Positions 1 to 64,000 of a stretch of 64,000 nucleotides of DNA are shown here, piece after piece. This DNA comes from Terebella lapidaria (Eukaryota > Annelida > Polychaeta > Terebellida > Terebellidae), in contig OX424563.1 of assembly GCA_949152475.1 (NCBI GenBank), forward strand, positions 22,045,001 through 22,109,000. Reading direction: 5' to 3'. Numbering within the stretch: the first letter of the stretch is position 1; the number at the start of each line of letters is the position of its first letter. The translations under genes were made by a program, and so were the position numbers. The notes beneath the pieces were generated by a model, which searched no databases, had not been told where the DNA came from, and saw only the letters and a program-made list of their open reading frames with translations.

Positions 1-533
1 CATCGCGGAAGCTGTGCAATTGATGATTAGATAAATAATTTTATACGTTTCACCAAAACGAACATTCGTGTGTTCCGCTTGACAAAACCCTAGCTGCTGC
101 GTATATGTATATTTTGTTGTGGTCAAAATAATGAGAATATCTAGGGCTATATTTTCTGTGAGATGAATACAATAAACGGAACATTCTTAATCCCAAACAC
201 CTCGGTGCACCCGAGTGCATATCACCCGTGAGTTTTACTGGCCTCACTAGATATTTCCTGTACAGCATAATCCTTTCACTCGCCCTGTTCTAAATGTACT
301 TTGTCTACTGAGAAATAGGTCGGAAAATGAAAACGATGATTTTAACAGATTTAACATTGTTTAGTAAGAAACGGAGTCTCGGTTGGTAATCCTTGATGGC
401 TAACAATCAGAAAGTCAAAGTTTCACGTTGATTGGAAGTTTGTAAATGTATGAATTTGTTACCTTTATATTTACATTATAAGTGAGTGTACAGCTGGTCA
501 ATACCAGGTTCATGATAATTACATGCAATCAAT

Positions 534-965
534 CCTTAAACTGCACTCTTCCTGTTGAATATCATATTCTCAACTTCATTGTGGTACCCATAGTCAACGT
601 GGAACCAATACCCAAGTATAAAGTATTCCAAGCGGGCAAAACCGAGTCCGTTATCGAATCTCAAAGACGAATGATAGATTAAATGGACACTTTTTTTAGC
701 ATAAACAAGGCACTTTAAAAATGCTGTATATGGCTGTGAGGATGTGAAATGAGGCAGTTCGGAAAGATTGAGCATTTTCTGTTCCACTAGTGGTACCAAT
801 CATGAATTCAAAATATTATTTCGCCACTTCATGAGAAATCCTGAGAGTTTTGTTTCAATTGTGTCAATTTGTACGAACACTGAACTATTTGACATGGGTT
901 TCCAATTTGAATCTAACCAATGCCAAGTGCAGCAGGTGTCGCGCCTGCTGAATTTAATCACGTAA
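534..965. repeat. Dispersed repeat F, copy 1
   Basis: The segment starting 'aactgcactcttcctgttga' recurs at 1740-2172 with only scattered differences (offset about 1.2 kb). A third, more diverged piece is at about 50320-50520, recognisable by 'aagtataaagtatccgagca' and 'cgtcatgaattcc'. The short ORFs inside differ between copies and show no domain, so I read it as a non-coding repeat. Confidence 0.7.
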
Positions 966-1739
966 TATTCCAACGAGAAACATTGAAGTATATATTTCTT
1001 TGCTCAATTGGATGAGATGCTACAATCTCAATATTTTCGTGCAGAATGATACTTTCTCTTCGTATTCATCACAGCGACTTAAAGTAGATTTGTTTGTGAT
1101 CACTTGCCGACATTAACATAAAAGCAAACACATACCAAGCATCGTTTCACATTTATTAATAACGTCAATTATGGTGCTACACTCCCAGGACAATTTCGTG
1201 GTAATGTGACTGAATGTTGTTTGTTTGCCAAACAATCATGGTATGTACATTCCCGTGGCTATTCTTTGCTAAATATTGGACATTGTTAAGTATATTGAGT
1301 AATTGCGTTGTCGCCCAGCAAGAACCGTTCAACTTTTGAGCATAGATGTACACTAAAATGACATAAAATGCCTGGCAAAATGACATCATTTATTTTCATA
1401 TCAGTACTTTCTTAGTTTGTCCGTAAATATCAGCCATGTTAATGAACTAGCTTTGGCATTCTGAATCTTCTTACATGTGTATTTGCAGGTCTTTGTGGTG
1501 ATTAATTACATAGCCTCGTTTGGAATTGGTTGTCACTATTCACATCCGCTATGACGAGATAAATCAAGCGTTGCTTCTGGTTCATGGCTCTGCCAACGCT
1601 GTGGTATTTATGCTAATCTGGCTAATCTCCCTGATAAATGTACATGATGATATTACCCTTTCTGATGACGTAGGGAGTGACGCTCTATTGTTGGTTCCTC
1701 AGTCTTGTTGCATCACTAATGTATAGTTTTTTTCTGATT

Positions 1740-2172
1740 AAACTGCACTCTTCCTGTTGAATATCATATTCTCAACTTTATTGTGGTACCCATGATAGTC
1801 AACGTAGAACCTATAGTCAAGTATAAAGTATTCCAAGCGGGCAAAACCGAGTCCGTTATCGAATCTCAAAGACGAATGATTGATTACATCGACACTTTTT
1901 TTTTGCATAAACAAGGCACTTTAAAAAATGCCGTATATGGCTGTGAGGATGTGAGATGAGGCATTTCGGAAAAAATGAGCATTTTCTGTTCCATTAGTGG
2001 TACCTATCATGAATTCAAAATATTATTTCGCCACTTCATGAGAAATCCTGAGAGTTTTGTGTCAAATGTGTCAATTTTTACGAACACTGAACTATTTGAC
2101 ATTGGTCTCCAATTTGAATCTAACCAATGCCAAGTGCAGCAGGTGTCACGCATGCTGAATTTAATTACGTAA
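1740..2172. repeat. Dispersed repeat F, copy 2
   Basis: Direct repeat of 534-965, with the same order of motifs and high identity. The ~775 bp between the copies are unrelated, so this is a local duplication or two insertions of one family. Confidence 0.7.
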
Positions 2173-3719
2173 TTTTCCCTGAATGGCATCAACATCTTCT
2201 AATTCGCAGGCAAATAGCGGACATTTTATCCAATCTGTTCAGTCCCTTGAAGCATTGAATTAGGTTTCATTGATTATGCCACCTTATTCACAGAGGTAGC
2301 CACTTTTCAATATGTCTATCTACTGATTCAGTATGATTAAATAAATACGCTATCATTAAAACTATTAGGTAATTTTATATTGAACTTACACAATGCAGCA
2401 GTACAAATCGGCCCTATATGAACAACAAAAATGTGTGCTTTGATATGGAGGCTCAAGCGTGAGGGTGTTTTCCTCCTCCAGATAATGATATATATATATG
2501 ATAATAACATCGGGTGAAATAAGATACAATGGGTATTGCAATATACATTGTGTATCAATACTATATCGACTGTGTGGATGATAACGAGAGCGTATTCTGA
2601 TAAAAAAAAAACAAGTTTGTCAATGCTTGAATGTGAAGCGTTCATCCTTTTCTCATGATACTCATCATTCTAGTAAACTACTTTTTTCGAGAAAATTATT
2701 TTTTTTTGTAATTCCAACCAGATCAGACCATACAGGTTATTGCATCGAAAGGTCCTTAATGCTTCTTACCAATTGCAAATCTTCCGTCAATACGGCATTG
2801 CTCTTATAAGACTTCCCGTCTTTTGACTGTATTCGAACCAAGTGGAAACCCGTCAACCTCTCTAAAGTACACACGACAATGATCGAAGTCCTAATCCCCT
2901 CTGGTACGAAGCTCTCAACACATGCACACAGGAACAATCAATGTAGTGACCGGGGGCCCCCGGCAGTGCTGTGATCAGAAATACATAACAGCTCTATGTA
3001 TTCCTGCTGCGATCAAATAGCCGGTCATATTGGGTCTACAGCTGCAGCAGAAGCGGGGAATCTGGCTGGAGGCAAGCGGTTAAGACCCCGCGACTTGCGG
3101 GGGAGACGCGATGTTCACTCCCATACGCGGTGGTGTAACGATTCCCAGAGCACTTTCGAGGACGTATCGGTTTTCGGTCATTTGACAGTAGAGAGAGTTC
3201 ACGTTGTTATTCTGTGCATCGTCACTTGTGTCTTTGTCTTGGGCGAGTGTTCTATGTGATTCTTTCTAGACTTAGCATCAGTGAAGACACTTAATATTGC
3301 ATATCGCATGTTGAATTGGATTGTTTGGAAAACCGAAGGGAAATTCGGTTGTGTGAATGTTGATCAACATTTGAACATCGAAAAAGGTGAGCATGTCAAC
3401 TGATATTTGTAAGAATTTAGACTTAGCATCAGAGCCAACATTCTTGCCAATTCCCTGTTCGAATCATTGAGAGCCTAGATATATCTAATTCAACAACGAA
3501 TGCATCATTTTCAACCTTACTGGAATAATCCGTAGTATTTGCATTCAATGCATTAAATCTGCCGTTCAATATTGGTTTGCAAAATAGTGACATGCTGTGA
3601 AGGTATATATTTCTTACATCAATTTATTACTTTAGAGTTGTGGAAAATTGCATAAAATCATTCTAATTTCACCAAGGCGCAGAAAAGAAACTTTGAGTAT
3701 TCCCAGTGGAAAGTCAAAG

Positions 3720-4022
3720 TCAATCCATTCGTGACAGTGCGAACCACATTAAAGTGTAAGCAAACATATACCAAGAATCGTTATCACACTCGCCAATAAT
3801 GTCAATAATCGTGCCACAATTCCGAGACGTTTTCGAGATAATGTGTTTACAATGGGTGGCTTCAGTGCTATTCATAATGTGAAAGAACAGTTTGTTTGCC
3901 AAACAAACAAGGTGTGTACACTCCCATTGCTCTTCTTCGTTGAACATTAGCGAATGTATTAGGTAACTTCTCTTGTCGATCAGCAAGAATCGTTCAGCTG
4001 TTGAACGCAGGTGTCGAGTCAA
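3720..4022 (-). CDS. Possible coding exon of unknown gene
   Basis: On the minus strand this is an open stretch of about 100 codons, rich in Cys and charged residues, with phrases such as TAERFLLIDKRSYL and ECTHLVCLANKLFFH. There is no real ATG at its 5' edge, so if genuine it is an internal exon; a possible acceptor (ttcaacag) lies just inside it. A diverged copy at 1075-1390 keeps readable pieces (TAERFLL, ECT..CLANK) but is interrupted by stops. That suggests either a decayed paralogous exon or a fragment of a mobile element. I do not recognise the family, and no partner exons were found. Confidence 0.25.
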   Translation of the reverse strand: MTRHLRSTAERFLLIDKRSYLIHSLMFNEEEQWECTHLVCLANKLFFHIMNSTEATHCKHIISKTSRNCGTIIDIIGECDNDSWYMFAYTLMWFALSRMD

Positions 4023-4905
4023 ATGACATCAATTTACCTCACACCCTTAAGAGCATGCAATCGCCTGATATTTGTAAATATCAGGCATGTTTACCAACTG
4101 GCTTCAGCATTGTATTCACCGTTGCAACTGCAGTTTCAAATCTTATTTTTTGTCTCCTCGCACAGTTGCCAATATGCAAATGTGGGTATTGTTGAATACA
4201 GTATTGGAATTTTCGATGGTGATTCAAAGTTGCAGCGTGTGGGAGTGTGAATAGAATGTGGATAAACGCAACATGACAATTGAAATATATTCGTTAAAAA
4301 AGTTCACTTCGGTGCAGAGGAACAATGAATATTCTTGGTAAATCAAGTACCTCAATATTTTGCCCTCAATATCTAGGCAACTGTCAATGAGTGAAACCTG
4401 GGTTATAGGCTTAAATTGTATATTCTGATCTAATCTATTGCTGATTTCAATTTCGTCATATTACTCAGCACATATCACTTTGGATACGCACACATAGATG
4501 AATGACATGAACGAATTTCAAAAGTTTAATCTTTTGATGACAATAACGTATATCTTATCTTGTCTTATCTTACCTTACTTTCACATCCAGTATTGCAGCA
4601 TCTAATATCTTCAGAGCGTAATATTGTTTCGTTGGTTTATTTGCATTATGTATAAATGGGTTAGCCATCTAATCATAATGTTGCTGTTTGATATTGGTAT
4701 TATCATCATCATGTTCACGTGCAGGGAGCAACATATATTTTATACCGAACATTGGCAAATGACCAATTATATGAACCACAATTAAACATGTGAAGTTAAT
4801 GATACATACGTTTATACCATGCACATGATCACATCATTCAAATTCACATAGGCAACTAAAGTATGAGACATCTAACTAGAATGTCCATTGTTCCATGACT
4901 TGCAG

Positions 4906-7833
4906 ATTCGCCCGGAGAATGCAAACAGCAGCATGTTGAGGGGCAGTCGTGCGTTACTTCGCAGTAAAAGCATAGATCAACAGATCGAGGAGGAACGCGA
5001 GAAGAGGCAGAAGGAGATACAACTCCTCATCCTCGGTAAGGACGGAAAAAAACCTTGCCAAAGTGAATCTGTCTTATTGATATTCAATGTACGCACACTT
5101 TTCAAGAAACCATGTCCTTCTGGTATCAATTTGCCTGATAGTTGCGGAAATACGCCATACACTTCCAAAATATTCTTAGTATCTTGTGACGAGGGTATAA
5201 TACAGAGCAAGTAAAGTACATAGAATATCATGCAGTAGCACGTAATCAACTGTACAAAAAGCGTACAAATGATGCACTTCTTCAAGATAAGTGAAGCTCA
5301 GGCCTACTCTAGCCCTGAAGACTCAAACTATGTGCTTATGCGTAGTATAATATTTACTCTTCAGGTGGCGCCAGTTCCGGAAAGAGTACATTTATCAAAC
5401 AGCTGAAGCTCTACCATGGCGATGGGTTCCCCGATCACGAGCGAAAACGCCTCGTGGCGAACATATTTGAGAACCTCACAGATGCTCTCAACGTTCTTAT
5501 CGATAACATGACCAAACTGAACTTGGAATATTCTGATCCCTCCAACAAGGTTCGTATGAGATAAATATATATATTTTTTTGCATTTCAAAACTTCTACGG
5601 GTAAAATATCAGATATTACGGTTATATTCAAATAAAGTCGTTCATTCATATAAATATATACATGTGCTGTACCTACAAATGGGTTGTAAAGTTGCTTCCA
5701 CTTCTACAAATAGTATTTGATCGTAATGGTAAAATGCGTGCTCGACAAACCATTAAGAAACTTAACATCCATTCCTGCCAATTACAGACATTCTCAAAGG
5801 AACTACAAAAGGAATTCCCCAGATGGCGCCACTTTCACTTGGCCGCCACAGGGCCGGAAGACGGCGCTGGCAAAGGCAGCTCAGATATTTACTCGAGACC
5901 GATATCAGCCTCTAGGGACTTAAAGGAGAAACCTCCCATACCTGACTACTTGAAAGTCCGAGACCAGCTGGATAGGATCAAAGAGCTGTGGTCGGATCAA
6001 GGCTTACAAAAGTGCTTCAAGTCGGCAGAGCTTCTAGACCCTCCACTCGTCCACGCAGAAATATAGTGAGGAGTGTTCTTTCGTTTTTTTAATGGTTATG
6101 TGACTCATATTTACCGTTTGTGAAACGCTGTAATAATTCGATGTAGTTTAAACGCTGGTACACGCGTTGTGAGGCGTATACACTCGACAATACTGCTCAT
6201 TTCGAGTACGCGCCAATAATCCTCACAATGCTTGTACCAACGTACCAGCAATCAGAAGACATCGGTAATGAATCACGGTATATTTGGTACTGCATCAATG
6301 GGGTGATTGTAGAATAAGGGCTCTTTCGTGTGATTTCGTGTAGCGCACTTCAAATCTTGGCTTTTGCCTACTAATTTAAAACGGTAGATACGAAGAGTTT
6401 GAACAGGTCATTGCAAAAGATGTTTCCTCAGTTTTCTAGAAAATCTGGATCGTCTCTCCCAGAAGGATTATGTGCCCACGATTCAGGACATCTTATTGAT
6501 CCGGAAGTCCACAATTGGCGTTCAAGAACACAGGTTTTCACTGAACAATATTCATTACAGGTATGAGGGCATATCTTTAGTAATACGCTAAATGTAGATG
6601 GAATAAAATGTACACTGAAATTCAGCATGAGAATCTTCTCCAGGAAATAACACAGGTCAGTATAAGATATAACTCACGTGTTACTCGAATCAAATTCAGA
6701 GTGATAGACGTTGCTGGGCAGAAGAACCAGCGGAAGAAATGGATACACTTTTTCGAGGGGGTGACTGCGGTGCTATTCTTCGTAGCCATCAACGGCTACT
6801 GTGAATGTCTGGAGGAGGACACTTCTTTGGTGAGTAATCAACGAGAAACGTGCGCTATAATGTGCTTTTTTAATAAAACAAAATTGGAACGTACATATCA
6901 ATAACGGTATATATATACATGTACATCTAATGTCTCTATCGACACCATAGCCCAGAGAAGCAACCGTAATAACATCAACTCAGTAGCCATTTGGCTTGTG
7001 ATTGGGTACCTATGTACTTGTCATACACCTATTTCCCGGGGTCTGTTCCGGATTTTAAAATTGTTCTAATAAGTTGCTGGGCATTTGTGCACTAATGCCA
7101 TCTGGTGTACAGTAGGCACAACTATAATTACACACTGTCTGCCCCTGATGACGCCAGTGTGGTTTCAGATAAATGTTTGGTCGGGCTTTGTTTCTATTCT
7201 GAAAGTTTTTGATGTTGGGTTTTTTATTGGTATCATTGAAATCTGGTTATCAGCGTCGATAAGGTTGATACCTACATTCACCAACTGTTTTTCAATATGA
7301 GTATTACATTACCAGAATTCGATGCACGACTCAGTGACAACGTTCGATGAGGTGATCAACAACAAATTCCTTGAGAAAACCGATTTTATTCTCTTCCTCA
7401 ACAAGAAAGACTTGTTCGACAAATATATAAAGAACAAGGACTTGACCGTCTGCTTCCCGGAGTATACAGGTAATATTCTACATACCCTGGAACTACCCAA
7501 TTATCACCAAAGTCAGTCAGTGACGAAGTTATATACATTAAACTACAATAAATCCAGTACATAGTGGCATTTTTATATAGCAGAAACCTTCCAATGTTTT
7601 CTGATAACAGTGAATGCACATTACATTATATTAATTAATATCCAGGGCCTAACACAGCAGAAGCCTGCACGAAGTACATTCAAGAATGCTTCAACAAACG
7701 CAAACCAGCCAGCAAGGATATCTACACGCATATCACGTGTGCAATCAACCGTGATCTGATGAAGACCGTTATTGATGACGTCATGCAAATCATCGTACAA
7801 ATCAATCTGCGCATGGCTAGCACGCCTTTGTGA
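4906..7833 (+). CDS. Divergent heterotrimeric G-protein alpha subunit (5' end open)
   Basis: Seven coding exons: 4906-5035, 5365-5549, 5788-6065, 6432-6560, 6700-6829, 7316-7469 and 7646-7833 (TGA). All have GT/AG borders, and the phases agree throughout, giving 397 residues. The product would be a membrane-associated GTPase switch downstream of GPCRs. The order of motifs is canonical: [12 protein letters not shown] at the N-helix, P-loop GGASSGKST, switch I RKST, switch [18 protein letters not shown] guanine specificity, and TCA before the C-terminal helix. Departures from the family: the P-loop is GGASSGKS instead of GAGESGKS, DVGGQ is DVAGQ, the helical domain has a Gly/Ser-rich stretch near its start, and the tail ends NLRMASTPL with no Cys four residues from the end. 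The switch arginine and glutamine are kept. The N-terminal Met-Gly lipidation signal is not in the first exon seen. An in-exon ATG at 4933 is possible, but the acceptor before 4906 argues for an upstream exon. Confidence 0.9.
6153..6242. mobile_element. Small MITE in a Gα intron
   Basis: A 90-bp element lies wholly inside the third intron seen. Its ends are inverted: the left reads cgctggtacacgcgttgtga, and the right, reversed, reads cgttggtacaagcattgtga. The inside is also partly self-complementary (cactcga / tcgagt). No clear target duplication was seen. Confidence 0.55.
6950..7200 (-). repeat. Dispersed repeat C inside a Gα intron (reverse)
   Basis: Read on the minus strand, this intron piece matches 51540-51850 (shared phrases 'aacaaagcccgaccaaa', 'gtcatcaggggcagacagtg', 'aatcacaagcca'). 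It also matches 17560-18110, about 44330-44460, its tandem copy near 46170-46300, and 47700-47840. It is a moderately diverged dispersed family with no coding capacity visible. Confidence 0.65.
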
Positions 7834-8890
7834 AGGATTAGTTTCAACTTTCACCGCTCGCATATTCCCCTCTGGATATTATTCACGAAGGGAGAAAACC
7901 ATGCAGGAAGTTGTCTGGATACCCAACATTGGAATATCGCGTTTGATGTCTTATCGTTTCTGCATCGCATGGTGGAAAATTCTTGCCTTCTTGACGGACT
8001 ATCATGCCATTGTTTGAGTGGGAACAGTTCTTGGATTAATCAGGCGTTTTGGTTGTTGACCAACAACCTTGCTTTCTATGTTCGTTATTTCAACATCTGG
8101 CGATGGTCACAATGTATATCTGCATTGACGATGGGGAATAGGAAAATCCGTCATCAGTCTTGAAATGGTCATCAGTTCATCGAAAAAAGGAGAATTGAAT
8201 AAGAAAAAGGTTTCAGCAATCGAAATATATATTTGCGACGCTAGTCAAACTTTTTCTTTAAAATATGGTATAAGGACCTCAAAGCAATTCGTTCGATAGA
8301 TGTGAGATAGTTTGTAGTATATTGTCTCATCTGTGTGAATTTTATTCGAATTCATCGTAGATATCCAACTTTATAAATGGGCATTTTATGTTGTGTATAA
8401 GTAAGCGTGCACCCCAGTGTGATTGAAATGTAATATACTGTATGGGATTTACAATCAAATCGCTCAGCTAGATATCGTTAGTCGCCTTACCGGTAATAAT
8501 GTGGAAACTATATGTTTTCTGACCTATGTGCCAAAGTAATTCAGGTCTTTAGGCGATAATGTTTCGTGCAACGAAGTGAAGAATGATCACTAAGCAAATT
8601 GCATCTAGTTCGATTAATAGAAGTTGAAAACGACATCCACTATCTAATCCAGTCGGATCATTTGTCTCAGTTCCTGGAAAAATGGAAAAGTTCGATTTCA
8701 TTTCATGACTCATTGTATTGTGTATTGACAAAATATGTACAGTTATCCAATAAATGTTACGATATTTGAAAAAAACCGATTTGTTGAAATATCCCAAAAT
8801 AAGCTACTATGGTTAGAAATACCCGTTATTGAATATAGTTATAATTCTAATTTTGTCTGACTCGACACAGTTTCATGCTTCACTTCGTCA

Positions 8891-10955
8891 TTATTCATAA
8901 CCAGCCTCGCTCAGTAACATTGAACATAATCGTTCAATTTCTTTTTCTTCTCGTTTTGGAATTTCCGTTTTCCATTTATCGGCCACTTTCTTGGCGTCTC
9001 TGACGTGTGTACCATAGCCGCCACCTGAACTGCCCTTGGGTGAATTCATTGACTCTTCAGCAAACTCCGCCCATTTTGAAGATGTCGACACATTTGCTGC
9101 AAGTTGTGAAAAAATTTCGTCTGCAACGCGAACAGGATTTTCCACGAGGTCCTCATATCTGACCAATTGCAGGGCGCCGTTGTATTTACTGCGGAGACGG
9201 AGGAACCGGAACCAATCCTCGTTGATGCGTGGACAGAAAGCCCGGGCTTCCACCACGTGACGTTTATCTGTAGCATTAAACATGAGCCTTTTTGTGTGGA
9301 GACGAGAGTTTACTGTAGCACGTGGATCGCGCAGGAAATAAACAACGTTCGCATCCGGGACTTTTACCAAGAAGTCATCAACGTCTTCCATTTTAAGGCG
9401 GTTTGCTTCTATCGCTTGGATTGAAGACTTTTTGCACGATTCCTCAGCTATGTGAAGACATGGCCGCACCAAGTCGATGAGAACAGAATGCATGCACAGG
9501 GCGTGTTGTGAAAATAAATCGACTATCCCACTTTGATTATCGTTTGGAGGCTCATCACCGATTCTGGTCAGAATTTCCTCCCTTAGTTTAGAAGGAGAGC
9601 TCATTTGATCCTCTGATTCCACTAAGATCCGATTTGCAATTTCAATGTAGTAATGACAACGGTTGGTAGTCGCCTCGTCCACGTGTCTACCACATACACT
9701 ACTGAGGATATTCTTGCAGGCGTCATAACGACTTTGTATTTCCGTTTCGGTGTGTGACATGTTGATCAAGCAGGAGTAAAACGGTTTCAAGGCCACTGAT
9801 TGGTTGAGGAAGTAGTGGGACAGCGCCTCTGTTGGCAATTTCCGGTAATTGCACGTTAGTATGTTATCCAGGAATTCAATCAGGGCGTCCTTCTCTTTAG
9901 TCGGTAACGATCTGAAAGAAAGGAAATTGTAAGATGACAGTTTTGCATGTATGATTGGATGGTGTTTTAGGCCACTTTTGTGCACTGTATATTTTAAATA
10001 CAGTGAAGGAAAATAATTATATTACTCGCTTTCTGAAGGTTTCTTCTCTGTCATTTTGGCTATTCACATACCTGTCATACGGTTGCAACTGTTTGTATAT
10101 GTACATATGTGTTTTGGTTTGTTTACTCCTGAGGAATGACAATTTACGTCCATGATGTTGACATTTTAAGAGTCCGTATTCGCACCGAGGATAAATGTGT
10201 TTCAACCATACCGACGGGTTTTGTTCCTGTGGTACAGCAGGTGTAAGGGCAGCATCTCCTTCTGGAAACCGTGGTACGCTGAGTAGAAACTATCCAGTGG
10301 TTCGTACCACAGAGAAGCCCGGAGGTCCCTATTGAAGATCTCCCCGGCAATGCTGGACCCACCTCGCATGTAGGAGAATAGCAGTACTTTAGTCGTGCTC
10401 GTGGGAGACTTCAACCGTGTCTGGGAAATATTAGATGTTACCGTAGCTGATAAATTATATTAATTGGCGAAGTTCGAAATAGTTATTATATAGTTCTTAC
10501 GTAGTTATTACATAGGGCTATTGGCATTGCTATTATTCGTGTCCAGGTGTTAAACACTTAAGAATATATTCAGTTTTACACTCAACAGTTTGCTGATATA
10601 TACACTCACCTCTCTGTTCAGTTTCCATTCCTCTAATGAGTGCTTTCGAAGTTGTATGGCTGTTCCATGGCTACTAGTGTTCATGATATGTTGAACACGA
10701 GTATCTGTAGATATTTCGAGAAGTAATTTGGGATAGAACGAAAAGTTCGGAGCGAATCATATTAAAACCAATGAAGAGTCTGTAGTTGGTCTATTGAATT
10801 TTTAGCAGCAATATTTCTATATCAAATGTAAATTGCGCAGAATACTTACGGATTGCTCCCGGTTTCCTCACAAGCTGTGTTTGTTTATAGATGTAGCAGT
10901 AAACAAACAACAGGAGTACCATACAATAAAACATCAACCGTTTGTATTTCATCAT
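8891..10955 (-). CDS. Carbohydrate sulfotransferase, type II membrane protein
   Basis: Four coding exons on the minus strand: 10955-10850, 10704-10610, 10420-10212 and 9911-8891 (TAA). The borders are GT/AG and the phases close exactly, giving 476 residues. The enzyme would transfer sulfate from PAPS to a sugar hydroxyl of glycans in the Golgi lumen. The N-terminus (MMKYKRLMF then a run of hydrophobic residues to about 25) is a signal anchor. The 5'-phosphosulfate loop is SYMRGGSS at about residues 83-90, and the 3'-phosphate loop is VVYFLRDPRATVNSR near residue 330. ALQLVRYEDLVENP follows, as in the CHST1/3/7-like 6-O group. Length is normal for the family. The second ATG directly follows the first. 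The acceptor sugar cannot be told from sequence. Neighbours are unrelated in function. Confidence 0.92.
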
Positions 10956-10959
10956 GCTT

Positions 10960-12341
10960 ACATTGCATGCCACGAAAACGTCGAATTTGAATAAACCAAA
11001 AATAGTTTATACGAGGGTACAGTTGAAAAAAATATATCCTAATGCACTGTACCCTATGTGTATTTCGTTGTCCATTTTATACGAAGATCCATTTCATCAT
11101 TGCATATCCAGTTATGAATATAATGACTATCACGCTAGGTAGAGCGATGATATACAGTATCTACATACGATTCACAAAATGTGTATTACTAGTATACTTG
11201 AACATATCTTATGCTTTTGTATAATGCTTTTTCATGTTCTCTGTTCATGATTCTTTGTATGCGAAATATTGTCTAAAAATAAATAAAACGTAGAGGTGCG
11301 TGACAACGTTGTTTTTATTTGCCGCGGGAATATCTCATGACATTCAAGTTTTCCATCGAGTCACGCCCTATGTGTTGACCAGAATCCACTGTAAACATTC
11401 ACAAATAGAGACGTCGGTGAGCGCGTGCACGTGATAAAGAAAATTCGGATGATATCTAGCTCAAATCACGTGGTAGTCGCCACACTTGTGATATAAAACA
11501 CACTGTCTGGGATTGACCTTGGTAATTTCATTGTTCGAATAAACATCCATCAAATATAACGAGTTTTTCCTTCAAAAAATGAAACATTATTATACATTTG
11601 ACAGAAATATCAATCAACACAAATCCAAAATATTCAATCTATGTTATTATTGCATATAGGGTAGCGTTCTCGTAATTTCTATGTTTCGTATCATGAACAA
11701 TTTAAATCATTACGCTGTCATTTTCTCACAGACCTGTATATTTCTGGCGATCCGATATTTTTCGGCTACTATTCTTTATGACAGTGTGAGAAAGGTGTAG
11801 AACAGACCTGTATGTTTCTGACGATCAGCTATATTTCGGCTATTGTCCTTCATGACAGCGAGAGAGAAGAGAAGAATAGACCTGAGTGCTCTTTCTGGTG
11901 ATCAGAAATATTTCAGTTACTTTCATATTAGTATTATACTGATGGTGTGAGAGGAGTGCAGAACAGACCGACGTCTTTCTGACGATCATATATATTTCGG
12001 CTACTGTCCATTATGATAGTGTGAAAGGAGTGTAGAACAGATTGTGTATTCCTGGCGATCATAAATATTTTATTCAATGTCCCAGTTAATGGATCATATA
12101 TATTTTTTAGTGTCTGTCACTCATGCCCATGCACCACCGCTGTACACAATATCAATTGAAACCAGACCAAGTTATCTAGTTTATTGAGGTTTAGATAAGG
12201 ACACGAATGCAAGTTAAATTTGATTTTATTCGCTCGATATTCGTTATAAATCTGAGGTGTTATCAATCTGAGTCTCTTAAACATTATACCTTATGACATT
12301 TAGTCACTTAATACAAAGCTGATATCAAGACTCATCTGAAA
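10960..12341. other. Intergenic region upstream of the PI-PLC-like gene
   Basis: AT-rich, with no gene recognised. It carries the divergent upstream sides of the sulfotransferase (-) and the PI-PLC-like gene (+), two CACGTG E-box-type sites at about 11428 and 11466, and the minisatellite listed at 11730-12085. No core promoter can be assigned with confidence. Confidence 0.5.
11730..12085 (+). repeat. Degenerate minisatellite, ~93-bp unit
   Basis: About four copies of a unit reading roughly 'agaacagacctgtatgtttc', then 'tgacgatcannnatatttcg', 'gctactgtccattatgac' and 'agtgtgagaggagtgt'. Copies differ at many positions, and one is longer because of an internal expansion near 11925. It sits 250-600 bp upstream of the ATG of the PI-PLC-like gene. 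Confidence 0.75.
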
Positions 12342-14671
12342 ATGGGCACTGAACATATGTTTACAGTCCTGGTTTCTGTTTCTATCATTTATTCTTTCTC
12401 GGTTGGAACTTGTGAGTAAACATTTTTTCAATGTTATCAACATGCGTGATTTCGCAAACGTTAGTATTATCACGGTCACATAGTTATCACGGTCTATTAG
12501 AATTATACATATTGACTGCTAAAAGTATGTGACCTATAGCATAAGTTCTCGTTCAAACTGTTGCTCTAGCTGCGGTATGGATTCCACAACTGGGAACAGT
12601 GGTTTACCCGAAGACACCAGATTTATCGCAACTCTTGAAGAAAGGAGATGTCTTCAAGGTAGACGGAGAATACTACAGGATGCTGACGGACGTAAATTTG
12701 GTGGAGAACCCGGATATATTAGAAGAGCTGCCTGTTGAGACGAACGAGTTCATGCGCAGGATGTATCGAGGGAGTTTCGCACTACCTAAAACGTTCAACG
12801 CTTACAACGCCTGCATAGATGGTGATATTTACCGTGACCATGATAGTGGGGTCTACTTCAAGGCCACAACCAGAGCGATATTACCCGGGGACCTCGTGAT
12901 GGACAGCGCTTGTGAGTGGGTAGAGGTTAACCAATACGAAGACTGGATGGGGCTTCTCCGACCGGAGATCGGCGACTCTAGACTCGGAGATATCTTCATT
13001 CCGGGGTCTCACGACTCTGGTTTGTATATGTTTATATCTAACTATCACTATCAAAACCACAATTATAACAATGTATCGATGATGCGAATGAGAAACTAAA
13101 CGTCTGCTGTTACCATTCTCACTCACTTTGAAAAAAAAGTTCGAACACATAGCAAATTCAATGTTGGCGTGCATGGCATGCAAAAATATTCAGAAATTAT
13201 GTCGTTATTAGGTACCTCTGGCATCACGGAGGATAGCTTTCTTGTAGACCAAAACTTCCTCTTCCAACTCGGCACTCAAGTAGCTCCAGATTTCATCGCC
13301 AACTGGTCCATCACCCAGCCTGATAAACTCGACGCTCAACTCGCAGATGGCTTCAGAACATTTGACTTGCGTATTGCCGACACCTTTGAGTATGATGGAC
13401 AGTTCCGCTGGTGGCATGGGCTAAGTGGCGACGAGATTACCGAGGGAATAGATCAGATTGCTCAATTTGCAGCTGATCACCCCGAAGAAATTCTGATTTT
13501 GGAGTTTGGTCATTTTGCTGCCCCAGGGAATGCCATAGATCCAACCAGACCCATCACACCAGAAAGGAAAGATAATATCAGTGATTTACTACTGAATAAA
13601 CTGGGCGACCGAATGGCTTTCCGATCTGATCTTTCTGCCAATCCCACTGTGAACGAGGTGCTAGCAACTGGAAGAAATATCATTAACATCATGGAAGATA
13701 GCTACATCAGAGATAAGGACGATAGGTATTGGGAAGAAGTAGTGCACTCTGGGTGGGTTGGACGGAGCAACCCAGAGGATCTTCATGAAGAACGGTCGGG
13801 GAAATTGCGAGATTGGAAAAACAACAATCCAGATGAAATGACAAGACTGAGTGGCTCAGTGACTCCTGATGAGAAGATTATCATAGCGGCACTGGTTAAC
13901 GTCTACGGCGACAACGAAACCATCAAAGATATCATTGAAGGCATAGCTCCAGGACTGCTAGAGGTTAACCCTGCGAACATGAGCTTCGAAGGTTTATGGA
14001 TCGATCTGGTCAGCATGGCTCGCTATGGAGTCAACACAGACGGGATGGTTGCCCGCCCTGATCATATTTACACCACTGGTGCCTCAGTTCACTATAGTGG
14101 GATGAATGACCAAGCACGGTATTGGCTTGCAAGACCAGATCTCTACAAGTCAAACATCATCACTGTAGACGACATACCCACTAGCACTTTGACAGAGACT
14201 GCCATCGAGGCAAACCTAGGGAACATCGTTCGTGGGGCTACGATTGCTCTCCAAGGGAATCCCAAGGAAGGCTACTATGAATGGGCTGGATTAGGCTACT
14301 CCACCATCGGTGGTTCTGACGGTGTTAACTGTACGTCGATTGATCTTCGCTACATAGTGTCCCAGTCCGACGTTACTCTAGACGAGGGTGTCATTTACCA
14401 GGAAGGCATTCTGGACCTCCAAGAAGGATTCTACCCTCCAGATGCAACCCTGGAAATTGATGTGATGTCTCAGGGATCCAGCTGGCAGTTCCTCTGGTCA
14501 GGCAATATCCAGATGATGATAGACACACAGTTTGATGTTTACATCCGGGGCATTGATGTCGAGGATGGCACCGGGATGGCCTATGCTAGTACCCTGTATA
14601 ACGACTTTGGGGATGACTGTTACACACCGCCCACTGACATGAGCAATGTCATCGCGTTTGTTCAGTGGTAG
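12342..14671 (+). CDS. Secreted PI-PLC X-domain protein
   Basis: Three exons: 12342-12411, 12570-13019 and 13212-14671 (TAG), with consistent phases (1,1), giving 659 residues. The first exon is a signal peptide (FTVLVSVSIIYSFSVG). The protein resembles phosphatidylinositol-specific phospholipase C X-domain (PLCXD/bacterial PI-PLC-like) proteins, which cleave inositol phospholipids or GPI by general acid-base catalysis. Visible active-site motifs are LGDIFIPGSHDSG (first His about 171), GFRTFDLRI (Arg about 227) and RWWHGL (second His about 242), followed by HPEEILILEF. A ~145-residue N-terminal extension precedes the X domain, and a ~170-residue Gly/aromatic tail follows it. There are no C2, PH or Y domains, so it is not a signalling-type eukaryotic PLC. 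The second intron falls exactly inside GSHDSG. An AATAAA is at 14989. The substrate is inferred, not shown. Confidence 0.88.
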
Positions 14672-14988
14672 GATTTGAAAATGATGACGTGATGATAAAC
14701 CAAGTGAATATAATTTATCACGTTCATGTTTCTCAGTAATCACGAATGTGTAAAGCATATAATTTTGATCTGTCATACCGAAATTACAAGGAGCTAGATT
14801 TTGTGTTGGGATCGTTATGATTCTCATCTTAGTATTGTTCCCTTTATGATATCGAACTAATATTAAGTCTAAAATGTTTCTGCTGCCAACCTGTATAGAC
14901 AGCACGTGGAATTTATGTAATACAAGCTTCGTATCTCGACACTGTCCGCGAGTGCACAACATAATCTATGTGAATTATTGTGGCAGCT

Positions 14989-14994
14989 AATAAA
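14989..14994 (+). terminator. Poly(A) signal of the PI-PLC-like gene
   Basis: An AATAAA hexamer about 320 bp after the stop codon at 14671, on the coding strand. It is the first such signal downstream. The cleavage site is not proven. Confidence 0.5.
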
Positions 14995-15345
14995 TGTTTC
15001 AGTAAGTAGAAAAACAGTTCTTGGGAAACTACATTGTCGAACCATTTTTGGACATGAGTGTTCAGGTGTATCTACTGGTAAATAGCGTGATTATGGTGTG
15101 CAGACTCAGAACACACACAAGATATTTAACAAACATTTATTTACACGACATGCTACTTTTATTGCGTTCTATGTACGGATTTTTTGCGAGGGTACTTGAA
15201 GTAGGCTTCTATCATATTTCCTTGCACGCGAAATTGACACAGGCGAATTTGGCACTGGGTTCTAGTTCTGTTTCAATAAACAACAAAAGCATAACTCGGG
15301 TATTCGATACATTCTTGTGCCTATATAAATATTCATCACGTATAG

Positions 15346-16079
15346 TTAAAATGCACGCAAGATCAATAACGCTAAGGTAATGGTGGTAGGGGCGTAACGT
15401 GCCGCGGAGGCCCCGTTACATTTGTCCGTATCACATTCACAGTAGTGATCCGTGTGCGTGACTCCCCGTATCGTGTAGGTGGCGTCATTGCAGTCATTTC
15501 TAGATGACACTCTAGACTCGTCTCCGGTTCTGCAGCCTCTGGTAACCGTCTGTGATCCTATGTAGATAATAATGAATGTGAAATATCATAGGAAGAATTT
15601 TGAAGACAACCGTGAAAACACTGGCAACAACGAGGGCTCTTTTTTGGTGTCCTCGTCATATTTATTCATAGGTTTTCAAATCCCTGATCCAGATAATAAA
15701 TCAAATCGGGCATCACTGATCACTGAAGTTCGTAAACGCCAATTTGAGGGTTTATGTATAGTTCCCATGGAGATGTACAAAAGGATGTACATTATATTGT
15801 TGCGGAATAGTAATACAATGATGCAAAGTTTTAGGACAAGCAGGCAAACTCACCATCTGTGATAGACTTGCTTTTTGTGCATGCAAGGCAACCATCCAAA
15901 GTGAACTGATATAAGGATCCAAATATGGAATTTGACGAATTATCTTCATCGAAAGGGTCCTCGCAGGTTGAGAACAATGGATAGCAAACGTGGCAACGAA
16001 CTGCTGACGTCTTGCGAAGTAGCATCAATGTCACCAGCAGCCAAAGTATGCAGGAGTACCTTCTTAGAGTCATCTTCAT
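15346..16079 (-). CDS. Quiver/sleepless-like Ly6 (three-finger) protein 1
   Basis: Two exons, 16079-15854 and 15557-15346, joined in phase 1; 145 residues. It starts with a signal peptide ending before VRCHVC. The cysteine pattern is that of the quiver/sleepless branch of Ly6/uPAR folds: CHVC, then C-EDPF, GCLACTKSK, QTVTRGC, a central Cys, HYCECDTDKCN, and a hydrophobic tail (TITLALLILRAF) suited to GPI attachment. Members known from insects are GPI-anchored neuronal surface proteins that modulate channels and receptors; the role here is unknown. The acceptor chosen (tacatag then GATCACAG) keeps phase with the donor and reproduces the QTV-R-C block seen in the paralogs. A possible AATAAA is at 15141-15136. 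Confidence 0.85.
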
Positions 16080-19000
16080 CCTTTGGTGCAGAGGCTGGAA
16101 CGAGCTGTGAACAATGATGTTGGATTTATGTTAGACCACACGCCTTATAATAGGAGAATGTATGAATACATCATAGTTCAGACAACTAATCCAGTCAATA
16201 TCTCATCAATTATGCTGGTAGATATGTTTCGAGAGCACATTAAAGAAGAATCGTTCAACCTGTTTGCATCCACGACACGTCTAAATATATTATTAGTGAA
16301 ATACGTTCATGCATTACCTTATTGACAGTCAGATAACCAATGCTAGGACGACAGAGTAGCGGACATCTTTGCTGTACCGGCGCTCAGTTCAGGAATGATT
16401 CCTTCGTATTTCAGTGGTCATATGAGATATATTTCACTGAACGTCATAGGTTTTTGTGTGCGTGATACGCACGGCGCTTTCGTGACGTACAAAACGGACT
16501 AGAATGTATTCGCTGTGCGTCGTTCTAAATTCTTTATATCTGTATGTTGTCATGTATGTATATACCCTCAATACAAATATTCCTTTTCGGATATCTGAGG
16601 ATCAATAAAATCGATCGATAGACGCCTTTGTTTGATCGAAAATTCTGACGTGCATGTTTCTTGCATGGCGTATAACGTACTCGCAGATGGTGTCGTGTTC
16701 AGTTCCTTGTACTTTTGTAAACGTAGGCACGAGGAGATAAGGAATGTTAATAAAAATACTTATCTAAACGAAATATCTAACTGGATTTTATTATTACGAT
16801 TCAATATAGAATAAATGCTGTTGCTGTTGCAGTGTACTCGGGGTTTTTTTCAAACATATTCCTAAGATTTTTGATATCGATAATATTTCTGTAATAATAT
16901 TTGTCAATATTATTTTGGTAAGCTTCTATATAGTTTGAGAAAATAAAACAAAAACATGTATTTGTGCCAAGCGGGACACTGAGGACAGCACGTTCGTACA
17001 CACAAAGTTTGCCCAGTATAGAATTTTCACGCAGGACATTATCACTACGAAGACGTGGTTTATGTATTTTTGTTGTCCCACAGGGGTGGTCGTAAATATT
17101 GACATGACCTGGCCACTGTCTGTTGACAGGCGGGCCGGGTGTGCCAAGATATACTGATATATGGACATAACAAATGAAATCCTTGAAACAAGACACGGAG
17201 TGCTTCAGATTTGGGAGCGCTTCACAAAAAGATCTAGCCCAACAGTGACTCAACAGCAGCACCTGTAAACCGATTTTCAATCATTTGTACGTATTTATTT
17301 ACGATAAAAACCTTATTCTTATTGTATAACGGTATAATTCTACAATTGTATGATGTCTATGAATTGATATGAAAGCACCATCCGAATCAGGCAGCACATG
17401 CTTTTGATAAAAAAAAAACACAATATACAGTCGTGTTCATCGTGTGTTTTTCAGGATATAATTCTCCATTCTACGAACATTTTTCTTAACTGGACAATAA
17501 TGCATATCTAAACATTCCACTTGAAATGTTATCAACACACCAGTGAGTGAATTAGACGCAGCACAATGGCGAAAGTCTAATTTCGAGGTGCTCAATTTGA
17601 ACAAAACTTTACTTGATGATAGCCACAAGACATTTTGTAGCTGCAAGATTTCGATGATGTCAATAACCAACATAAAATACGAATTATTGGAATAAGAACA
17701 AAGCCTGACCAAATTTTCACCTTGAAAGCCACACCAACATAACTCAGGGGACACCATGTGTAACCCTGTACTTTGTTTTACTGTGCACTCGATTCAACCA
17801 GTCCACAACTGTCCTTTCACCTATTGAAACAAGTTGGAAACCCAGGAACACCTCGAAATAGGTGTATAACATGTACACAATTAACCAATCACAAGCCAAA
17901 AGGCTACTGAGTTTCACTATACTGACGAAACAAAGTACATAAGTACCTAATCACAAGCCAGAAGGCTACTGAGTTGATGGTATCCTCGGGAACAGATTTA
18001 ACGTCCGCCAGCAGTCTCAACGACTCAGTGGTATGAATGCAGATATCAATCTATTACCACCAATACAGTCAGATTTTGATGATAACAATAACATGTATAT
18101 GTATAGTCCACGAAATTCTATGAATGTTTTAATTGTACAGGTAACTTTTTAGTTGGTTCCTTGCTTTTGTATCATGTATGGCCTATACATGTAGGCCTAC
18201 TCATGATTTTTTAAGCTCGTGTACACCGTTTCCTTGCTGGTATTGTTTTGCGATGCTAAATGGTACCGCGTTATAACTTGGCATACTTCACCTTGGGATC
18301 AATCGGCAACTTTTTGCCCATTTTCAGACTTCTGTTGATGAAATTGAGTAAGTTAGCAATGTACTGCAATGATAATTTTTCGATGGAATGTCTTCGTCCA
18401 TCGAGAGTCTATTTGGATGATTTAGGTAAGGAGCGCGGGTTAGGAATGGGACCACCCAAACATGTAATTGATCCGTATACTGCAGCGCACGCACCTGCAG
18501 TGGTACCTAATTGAACTTGCCCACTTGAACGGTGTAAAAAAAACAAGGCAGTATAACAGCCCGTATAACAGAGAAATACCTCGCTTATATCAAAATTTCG
18601 TGTTTTGAAAGAAACAAGTAGCGTTTTAGAAGCCAGGTTTGTGTAAATAAATTGCTGTTTGCATCATAGACATGTAATATTAAATTGAATAGCTCGTGAA
18701 AGTTATTTGAATGGACTAAAGCGAAGTATAGGTACCCGTTCTTTCTATGCGCACAATCTCATGATTGCGTCGGATCGATACAGCACCAAAAGCTCCTCGG
18801 CGAACTAGAAAAGCAACAAGATGTTCAATTTTATCATATAACAATGATAACAACAACACAAAGCATCGAAGCAATCGTTTATATTTTTTTCTTTCCTGAG
18901 CCAGCAGGATCAATACTTGAAATGTACAATTCTATCACACTTGTACAAAAATAGACATATATGATAATTTTTTTTTTTATCAAACATCAAGAAATACCGT

Positions 19001-19353
19001 TCTGTCTCACATTCAATAGTAGGTCTTTATAGATTCTTTTCGTTTCACAATGGCTCCGATCTGGGATGTATATGGTGCAATGTTGCACTCACAAGTATTC
19101 ACTTATAAACAATAATATACGGTCCGGACTGTCAAAACTCAAATCTCTCCATTTACAAGGTATGGTCTATATTTTTAATTTTTAAAACTGAATAGTGTTA
19201 GCAAGTGAATATGGAAATGCCATCAAATGCGCGGTAATACGGTAACTATAATGATATATATTCTCGTTCACGAGAGTATTCAACAGAAACACAGCCCTAT
19301 TGGAATATACATCAAATGTTGAGGTAGACCTTGTAGTGCACGCATAATCCTAT
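16080..19353. other. Gene-poor interval between two quiver-like genes
   Basis: Contains a long copy of dispersed repeat C at 17560-18110 and one end of the MITE family at 18250-18310 (shared 'acttggcata' end). An unassigned minus-strand open stretch of 159 codons at 16801-17280 has no recognised domain. Nothing else could be supported. Confidence 0.5.
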
Positions 19354-20008
19354 TCAATACACACTCCTGGAAATTACCATAAATGATGACGTCATAATCA
19401 GCGAAACGAGGTTACAGTATGTCTTTCCCCACTGGGAGGCCCTGTTGCACAAGTCCGTGTTACACTCGCAGTGGTATCTGCCATATTTTACACCTCCAAA
19501 CGTATCTATCTTCTCATCACATTTATTCGTGGAGTATCCCTCTGTCCGACATTCGCGAAATACTGTCTGCAGACCTGGGTCATAATGATAGACGGGTCGA
19601 ACAGTGTTTAATCACAAGATTGTTATGGCATTCAGTTACAAATATAGGTTAGAGGTAAACATTCAGTATAAAATTAGGATGAATATCTCTCAATTTTAAT
19701 ACTATTGATAACATACATAGATATGTAGCATGGCCCTAATGCAAATGTACCAGTTTTGAGTTCCGATAGGACTACACCCTACTACATAATGAACGAAAAT
19801 AGCACAATAAAGTCTTACGTCCGGCGGTGTTCTTGGTTTTCGTGCAGTACCTACACCCCGCAGTCTTGTATTTGAATATCCAGTCTTTGTAGTTAGTTTC
19901 GAACGGGTCGGAGCAGCCCTCGCGACACACGTGACACTCTATACCACGTGACGTGTGGATAGTCGCTAGGAGCGCCACTAGTATTGCGCAACACCTGGTG
20001 TTGGCCAT
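19354..20008 (-). CDS. Quiver/sleepless-like Ly6 protein 2
   Basis: Two exons, 20008-19819 and 19574-19354 (TGA), joined in phase 1; 136 residues. A signal peptide (CCAILVALLATIHTSRG) leads to IECHVCREGCSDPFE, then CRYCTKTKN, QTVFRECRTEG, YHCECNTDLCNRAS and a moderately hydrophobic end. The cysteine spacing and the CHVC...DPF signature put it in the same family as the gene at 15346-16079, with the same intron position, so the two are local paralogs. The acceptor after gacccag is required by phase; the later AG (ctgcag) would shift the frame. Confidence 0.85.
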
Positions 20009-20076
20009 GGCTGGTAATCATAAATCTTTAATGTCAGTGTTGAATACTTCAGGAGATACTGGAGATAGGCAAGACA

Positions 20077-20922
20077 GTGAAAATGAAAACTACAACAACA
20101 CTAGTAGCAATAAAAACAAAAGAACACATTATTATGCAGATTATGTGTTATAATATTCCAATATTAACAACAACAGCAAAATTAAAAATAGTACAGATAA
20201 CATACCATTATAACAGCGTCGTAAGCATTTTCTGCAAATTAGGTAGTAGGTCCTGTTTCTCGATGATTCTTTGTGTGATCTGGCAGGAAAAATGGCGCTG
20301 CGATTTGTGCCGGGCCATAGTGTTCATTTATCTTGACTTTATTTCAATATTTGACATTGCCACGATTCAGAGTCAAAAAGGTTCTTTGGCAGAAACACCT
20401 TGGAGAATTGTATTGATTGACAAGAAAGAGTCATCAGCAGGCAACGAACTGATCGTTGGCTCATTTCTCCGATTGATGTTTACCTTGACTTGTATTGGGT
20501 CTCGCACCTGCACTTGGTTCTTGTGGTGGGGAAATATCGATCTATCTATATTTTACACGAAGCATTATTTGCGTTGTCCACTGAAAATCCTAGGTATAAC
20601 CAAGGACGTGATGTCAGATACGATAATCGAATACTGTCAAAATTTGTTCAGACTAGAAATGATGACAAGAGCAAAGTGCGATCCTCGGTACATTTCTTCA
20701 AAGATAACTTTTCTTCGGGAAGCGAGTTCGTATGAAAAGTCAAAGATTAGTGTCGACTTCGGATTTTGCGTACTTCTACTGTCTCTTTTATCTGTGAGTA
20801 CTTTGTTTCGCGCTTTGATATTTTATGACACCGTATTAACAATTTGCCACAAAGTGCAGGACACCAGTGACCAGAAGAACTGTGAACTTCAAAAGTTGAC
20901 ACGTTATGATTGTATATCATAA
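20077..20922 (+). other. Long open stretch, unassigned (281 codons)
   Basis: An ATG-to-stop open frame of 281 codons that encodes no recognised domain. It is rich in Ile, Leu, Cys and Thr, with several hydrophobic runs. Its 3' end runs into dispersed repeat D (the 'cacatatcgctagtcttcta' region just after it recurs near 43880). It also has no paralog among the neighbouring units. It could be chance, a decayed repeat ORF, or a lineage-specific gene; I cannot choose. Confidence 0.2.
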
Positions 20923-20929
20923 CGTTACA

Positions 20930-21409
20930 AAACATAATGATACATGACTGCATTGGTTGTTCAACACCACATATCGCTAGTCTTCTAAGGTTGCAACCCA
21001 ATAAAAACAAGCAAAAAAACAAGTAAAATTGCTAGGCATCAAGAGCAATAATCGGGGCCCATGATTCTTGTTCGGAGTTTAAACGTGACTAACTTGAATT
21101 AATAATGTTGGAAAAAGTAGGCCAAGATCTAGTCTATACGCTCTTGGTTGATGTTGTCAACGTATGTATTTATATGGGTTTCCCCATTTTAGAGGATCGA
21201 AATATAATAATGAATAATATTTTCATACTATGAAAATTTAGCAATTTACTGATTCAGTAAGGTGTTGATCCTACAAAGTTTGACGCATTCTAAGTCTCGG
21301 TGTTTTGGGGCATGCTACTATTACATTCCAAAATAATACATTTACTATAATCAACCCTTTAGACTATATTGGTAAACCGAATAGATCTAAAACAAATTAA
21401 TCTCCCAAT
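20930..21409. other. Spacer with dispersed repeat D
   Basis: Holds the core of repeat D at about 20905-21000 (ttgttcaacaccacatatcg...), also seen at 25175-25290, 38625-38800, 43855-44110, 45690-45945 and 57715-57880. Nothing else is recognised. Confidence 0.45.
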
Positions 21410-21713
21410 CACTGTAGGAACCCTACTACCGTAACGCGACGTTACGGTAGTCCGAACGATGGCAGAAGGTTGTTAGCTTCGAAAAGGTATTTCACAATAA
21501 ACTAGGCATTAGACAGGTTTCGCACATAACACCTACACGAGGCGAATTGTCTAGATATGCTTTATAGTGTGGCAATATAATTAAACTGTGAATCTGATCG
21601 ATTTGCGAGTAAAAACGGTTTGAAATATGGGACGATTACTACCGTAACGTTAGCGGCCCACTACCGTAACGCCAATTTCCAGATTTCAAGTACTACCGTA
21701 ACGCTTGCATATT

Positions 21714-22844
21714 AGGTTACCGTACCTATGGTCCGATAACCTATTGGCATGGCGTTGCGTCCGTCGTCCGTCGTCCGGCGTCCGTCGTCGTCCGTCGTCG
21801 TCGTCGTCGTCCACATTTTTATCATTTTTGTTTACGGGCGAATTTTTCTGAAATTTTGCACAAAAATACTTAAAAATAATTCAAGAAGGAGGTATTTTTT
21901 AGTTTTTTGATTTTCACATTTTTTTTCAAAATGGCGGCCGTTTTCGATGAAAAATGCCTGATTTTGGACTTTGGCGGCCATTTTCTCAAAATCTGTTCAG
22001 TAACTTTTTTTCTTTTTGTTACATAACACTCCTCATATGTACTCCTATGATGTCTATGAATTTCGTTGCGCTTGAATCGATCGAAGTGGGCCATTTTGGC
22101 CCAAACTCGGCCCAAATGGGACTTTCCCATGTTATATTCTCCTATGCTTTATAATGGGACACAGTATGCCTAATATCTCACTTAATATTGATATCAGAGA
22201 CTAGGAATCAATTGTGGACATATAGGAAATGATATATGCTGAATATTCTCGTGACCTTGAATTTGACCTCTGACCTCAGTTTCAAGGTCAGAGCACAAAA
22301 TGGCTTATATCTCGCTTATTATCGACTCTACAGCTTAGGAATCAATTGTGGACATATAGGAAATGATATATGCTGAATATTCTCGTGACCTTGAATTTGA
22401 CCTTCGACCCCATTTTCAAGGTCATAGGACAAAATGGCTAATATCTCACTTATTATGGATTTTACAGCTTAGGAATCAATTGTGGACATATAGGATGATA
22501 TATGCTGAATATTCTCGTGACCTTGAATTTGACCTCTGACCTCATTTTCAAGGTCACAGGACAAAATGGCTCATATCTTGCTCCTCTATTGACTCTATGT
22601 CTCGGGAATCAATTGTGGACATATAAAAAATGATATACACTGAATATTTTGATTACCTTAAATTTGACCTTTGCCTTCATTTTCAAGGCCACAGCACAAA
22701 ATTGCTAATATCTCTCTGATTATTGAATTTACAACTTAGCAATCAACTGTGGACATGATATATGCTTAATATTATATATGCTGAATATTCTCTTGACCAG
22801 TGACCTGGCTAACATCTAAAATATTAAACATTGTCCGGTAACCT
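21714..22844 (+). mobile_element. Satellite-bearing TIR element, family A copy 1
   Basis: Begins AGGTTACCG and ends GTCCGGTAACCT, so the termini are inverted (AGGTTACCGGAC). The inner part has a CGTCGTCCG-rich run, a segment with AAAATGGCGGCC, then tandem units of about 134 bp containing 'ttgacctctgacctc' and 'ttcaaggtca'. A second right end at about 23165-23176 follows a foreign insert (22862-23157). It lies inside the Transib-like element. Confidence 0.8.
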
Positions 22845-22861
22845 ATCTTCGGCCCTTGGCC

Positions 22862-23157
22862 TAATTTTTGTTTTGTGTGCCACTCAGAGTTACCTCTGAC
22901 TTAACCTAGTTCACGCTCGATTGGCTCGAACATACACGAGTAAGCTGGAATCGTACTGTGTCACGGTATACAAAGCACCGAGAATGGCGGTAATGTAAAC
23001 AAACTCAAAATATCTCCACCAGAAACCCGAAACGAAATCTATTAGAAAGGGGCGTCTGTTTGGGCATACAAGTGCAGATATATAACTGTTATGTTTTCTT
23101 CGTTCGATCAGAAAGATATGGAAAAATCCATATCTTACTGCCAATATCACTTTAAAG
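22862..23157 (-). repeat. Repeat B fragment (LINE 3' region)
   Basis: Matches 44720-44910 and its tandem copy in order and wording ('ctccaccagaaac', 'gcgccgagaatg' variants, 'cgctcgat.ggctcga'). In those copies it adjoins a LINE C-terminal coding piece on the minus strand, so this is probably the 3' untranslated part of the same LINE family, inserted at the right edge of family A. Confidence 0.5.
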
Positions 23158-25490
23158 CCAAAATTGTCCGGTAACCTATCTTAGCCCTTGGGCTAATTTT
23201 TATAAAATTACCATGATGTAAAACTTTGATTTTGATCATATTTTAGGATTTTCGTTATGGATAATAGTACAAATATTGTTGTAGATCGATGATCATAATA
23301 AATTTTTGGGAATTTGTCATGCATATGTTGCCTATGTGAAAAATATATCAGGATACATATATATGTTATTACTACCCTTTGACCAGCCATTCGCCAAACA
23401 GAATTTTAGAGCATGTTATTGTACATCATTCAAAGTCTAATGTTTTAGCATCAGACTTAGATGTCTAGACGATGAATCTGGTAATGATTCACGGTGTTCC
23501 GTTCACTTTGGAATGGAGTTCGAGGCTTTGGGTCCTGGTACGATTTTGAATCCAGACACTTACTCATAAACTGTAATTGAAGAATACCTGGTATCCTGAC
23601 AGAAATTCAATAATCGTTACAGCCTTCTGACGATGATATTTTTGGGGACGGTGTATAAACGTTTTAAAAGCAAAGCTTTGCCGTTCTTCCGTGGATACCT
23701 TGCGGTTGGACCAGTGGCGACCTGATCAAGTTCCCCTCAAAGTTGAAGTTCATCTTATACCGTGCGTTTAAAAGTTTGACTGACACCAAATTTAACATGG
23801 TGCATAAATAAGGATTCACTCTTTCATAGTATGCATTATCTTTTGATATGATTTCACAGACGTCGATAAAAAAATCAATTGTCAAAAAGAGACCATATCT
23901 GATGCATATCACTGTGCGAATCTATAATCAAAATTGATGCCAATTAAATCATTGTTGTAAACTTCATCACTTTTTCCTCAGACGAGTGTGTAATGCTGTG
24001 CAACGGTCAACGTTTGCATGTACGTGTAAATTATACGGCTCGGAATACACAAATGTATCTTAACATTTTATATATTAATACGACAACGATATATGGCATT
24101 GAAATAAATCAGAACATCAACATCATTATCTTAGTTAAGATAAAAGTATCTTCTCAATATTATTTCCTCACTCATACCTTATCATGAAATTAGTACAACA
24201 AAATTTTCTACGCTGGGGTAACATTCGGAGATGTCATCATTCAATATATATGTATAAACATTGCTTATGCGCTTGCTCACTTTCTGCTCCTTCGACAACC
24301 CGTGTAATCGACAATCCCGTGTTCATTTATAGACGTCCCAAAACACCACATTTCGTAATTTTACATGACATCATACAGTATCAGTAGTATAAAATAATAA
24401 AGAATTGTATCTCGAAATCAATTCCGTATATGCAAGCTAAGAATTCGAAATTCTTATCTGAAATGATGCAAAAGACATATTACGAAAGACCTAGTGTGAG
24501 ACCAAGATTAAAGTTACGGTAGTACATGCTTGGCGTTACGGTAGTACTCCGCATCTACTGATCTGGCGTTACCGTAGTAATCACTTGATTTTCATTTTCC
24601 ATTTTTTGACTAATTAAGAGCAATATTCCCACAAAACAATGCGCCAATAGATGCGAAACTTCAAGAGGCATCAAAGCGCATCATCGGAGAAGAGTGACAT
24701 GTGTTCTATAAACGATAATCTCAAGAAAACCAATCGAACCACTCGCCTGCTGTCATCGTGCCGTACTACCGTAACGCCGCGTTACGGTAGTGGGGTTCCT
24801 ACAGTGCCAATGTTTCAATTTGAGTAATTGATGCCGTGAAGGGGTGTATTAACAGTAAGCATATGTGAAAGAACTGATGTGTTCCAATATCGAATATTGG
24901 ATACAGTGCGTGCCATAACAAGTGTTGAACAGGTGATGATCATGAACGAGTAAAATAGGCGTGCATGAATTTTACCCGTACAGTGTCTCCATCTATCGAA
25001 TGACGATAGAAATGCTGGCATTTGAAGCAAGAAAAACATGTACGGGTTTAATTCGACCCATCGAACTTCCGTGCGATAATACCAGATTCTGGGCGATAAT
25101 ACCAGTTTCCGGCAAAAATTTTCAATGTTACTCCATGCAGTAAGCCGCGGCCCTGGGGGGCCCCGGCAATAATGTGCCGAAAAATGCGACGACCAGCGTT
25201 CTTTGCAATAATACCGTGTTCATTGTGTTGACTGATACAAATTTTCTATTACTCTGGAAAAAGCACCATGTCATTTATGGGCTCCCATACTTCCCGAATA
25301 CAGTGTGATGAAAAAACCTTTAGTAGATGTATGGCATTAGGAACACTTTCGTTCAAACCTAATATTTTTTTATTTTATTTTATTCTCCCTGTACTTTAAA
25401 AGCTACAAACATTAGTCATAATATTTACGTCATGGCATATCACAATAATCAAAACTTTATGGCATATTTCATATTTTCATTCAGAACTTC

Positions 25491-25545
25491 ATCCACAATG
25501 ACGTCACAGTGGCCAAAACGAGGCTATACACCCTCTGTAACTTAT
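25491..25545 (-). pseudogene. Remnant of a quiver-like second exon
   Basis: 'tcagaacttcatccaca' and the following 'gacgtcacagt.gcca.aacgag' match the stop codon and C-terminal codons of the second exon at 39376 and of that at 48341. About 45-50 bp in, homology stops, and the sequence continues as the conserved upstream flank (family E). The body of the second exon, the intron and the first exon are all missing, so a deletion joined a gene's tail to its own upstream region. Homology also extends downstream (about 25265-25490 matches 39175-39375). Confidence 0.7.
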
Positions 25546-25849
25546 TGATCATTCATAGTTTTAACTACATGTGATCAATTTGGTTGTAAACAATTCTTGT
25601 GAGTACGACCGCTCTTAGCTGAACAGATCAATGAGATGTCTCGTTGCCAACGTACCTCCATCCACTGACTGTCAGGTCGGAGAGAGCAGGTGCCTCAATT
25701 ATAGATATGAAACAAACATGTTCCAACTTGGAATATTTCCAGGCAGCTATAATACATGTAGTCCGTGCGGTGTTGATCTTGCGTGCTTTCAGTTGCCCAA
25801 CACTCCCCCATTTCCCCCGCCGGCGTGCATGCATCACTGCACTGCACGC
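25546..25849 (-). repeat. Conserved upstream flank of quiver-like units (family E), copy 1
   Basis: Shares long blocks with 41465-41760, 56525-56860 and 60890-61250, for example 'cgttgcc.acgtacc' and 'gccggcgtgcatgcatca'. In the intact units this block lies 350-600 bp upstream of a first exon, so it is the promoter-side part of the repeated unit. Homology resumes at 26617-27290, after the transposon listed next. Confidence 0.7.
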
Positions 25850-25855
25850 GTGTAT

Positions 25856-26616
25856 CACTGTGGTGATACTGGATGCACTAACGATCGTTAGTGCATCCCG
25901 CAATGGCGGACAGTAAACACGGTCAGTTTGGTTTTTGACCGTGTTTTATGAAATGATAGGTCCATTTGTGAAAAATGGATACTCTGAAGGTAGCTTAGTT
26001 TTTTGGTCAAAGACATGTGTAGTTATTTCAAGCAGATCACGCTTTTTTGTTTAGATATGTTGAGGAAAAGAATTAGCGATAAGATTCACCAACGACAAAA
26101 GTGAGATTCCCTAACGATATAGGCCTAATACGTGTATATTGTAATAGGTCCATATCATACACCATTGTGAATTCGTTGATTTATGCGACATAAATAAGCG
26201 AATGTCACATTAAAAATAGGAAATCTGTACTAGAAGATCATCTGTACACATCAAGACATGTCAATTGGTACTTTATTTCACGTTCAACATTTAAATAACG
26301 TAGATTTGAATTAATAAAGAAACGATCGTTAGGGAATCTTCACATGTTCGTTATGGAATCTTCAATTTTACAAAAACAATCGTTAGGGAATCTTTCGGCT
26401 TTTTTTCAGACGAGTTTTTCATGCTCAAACCAACATAAATCGCCATGTATTTGCAACGAACGGTTGCTTCGTGCGCATACGAATCAGCAGATGTATGTAT
26501 GTATCGATCACAATCGTAATTATCGGGAAAGTGAAGAAAATTCAAACGAATCGCGAGTGGGTTCGCCATTGCGGGATGCACTAACGAGCGTTAGTGCATC
26601 CAGTCTCACCACAGTG
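25856..26616. mobile_element. CACTGTG-ended TIR element with palindromic termini
   Basis: The left end CACTGTGGTGATACTGG and the reversed right end CACTGTGGTGAGACTGG match over more than 50 bp. Inside each TIR is a 28-bp palindrome at 25871-25898 (perfect) and 26574-26601 (near perfect), built on GGATGCACTAACG. The flanks repeat GTGTAT (25850-25855 and 26617-26622). Subterminal 'cgttagggaatctt' repeats face each other. The 761-bp element has no coding capacity. The paralogous flanks at 41710 and 61201 show uninterrupted sites, confirming insertion. The CACTGTG start is Transib-like, but the duplication reads as 6 bp. Confidence 0.8.
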
Positions 26617-26639
26617 GTGTATGGGACTTTTCGTTCATT

Positions 26640-26993
26640 ATATAATTTCTTTAGTTTGAGTTCACGAATTAGAAAGAAATTATTTTATCCACAGGGTACT
26701 ATTTTCGGGGTCGGAAGTTAATGGTTGTGATTAGTCACGGGGTATATAAGTATGATCCGCCGCTGAGTCGTCAATTCAGCACGACTTCAGCTTGAGTTTT
26801 GTTTTTTATTGTTAATAATGTGTTTGCATTGCTTACAACATGTACAAATACATTTATTTTATAGTTCATAGTTTTTGGTGGTGTCACCCAATATGGTCAC
26901 GCATCTTGGGCATTTCGTTGCCAAATAAAGCTGCAGTCGTGTTACTATCCAATACGTGTTGTGTTATTATGAAAATAGGGGATTTGAAGAGAA
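26640..26993. other. Extra insert in family E flank with TATA-like promoter
   Basis: Compared with the other family E copies, about 355 bp are additional here, between 'cgttcatt' and 'ttctggaaatg'. The insert has a TATATAAG at about 26743 followed some 30 bp later by 'gtcaattcagcacgactt', resembling a core promoter. It might be a small mobile element or a solo terminal repeat, but no clean ends or target duplication were found. Confidence 0.3.
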
Positions 26994-27616
26994 TTCTGGA
27001 AATGTATCGTTACATTTTGGACAATTTGATACATCGAAGTTAATAAGTTATGCCTTGATGCAATTCCACGGAGAATGCGAAATCACTATCATAATGAATA
27101 TACCGTACCTGGTGACAATGATTGCTTCATAATATTGAACCATATATATAATGCATTAATGTTTCTGGGGCGGGGAAGGGGGTTTCGTTTCCCCTCTCTT
27201 GCAAAATTAGCATTGTCCAGGCTTCGCCCGGTATTAGTATATTCGCGTTTATGTTGAACTCTTCCCGTTTGCGAGGTCTCCGCAATGACGGGCAATGAGC
27301 GATTCCATGGTGTACATACTTTGCGTAGTATTGTGTTTCTTTGCTCAGTTACCAGTATTCGTCATGCAGGTATGTATGATACAGCGGGGGTCGCCAATTT
27401 GGTCGGTCCGTCTGCCCAGGCCAGTGAATATTTTCACGGGCTGAGGTAATAGAATCTATTAGGGCTAATGGCAACATCTACGAAATAACTGGTTTGTGAA
27501 TAAAGGGCCGAAAATGAAAATACAGATGTTCAGACAACTCGTGTCGTTGGAAAGGGAATCACCCCAGGGGTGCAATTTGGGTGAATGTGTGGTTGGCATT
27601 TGAGCACAAATGATAT

Positions 27617-27727
<111 letters not shown>

Positions 27728-27729
27728 GT

Positions 27730-28644
27730 AGCCACCTTTTTTCTGCAAAACAATATTTGACTCAATACATAAAATTACAAGTAATTTAATACAACCATAT
27801 GGCCTTAAAGGACCATGGACATGCTATTCAACGTGATTATTAAATTGTTCCATATGCAGAAGTATTAATAAATACCACATTCAGACGGACATAGAGCCAT
27901 TCTAAACACACAGATGAATGTCTAGAGCGGTCAGAAGATCAATAGGCTCTGTAAGTCTCGTTCGTCTTATGTCGTCAAATAACGTAAATGGGTACGTAAT
28001 CTAGTACTTCCGGGTCCAAACAATGCCACGTGGTCATTTTTGCCGGATTTCCGTGGGTTCAGAAGCAGCGCAGAAAAAGATGATTTGGAATAGAATAAAA
28101 AATCTTTGTTATGTTCCACAAAATGGCTCTCCGTTACGTATTTATGTTCAATATAGCACGATAGATATGATTTGAATGTCTCAAATTGCCTCTTATTTAC
28201 ATAGTGTTTTATATTGTGATTTTCGCCCCTTAAATTGCTGATGATTAAATTTTATTGGTGATGTTAGGATATAAATGGTGCCAAAAATACACGACAACAC
28301 ATGCGGCCCACGAAACTGTTGATGAGTAGTATACTACTACAGCTTGTCACAATTAATATCACCTTTTCTCTATAAAAGATACTGTGTCTAAAATAAACAA
28401 ACACAGCATATTCACGCTCTGTATTGAGCAGGAAATATTCTATGAAACGCTGAATAGACCAGCTCATGCCAACTAGTATCTGCTGAGATTTGTGAAGTGG
28501 GTTTCTTGTGTATTTCCGATAAATTGCTTTTATATAGTGTAAAGCCGCGTGCATCCACATGATTGGGCCGAAAATTTGGCGGGAAATTCAAATGGTCCCA
28601 AAATTACGAAATAACGCAAAATAACGTGACGTTTCAAATCTCGC
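27730..28644. other. Gene-less AT-rich stretch
   Basis: I see no coding, RNA or repeat structure that I can support between the microsatellite and the inverted-repeat end at 28648. Confidence 0.4.
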
Positions 28645-29499
28645 TTAAGCCCAATGTACACCGGACGCGACGCGGCGCGGCGCGATGCGACGCGATAATG
28701 TACACGCGATTTTGCTACGTACACCGCAAGCGATTCCAGTGGCGCGAATTTGAGTTAGATTGTAACCAGGGGCGCCGGAATCACGGGGCAGCGGGGGAAA
28801 TATTTGTAGAAAATGGTAGACGTTCAGAGTCTTTTCTGTGAAAATATGCGACTATTATTGTTGTTAGAAAATATGTGTTCTCTTGGAGAATGTTGATGAT
28901 TTTCTTGCTGCTCTAATCCCCCCAAACACAAGTTGTCATGGTAACGATATTTTTGTCACCTATCAGGAATGAAACGAAACATAATAATTCCAACAATTAC
29001 AACATATATATCAATAGGTATGCCAAATTTCAAACCATTATCCTCATTTACGGCAAAATTATGATCCGAGTCCTGGAACTTTCCGATCACCCCTCGTAGG
29101 AAGTCATATACACGTATAACGGACCGTCCCATTAATGGTCTTTGACTTGACTTATGATCACCTTGAGTGGTAAATGTGTTTCAGACCTGAATAATGTGAT
29201 TTGGTCACATAGGTAGATCTTTCGTTGACAGGATAAAGCAGAAATTTTAGTTAACAATGTGCATTTATCCTGTTTGGCACGGGTTTATAATGGCATATGC
29301 AAATAAATAGTGCAGTAATTCAGTAGTCATAATTAGGTAAGGTACTACTATTTGGGATATTATGAGTGATGTTCAATGAGCATTCAAGCTGCTTTACACA
29401 AATCTAACATGCCCCACTAATTATTTCACTAGCTCGAATACAGTTGTCCATTGATATTAAATTCAGCTGGTCTTCACTGTCCAAAGAACACCTGTGTGT

Positions 29500-29570
29500 G
29501 AACACGCGCATGGGGGGGGGGGGGGTATCCCCATTACCCATTGGGGGGGGGGGGGGTATCCCCATTACCC
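29500..29570 (+). repeat. Duplicated poly-G block
   Basis: Two runs of about 15 G, each followed by 'gtatccccattaccca', with a period of about 34 bp. Other long G or C runs are at 37503-37522, 57050-57070 and 62258-62278. Confidence 0.9.
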
Positions 29571-30365
29571 ATTTAGGTTAATTTCTTCATGATGACAGCG
29601 ATTCCTTATTATACAAAATCTGCCCTTCTGACCACTGCTGCCCCCGCCCTTCAAATGTGCTTCCGGCATCCCTGCGTATATGCCTAGTTTTGATGTAGAT
29701 TTGAATCTATGTTTCAAGGCTCCTACCGTTTATTTTGATATTCTAGAGTATATCTAAGCATATAACTGAAATGGGGTAGGCGCTGCCCTACGCTTATGTT
29801 ATGACCACGCACACTGCGTGGGGCGCACCTGCCCTTGCAGAAATCGGTTTTTACGACTTTTCGCCCATGGTTTACTGTCCATTTTTTTTGACGACGCCCA
29901 TGATTTTCTACATGAAGAACATTTGGAAGCCCAGATTAATCATGGTATTAGACTGTTTCAAGCTATTTAAACAACATTAATTGAAAACTAAGTGATATAT
30001 TTGGTAAATAATGTATTGCATGCGACTGTAATTGACTAGAAATAATGATATGATCAGATAATAGGGCAATTATAGATACTGGAGTTATCATGTGCTAAAT
30101 AATAACAAGAACGTTGTTCCAATGCCCTGGGGTTATTGCTGTGTTATTATCATGAAAATATCCAATTAAAGCAGACAACAGATTGTTGTTTTATAGTGTA
30201 TTTGTGTGACAAAGCCCCGGGGAAATAAGCCCATGGCTTTTTACGACAAGCCCATGTTTTTTTTTATGATTTGATACATAGTGCCCATGGTTTTCTACAA
30301 CTTAAAATGTAAAATGTTTTCTATAACTTAAAAAATAAAATGGAAATAAATTATGATTGCTTTTT

Positions 30366-30519
30366 AGGACCAGTTCCGGTGCTACTACTGCCATCAAAAG
30401 GTCGGGGACGTGGCCACGACAGTAAGGCACTGTATGGAGGAACACACTGCAGTGAGCGGCCAACCATTGTGTCTGGCTGGACTAAGATTTCCAACCTTAC
30501 TGCTTACCACTGCCGCCAT
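30366..30519 (+). CDS. Possible zinc-finger exon
   Basis: Bounded by an acceptor (gctttttag) and a donor (AGG then gtaata). One frame is open across the whole segment and reads DQFRCYYCHQKVGDVATT, then VRHCMEEH, that is C-x2-C-x12-H-x4-H, a C2H2-like finger. It could be an exon of the PIF-like element, part of the 5' region of the LINE, or a captured host exon. No partner exon was identified. Confidence 0.35.
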
Positions 30520-30539
30520 TAGGGTAATAACACTTCTCA

Positions 30540-31138
30540 TAAGGGCTGCTTGAAATTACAAGGACCCCTAATGACAACATATGTGTATACCAACATTTAT
30601 TCAGGAAGTTTCAAAAATGAATCGGTAAGTAAGTGTCAAATCGGTGTAATTCTGAAAATAACATTTGATACAGCTATCACACTCATTTTAGGCAGGCCTA
30701 ACTGCCTTGGACTTTCACATGAATAAATATTATCCAAGGACAAATAAGTATCAATAATCAACCACTGATATCTAACTTACTGGTGCAATGTGAAACAACT
30801 TTCTGAACTTTATATACACACCCTGTCAGCTTTACGAAATGAGAAGATTGAACTGTGCTCTAACAAAGCTGGTGAAGTTGTCACAAGGGGACAACATGGC
30901 TGAACGATAGCTACAACACAAAAGTGAAGCTCCGATAATTCATAGTTGTTTTACTGATGATTTAAGCAGTCTGTGTCAACTTGACCACGTGAATGAGGTT
31001 GGCAATGCATTTGTGACACTTTATGTGGTGACAATTCGTAAGTAATATCGTTCTTGACACTTAAACTACGAACTTGAATGTGATTTTTGGCGATAATTGA
31101 GGCCATTATTTACCATCAAAGGGCAAAAATAGTTACAC
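30540..31138 (+). other. Probable 5' region of the LINE
   Basis: No ORF is seen between the zinc-finger-like exon and ORF1 of the LINE. The 5' end of the LINE must lie in or before this stretch, but no target duplication marks it. Confidence 0.35.
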
Positions 31139-32479
31139 ATGAGTGACTTGGGTTCCCTCGAGAAATACATTGACTCGATCTACATGAGTGTGCTCGACGA
31201 ACCGTTCAGCCCCGACATGTCCAGCGTCGAGAACGATCGATCTAACGAAGTCGTTATTAGCCAGCCGGCAATTACGACATACTTTCAAAGTACCCCCAAT
31301 ATGGATGGTATCAAGAAGCGTAAGCCCAATTCGCCATTATCACTTCCAACTGATGATTCCTCCAGTGGATCTCCCATTGACATATCTACGGTGAAAGACA
31401 CTGTGTCGTCCACATTGGACTCCCTATCCCAATCTCTGATGAATCTAATCACCAAAACCAAAGATGAGATGTTATCAAAGTTGATCGACGTTGATAGCAA
31501 AATTGAGAATATTCAAACGCTCGTCACGGACCAAACAAAAGAAATCAAAGATCTAAAATCAGCCAATGCAAAACTTGCTGCGCGTTCTGCCATACTCGAA
31601 GGTCGTCTGACTCGTGCTGAAAAGGTCATCGATGATCTCCAGGAGCGTAGCTACCAGTCAGAGGCACGAAGCATGCGCGACAACATCGTATTCCACCATG
31701 TCGAGGAAACCCCTTTTGAATCTTGTATCAATGTGGTCTGGAACTTCATGAAAAATGAAATGAAGATTCCAGAAGATACAATGAAAGAAATAACGCTCCT
31801 GAGGGCGCACAGAATGGGAAAACCAGGAACTTATACGAGATCGATCGTGGCGCGATTTGAGCGAAGCAGTGTGAATCGAGTCATGAAACATGCCAAAAAC
31901 CTTAAGAACACTAACTACGGTGTTAATGTCCAACTTCCTCGTGAGCTGGAGGAGCGCAGGAAACAGCTGTTACCTACGTTCAAAGATGCGCGCAGTGCAA
32001 ATAAAAAAGTGGCATGGAAAAACGATAAACTCTTTATTGATGACATAGAACACTGTGTCAAAAGTGACAGAGCACGTGCCAGCTCTACTCAGTGCGATAT
32101 GACCGAGGAGGCGTCCTCCGTCCACCTTGTGCGCGCCCCTCCGAAAATCTACAGCGGCAGTCGATTCCAGGGATCCAAAGCCACTATATCATGTCAGGAT
32201 GACATCCTGCCTAGTCTGTATGCTGTCTACCGTGATACCAGGTCCGCATCCGCCACGCATAACATTTACGCCTACAGGCTCCAGACATCAGATGGCCTGA
32301 TAGAACACTTTGACGACGACGGTGAACACGGCGCAGGAAGGCGAGTTCTCAGGCACATGCAGTCGAACGGGATCATGGACACTCTCGTCTGTGTGACGCG
32401 GTGGTATGGAGGCGTAGAGTTGGGGTCTGCTCGCTTCGACCATATCGAGAATGCAGTCTCTGACGTTCTATCATTGTAA
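31139..32479 (+). CDS. LINE ORF1 protein with C-terminal IMPACT/UPF0029 domain
   Basis: An open frame of 446 residues. An acidic/Ser-rich N-terminus is followed by a coiled coil (about 105-172), an RRM-like core (about 178-245, DNIVFHHVEE ... RSIVARFE) and a basic C-terminal domain (about 250-305, PRELEERRKQLLPTF, VAWKNDKLFIDD), as in LINE ORF1 RNA-binding proteins. Residues 335-446 then form a second, unexpected domain: SRFQGSKA, SATHNIYAYRL, DDDGEHGAGRRVL, VCVTRWYGGVELGSARFDHI. These are the signature blocks of the IMPACT/YigZ (UPF0029) family, closest in wording to animal IMPACT (ATHNIYAYR, RWYGG). Both parts are in one uninterrupted frame. IMPACT proteins bind GCN1 and restrain GCN2; whether this copy does so is unknown. 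ORF2 starts about 150 bp downstream. Confidence 0.93.
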   Translation: MSDLGSLEKYIDSIYMSVLDEPFSPDMSSVENDRSNEVVISQPAITTYFQSTPNMDGIKKRKPNSPLSLPTDDSSSGSPIDISTVKDTVSSTLDSLSQSLMNLITKTKDEMLSKLIDVDSKIENIQTLVTDQTKEIKDLKSANAKLAARSAILEGRLTRAEKVIDDLQERSYQSEARSMRDNIVFHHVEETPFESCINVVWNFMKNEMKIPEDTMKEITLLRAHRMGKPGTYTRSIVARFERSSVNRVMKHAKNLKNTNYGVNVQLPRELEERRKQLLPTFKDARSANKKVAWKNDKLFIDDIEHCVKSDRARASSTQCDMTEEASSVHLVRAPPKIYSGSRFQGSKATISCQDDILPSLYAVYRDTRSASATHNIYAYRLQTSDGLIEHFDDDGEHGAGRRVLRHMQSNGIMDTLVCVTRWYGGVELGSARFDHIENAVSDVLSL

Positions 32480-32633
32480 TTCCACCTATGTCGTGTAAAT
32501 GTGTGTAACTTGCCTTTAAATAAGACGTTCATCCCATTTATTTACGTGACTGTATTTACACCATATACAAATGTTGACAACGATTGTATTTTACAAATGA
32601 ACATATGAAGATGTTTATTACCTTGGAGCGTTT

Positions 32634-35600
32634 GTGTTGTGTACCATACATATGCGCCCAATGTTGTCTCATGTTCGTTGTCCTCTATCCATATTTGTGT
32701 TGTGTACATATTTGTGTTTTGTTGTGTTTTATTGTTCACATTACTATCGTGCTGACATGCACTCGACATATCGCTTGAATATTACATTTGCAATCACGAA
32801 TTATGATTATATTTTAATCTCACAAGCAAACATATTATTAAGGTGTGGGGATGTACATACAAACCCGGGTCCGAACAATTTATCATTTTGTCATACCAAT
32901 ACCAGAGGATTGGTTATCAAATCATGCGACAATCCTATGTACAAAGTTGACGAGCTCTACAGTCAGTTGTGTCTCAAGTATCACTTCGATTTTATATGTC
33001 TAACTGAAACACATTTGAATGAAGCTATTGATTTGACATCATTTTCTGTCCCCGATGATGAGTTTACGCTTTACAGACGAGATCGTAATGGACGACGTGG
33101 CGGTGGCGTCGGTATTTTGGCTTCCAATATTCATCTTCATACGCTAATTAATGACTTGTCTCACCCAATGCTTGAAAATATTTGGATAGAAATTCAGTAT
33201 TCGGGCAAAACGATAATGCTTGGGGTATTTTATAGAGCACCAAACACTGATACTGAGGACGCTCGGGTGTTTCTTGAATCTTTTCAGGATAATATTGCCG
33301 CCGTGCAAGCACGAAAGCCGTCAAGTATAATCATGATGGGCGATTTTAATGACAGGTGTGTTTCCTGGCATTCGGATCATACCAATAGCGATTTGAATAA
33401 TAATTTTTATGAGCTTCTGTTGAACAATGATTTTGTTCAACTAATTGATGAACCTACCAGGGTTGGTACTCATTCTTCGTCCCTACTTGATTTAATTATA
33501 ACGGATTCTCCGGGCTATATGTTGTCGAGCGGTGTGATGACGCCGTTGTCAGATAGTGATCATTGCACAGTATGGTGCAAATTTAAATTCAGTTATTCAA
33601 CTGATAAGTCGTACAAGCGTAAAGTGTATAATTTCAACCAAGCGAATTTTGACTATTGCAATCGCGATATAGCTAATTCTCCTATGTGTGTCCTGATAGA
33701 TTCTGTGGATGACATCGACGACGCTGTTGATATATGGTACAACCTTTTACAGGATAATATTGACAACAATATTTCAAATAAAGTGGTAATAGTAAGACCC
33801 AAAGACAAACCTTGGATGACAAATATTATTAGAAAGTTGATCAGAAAGCGAAATAGATTGTTCAAGAAATTTAAACGAACCAGAAAGCAAAATGATGAAG
33901 CACACTGGAAACAAAGTCGTCGTCAGGTGAAAAATGAAATTAATCTGGCCAAAAAATTGCATTTCGAAAAGCTCTATCGTCAACTAGAAAACCCGAACAC
34001 CGCACCGAAAAAGTATTGGCAAATAGCAAAATCATTCTACGGGAATAAAAAGATGAATCATATCCCTAACTTGGTAGATAACGGTGACACCTTCACAACT
34101 GCATCTGGGAAGGGCGAAATTTTTAACACACATTTTGCAGAACAGTCTAGTCTAGTTATTCCAGTCAATTGTCGTCTTCCAGACTCAGAATTACTTACAG
34201 AAGATACTCTGGATGACATTACGGTAAGTGAATACCAGGTCAAATCTATCATGCAAAAATTAGATGTGAACAAGTCCTGCGGGCCGGATAATATCAGTAA
34301 CATTATTCTGAAAAAATGTGCTGACTCTCTTTCTCTCCCACTGAGTATTATAATGAACAAGTCATTTAGAACTGGAATTGTACCTAAACAGTGGAAGCTA
34401 TCAAATATTACGCCCGTCCATAAAAAAGGTGACAAATCCCTGGTATCAAACTATAGACCGGTTTCCCTAGTGTCTTGTGTGTCTAAAGTTCAAGAAAAGA
34501 TAGTATTCGATGTTTTATACAATTATTGTGTCCGAAACAACATATTAACATGGAGAAACTCGGGCTTCAAGAAGAGGGATTCTGCCATAAACCAAATGAT
34601 TTATATATCGCATCAAATTAATGTTGATCTTGAAGCAGGCAATGACGTCGCGTTAGTATTCTTGGACATTAGCAAGGCCTTCGATAGAGTCTGGCACGCA
34701 GGACTTGTTCATAAACTGAAAACGATTGGTGTAGGGGGTAATTTACTCAGGTGGTTTGTGTCCTATTTATCAGACAGAAAACAACGCGTTGTAATAAATG
34801 GTCAATGTTCCGAGTGGAAATATATTAAAGCAGGGGTCCCCCAAGGATCTATACTTGGCCCGTTGTTATTCCTTATTTTTATAAATGATATTGTAGATAA
34901 TATTAACTCAGAAATTTACTTATTTGCTGATGATACTTTCTTATATAAACCTGTCAAGTCCAATGAAGATAGCTTTCAAATACTTAACAATGATTTAGAC
35001 AAGATTTACGAATGGTCCCGTAAGTGGTTGGTGACATTCAATGCCACAAAAACTGAATACATGGTAACATCACGCAAACGATCAAATGTAGTGAATATAT
35101 CTCCTTCCCCCCAAATCAACGGTACAACAATCACTAGAGTTTATAAGCACAAACATTTGGGCATAACGTTTAATTCCAGAGGAACATGGTCTGATCATAT
35201 TTTGGATGTCAAAAACAAAGCTGCAAAATCGGTCGGTCTCCTTCGACGCATTCAAAGCATTGTTCCAAGATCTTGTTTGGAAATTTTGTATAAATCTTTC
35301 GTAAGGTCTATTTTAGAATACGGGGACGTCATATTCGATTTGTCACCACAAACATACCTTCATGAACTCGATAAAATCCAGAGAGATTGCGCACTAATAT
35401 GTACCGGGGCATATCGGCGGACATCACAAGAGGCTCTCTTAAGGGAACTTGGATGGGAACCTTTATCGTGGCGTCGTCGATGTCATCGACTGTATATCAT
35501 GTACAAAATCATGAATGGACTTGCTCCAGATTATTTGTGCAGCCTTTGTCCTGCTATAACAGGTGATATTATACCATACAATCTTCGTTCTTCTGATTCT

Positions 35601-36143
35601 CTGAGACATTTAACTGGTCGCACTACATCATTTATGAATTCATTTTACCCATCAACTATTCGGGAATGGAATTCACTGGGCGCTGATCTAAAATCTGCAC
35701 CTTCTCTCAACTCATTCAAATTCAGGTTGAGAAAGTTTCAGACTCATAAATGAAATAAATTATTTGCATACGGGTCCCGGCATGAGCGTATTAACCATAC
35801 TAGATTGCGACTTGAACTGAGTGCCTTGAATGCGCACAGATTTGATTATAACTTAATTGATTATTCAGATTGTCCCAACTGCAATGCTGCTTATGAAGAT
35901 ATTTGTCACTTTTTTTTTGACTGTCCGAAGTTTGCTAATGAGAGGAAAACAATGATCGTAGATCTCGCCAACTTGCTAGCCCCGGGGGTTCATTTTTCAT
36001 TGATTATTCCAAATAACTTTGCCGAGAGAAAACAATTTTCCAAACTCTTGTTAAACGGATACGAATCACTCAATTATAATGACAATATAGAACTTTTTAA
36101 GGTAGTCCAAACGTATATTGGGTCCACTCAACGTTTCAAGTAA
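32634..36143 (+). CDS. LINE ORF2: 2A-like leader, endonuclease, reverse transcriptase (one in-frame stop)
   Basis: The frame is open for 1,039 codons to a TGA at 35751-35753. It then continues in the same frame to 36143 with the normal C-terminal part of the family. A hydrophobic leader (about 1-65) ends in the 2A-like peptide LLRCGDVHTNPGP (residues 68-80). The APE-type endonuclease spans about 83-318, with TETHL, GDFND and SDSDH. The reverse transcriptase includes NYRPVSL, FLDISKAFDRVWH, AGVPQGSILGPLLF and FADD (764-767). Past the stop come YGSRHERINHTRLR, LNAHRF and a CPNC...ICHFFFDC knuckle, as in CR1/L2-group elements. The stop separates only the C-terminal knuckle, so the copy looks young. 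Start choice is uncertain; other Met codons precede the 2A. Confidence 0.92.
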
Positions 36144-36378
36144 AATATTATCTTAGGGAAAGGGGGGCTTAAATATATATTCATATATGTATAATGGTTA
36201 TTTTCGATCATGATTGAATTCAACGTTATAAATATTACAAATGTATATAGACGTCTATATGTGCATGTCTAGTGTTGTGTATTATATATTGTATAAATGT
36301 TCCTGCACTTGTTTTGTATAGCACGGAGGAGACCCCCTCGTGGCTACGGCTGTGGGGAATCCTCCTAAAACAAATAAA

Positions 36379-36410
36379 GTTTACATTTACATTTACATTT
36401 ACATTTACAA
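36379..36410 (+). repeat. LINE 3' tail, (TTTACA)n
   Basis: After AATAAAG the element ends in four to five copies of the hexamer TTTACA, then unrelated sequence. A short-repeat tail in place of poly(A) is typical of CR1/L2-group LINEs and marks the 3' boundary. Confidence 0.85.
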
Positions 36411-36799
36411 GGGGTTCCCTTCGTTTTGGGTTCCTATCTCAGCACATTTACTTCTGAACTGACAACAACCATTTGGTATACACTTTAACTGAAACATAAC
36501 ACGAATTTTCAACAGTTTGACTTTCATTTTCACTGATATTGCTTTAGAATGACACCAATTGCTCACCATGTCTGTGTACCGCTTGTAGAAAACCACGGGC
36601 TTCGTCGAAAACCATGGACAGTAGTAGAAAACCATGGGCAAAAAAAGTCTTTAAAAAATAAAACGATTTCTGCAGGGACAGGTGCGCCCCAGTGATGTAG
36701 ATCCATCTTATAGGGTTGAATTTAATTGTGTGTGGAAGGGAGGGAAGGAAGGGTGGAGGGATACTTCCCCACGCACCCTCTTTCGCTACGCTGCCTCTG

Positions 36800-36906
36800 T
36801 AGCTCTTATGGCTTATCACGTACAGCTGGGGATATTTTTGCACTTCAGCAATCAGCTTTTCTTCATCTATTCTGCTCATTTTAACCTTCGTGCTGCTGTT
36901 AGCCAT
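36800..36906 (-). CDS. MADF-domain exon of PIF-like element (truncated)
   Basis: On the minus strand, from ATG at 36906, the protein reads MSRIDEEKLIAEVQKYPQLY, VISHKSYRG, then a matching KEGAW before homology ends near 36800 in low-complexity Pro-rich sequence. This is the N-terminal half of a MADF (Myb/SANT-related, DNA-binding) domain: leucine-rich helix 1, P-L-Y, and the aromatic/AW positions. It begins about 210 bp inside the right inverted end, as expected for the second gene of a PIF-like transposon. The rest of the gene is missing or lies in exons not recognised. Confidence 0.65.
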
Positions 36907-37116
36907 TTTGAAAATGTGTCGTCTGAAGTTTCAAGAAATCGCGCGCGACTTCATGAAAAATAGAACCGTTTTCTATCGCTTCTAATCGCACTGCGTCGCG
37001 CCGCATCGTCCCGCGCCGCGCCGCGTCTGGTGTACATAGTTCCTATCATTTGTATGTGTTTTATATATTCAGTCGCGTCGCGCCGCGCCGCGTCGCGACC
37101 GGTGTACATTGGGCTT

Positions 37117-38620
37117 GACAGACCCTATATTTCAAGTGGAAAGGGGTCTGCATATTTTTACGTAAAATGACGTTTCTGACGTCGCGGGTGCAAAGATTCT
37201 CTATCCAGAATTTTTGACGCTGGGAAAAGGCTGCAAATTTTTATGGGGCTGAACGGGGTTGCAGAGCACAAAGAAGTTTTTTCAGGTTGAAAGGGAGCGG
37301 GGAGTCACAAAATGCTGAATTTATTCAGATTGTACCGTATATCAGTACAGTTGTACATTGTTTCGGCGGAGATGAACATGTACACAAAACAGAAATTAGA
37401 GACAACATACACAGTAGAAATTTTGGAGTAAATTATTACACATAGACGTACTGTAAATCCAATATTTACAGTAACGTGGCAATACGGAATGGGGACTACG
37501 TGCCGCCCCCCCCCCCCCCCCCAACACCACCACCCTCCTCCGCTCCGGAACTACAGAAGATATAATGGCAGACAGGATAAATAGTGATGCGGTTTTGGGA
37601 GGGATCCTGTTGACAATGCGCAGAATGTTAGATTTTAGATTGATAATATAGAGTTGTCAATTCAAATGTCTCCGATGTCCCTTGATTACACCATGTAACA
37701 TATGCCTATATCATAATACTGGCATGAGTACAGAGTACATAATTTTTTCCGATATGCTGGCGATTGGACAAATGGCGGACTTGTTTGCTGGTGAAAACAT
37801 AAATGCAATTCGAGTTTGTATTTATATAGTGGTTGTATGGTAGGCCTATACCATACGATATGAAATAATTCGTTGTGAGTTACAGGCCTAAACCTCATGC
37901 TTATTTGTTTCGTTTTACATACACTTTTATAAATTGGAAAGCAATACAAAATGTACAATATCAATCGATATTTAGTTCATACGCATTATAACTATTAGGG
38001 CCTATAACTGGGACCACCAGTCTCTGAGTAAAGATAGGTGTTTGGCAGTGAGAATGATGTAGGCAATATTTTCCAAAAATCTCATGTTTTTGCCCGCTAC
38101 TTATAAATAAGCTCAAATATCGATTCGTGCACATAAGTCAGATGACAGTAAGGACAGATAACAGATATTCTCTGATAAGAGTTCAGCTTATGTCATTTAA
38201 GCACATCAACCATGTATATATTCCAATGCCCCCACCCCTTCTACTTCGACCAACAGACAATTTCTCGGCAAGCTGAGCCCTATAAAATATGAAATAGTAT
38301 TCAGGACATCGTTGGGATTTGGTAGTTAATAGTGTAACAGTATATCATATACTACAGGCTGGAATCCCTTTGAATACTTCACATCAAACTTCAGTAAATT
38401 GTAACATGTGTGACTGTAACCCCTGCCCCCCTCCCCCCTCCCCCAGACCCTCAACCCGACAAAAACACTATTGGAGTCCACAGTATTGATAATATGGATA
38501 TGTCGGCTTCGAATAGCCTGCGTAGCCCCACTCTACTTTTTAAAAATTAACACTAATTCGTCAGATCATGATTGTTACACACATAATGGTACGAACATAA
38601 CGCAACAAAACATAAGGATA
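37117..38620. other. Gene-less stretch
   Basis: Nothing coding recognised. Contains a C-run at 37503-37522 and a C-rich patch at 38418-38450. Confidence 0.4.
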
Positions 38621-38814
38621 GCTGTATTCATTGTTGAACACCACATATCAAGAAAGACGATACTAAATAATGCGAGGACAAACGCTCTTTGCCATCATAC
38701 CGTGTTCGTTTTTGGCCTGGTCTTTTGTGTTACCTGACTTCTCGCAGACACAGTCCGCAAATTACCAAAAATTATTACAGACGCAGTCCGTAAATTACCA
38801 AGCATCTAAGGTTT

Positions 38815-39145
38815 TCACGTTCGCACGTGGAAACTTCAGGAGCCACCAAGATCGCACGTGAAAACTTCAAGGCTAACTCGTTCACAAATGGAAAGATTTT
38901 TTTTACTTCTGCATTCACACGTGGAAAGATTGTAGATCCCATTCACACATAGAGAGATTCCAAACTGTCATTTTCGCACGTAGAATCTTCCCACATGTGA
39001 ACGTGGTAACTTTGAATCTTTTTACGTCTAAACGCATGTGACCTGTGGACACGAAATATCTACGTGCGAATGGAAAGCTTTAAATGCTTTCATGTGTGAA
39101 CGTGGTAGGTATGACCTTTCTATGAGCGAACGTGATAGGCTTTAT
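38815..39145. repeat. Degenerate inverted-motif minisatellite
   Basis: Repeats of a ~25-30 bp motif around 'ttcrcacgtggaaagattc', in both orientations (later copies read 'gaatctt..acgtgtgaacgtgg'). Neighbouring copies can therefore pair as hairpins. A related array occupies 47395-47690; both lie just downstream of a quiver-like second exon. Confidence 0.65.
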
Positions 39146-39375
39146 GAGAAAAAGACACCAGTTTTTTTCCCGCGCATGTCACGTATGGGCTTCCATACTC
39201 AAGGAGTACAGGGTGATGAAAAAAGTTTAGTATATGTATGACACATAAGAAAACTTTCGTTCAAACTTAATATATATATTTTTTTATTTTCCATGTACTT
39301 TATAAAGCAACAAACATAGTATTTATGACATGGCATATCAATAATCAAACTTCATGAAAAATGACAGATTTTTGT

Positions 39376-41110
39376 TCAGAACTTCATCCACAGTGACGTC
39401 ACAGTCGCCAGAACGAGGAGAGACGCCGTGTGGGTCACTTGGGGAGCGCCGTTGCAGTAATTTGTATCACAGTAACAAGTTTCGAAGGTATATGGTTGTT
39501 CACCAAACCCATTGCCATGGAAATCGTACCTGAAGCAACCATAAAGTCTCTGTTGGGAGAAGTATTCCGCATGTAGACACTCGCGGGTTACAACCTGGTG
39601 ATCTGCAATGAATAGCACAGCTTTATTAATATCTATATTCGTGTTTCTGTGGTTAATCCGTGGGTATCTGTGTATAAACCGTAGAAAGTTTGCGATCATT
39701 GAATTTTAGGTTACCGGACCACTGGTTATCGAATCTTTGATCCGATAACCTATTGACATGGCGTGGCGTCCGTCGTCGTCTGTGTACATTTTTAGGTTAC
39801 CGGACCGTGGTCCAATTATCTATTGCCGTGGCATTGCGCCCGTCTTCCGCTGTTGTCGTCCGTCTACATTTTCTATCTTCAAAGTTTTTGGTGGAATATT
39901 TCTGAAATTTCAAACAAAAATACCTAAAAGATTCTGAGAGGGAGGTTTTTTTTAGTTCTTTGTTTTTCGATTTAAAAAAAAATAATGGCGGCCATTTTTG
40001 AAGACACAAATTTTGCCAATTTTGGACGTTGACGGTCGTTCTCTCAGAATCTGTTCACAAACATTTTTTCTTATTCACGAAAACCAGTTTTCAAATATAG
40101 AGCTCAGTACCCCCCGAAAGGGACTTCCCATTTTAAATTCTCCTATGCTTTATAATGGAACACATCATTCCTGATATCTCACTTAGTATTGAGATTAGAG
40201 TTTAGGAATCAATTGTGGACATATGGGAAATGATATGTTGAATATACTTGTGACCCTGAGTTTGACCTTTTACCTCATTTTCAAGGTCAGAGCACAAACT
40301 GGCTAATATCTCGCTTATTGTGGGCATATAGGAAATGATTTACATTAAATATTCTGATGACTTTGAATTTGACTTTCGACCTCACTTCAAAGAAAGAACA
40401 CAAAATGGCTAAGACCACGCTTATCAACTTTACAGTTTTGGACTTGATTGAGGAAATGAAGTGATATCTGCTGAATAGTCTCATGGCCTTGAATTTGACC
40501 TTTGACCTCATCTTGTAGGTCACGATAACAAAATGGCTAATATTTAAAATATAAAACATATTATCCGGTGACTTTTCTTAGCCTGGTGACTTTTCTTAAA
40601 ATTTAAGGTCGAATCTTAAAAATAATTCAAGAGAGAGCTATTTTTAAGTTTTTTAGTTTAAATTTTTGTTCAAAATGGCGGCCATTTTTGACGAAAAAAG
40701 GCCAATATTGTAATTTGATGGTAGTTTTCTCAAAATCTTTTCAGTAACTTTTTTTTATTGATGTCAACCCATCATGAATTTGAATTCTTGGTTCAAATAA
40801 GATTTTGTGTATCTGCTTTTCAGTCGGAAAATCACTCTAGATCTGAATATGTATGGCTGGTTTTGGAAATTATAGAATAATATAAAATCCTACTATCAAA
40901 ATGCTCCTGCTTGCAAGAGGCCCACTTACTTTCGTATTTGATCTTAGACTTCGAGCAGCTATCGCAATCCAGATCATAGTCCGTGAACCTCCCGTCAAAA
41001 GGATCTATACAGTCATACGTCTCGTCACACACGTGACACGCAATGGCTTCCGACGTCGTTACCATGGCTACCATAGTCAAGCCAAACAGCATCCAGGCTG
41101 ATCCTCCCAT
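39376..41110 (-). CDS. Quiver/sleepless-like Ly6 protein 3
   Basis: Two exons, 41110-40930 and 39602-39376 (TGA), joined in phase 1; 135 residues. A signal peptide (MLFGLTMVAMVTTSEA) leads to IACHVCDETYDCIDPFDG, DCDSCSKSK, then from the second exon HQVVTRECLH, TCYCDTNYCNGAPQ and a hydrophobic tail (SLLVLATVTSLW) suited to GPI anchoring. This is the quiver/Ly6 cysteine pattern. The 1.3-kb intron holds a family-A satellite element (39708-40572 plus a partial copy at 40590-40790). A conserved upstream flank (family E) follows at 41270-41990. Closely similar to the exons at 48341, 55890 and 60129, so part of a tandem array. Confidence 0.85.
39708..40790 (+). mobile_element. Satellite-bearing TIR element, family A copy 2 (intronic)
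   Basis: Starts AGGTTACCGGACC at 39708 (a second start at about 39795) and carries the CGTCCGTCGTCG run, the 'atggcggcc' segment and diverged 134-bp satellite units. It ends near 'tatccggtgacttttctt' at 40572, followed by a partial second copy to 40790. It lies wholly within the intron of the quiver-like gene 3. Confidence 0.75.
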
Positions 41111-41269
41111 CTATCAGGATTGAAAATGTATACATATATATTATAATAATGTCATGATATTGAATGTTTGGCCGGTCTTAGTTTATATTGCAATAGTGGT
41201 TCACTATATTTTTTCTATTCACTTCATCTAAGATTTATCTTTCTTGCACCGGCAAATGCATACACTATA

Positions 41270-41990
41270 TCATAACTCAGGTGAATGGTTCCGTGATGAA
41301 GAGAATGAAATATATATAACATGTACTGTTTTACCAACCGTGAAATGCTGCAGTCCAAGATCCCTCCACTCTGACCATAAACTGCTATGGTGTTGATCAG
41401 TACAAGCGCTTATATGGATACATGCTTTCCAGAAAATGCGTGTGGTACCTATTTCCACACCTTTTCATACTCATTGATCATTTATAGTTTTACTACTTGT
41501 GACCAACTCGACAGTAAACACATACGAACATTTTTTGTGAGTACGATCATGCTTGGCTGAACAAATCAATGGAACGCCTCGTTGCCGACGTACCTTCATC
41601 CACCAACTGTCAGCTCGGAGAGAGTAGGTGCCCCAGTTATAGATTGAAACCAGTTTGTTCCAACTTTTGCCCAACACTCTCCCACTCCCCCCGCCGGCGT
41701 GCATGCATCACTGCACGGCAAGACTATATGGGACTTCGTTCATTTTCCGGAAATTTGTGTATCGTTGCATTTCGGAAAATATGTTATAACTTGACGCGAT
41801 TCCATGGAAAATGCAAAACCATTATCGTAATAAATATGCCTTACTTGGTGACAATGAATGCTTCATTATAACGAACCACACTGCGTTAGTGGTACGGGGG
41901 GTAGAGTATTATCTCTTTGTATCCAGGATTGAGCTAAACGTCCTCAATTGGTTGTATTGCACAGACTGGAATTCCTTCTAATACCCCTCA
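41270..41990 (-). promoter_or_regulatory. Conserved upstream flank (family E) of quiver-like gene 3
   Basis: Homologous to 56245-57190, 60590-61440 and the split copy at 25546-27290. On the gene's strand, the segment near 41340 ends with a conserved donor-like 'acg' then 'gttggt' (gtgggt in the other two copies). A non-coding first exon may therefore be present here, with the promoter in the rest of the block. Inferred from conservation and position only. Confidence 0.4.
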
Positions 41991-42174
41991 TCCAGTAAAT
42001 TGTACAAATCAATGGCAATCATTGTGCGGCGTTAGCCGTACTATATCTGTTAGTGTAATTTTGACCCCATGGTACTACTGGTGAGGAGCTTGTCCATGCG
42101 TGGATTTATTGCTACCGAATTAAGTCAGCGATGACATTATCCATATTTTATGTCATAATCTCAGATTACAACAA

Positions 42175-42640
42175 AGTTAAGTAGCAAATATTGAACAAAG
42201 AAAACACACACCTTGGTCATTTGTGGAAAGTGCAACTAAAACACATTTTGGCAAGAATAATGGACGAGTCGACAAACAAATGCGAGTAACAATCAATTTT
42301 CGCATGGACAAGCTCGGCACCAGTATTGGAGGTACTATGGTAGTGTAAGACCATCTACGAGAATTGTTCTCTGTGAGAGGGAAGTAGAGAGTTATTACAA
42401 TACGAGTTCGAGTTACAATACGATTCGAGTTCATTGTTTCATATTGTTATCAAAGCGGACATCTTTGTTGTTATCAAACTAATCAATAGGCTTTAAGTTG
42501 ATTTCCAAATATTGAGCAAGGGAAACACACACCATAGTCCTTTGTGGAAAGTTCAACCAAAACACATTTGGGCAAGAATAATGGGCAACTCAACAAAAGA
42601 GCAGGTGAGAATCAATTTACGCATGGACATCAAAATATTC
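42175..42640 (+). repeat. Local direct repeat, ~125 bp twice
   Basis: A segment near 42185-42310 ('aacaaagaaaacacacacc ... ttcgcatggacaa') recurs at about 42510-42635 ('agcaagggaaacacacacc ... ttacgcatggacat') with about 85% identity and an offset near 322 bp. Confidence 0.65.
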
Positions 42641-43154
42641 GACAGGTTGTCATAACGTTCAGGTTCACAATTAGAATTTTCATATCACATAGAAACAAGA
42701 CCCACAATATTTTGTTTGGTTGTTTAACCAAGAAATGGGTTTCGTGTCTACTTAACCTTGATTTTTTTTTCGTGTTCACTCAGCCTCGAGTACTGGTTCT
42801 ACTCTCCTTTGTCCCTGTGGCCGCACACGTAACCTCAAGTTCTGCTGTTGTGATGCTTGTAGGCTTATAATTTAACATGACAAATACTGGCTAAAATCAC
42901 GCAAGCGTAATGGGGAACCGGAACCCCCATCCATGATTTCTCCATCCATGATCCAGAAACTCATTTTCTTAGTTTTATATTATTAGTTTTATGGTAGTTT
43001 CTTCCCACATGCTTAAGTTGAGCAAATAGTTGTTGGCTGTGAGGACCATATTAGATTTTCTGTTTTCTATGAAGGGAAAAAAGTTACCATGCTCTGATTT
43101 CCTTACTTGTTTACACTGGTTTCTGATGATATGTTTGCGAGGCTAGATGCTATC

Positions 43155-43575
43155 CTTATACAACTTGGCATATTTCACCGGGGAGTCAAACTGCATTCTT
43201 GTACTATATTTCAGACTTCTATCGCAAAAATTGAAGAAATTTGTTAAATCTCAACTCAAAACGGGATCTCGAAAATCTACGCATATTCGAGGTATTGGTA
43301 CTGTCTACACGCATCCGGATTCGAAGTGTTATTGTAATTTTGGACCAGGAGACATATTGAGGTGTTTTCTACACAAGCATGATGATTTTGACAGATTGCA
43401 CCGATATAAGACCGAGCAAATGCACAAAATTGTATGCGGACCCAGAATTCGAACAAAATGGCTTAATATAACATTGGGGTACATTGCCAGCTTTTTCAAA
43501 TTATCGCGATATAAGTCTGAAATCTGGTATTGCCGTTTGACTCCCAGATAAAATATGCCAAGTTATGGAACGTTA
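43155..43575. mobile_element. MITE with ~45-bp inverted ends
   Basis: The left end 'acaacttggcatatttcacc' and the reversed right end 'ataacttggcatattttatc' agree through 'gggagtcaaac'. A 134-codon open frame across it is produced by the element and matches no protein. Another left end of the family is at 18265-18310. The tandem duplication that follows cuts it at 43286. Confidence 0.7.
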
Positions 43576-45122
43576 TTATTCAGCATCGCTTTTAATCAGG
43601 AAAAAAGTGTAATTGAGTTAGAAAAATCAGAGATGTGATAAATGGAAAAGAGCACACCATCTTCATTTTTCCCGAACCTCCTGTCACAGGGTCATTATCA
43701 GCCATTTTGAATTGTGTGGCAAACAAATGTCACAGGTGCCAAGCAGTGCATTATTGGATTCCCCAGTATCAAAAACATGGGTATGTCGACTCCGGATTTT
43801 AAATATCCATACTCTGTCAGTTTTAACACTCATTTGTCACATCATGATGATATTGATATTGTTGAACATAATGATAATATTGATGGCACAACACATATCG
43901 CCATTCTTCTGAGGTTGCAGCAGGAGGTGAAGTAGATCGTCTAGAATGACGATGCGACGACCAGCACCTTTGCAATCATAACGTGTTCGTTTTTCGCCTG
44001 TTGAACGCTCCCTTGTGGTACTGATATCTCACAGACGCAGTCCGTAAATTACCAACCCTTCAGATGCAAAGTTCTCACGCTCATATCCTAATCACATACA
44101 AAATGGCGAAAGCTGACACAAGTGAATCGTCCGCAGGCGAACCGAGGAACCGGGACCTCTGGAGGGTCACGTCATTGTCATACCTGCTCGAATATGGAAA
44201 CTGCGGTATCATTGTGTATGCATCAACCAAATGCCACCAATACAGCAGAATTTGGATGTTTCCAATGAAAAGTATAAAATATTCCGGGACAGAGACGAGG
44301 TTCGACCAAATATCAATTCCACGGTATACCATGGAATAATAACACCAGCCCAATAACCGATCGAACAATTCATATTGACATCTGATGCGAACCACCACGA
44401 AATAGAAGTGTAGCAAGTTCTTAAGTAACGAATCATAAGCCCAGAGGCTACTTCTTGGCTATTATATTTTTGATTGTGTATTTGCTGGTGATCACGCAGA
44501 GATTCTCGCTCAAGAACCTTTCAACTGGCCAAACATATAACCCTATAAACTGTAGATTATATTCCTGTTCTATAACATATTAAAGTGATATTGGCTGAAA
44601 AGATATTTGTTTCAAATCATCTACAAATAAGGCTGTGGTCTCAGAAAAATAGGTTACAAAACATACTTTTCTTAATCAGATTGATAAATCAAGCATATGA
44701 CAGTAGTAGCAGCCTTTTCTTTCGCTTTGTGCGCCACTCAAGAGTTACATCTGACCTGACCTAGTTTACGCTCGATCGGCTCGACCATATACTAGTAAGC
44801 TAGAATCGCATTGCAGCAAGGGATACGAAGCGCCGAGAATGTGGGTCATGTTAACAAACTAAAGTGATCTCCACCAGAAACACAACGAAATCAAAGAGAA
44901 AGGGGCATACAGCTTTTATTCACGTAAGGCAAAGACAATGAATTAAATTTGTAATGCAATTCAAAAGCATGAAAAACATACGCCGCAAGGTCCTGTACAC
45001 ACTGGTTGTTTTTACATGACATTATGGTTACAAACATTTCACACAGGTTCACAATATTTACTATACATTTTTGCAGATATTTAGTACTCAATTCTTCGTA
45101 CAAGGGGCATATTAATAAAAAA
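43286..45122. repeat. Tandem duplication, copy 1 (1,837 bp)
   Basis: Followed directly by copy 2 at 45123-46959. The two copies differ at only about eight positions that I could find, including 43453, 43620, 43665, the cac/ccc in 'agcacctttg' and 'ctcgaatatgg' against 'ctcgactatgg'. The unit begins inside a MITE, contains repeats D and C, and ends in a reversed LINE C-terminal fragment. Confidence 0.92.
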
Positions 45123-46959
45123 TTCGAGGTATTGGTACTGTCTACACGCATCCGGATTCGAAGTGTTATTGTAATTTTGGACCAGGAGACATATTGAGGT
45201 GTTTTCTACACAAGCATGATGATTTTGACAGATTGCACCGATATAAGACCGAGCAAATGCACAAAATTGTATGCGGACCCAGAATTCGAACAAAATGGCT
45301 TAATATAACATTGGGGTAGATTGCCAGCTTTTTCAAATTATCGCGATATAAGTCTGAAATCTGGTATTGCCGTTTGACTCCCAGATAAAATATGCCAAGT
45401 TATGGAACGTTATTATTCAGCATCGCTTTTAATCAGGAAAAAAGTGTAATTGAGTTAAAAAAATCAGAGATGTGATAAATGGAAAAGAGCACACCAACTT
45501 CATTTTTCCCGAACCTCCTGTCACAGGGTCATTATCAGCCATTTTGAATTGTGTGGCAAACAATTGTCACAGGTGCCAAGCAGTGCATTATTGGATTCCC
45601 CAGTATCAAAAACATGGGTATGTCGACTCCGGATTTTAAATATCCATACTCTGTCAGTTTTAACACTCATTTGTCACATCATGATGATATTGATATTGTT
45701 GAACATAATGATAATATTGATGGCACAACACATATCGCCATTCTTCTGAGGTTGCAGCAGGAGGTGAAGTAGATCGTCTAGAATGACGATGCGACGACCA
45801 GCCCCTTTGCAATCATAACGTGTTCGTTTTTCGCCTGTTGAACGCTCCCTTGTGGTACTGATATCTCACAGACGCAGTCCGTAAATTACCAACCCTTCAG
45901 ATGCAAAGTTCTCACGCTCATATCCTAATCACATACAAAATGGCGAAAGCTGACACAAGTGAATCGTCCGCAGGCGAACCGAGGAACCGGGACCTCTGGA
46001 GGGTCACGTCATTGTCATACCTGCTCGACTATGGAAACTGCGGTATCATTGTGTATGCATCAACCAAATGCCACCAATACAGCAGAATTTGGATGTTTCC
46101 AATGAAAAGTATAAAATATTCCGGGACAGAGACGAGGTTCGACCAAATATCAATTCCACGGTATACCATGGAATAATAACACCAGCCCAATAACCGATCG
46201 AACAATTCATATTGACATCTGATGCGAACCACCACGAAATAGAAGTGTAGCAAGTTCTTAAGTAACGAATCATAAGCCCAGAGGCTACTTCTTGGCTATT
46301 ATATTTTTGATTGTGTATTTGCTGGTGATCACGCAGAGATTCTCGCTCAAGAACCTTTCAACTGGCCAAACATATAACCCTATAAACTGTAGATTATATT
46401 CCTGTTCTATAACATATTAAAGTGATATTGGCGGAAAAGATATTTGTTTCAAATCATCTACAAATAAGGCTGTGGTCTCAGAAAAATAGGTTACAAAACA
46501 TACTTTTCTTAATCAGATTGATAAATCAAGCATATGACAGTAGTAGCAGCCTTTTCTTTCGCTTTGTGCGCCACTCAAGAGTTACATCTGACCTGACCTA
46601 GTTTACGCTCGATCGGCTCGACCATATACTAGTAAGCTAGAATCGCATTGCAGCAAGGGATACGAAGCGCCGAGAATGTGGGTCATGTTAACAAACTAAA
46701 GTGATCTCCACCAGAAACACAACGAAATCAAAGAGAAAGGGGCATACAGCTTTTATTCACGTAAGGCAAAGACAATGAATTAAATTTGTAATGCAATTCA
46801 AAAGCATGAAAAACATACGCCGCAAGGTCCTGTACACACTGGTTGTTTTTACATGACATTATGGTTACAAACATTTCACACAGGTTCACAATATTTACTA
46901 TACATTTTTGCAGATATTTAGTACTCAATTCTTCGTACAAGGGGCATATTAATAAAAAA
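45123..46959. repeat. Tandem duplication, copy 2 (1,837 bp)
   Basis: Head-to-tail copy of 43286-45122. The junction joins 'taataaaaaatt' to 'cgaggtattgg' with almost no shared bases, pointing to end joining or replication slippage and not to recombination between repeats. Confidence 0.92.
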
Positions 46960-46985
46960 TGAATTTCATCCTCTAACATGTCAGA
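46560..46985 (-). mobile_element. LINE C-terminal fragment
   Basis: The minus-strand frame reads EDEIHFLLICPLYEELSTKYL, the knuckle region found at the end of CR1/L2-group ORF2 proteins, followed by 3' untranslated sequence shared with 22862-23157. It is a 5'-truncated insertion with no reverse transcriptase. Its first part is duplicated at 44735-45122 in the tandem repeat. Confidence 0.7.
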
Positions 46986-47394
46986 GTTATTTGATTAGGA
47001 GAACAATCGTCTATTTCTGTTCACATTCGACTGTCGAAAATCTTCCGCAGATAATCTATTATTCACACATCTAAACCTAGACATGGCTACCCTGTGCTTC
47101 CATAAAATATCAATATACAAATAAACTTCCAACTCAAGTACACTTTTGTATGTTTTATAATTGTACAACTTCAAATTACATGATATATCATCATGCTACT
47201 ACTATGGTTTCTATTACCTATTATGGTTTCTTCGTTGGGTCAGTAATGTATGGCAAAATCCATAATTTTCTCGAAGAGTACATTTCGACTTGCTGTAGAT
47301 ATCATGTCCTTCACCTTCGTATCGTTCAGTTAGGAAGCCAACAGATGACATGCGCGAATATGAATGTTGATGTCCTCTGAAAAAGTTTGTTCGG

Positions 47395-47690
47395 ACATAG
47401 AAACTCCAATGCTAACTCGTTCACAAATGGAAAGATTGAAGAAGATGACGTCTTATGACTTCTTCCAGACTAGACTCCATTCACACATAGAAAGATTCAA
47501 AGTTATCATGTTCGCACGTCGACGCCTTCAGAGTTACCATGTAGCCCCAAATGTTCCAACGTGTTAACTTGGTAACTTGAATCTCTACGTGTGAACGTAG
47601 AAGCCTAACACCTTTCCACATGCGAACGTTGTAAACTCGTGGGAATGAAATGTGTGGGAATGTTTCTGCATGGGAATGAAAAGCTTTAAA
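47395..47690. repeat. Degenerate inverted-motif minisatellite, second array
   Basis: Same motif family as 38815-39145 (for example 'gctaactcgttcacaaatgg' is shared word for word). It lies about 650 bp downstream of the second exon at 48341, as the first array does relative to its exon. Confidence 0.6.
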
Positions 47691-48340
47691 AATGGAGTAC
47701 ATGTAAAAACCCAAAGTTAGCGTTAGTGGTTAGTGTGTAAAATGTAGTTGTTTCTAGTGCACATTCCATGGAATTAGTATAAAACTGCCAAACAACCGTT
47801 CATACATATAGATTTCCAAAGCGAACTATACTTTAGATAGGAAGATAGGAAATACATAAGTACTCATTTACATCTTGGAATGCTATTGTGTGCATACAGT
47901 ACATATTTGTTGATTGTGCATTAGAAGACTGGGAATTCTTGATGTGAATTTGATGTTTTTCGTGATTCACGAAATCACACAGTTTCGTCTTTCGAAACGT
48001 TTTCGTTGGGTACCATCTCTCTGTAGATTATGGTAGATTATGTGTACAATAAAAGTATGCTAAGTGAATAAATTGACTGTCTTTTGTGCCTCATGTTCAT
48101 GTGTGAGTATATATTTGAAAAGTGTATTTAACATAGTTTCATGTTCTCCATGTTTATATCATCCAGGAATACAGTGATGATAAATATACGAAGTTTATGC
48201 GTAACGCAAATAGCAATTTCGTTAACATCCAATATTCTTTTAATTTCCCTGTACTTTGGAAAGCTTATCACAATATTTTCGTCATGGAATAACATGCAAA
48301 CTTTATGAAAAATGTGGAAATTGTTCATTATGACTTTCAC

Positions 48341-51300
48341 TCAGAATATCATCCACAGTGACGTCACAGTCGCCAGCACGAGTCTAGACGCCATGTAGGT
48401 GAGGTGGGGAGCGCCGTTGCAGTAACTTGTAACACAGTGACAAGATTCCACGGTGTATGGTCTTTCATCGAACCCACTGCCATGAAATTTGTACCTAGAG
48501 CAACCAGAATAAAGCTGGTTGCCATCTGCACACCCACGGGTTGCAAGCTGGTAGTCTGCAACGAATAGCACAGCAGTGATAATATCTAGTTATAATTGCG
48601 TGGTTAATTCACGGGAACATACACAGGGCATCCGCAACCAAGTCAGATACACCACATGTAGATTTTAATCATATATTTGGTTCGATAACCTGTTGCCCTG
48701 GCATTGCGTCCGTCGTCCATCGTCGTCCTCCGTCCGTCATCCATGTTGCATTGTCCATGTACCACATTTTTATCTTCCAATTTCAATGCGGGATTTTCTT
48801 GAAATTTGCACAGAAATATCTAAAAAAAACGTTGGTGGCTATTTTCTCAAAATCTGTTCAGACAGTGTTGAGATTATCGTTTCGAAAGATTCACCTCATT
48901 TACCTATGTGAGGTGTATAACTTTCGTTGCCTTTGAATCATCGGCTGCGTGTGGCGATTATTTTCCTTTTTTCGACGGGTCCCAAATTGGACTCTCCCAT
49001 GTTAAATTGTCCCATGCTTCATGATGGGACACATTATTCCCAATATCTCACTCAATATTGAGGTTAGTGTCCAAGAATCAATTGTGGACACAAAGGGAAT
49101 GATATATGCTGAATAGTCCCCTATTCAGCATAAACGTTGAAATCGACCTTTAACCTTATTCTCAAGGTCCCATGATGTTTAATATCTCACTTCTTATCTA
49201 CATTGTAGTTTAGGAACCAAATATGCACCTGTAGAAATGATGAATGTATACGCTGAATTTGACCTCTGACCTAATTTTCAAGGTCAGAGAACAAAATGGC
49301 TAATATCTCTTATTATTAAAATCGCTTATTATTGACTTTACAGCTTAGGAATCAATTGCGCACATATAGGAAATGATATATACTGAATGTTGTCATGACC
49401 TCGAACTTGACCTTTGAGCTCATTGTCAAGGTCAGAGAACAAAATGGCTAATATCTCGCCTATTATTGACTTAAGAGCTTTGGAATAAAATGTGAACATA
49501 TATGAAAAGATGTATGCCGAAACATAAGACCTTATATTTGAGCTTCGAGCTAATTCTCAATTTTCACAGGGGAAAAAATGGCTAGTATGTCACTTGTTAT
49601 CGACCTAACTGCTTAAGAATTAATTGAGCACAAAAAGGAAATGATATATGTTGAATATTTTCATTACCTTGAACTTGGCCTTTGACCTAATTTTCAAGGT
49701 CACAGAATAAAATGGCTAATATCTGGCTTATTATTGACTTCACAGTTTAGGAATCGATCGAGATATGCTGAATATTGTTATATCTTAAACTCTTTTGATT
49801 TTCACCTCATTTTCAAGGTCAGAGATCAAAATGGCCAATGGGGAGGATTAGCAGACATGCGGTATGGGAATATAAACAGAAAACGTTATGACGTCACCGT
49901 TTTCCACCTCGTTCTTGTGGCGTTCCCGCATTTCATAGCTACATTGTACGTAAAAATATTGTGCTGGCGTGCGAAAGTAACCCAAGTAAGGCCATAATCA
50001 TATTGAATTGAAGCCGAAATACGAAAGTGGTTTGTTTCTACTGAACATCTAAAGACAAAAATCAGTCTTGCTTCAAGCGTGTATATTTTTCCGAAGGAAT
50101 GAGGTGGTTAGTTATGGGAATATGTGACAACCGAAAATTCGTTGCCCAGATCGGGGATTGAACCCACGATCTCTGCGTTTTGAGATCGACGCTCTACCAA
50201 GTGAGCTAAAGCGATATCCCACTGGCCAAGCTAATAGGAGCGATGTCACAAATAGAATGAAACAAATGTTACATTTGGTTCACTTGATAGATGTAAAAAA
50301 GCAATAAACATGGGAACATTATTCAAGTATAAAGTATCCGAGCAAACAAAACCGAGTCCATTATCCAATCTCAAATGTCGGTGTCAGGTAAAATCCAGAA
50401 AATTGTGTGGAACTTCATGAACCCCCATATATGACCATAAAGGGGTGAAATCAGGTGTTCCGGAAAGAGTGAGGATTTCCAGCCCCACATGTGGCACCCG
50501 TCATGAATTCCAAAGCATTAACATACGAACAGGTCACGTTGCATACTCGTGACAGATTTTGTGTACTAATGCTGCGTTCAAACCAAATTATGAAGACGGT
50601 GTTTCCCAGTTCACCACCAGTGATCTGCGTTCAATCCACGTTACCAACGGTGATTACCAGCGGTGAAGTGGAGAAGTTTTGAACGCCTCTATTTTCACCG
50701 CCAGTGAAATAGATGGCGGTGGTTAACGATGCTGCGTTCAAACCAAGACGCACCACCTGTGACTCTCGACGTGACCGGCGGTGTGCACCGTCTTCACAAC
50801 TTCGTTCGAAGGCAGCATAATCAACCGGATTGTGATGAGGTCCATAGAATTTCTTGAAAGCAGCTATTAGTCTTGGTAAAACATATCCTTGTCCCAGCAG
50901 TTTGGAGGCGACATAAGACTGTTGCTGCTTAGCAAAGGGAAATTGACTATGGAAAAATTGAAACCGTCACGTTTGTCATACACGCTAGTTGACAGGTTAG
51001 AATCTCCATCAATCTCCAACCTTAGATCTAAATAGTTGGAAAAATTGGAGCAGTCTGTAGTATCTTCAATTTCAAATTCCTTAGGATATATAGCATCCAA
51101 ATAATCACCAAACTTGGGATTCTTCAGTGAAAATACATCATCTATGTATCGGAAAGTGAAATTAAAACTACTATTTTGCTTCTTTGATACTCATTTTTGT
51201 AGATGTTGGATGAAATCTGATTCATATGAGTATAAAAACAGGTCTGCCAATAATAGTGCACAGTTTGTACCCATTGGGATACCAATAGTCTGCTGAAATA

Positions 51301-54300
51301 TTCGACCACCAAACTACACAAATATATTATCAATAAGGAAATTAACCATACTCACAACATCGGTTTCTGTATATTCATATGGAACATCTGAATCATGTTT
51401 AACAAAATAGGCTGTATTATATTTGACTACAATATACTGATAACGACTTTGCCATTTTCGGAGAAAAAGGAACTATATATGAGCTTTTGAGGTTGAGACT
51501 TTAGTTCTGAATGAGGTATGGTGGTGTAGAGAGTGGAATGTAAGTATCAATCTATTACCACCAATATTTAGATTTTGGTGATGACAAAAACAAAAGTAAA
51601 ATAGAACATTTTGGAATAGAAAACAAAGCCCGACCAAATAGTTTATCCAAAGACACACTGGGGTCATCAGGGGCAGACAGTGTGTTAAATGTAGTTGTTT
51701 CTACTGTACACCTGATGGAATTAGTATACAACTGCCCAACAACCTATAAAAATAATTTAGAAATCTGAAACAAACCCCATGGAATAGATATATGACAAGT
51801 ACATAAGTACCTAATCACAAGCCAGAGTCAAGTGAAAAGTCAAGTGTTTTGATAGACGTAACTTGTGGAAGTGTGTGAGCATGTAGATACTCCAACAAAG
51901 ATTCGGAAATTTTCAGTATCCACATTTGGTTGATATCACGTCAGTCAGGGAGAATGTAACTCGTAACAATAGATTCGTAGAAACGAATGGACGAGGGGCG
52001 AAGCCCCGAGTCCATTCGTATCTACGAATCTATTGTTACGAGTTACATTCTCTGACTTAAACTATTCCCCACATATATACATCGCGGTAGATTCGTAACT
52101 ACGAATCTACTGCTCTCCAGTACCTCATTCCGAGTTCCAATTCTGAGTTCTACCCAGTGTTTTGAAATCACTTTCCGTGACGGGCTGCTCTCTAAATACA
52201 GTCTCGATAACTCACTTGGTCACTCAATCGCTCGAAAAATGTGGAAGACGACGATATATTTCTGACGCAGCATTCATTCAGGCTTGATTGATGATTTTGA
52301 TACAATGACTGTCCAACATTGTGCGATGAATTTATTGCACACAAATACTCAAAATTGCTTTATTGCGACTGCGTCTGACAACGAGATAGTAGAGACCTGT
52401 GAACAGGTGAAAATGCCGAGCAGTCTGGCTACCCTAATCCGGTATCACAAGCCGGTGTTTTCCGATGTTCCCGGCGATGAGCTTGTCGCTACTTGAGTAA
52501 CAAGTTTCTGATCAACGAAATGAATTCGGAGAGAAACCTCCAGACAGTCGGAAGTTAAAAAAGGAAGCCGCAAAAGGTGAAATTATGTTTAAGTTACAAT
52601 GCACTAATTAATTTAAATGCGTTTTGATGATTCGCGATTATCATGACTATTGAATTTATTTGTCTGCTTCGACAGAGTGACTGGTTTTTGATACATTCGT
52701 AAATATTGGACTTGTTTTGTACTTTTAAATGTGTTGTAGTTTGTGTGCTTCGAAGAAGAAGTGTATGCGGCAGTCGGTCTCTTCAATGAATGGAAAGCCG
52801 GGTGAATTTCGAACGCAATCGCACAGCATGACGTGGACACACCTCCGATACGATTTGAAATGGCAGAACGTGAATTTTGCTTTTCTTTGAGACGTTTCGT
52901 CCTGGAGGCCAGGAGAGGAATGCCGATCCCTATCCGGCCGGAACACAAAATGAGTTGGTGATCACCGTTCATTTACACCTCGCGCCAAAAGGTCGGGAAA
53001 TATGCTCCCTACAGAAAAGGATATTTTTGTGCTTAAAAACTCCCAAGAGGACGACCGGTGCACAACGCAAGCCGGTCAGTGTAAACCTACGACTGGCGGC
53101 ACGAAAAATCTACGTCGAGATACTGTTCTCCACTGGAAAAATGTACCCACGGTGACTGTAATGTCCGACAGTAACGTGAGCGACAGAGTGCATGTGACTG
53201 TTAATATTAATATGCCAGAAAGTAGATGCTTTTGTATAACTTTCCGCCTGCAAAAAATCGTTGTGTGAAAATTGTGTTTGTGTCTGTACTTGTATAATCC
53301 ACATTTGGTAGGTCTCTCAGAAGGTGTAGATTCGTAGATCAGAATCTATAGTTAAATCTACAGTTTGTGTATTGATGTATAATCTACATTTGGTTGGTAT
53401 CTCAAACAAGTGTAGATTCGTGGATCAGAATCTACAGTTAAATCTACAATTTGTGTCTAGATGTACTATAATATACATTTGGTAGATATCTCAGAAAGTG
53501 TAGATTCGTAGATAAGAATTTAAAGTTGAAACAAAGGAGTGACGTCACAGGTATAGTTTAAAGAGTAGATAGGTTCACAGTATTTTTCGAGACCATGCTT
53601 AATCTTCGACAATACAACAGTTAGTAGCTTAGAGCTTTGGTGGAATATGATGCCGAGCCTGGAATATACTTTTGTTTGTATGAATTGTGTACATTTGGGA
53701 TCCAGTATAAACTGGGTAGTTTATAATCTTTACACGACGCAGTGATACCAAATGAATACAATAGATAAAATAATATATCCTGTTTAGATATAGTAATATC
53801 CTGGTATGTACGGTTAGAAGTGTTGTTGTTAGAGACACCAATAGTTCATATAATACATTGAATATAGTATGCTTTACAAACAAAAACAACATACTTTTGG
53901 ATGCTCAACAAACTATCAGCAACCACTGGATCATCAAAGACAGATATGTATTTAGTACTGACTGACTTCGACAAAACACGAATGCGTATAGTTACCAACG
54001 ACCTAATCTGTTCAACCCATTCTGACAGAGAATCATTTTCTGCCTTTTCTCGCTTTTTTCCACTTTCTGGCATATTCCTCAACTAGATCCATTAATAACT
54101 TTAAATTGTATCTCCATGATCATGATAATGATTTGGACTCCCTGTATTTGGGACCTGTGGCTAACATTCAACAATTCATTGTCTTTCAACGATTCCTTGG
54201 CCAGCGCGTCGCGCTGGTCTTCTAAGTTTGGGTAAAACAGACCTGTCCACGGAGGGTATAGGCTTGGGCGGCCCCGGTCCTGCTTGGCCTATCATTTGTT

Positions 54301-56070
54301 TTAAATAGGCCTAACTCAACAAAATCATCATAGCACTTTCAAGGATAATATTGTGAAAGCTTTTTTGGATGGTTCACCGTAATACACACGCATACAGTAT
54401 CGCAACAAAAATATTGAGCTAAATTTCTGATATTGGAAGAACGATGGGCTTCCTGTTTGCCACCAGAATCTCCACCATGTAAGTCAGGTATAGATAACCA
54501 TAGAAACAGTCTACTATGTCGAATACATACAAAAACGTAATAATGTTACATTAAAAGTTTTGTCATGTCTGTTTTTGCATAATACAGACAATGGACATGA
54601 CGTTTTTGGTTTTTCTTGGGCATAATAAACTGTTAGAGCCCAAAAAGCACATGGCATTAGCAGGTACCCCATTACGAAATATTGACAATTTTTATAGTTT
54701 CCGACATAAAAGTGATTAAATGTGATGAAAAATGTGGTTCTACACTAAAATAGGCGCATAAACTATCATTTTGATTCAGAACATTGGTCAACATTAAAAC
54801 CATTGCAGGTCTGACCTCGATATACATCTATAGATATGTTCTTCTTTGTTTATTATATGGAGAATAATGAACAATTTATTCCATTAAATTAAGGTTATCA
54901 TTCACACAAACGTTCCCACCCCAACATATTTCCGCTGGCTAATATCACGCTTATTATCGACTTTACTGCTTAGGAATCAATTGTGAACATTCAGTAACTG
55001 CTATATGCTGAATATTCTCATGATTTTGATTTTTACCTCTAACATCGTTTCCAAGGTCATATGACAAAATGGCTAATATCTCACTTATTATCGACTTTAC
55101 AGCTTGAGAAGTGAATGTGCACATGTGAGAAATGATATATGCTGAATATTGTCATAATATTGAATTTGACATCTGACCTCTTTTCCAAGGTTACAGAACA
55201 AAATAGCTAATATCTCGTTTATTACAGACCTAACAACGTGAGAATCTATTGTGTCATAGAGTGAATGATATATGTGGAATATTCTGATGACGTTTAATTT
55301 GACCTCTAACTGCATTTTCGAGGTTACGGGACAAAATTGCTGATATCTGTCTTACTGTTGAATTTACAGCTTAGTAAATAATTGTGGACATACAGGGAAT
55401 AATGCATGCTGAAAATTCTCGCGACCTTGAATTTGAACATCGACGTTATTTTCAAGGTCACGGGACCAAATGGCTAATATATAAAATGTAAGACATAGAT
55501 TTCCGGTAACCTTTCTTAGCCCTTGAGCTATTTCTTTGGAGTAAGTCCTTTGTCTTCGTAAGTCAACTTTGTTGAGTGAGCAATGTCAAGGCCAGGTTAC
55601 GGGAAAACAATAGGGCGATAATACCGAATTTCCAATAGTGCAATTAGTGTATAGTCCGTGCGGTGTATTACGGCACTGTTGTCTAAACTCAATGCATATT
55701 AGGTTTGTGACGTTCATGGAAGATTCTTTGGAGATTGTCATCTCGGAAAATGAGGGGGGAATTCAATACAACATATACTTTGATGGTGATGTCGAACCGA
55801 TAATAAATATGGCATTTCTGGACGGCTATACATCAAACTCTCACAAATAATGCTATTAAAATGTTCCTGATTGCAAAGGGCCCACTTACCACCATATTGG
55901 ATTTTGGTCTTGTAGCAAACATCACACTCCAGATCAGAGTCCTTTGACCTCCCATGGAAAGGATCTCCACAGTCAAAGCTGCTTTCACATACGTGACACT
56001 TAATGGCTCCCGTCCTCGTCACCATGGCTACCAAAGCCACGCCACACAGCATCCAGACTGGTCCTCCCAT
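48341..56070 (-). CDS. Quiver/sleepless-like Ly6 protein 4 (7.3-kb intron)
   Basis: First exon 56070-55890, second exon 48555-48341 (TGA), phase 1; 131 residues if joined. The first exon gives a signal peptide (MLCGVALVAMVTRTGA), IKCHVCESSFDCGDPFHG and CDVCYKTK. The second gives YQLATRGCADG, CSRYKFHG, SCHCVTSYCNGAPH and a hydrophobic tail (LVLATVTSLWMIF). Cysteine pattern, exon lengths (first exon 181 nt, as at 41110) and phase match gene 3. The intron is exceptionally long because it holds family-A elements (48675-49845, 54935-55530), a SINE head, a MITE, Penelope-like pieces, a hairpin and a minisatellite. The second exon could also serve the first exon at 60318. Pairing is inferred from order and phase. 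Confidence 0.75.
48675..49845 (+). mobile_element. Satellite-bearing TIR element, family A copy 3 (intronic)
   Basis: The left side has 'ggttcgataacctgttgcc' and the CGTCCGTCGTCC run. It is followed by six or more diverged ~134-bp units with 'ttgacctctgacct' and 'ttcaaggtca'. It begins about 120 bp beyond the second exon at 48555. Confidence 0.75.
50141..50219 (-). repeat. tRNA-derived SINE head
   Basis: On the minus strand it reads like a tRNA, with a box A (TAGCTCACTTGG then TAGAGC) and a box B (GGTTCAATCCC) at normal spacing. The anticodon arm pairs with an 8-base loop and the acceptor ends pair poorly, so it is not a good functional tRNA. The body would run towards lower coordinates to about 49980. 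Confidence 0.6.
50570..50817. mobile_element. PIF/Harbinger-type MITE
   Basis: 248 bp with inverted ends (TGCTGCGTTCAAACCAA; reversed right end TGCTGCCTTCGAACGAA) matching over about 32 bp to GAAGACGGTG. Flanks are TAA on both sides (50567-50569, 50818-50820), the TWA target of PIF/Harbinger. An inner copy of 'gctgcgttcaaaccaa' lies at about 50732. Non-coding. Confidence 0.85.
50866..51530 (-). mobile_element. Penelope-like retroelement fossil, RT part
   Basis: On the minus strand, short readable stretches match the palm and thumb region of Penelope-like reverse transcriptases (for example YLDLRLEIDGD and VYDKRDGFNFSIVNFP). The copy is clearly broken, with several breaks, and partial, and appears moderately old. 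Related upstream pieces are at 53620-54082 in the same orientation. Confidence 0.65.
51540..51850 (+). repeat. Dispersed repeat C copy
   Basis: Matches 17560-18110 and, reversed, 6950-7200: 'aatctattaccaccaata', 'acaaagcccgaccaaat', 'aagtacctaatcacaagcca'. It abuts the Penelope-like fossil and could be its flanking or untranslated part. Confidence 0.6.
51944..52056. repeat. Near-perfect long hairpin
   Basis: Arms of about 48 bp start GTCAGGGAGAATGTAACTCG and end, reversed, GTCAGAGAATGTAACTCG, with only two or three differences. The loop carries its own GGGGCGAAGCCCC. A smaller inverted pair (tagattcgtaactacgaatcta) follows at about 52088-52111. Confidence 0.9.
52500..53260. other. Unassigned stretch with weak ORFs
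   Basis: Two overlapping plus-strand frames near 52877-53268 are open for about 90 codons each but show no domain and no clear splice context. Otherwise nothing is recognised. Confidence 0.3.
53320..53530 (+). repeat. Minisatellite, ~80-85-bp unit, about 2.5 copies
   Basis: Units contain 'gtgtagattcgtagatcaga', 'tctacagttaaatctaca', 'tttgtgt' and 'atctacatttggt.ggtatc'. 'agattcgtag' is also the core of the hairpin at 51944-52056, so the two may belong to one element. Confidence 0.7.
53620..54082 (-). mobile_element. Penelope-like retroelement fossil, N-terminal part
   Basis: Minus-strand phrases (DPVVADSLLSIQKYV, SLYWIPNVH, YKQKYIPGSASYSTKALS) match the region ahead of the palm in Penelope-like reverse transcriptases. 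Broken, with several breaks. It may belong with 50866-51530, separated by later insertions. Confidence 0.6.
54430..54680 (+). repeat. Dispersed repeat G, copy 1
   Basis: Reversed copy of 62490-62735. Shared phrases include 'acgtaataatgttacatta', 'caatggacatgacgttttt' and 'gcccaaaaagcac'. About 250 bp, non-coding. Confidence 0.75.
54935..55530 (+). mobile_element. Family A copy 4 (satellite part and right end)
   Basis: About four diverged 134-bp units followed by 'ttccggtaacctttcttagcc', the family's right end. The left CGTCC-rich part is missing. It lies about 360 bp from the first exon at 55890, in its intron. Confidence 0.7.
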
Positions 56071-56244
56071 CTATCAGCATTAAAATGTATGTATATTGTG
56101 ATAATGTTGATGATGTTGAATGTTTGGTTGGTCTTAGTTTATATTACAGAAGTAGTTCATTTTAGATCTTCCTATTGTATCCATCAAAACTTTATTTTCT
56201 TGCACCAGCGAATGCATACAACATATCATGCATATTACTTTCAC

Positions 56245-57190
56245 AAATTCAGATGATGTTTCCATGATGAAAATGATAGAAATTTATACTACTGTTATAC
56301 CCACCGTACCATGCATGCAATCCAAGTATGGGTTTCCTCCTCTATCGTCTCAATCAGTACAATCGTTTTATTTACAGGTGTCTCCCAGAAAATGTGTGTG
56401 TTACCTATTTTCCACACCTTTTCCCATAAATTAACATAGATTATTCTACATTATGTAACGAGACCAGGATGCAAAAAAATACAGATGGCTGAGTTGTGTG
56501 AAAACCTTGCACATTCTCAGTCTGTAATGTATCGATCATTTATTGAGGTTTTATAGTTCCATTATTTGCGACTGATTCGAGAGTGAACAGAGACGGAGAT
56601 TCCTTGTGAGTGCGACCGTTTTTTGCCAAACAGATCAATGATACGTCTCGCTGCCGATGTGCCTCCAAACACCGACTGCCAAGTCGGAGAGAGCAGATAC
56701 CCCAATCATAGATTAAAACAAACACGTTCCAGCTTGGAAATTCCCCAGGTAGCTACAATAGTCGGCATCGTGTATCGATTATATCGATCCCGCGTGGATT
56801 CAGTTGCCCAACACTCGTCCACTTCCCCCGCCAGCGTGCATGCATCATTTCACTCTAACGTTTATGAGACGTTTCGTTCATTTTTTGAAAATGTTTCTTC
56901 GTATTTTGGAAAACAGTATGATACATTCAATGTTATCACTGGAGGCGATTCCGTGGAGAATGCAAATTTTTTATCAAAATAAATATTCCGTACTCGGTGA
57001 CAATGATTGCTTCTTAATACTGAACCACTTATGTATTGCATTAGTGTTTCGGGGGGGGGGGGGGGGGGGGGCTATCACCCAATTGTATCCAGGAATGACC
57101 TTAAGTTCCTTAATCGGTTGTATTGCACAAGCTGGAATCACTTTCAATACCCCCTGATAGCCGAATCCAGTAAATTGTACAAATCAATTG
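56245..57190 (-). promoter_or_regulatory. Conserved upstream flank (family E) of first exon at 56070
   Basis: Shares blocks with 41270-41990 and 60590-61440, including a possible non-coding exon whose minus-strand donor reads 'acg' then 'gtgggt' near 56305. It contains a 20-bp G run at 57050-57070. Promoter function is inferred from position and conservation. Confidence 0.4.
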
Positions 57191-57199
57191 CAACAAAGG

Positions 57200-58823
57200 C
57201 TTATAATTTGACATGACAAATACTGGCTGATATCCGGCATGTGCAACAGGCGAGATGTCCCCCCCCCTCTCTCATTTATGATCCTCCAAAACCAACTTTT
57301 CATTTAGTTCTTATGTATGTAATATTAGTTTTGTCATCACTGGTATTCTATGTAAGACATTGCTTAAGTTTAGAAAATAGCTGTAGGTTGTGTTCGTCGT
57401 ATTGGATTTACCTCGTTGTCTCTTAAGGGAAAAGTGTTGCGTTTCATGCGCAACTAATAATGATGGCTTTTCAGACCCCGACTACTGGTTTATAAGCATT
57501 ATTCATCATCTTACAAGTCCAAATGAGGAAATATGAGAGATGAGCATCGATGTATTCATCGGATCAAACACCCTGGAATTCAGAAAAAAAACCCTCTTGG
57601 CATGTCTTTCTGTGAAGTGATCCGTAGGTTCTGTTCTGTTCTGAACAAAATGTGAGAATAGAACATTCAGCACTTTCATACATATATATATCAGTCGCAT
57701 CATGGCTCAATAACGTGAGGACCAGCACTCTTTATTACCATCATAACGTGTTCGTTTATGGTCTGGTGCTGCCATTCTTTGTATTGACTGATATCTGACA
57801 GCCACAGTCCGTAAATTACAAACCGCTCAGATGCAGCTCACGCTTCGGTCACGTACAAATCACACCCACAATGGCGAAAATACGGTGTCTTTTATCTGCC
57901 AAAATTTTGAGTTTTACTCCCGAGCGCGAAGATCCGATGAAGACATTAAAAATACAGTCAATTTCAATGCGTCTTGAACATTTTCACTGCGTCTAGAGCT
58001 ATTCGTGATGCGTCTGAAACATTTTCGATGCATCTGGAATATCTCGACCCGTCTAAAACTATTCTCCATGTGTCTGAAAATATTCTGAGATTTCGACGAT
58101 GACGATATAAACCATCAAATGTGTCAACACATTATGATAAACAGAACCATATTAGGAGTACAACAGTTTTGGAATATAGGCAAGGTCCCACCAGTACAAA
58201 TGTATATTGGTAGTGATATTTGTTTAGTTGTTGGAAACAACTAGATGCCAAGAGTTGTAGGCACATCGGTGAAGGTGAACAATGACCTTCTCAATGACTG
58301 GTAGCGAGCGAATCAGCTCTCTGTGAACGCTAGCCAAACTAAATCCATGTTTTTTCCCTAAGAAATAAAGTCCAAGTTACTCCTTAATAACGAAACCTTA
58401 GAACAAGCGCATATTAAACATAATTCTCAGACATAGTCATGGATGACAAATAACAATTACTATACTACCCCAATAATCACGGTCATCATGACCGGCATCG
58501 AAACAATCCAATACTTCCAAAATGGGATATAATCGCCACTAAAAAAATTCCTTATTGAAACGCCGAAACCTTGCTTGAAGCTGGACCAAACTAGAAAATA
58601 TTCAAAAGTTCGAACATGATAGCCCATTTGAGTGTGTTTTTAGCTCACCGACTGAGAGCCGTGGAGCGACTCAAAACTAGACATATCATATAAATATACT
58701 AATATTGCAAACCAGTCTATAGCAATGAGTTCAATATTTGCCATGTGGCTTTAGCATATTCACAATATGTGACATACCCTGGTGCGGCACGTCAAAAAAA
58801 AAAATTTGTCCAAAAGCTGAGAC
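57200..58823. other. Gene-less stretch with repeat D
   Basis: Repeat D at 57715-57880 ('catcataacgtgttcgttta', 'cacagtccgtaaattac'). A short run of similar phrases ('gcgtctgaaacattttcgat' style) at about 57960-58085 looks like a degenerate minisatellite. No coding region is supported. Confidence 0.45.
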
Positions 58824-59141
58824 AGGTTACCGGACACTATATGTGTTATATTTTATATATTAGCCATATTGTTCTGTGACCTTGAAACTAAGGTCAAGTT
58901 CAAGGTCATCAAAATATTCAGCATATACCGTTTTCCATATGAGCACATTTTTTTTTCTAAGCTGAAGAGTTGATAAGTGAGGTTTTAGCCATATTGTGCT
59001 CTGACCTTGAATATGAGGTCGAAGGTCAATTTCAAGGTCATGAGATTATTCAGTCTATATCATTACTTATTTGTCCACAATTGATTCTCAAACTATAAAG
59101 TCGATAATAAGCGAGATATTAGCCATTTTGTCAGGTAACCT
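58824..59141 (-). mobile_element. Short family A copy 5 (reverse)
   Basis: Starts AGGTTACCGGAC and ends CAGGTAACCT, with two to three satellite units in reverse ('tgaccttgaa..taaggtcaa', 'aggtcgaaggtcaa'). The half-site spacing is kept, though the unit is diverged. Confidence 0.75.
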
Positions 59142-59429
59142 AGAACATGTCTCCCGGACATATTCTTGCGCCCTCTATTCCTTCTATTCGGTGGATTGTC
59201 AGATCAAAGATACCGTAACCTAAAAAGACAGATCAGGTGATGGGAACACCAGCTTTCCTGTAGAACTGATTTGAACTAGGGTGAAACGGCTCAAGAATCT
59301 ACCGGGCTAAAGGGAGTGAAGAAATGCAGGCTCAATTGCTATCCATTTCGGGATTAGGGTAGTTTTCAGTTGCTTGTACCAGTCTGATGACTGTAAGTGG
59401 TAACTTGTAGAACATATATATGTTTTCAC

Positions 59430-59585
59430 ATTTAGCGTCAAGCACAGAGTTATTACATTTAGCGTCAAGGCATATGCCTTGGTTTTTACATTTACCGCTA
59501 GGTTTCACATTTAGCGTCAGTGCGTTTTCATATTCACCGTTAGGGTTCACATTTAGCGTTGATTTCACATTTAGCGGTTCAACAG
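59430..59585 (+). repeat. Minisatellite of 'ttcacatttagcgt'
   Basis: Seven or more copies of a short motif, 'cacatttagcgtca' or 'cacatttaccgcta', spaced 20-35 bp. A second array of 'ggtgataattataaa(c/t)ggggtgga' follows at 59640-59810. Confidence 0.85.
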
Positions 59586-60128
59586 GCGTTTCCACAAGCG
59601 TCTTGTTGCTCTGGGGCTGCAGACGTCACAAATTATAGAATTTTAGATATTATGAACTCGGCGAATATTCTGAGGTGATAATTATAAACGGGGTGGAAAT
59701 TATAAACGCGGTGAAAATTATGAGGTGATAATTATAAATGGGGTGGATATTATGAACTCGGTGAATATTGTGAGGTGATAATTATAGATGGGGTGAGAAA
59801 TATAATTAGGGTATCGGGGTGTGAAGAGGAGGGAATTTCCGATCATTGAATTATATGCCTTGATCCTATGATCCACGGAGAGATTAATACAAAAACAATA
59901 CCATGCAACAACTTAGATTGTCATAATCGCAATTTGAGGGAGAAATGCAATACAGCATATAATTTGATGTTGATGTCAACCTCATCATGAACTTTCGCGG
60001 TCCAAATACAAGTTTGTTTTTCAGTCGGAAAATCCCTCTATATCTGAATATGTATGGCTGGTTTCGGAGATTATAGACACTTGAAAATGTATTGCTATTA
60101 AAATGTTCCTGTTAAGTGGCCTACTTAC

Positions 60129-60318
60129 TGTCGTATTTGATCTTAGACTTTGCGCAACTATCGCAGTCCATATATGAGTCCGTGATTCTCCCATAGAAAG
60201 GATCTCCACAGTCATCATGGTCATACGACTCTTCACACACGTGACATGCAATGGCTTCCGACGTCGTCACCATGGCTACCATAGCCACGCCACATAGTAT
60301 CCAGGCCGGTCCTCCCAT
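60129..60318 (-). CDS. Orphan first exon of a quiver-like protein
   Basis: ATG at 60318 to a donor at 60129 (GACA then gtaagt), 190 nt, phase 1. It encodes a signal peptide (GVAMVAMVTTSEA), IACHVCEESYDHDDCGDPFYG and CDSCAKSKIKYD. Closest to the first exon at 41110. No second exon lies between it and the next first exon at 56070. Its phase fits the second exon at 48555, so it could be an alternative first exon of that gene, or a copy that lost its partner. The upstream flank E is present at 60590-61440, so its promoter side is intact. Confidence 0.7.
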
Positions 60319-60589
60319 CTGCTGGTTATATTATATCTGCTGGTTATATTATATCTGCTGGTTATATTGTAAAGAAGGTATGATAATCAAAGTTCCGTCG
60401 ATCTTTGTTTATATTGCAAAACTGGTTCATTCTAGGTTTTTCAAATGGCGTTACCAAGATATCATACTATATAATGTGATAGGTCGATATACACATGATA
60501 CTAGTAACTTGATTCAATTATCTTGCACCTTCAAATGCATACATTATATTCTGCATATATTTTCATGATTTTGATGTTTCTCACCAAAT

Positions 60590-61440
60590 CGTGTTTTGTG
60601 TGATCAAGTTCAAGTGAATGGATCCATGGCAGTAAAGAATGAAATTTCTAAAAGAACGAAATGATACACCCACCGTGTTACGTTTGCAATCCGTGTTTGG
60701 GTGCCCTCAACTCCGGCTCTGAACTGTGTATAGTCTTGATCAGTACACCCGTTTTGTGGACAGGTGCTTTCCAGAAAATTTATTTGGTACCTATTTTCCA
60801 CACCAGTTCCCGTAAATTAACATATATTATGCTACATTATGTTTAACAAAACCAGGGTTACAAAGGACTATATACTTGCGCAATATATTGATATATATAT
60901 ATTGATCCTATATTGAAGTTTTATCCTTACTTTTACTACATGTGATCCGATAGATGATCACGAAAGACATCGATGTTTTGTGAGTAGAACCGTCCTTAGC
61001 TAAACAGGTCAATGAATCGTCTCGTTGACACTCTCGACCAGCAGCTGCCAGGTCGAATAGAGCGGGTTGCTGAATTCAAGATTGAAACATGTTCAAACCT
61101 GAGATATTTCCTGGAAGCTCTTATGGTCCGTGCCGTGTTCAATTTTTATATCGATCCTGCGGGAAACCGGTTGCCCAACACTCTCCCCCTCCCCTCCACG
61201 CGTGCATGCATCACCGCATTTCACGCGCCCCTTGGACTCGTTCATTTTCTGGAAATGTACCGTTGCATTTTGGAAAATGGCATGATTTTTTTTTCAACGT
61301 TATACCTTGACGCAGTTCCATGGGGACTGAGTAATCATCAACATATTACATTAACTGTAGTTGGTGGCAATGATGCTCGATAACTTATAATATAATTATG
61401 AGGGGCTAGGATACATCTTCATCCACCACAACTGACTGCA
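60590..61440 (-). promoter_or_regulatory. Conserved upstream flank (family E) of the orphan first exon
   Basis: Homologous to the flanks at 41270 and 56245. The possible non-coding exon has a donor-like 'acg' then 'gtgggt' near 60675 on the minus strand. Confidence 0.4.
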
Positions 61441-61935
61441 GTAAATTGTACTAATCGATGACCAAACATATAGACTTGTCACTGTTTACGCGCGTCAGTA
61501 AGATAATTAATTATTCACATCTTCAACTAGCAATTACTGACTACTCCATATATTGGTGATTTCCGTGACCGCAATTATAACCGGACATTCGAGAGTATAC
61601 TGTCATGTGAACGAAGTACACTATTAAAATGGAACGCGTTATTTTTTCTCGAGCACCTACACCCGAGAATAACTCACAATAATGTTTCCTCAGCATTATA
61701 AGTATACTGTATGACGGCTTTTTATGCATAATAATTGAATAATTCCAATAACAGCGCGCACAATACACACAATTGCACACAATTTCGAATATATTTATTT
61801 CTAATATAATTCATCAGAACAAGTTGACAAATGGCACAAAGAAATCATGATTCTAAGAAAATACCCTTATCCAAATGAATAAAATAGGTTATTGATTCCT
61901 GATAGCGATATCAATGAGGCTGACTATACCGCATT

Positions 61936-61938
<3 letters not shown>

Positions 61939-62007
<69 letters not shown>
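61939..62007. repeat. (AT)n microsatellite
   Basis: Uninterrupted AT run of about 69 bp. Confidence 0.97.
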
Positions 62008-62009
<2 letters not shown>

Positions 62010-62489
62010 ACACTGGATGAATATAGCATGCCCAACAACCTCGTATCATAACCACTATATTTAGTGGTAGGTTATTGTTTTTCATTCAACTTGTCTTTCT
62101 TTCAGAACTGGCTCATCTCCGTTACATATTCATTTCTGTTCATTTTGACAATTACTTGTATGTGCAGTTCCTCTTTTGCACCAGTCTGTTTATAGTATAA
62201 CACTACTTGCTCGTATCATAAGCATTGATTAGTCGTAATAGACCGAGCCCCCTCCACCCCCCACCCCCCCCCCCCCCGTCCACGTTCTTTTTTTTGGCTT
62301 CAAGTATTTTCACATATATTTTTCCTGTGAGTGACGTTGAATAGATTTCATTCAGTTCGTATTTCGAAGCTTTATATCGTCTAGTATCATGAGAACAACA
62401 CGAATAAACACAAATATGTATTGCAATTTATTGATTTCAAATAGATGAACACATGTCCATGAAAATCTGTTTAATTAAGAAACTAGTTC

Positions 62490-62735
62490 TTCTCCCCGTA
62501 ATGGGGTAGCTGCTGATACCACGTGCTTTTGGGGCTCTGAAACAGTCTATTATGCATAAAAAGTCCAAAAACGTCATGTCCATTGTCTGCATTATGCAAA
62601 GACAAACTTGACAAAATTTTAATGCAACATTATTACGTTTTTGTACTATATGGCACAGTAGACTGTTTCTATGGTTTGTCTATACCCGAATTACATTGCT
62701 GCGATCCTGGTGGCAAACAGGAACCTCATTAAAAT
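62490..62735 (-). repeat. Dispersed repeat G, copy 2 (reverse)
   Basis: Inverted partner of 54430-54680, 8 kb away. Confidence 0.75.
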
Positions 62736-62799
62736 AACAGAAACATTTCCTCATGTCACAGCTCATACGCTGTCACATTAATGCCAGAATTCTGTTTTT

Positions 62800-64000
62800 A
62801 GGTTACCAAACCTATGGTCCGATAACCTATTGGCATGGTGTTGCGTCCGTCGTCCGTCGTCCGTCCGTCCGTCCGTCCTTCCGTCCGTCCGTCCGTCCGT
62901 CGTCCGTTCACATTTTTATCTTTAAAAACGGACATTTTTTATCCGTTCACATTTTTAAATTTTGCACAAAAATACCTAAAAATATTTCAAGGAAAGGTTT
63001 TTTTTTGTTTTTCGATTTTCGCATTTTTTTCAAAATGGCGGCCGTTTTCGACGAAAAATGCCTGATTTTGGACTTTGGCGGCCATTTTCTCAAAAACTGT
63101 TCAGTAACTTTTTTTCTTTTTGATACACAACACTCCTCATATGTACTCCTGTGATGTGTATAAGTTTCGTTGCGCTTGAATCGCTCGAAGTGGGCCATTT
63201 TGGGCCAAACTTGGCCCAAATGGGACTTTCCCATGTTAAATTTTCCTATGCTTTATAATGGGACACATTATGCCTTATATCTCACTTAATATTGAGATTA
63301 GAGAGTAGGAATCAATTGTGGACATATAGGAAATGATATATGCTGAATATTCTCGTGACCTTGAGTTTGACCTCTGACCTCAGTTTCAAGGTCAAAGAAC
63401 AAAATGGCTGATATCTCGCTTATTATCGACTTTACAGCTTAGAAATCAATTGTGGACATATAAGAAATGATATATACCAAATATTCTGATGACCTTGAAT
63501 TTGACCTTTGACCTCATTTTTAAGGTCACAGGACAAAATAGCTAATATCTCACTTCTTATCGACTTTACAGCTTAGGAATCAATTATGAACATATAGGAA
63601 ATGATATATGTAGATTATTGTCATGACCTTGAATTTGACCTTCGACCTCATTTTCAAGGTCACGGGACAAAATGGCTAATATCTCACTTATTATCTATTT
63701 TACAGCTTAGTGATCAATTGTGGACATGTAGGAAATGATATATGCTGAATATTCTGATGACCTCAAATTTGACCTTTGACCTTATTTTCAAGGTCATAGC
63801 ACAAAATTGCTAATATCTCTCTTATTATCGACTTTACGGGTTAGGAATCAATTGTGAACATATAGGAAATGATATATGCTGAATATTCTCGTGACCTTGA
63901 ATTTGACCTTTGACCTCATTTCCAAGGTCACATGACAAAATTGCTAATATCTCGCTTATTATCGACTTTACGGCTTAGGAATCAATTGTGAACATATAGG
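62800..64000 (+). mobile_element. Satellite-bearing TIR element, family A copy 6 (runs off the window)
   Basis: Starts AGGTTACC, then a CGTCCGTCCGTCC run, the ATGGCGGCC segment, and at least five satellite units whose 'aaatgatata' starts fall at 63331, 63465, 63599, 63733 and 63867, exactly 134 bp apart. Open frames rich in Pro-Ser-Val-Arg come from the CGTCC repeat. The right end is beyond 64000. Confidence 0.85.

Follow-up and report, generated by a model that had tools for sequence, protein, structure and literature searches.

The window, a stretch of 64,000 nucleotides from the genome of the annelid Terebella lapidaria, contains a full-length LINE insertion, the parts of which are given in Table 1. 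An ORF2 with endonuclease and reverse transcriptase domains (Pfam) marks it as an APE-type LINE, and its dispersed copies, simple-repeat tail and target-site repeat are further LINE features; this repeat is 5–8 nucleotides long, its first three letters possibly belonging to the tail. We take the element to resemble members of the L2/CR1/Jockey superfamily. An in-frame TGA at 35751–35753 interrupts ORF2 in the window, and a Cys-rich end continues in the same frame. The nearest copies, on contigs C8 (99.3–99.6% DNA identity) and C11 (97.4–97.6%), are both broken in ORF2, and the copy on C11 is broken in ORF1 too.

Table 1. Features of the window, with the LINE insertion and its parts
Feature	Position	Strand	Basis or remark
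LINE insertion	30891..36409	+	homology to C8/C11 copies starts at 30891/30892; tail stops at 36409
Target-site repeat, 5' copy ACAAGGGG	30883..30890	.	matches 36407-36414
Target-site repeat, 3' copy ACAAGGGG	36407..36414	.	shares three letters with the tail
ORF1, 446 aa (446 codons)	31139..32479	+	open reading frame
Coiled coil, residues 82-178	31382..31672	+	helix in predicted structure model
RRM-like core and CTD-like stretch, residues 179-318	31673..32092	+	limits set by the authors; modest-confidence model
UPF0029/IMPACT domain, residues 340-444	32156..32470	+	PF01205, E 9.1e-26
ORF2 as open here, 1039 aa	32634..35753	+	frame ends at in-frame TGA
ORF2 endonuclease domain	32961..33563	+	PF03372, E 3.1e-10; PF14529, E 2.1e-11
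ORF2 reverse transcriptase domain	34419..35078	+	PF00078, E 1e-32
Cys-rich end, in ORF2 frame beyond the stop	35754..36143	+	weak zf-RVT match, below cut-off
(TTTACA)5 tail	36380..36409	+	simple repeat
Host gene traces (sulfotransferase, G-protein alpha, Quiver/Ly6-like)	8891-10018, 4876-5211, 5605-6063, 39376-39696	-, +, +, -	sulfotransferase over its cut-off, the others below theirs

The original prediction, that a LINE ORF1 is here fused to an IMPACT/UPF0029 domain, was borne out: ORF1 is a real frame, and the UPF0029 profile matches its end significantly and is covered as a whole, with 90.4 bits against a curated cut-off of 27 (Table 1). Chance is excluded as the source of this match. The nearest solved structure to the window domain is an IMPACT homologue, and a profile built from 16 LINE domains finds that structure at E 2.1e-29 and the two YigZ-type proteins at 5.2e-07 and 3.4e-05. 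Twelve columns are invariant across 16 domains of all the designs described below, including the DDGE block (D59–E62), R87 and W88, and the DDGE and R-W/Y-x-G-G motifs of the LINE domains align with those of 6bqi, 2cve and 1vi7. A two-residue insertion in the DDGE block is present in both YigZ fragments compared, and absent from fungal IMPACT and from all 71 LINE domains.

As to an L1-like (type II) layout in the rest of ORF1, the coil is predicted, and the RRM-like core comes from a model of modest confidence with tied structural matches. An alignment with 22 relatives shows the RRM-CTD stretch of the window to be conserved. By sequence, Tnp22 is neither among the Pfam matches of the window ORF1 nor among the 25 families listed for 26 members. 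Searched against the PDB, the RRM-CTD profile gave a single hit, a GTP-binding protein at E 0.013, and an ORF1 profile without the UPF0029 domain matched only coiled-coil proteins, including a LINE-1 ORF1p coil at E 0.03.

We searched the assembly to which the window belongs (762 Mb, 438 contigs) for further occurrences. All 150 places that were scored for UPF0029, of 381 candidates, exceeded the Pfam cut-off, and the window ORF1 as a query gave 101 matches, 29 of which span from residue 9 or earlier to residue 443 or later. Of 150 RRM-CTD matches, we checked the 84 strongest and 38 of the remaining 66 (122 in all) for a UPF0029 domain downstream, using domain places gathered by hand. Among the 84 strongest, the domain follows directly in 77; four show part of it and three none. 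Of the 38 weaker matches, 19 have the domain, and the other 19 have none among the domain places listed. Both sets of exceptions count against the explanation that we prefer below. The 41 ORF1s sampled, including that of the window, form 26 clusters at 80% DNA identity. Four pairs of copies (L139/L140, L139/L145, L141/L142 and L146/L147) are 99.6–99.9% identical across 5.5–6.0 kb, and open frames of 453–467 (ORF1) and 1197–1235 residues (ORF2) are present in L139, L140, L141, L142 and L147; L145 has an ORF2 like that of its near-copies and a shorter ORF1 frame (430). Endonuclease and reverse transcriptase are present in L139, L141 and L147. As near-identical copies retain open ORF1 and ORF2, these families probably moved recently.

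A fusion confined to the window copy is thus contradicted by the genome-wide places, the close relatives and the young open families, and the domain recurs in other ORF1 designs. That the domain is a functionless passenger, whether a one-off or a decaying fusion, would fit the stop in the window ORF2 and the broken ORF2s of the two nearest copies; its presence in 77 of 84 close relatives, its being kept open in young families and a dN/dS near 0.09 in two more diverged pairs (see below) leave this explanation with next to no probability. In viral contigs, three protein scans found no relatives. A motif pattern occurred in six stretches of viral contigs and in at least 119 of genome contigs; when ORF1, its domain and ORF2 were compared with the retrieved motif stretches by tblastn, the matches were at chance level only (best E 0.024).

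UPF0029 frames fall into several designs. T1, the kind found in the window, consists of coil, RRM-like core, CTD-like stretch and UPF0029; in T1far, a distant branch of T1, a tail is often added past the domain (L192, L194, L197, L200). In T2, the order is PHD, coil, UPF0029, GDSL/SGNH esterase and CCHC (L174, L182, L186), one member (L181) having no PHD in its frame, and in T3 it is PHD, coil, esterase, UPF0029 and CCHC (L188), with variants that lack CCHC in the frame (L178), lack a PHD match (L179) or start at the esterase (L183). T4 consists of UPF0029, esterase and a long tail (L196, L199, L201); L196 has extra sequence ahead, and L199 and L201 are cut at the edge of the locus. By Pfam, GDSL exceeds its cut-off in L174, L178 and L188 and falls below it in L179, L181, L182, L186, L199 and L201; PHD exceeds its cut-off in L186 and falls below it in L174, L178 and L188; and UPF0029 is the only match in L196. 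For the CCHC fingers, and for the esterase blocks in L183 and L196, we relied on inspection by eye or on a simple motif.

An endonuclease lies downstream in T2 (L180 with L206), T3 (L178, L179, L183) and T4 (L207). While T1 endonucleases are 49–62% identical among themselves, they share mostly 21–29% with those of T2, T3 and T4, apart from short matches to L180; those of T2 and T3 are related (31–52%), and that of T4 matches neither, the T2 and T4 sequences compared being partial. These distances indicate that the domain occurs with at least three distant ORF2 lineages. In T1far, no ORF2 was seen in the 767–833 bases that follow ORF1 in L192, L197 and L200, and these could be elements with ORF1 alone or with a long gap ahead of ORF2.

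When 40 sampled ORF1s were compared with that of the window over five segments (the linker left out), UPF0029 was the best conserved of these in 35 (one tie), the exceptions being L160, L168, L169, L170 and L172. Between families, 61–70% of the domain residues are kept in L136–L155 and L171. A dN/dS comparison across copies had been proposed. In the L161/L165 domains, 8 nonsynonymous and 21 synonymous changes correspond to a dN/dS of 0.09; L178/L190, a pair of another design, has the same ratio, but its dS is high (1.5). Summed over the six youngest pairs, there are 18 nonsynonymous and 12 synonymous changes, as expected for copies decaying after insertion, so that constraint would be visible over long times only. 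Pairs with dS under 1.2 are few (nine) and mostly near-identical copies, some with ratios near 1; a pooled dN/dS across 14 pairs was discarded because the pool included saturated pairs. From the few usable pairs, the domain looks to be under selective constraint. Taken together, LINE ORF1s with an IMPACT-type domain are common, conserved and shuffled among designs.

As to the origin of the domain, no host IMPACT gene was located in this genome with a fungal IMPACT query, the pattern DDGETAAG or an RWD search. The query, a fragment of 104 residues, gave 150 listed places of 343 candidates, and the pattern had no match. Two short exon-like places were considered as host IMPACT and dropped, closer reading having shown that they resemble the T3 LINE domain. 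In the domain tree, T1far, T2, T3 and T4 each form one side of a branch, the deep order being unsupported. Neither a single clade of all LINE domains (p-AU 0.19) nor a grouping of T1 with T1far (p-AU 0.15) was rejected in a tree of 48 sequences, from which 25 near-copies and an E. coli fragment had been removed out of 74. In a first tree, fungal IMPACT stood beside T2/T3 with a support of 73, both trees holding one fungal IMPACT. One capture followed by shuffling and several captures are both possible readings of these trees, and a host IMPACT gene, as suggested earlier, is a candidate source.

The likeness to IMPACT and Yih1 lies in a homologous UPF0029 ancient domain without the YigZ insertion (passages of PMC4503747 and PMC7140605), and the difference in its setting, a LINE ORF1, and in the RWD domain, which was not found in LINE ORF1s: Pfam gave no RWD match for the window ORF1 (up to E 10) or for 20 other UPF0029 frames (up to E 0.01), and a genome search for RWD gave seven places, none of them, as judged by eye, near the UPF0029 places listed. 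According to portions of the same two papers (PMC7140605, PMC4503747), the RWD domain of yeast Yih1 inhibits the starvation response when overexpressed alone, substitutions in it reduce Gcn1 binding, and it is the RWD part that competes for Gcn1, the role of the ancient domain being called unknown. As RWD is the part of IMPACT that binds GCN1, the earlier suggestion that the LINE uses the domain to restrain GCN2 is not supported as stated. An ORF1p that binds GCN1 and restrains GCN2, so that translation continues under stress, would agree with the IMPACT-type homology of the domain and with the smallest Yih1 stretch reported to bind actin, Gcn1 and ribosomes, which includes the linker beyond RWD (a passage of PMC4503747), and in mouse, L1 ORF1p reportedly co-opts PRKRA, eIF2-alpha phosphorylation being lowered (an excerpt of PMC10289378); since RWD, the carrier of the known Gcn1 competition, was not found in the scanned ORF1s, we consider this distinctly improbable. 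The mouse report does keep a stress-related role plausible. A broader proposal is that LINEs of this animal lineage acquired an IMPACT-type domain, in one capture or in several, and that shuffling spread it over three or more deeply divergent LINE lineages. There it would act against the host's translational stress response, as a retrotransposon-encoded modulator, without RWD, of ribosomes or of the integrated stress response. This proposal appears unlikely to us.

Among known systems, the type II (L1-like) ORF1s of L2/CR1-lineage LINEs share the coil, the RRM-like and CTD-like parts and an ORF2 with endonuclease and reverse transcriptase (sections of PMC4120745); however, Table 1 of that survey of 448 Jockey-superfamily elements has no UPF0029 among the ORF1 domains, and the window ORF1, unlike type II ORF1s, has no Tnp22 sequence match. 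Esterase (SGNH) ORF1s, such as that of zebrafish ZfL2-1, share a coil and a GDSL/SGNH-like esterase with T2–T4 (sections of PMC3905857), to which T2–T4 add UPF0029 and T2/T3 also PHD and CCHC, whereas the window ORF1 has no esterase match. A precedent for a preserved foreign domain is provided by LINEs with a viral-type helicase domain, but there the helicase, an unrelated domain, is located in ORF2, and the elements are from insects (parts of PMC5563155). In the literature searched, which left Repbase, Dfam and most subscription journals outside its scope, we found no earlier description of UPF0029/IMPACT in a LINE ORF1. The UPF0029 papers listed do not, judging by their titles, deal with mobile elements, and neither UPF0029 nor PF01205 appears in the main text of PMC12062965, the subject of which is transposon domains within host genes.

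From the evidence above, the domain almost certainly belongs to ORF1p as a standing component in many LINE families of this genome, being the best-conserved part in most T1 ORF1s sampled and present in several designs with distant ORF2s. Its conservation and its recurrence across designs suggest a job in how these elements copy themselves. We read it as a selected and shuffled ORF1 module, most likely one for docking a host protein. The coiled coil would make ORF1p a multimer, the RRM/CTD part (or the CCHC fingers of other designs) would hold the element RNA, and several UPF0029 copies displayed on the particle could bind a conserved host protein, the likeliest candidates belonging to the machinery touched by IMPACT/Yih1 (ribosomes, GCN1, actin); docking would then allow the particle to be translated, protected or moved. 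We regard UPF0029 as a putative docking domain only tentatively, and give the whole explanation, a standing ORF1p domain plus a docking role, a little less than an even chance.

Loops on one side of the ancient domain carry its invariant features (as a passage of PMC4503747 describes), which we count in favor of docking. Net charges bear on the same question. The UPF0029 domain of the window ORF1 is acidic, with a net charge of −4, and its neighbors, the RRM (+5) and the CTD (+4), are basic. Such an arrangement agrees better with the binding of protein than of RNA; together with the failure to find RWD in the scanned ORF1s, this is why we prefer protein docking and put a direct effect on GCN2 low. 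Median charges of the domain are −3 in T1, −1 in T2 and T3, −3 in T4 and +3 in T1far, the weakly basic T1far domain being a point against docking.

The extra nucleic-acid-binding fold that had been suggested as well is possible. The UPF0029 fold resembles domain IV of elongation factor G, and an accessory nucleic-acid-binding or chaperone domain would add grip on RNA or cDNA; the T1far charge and the position next to RNA-binding parts (the RRM-like core in T1, CCHC in T2 and T3) agree with this, but the net charge of the domain is negative in the window and, by its medians, in T1, T2, T3 and T4, and T1, like the CCHC designs, is already provided with RNA-binding parts, which makes such a role, on balance, rather doubtful. 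Alternatively, the domain could serve particle assembly by contacting other ORF1p or ORF2p, with no host partner, as might be suspected from its high conservation, its constant position at the end of ORF1 in T1 and the coiled coil that precedes it in every design (by Pfam, model or eye). Such contacts would, however, have to tolerate both the shifted order relative to the esterase between T2 and T3 and the distant ORF2s, and we consider them distinctly unlikely. The finding matters because no part of a LINE is less well understood than its ORF1 protein, and the UPF0029 ancient domain, too, has no known biochemical role: a domain kept in many LINE families and in several ORF1 designs offers a handle both on what ORF1p needs from the host and on the binding target of the domain. 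Furthermore, caution is called for with annotations of such genomes, since large numbers of their IMPACT-like genes may in fact be LINE ORF1s.

Several minor observations concern the other designs. In 10 of the 14 T2/T3 loci examined (L175, L176, L179, L180, L182, L183, L184, L186, L187 and L188, several of them near-copies), ORF1 ends in TAG, with GGC six bases later, and beyond the TAG an in-phase long frame reaches the endonuclease in most such loci; this end may represent programmed readthrough of an amber stop. At L188:535-2766 (minus strand), one ORF1 frame has a second, partial UPF0029 stretch, its end being repeated internally. Similar UPF0029 frames also occur in two groups of three, at C2:50609505-50619194 and C16:17908475-17931453 (L189, L198), with internal spacings of about 4–5 kb and 11.3 kb; by their appearance, they may be segmental copies of the ends of T1far ORF1s.

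Around the window LINE, inverted arms at 29819–29921 and 36575–36691 are 80–91% complementary, and the LINE may sit inside a terminal-inverted-repeat element; near the 3' arm, a frame on the minus strand (36544–36930) has a weak MADF match, just under the cut-off (E 0.0004). A similar 134-base tandem unit occurs at four places in the window (22166–22798, 49322–49762, 54936–55480 and 63270–64000). Elsewhere in the window, a sulfotransferase match exceeds its cut-off, and the matches to G-protein alpha and Quiver/Ly6-like domains are weak and lie below theirs; these host gene traces (Table 1) fit an animal host.
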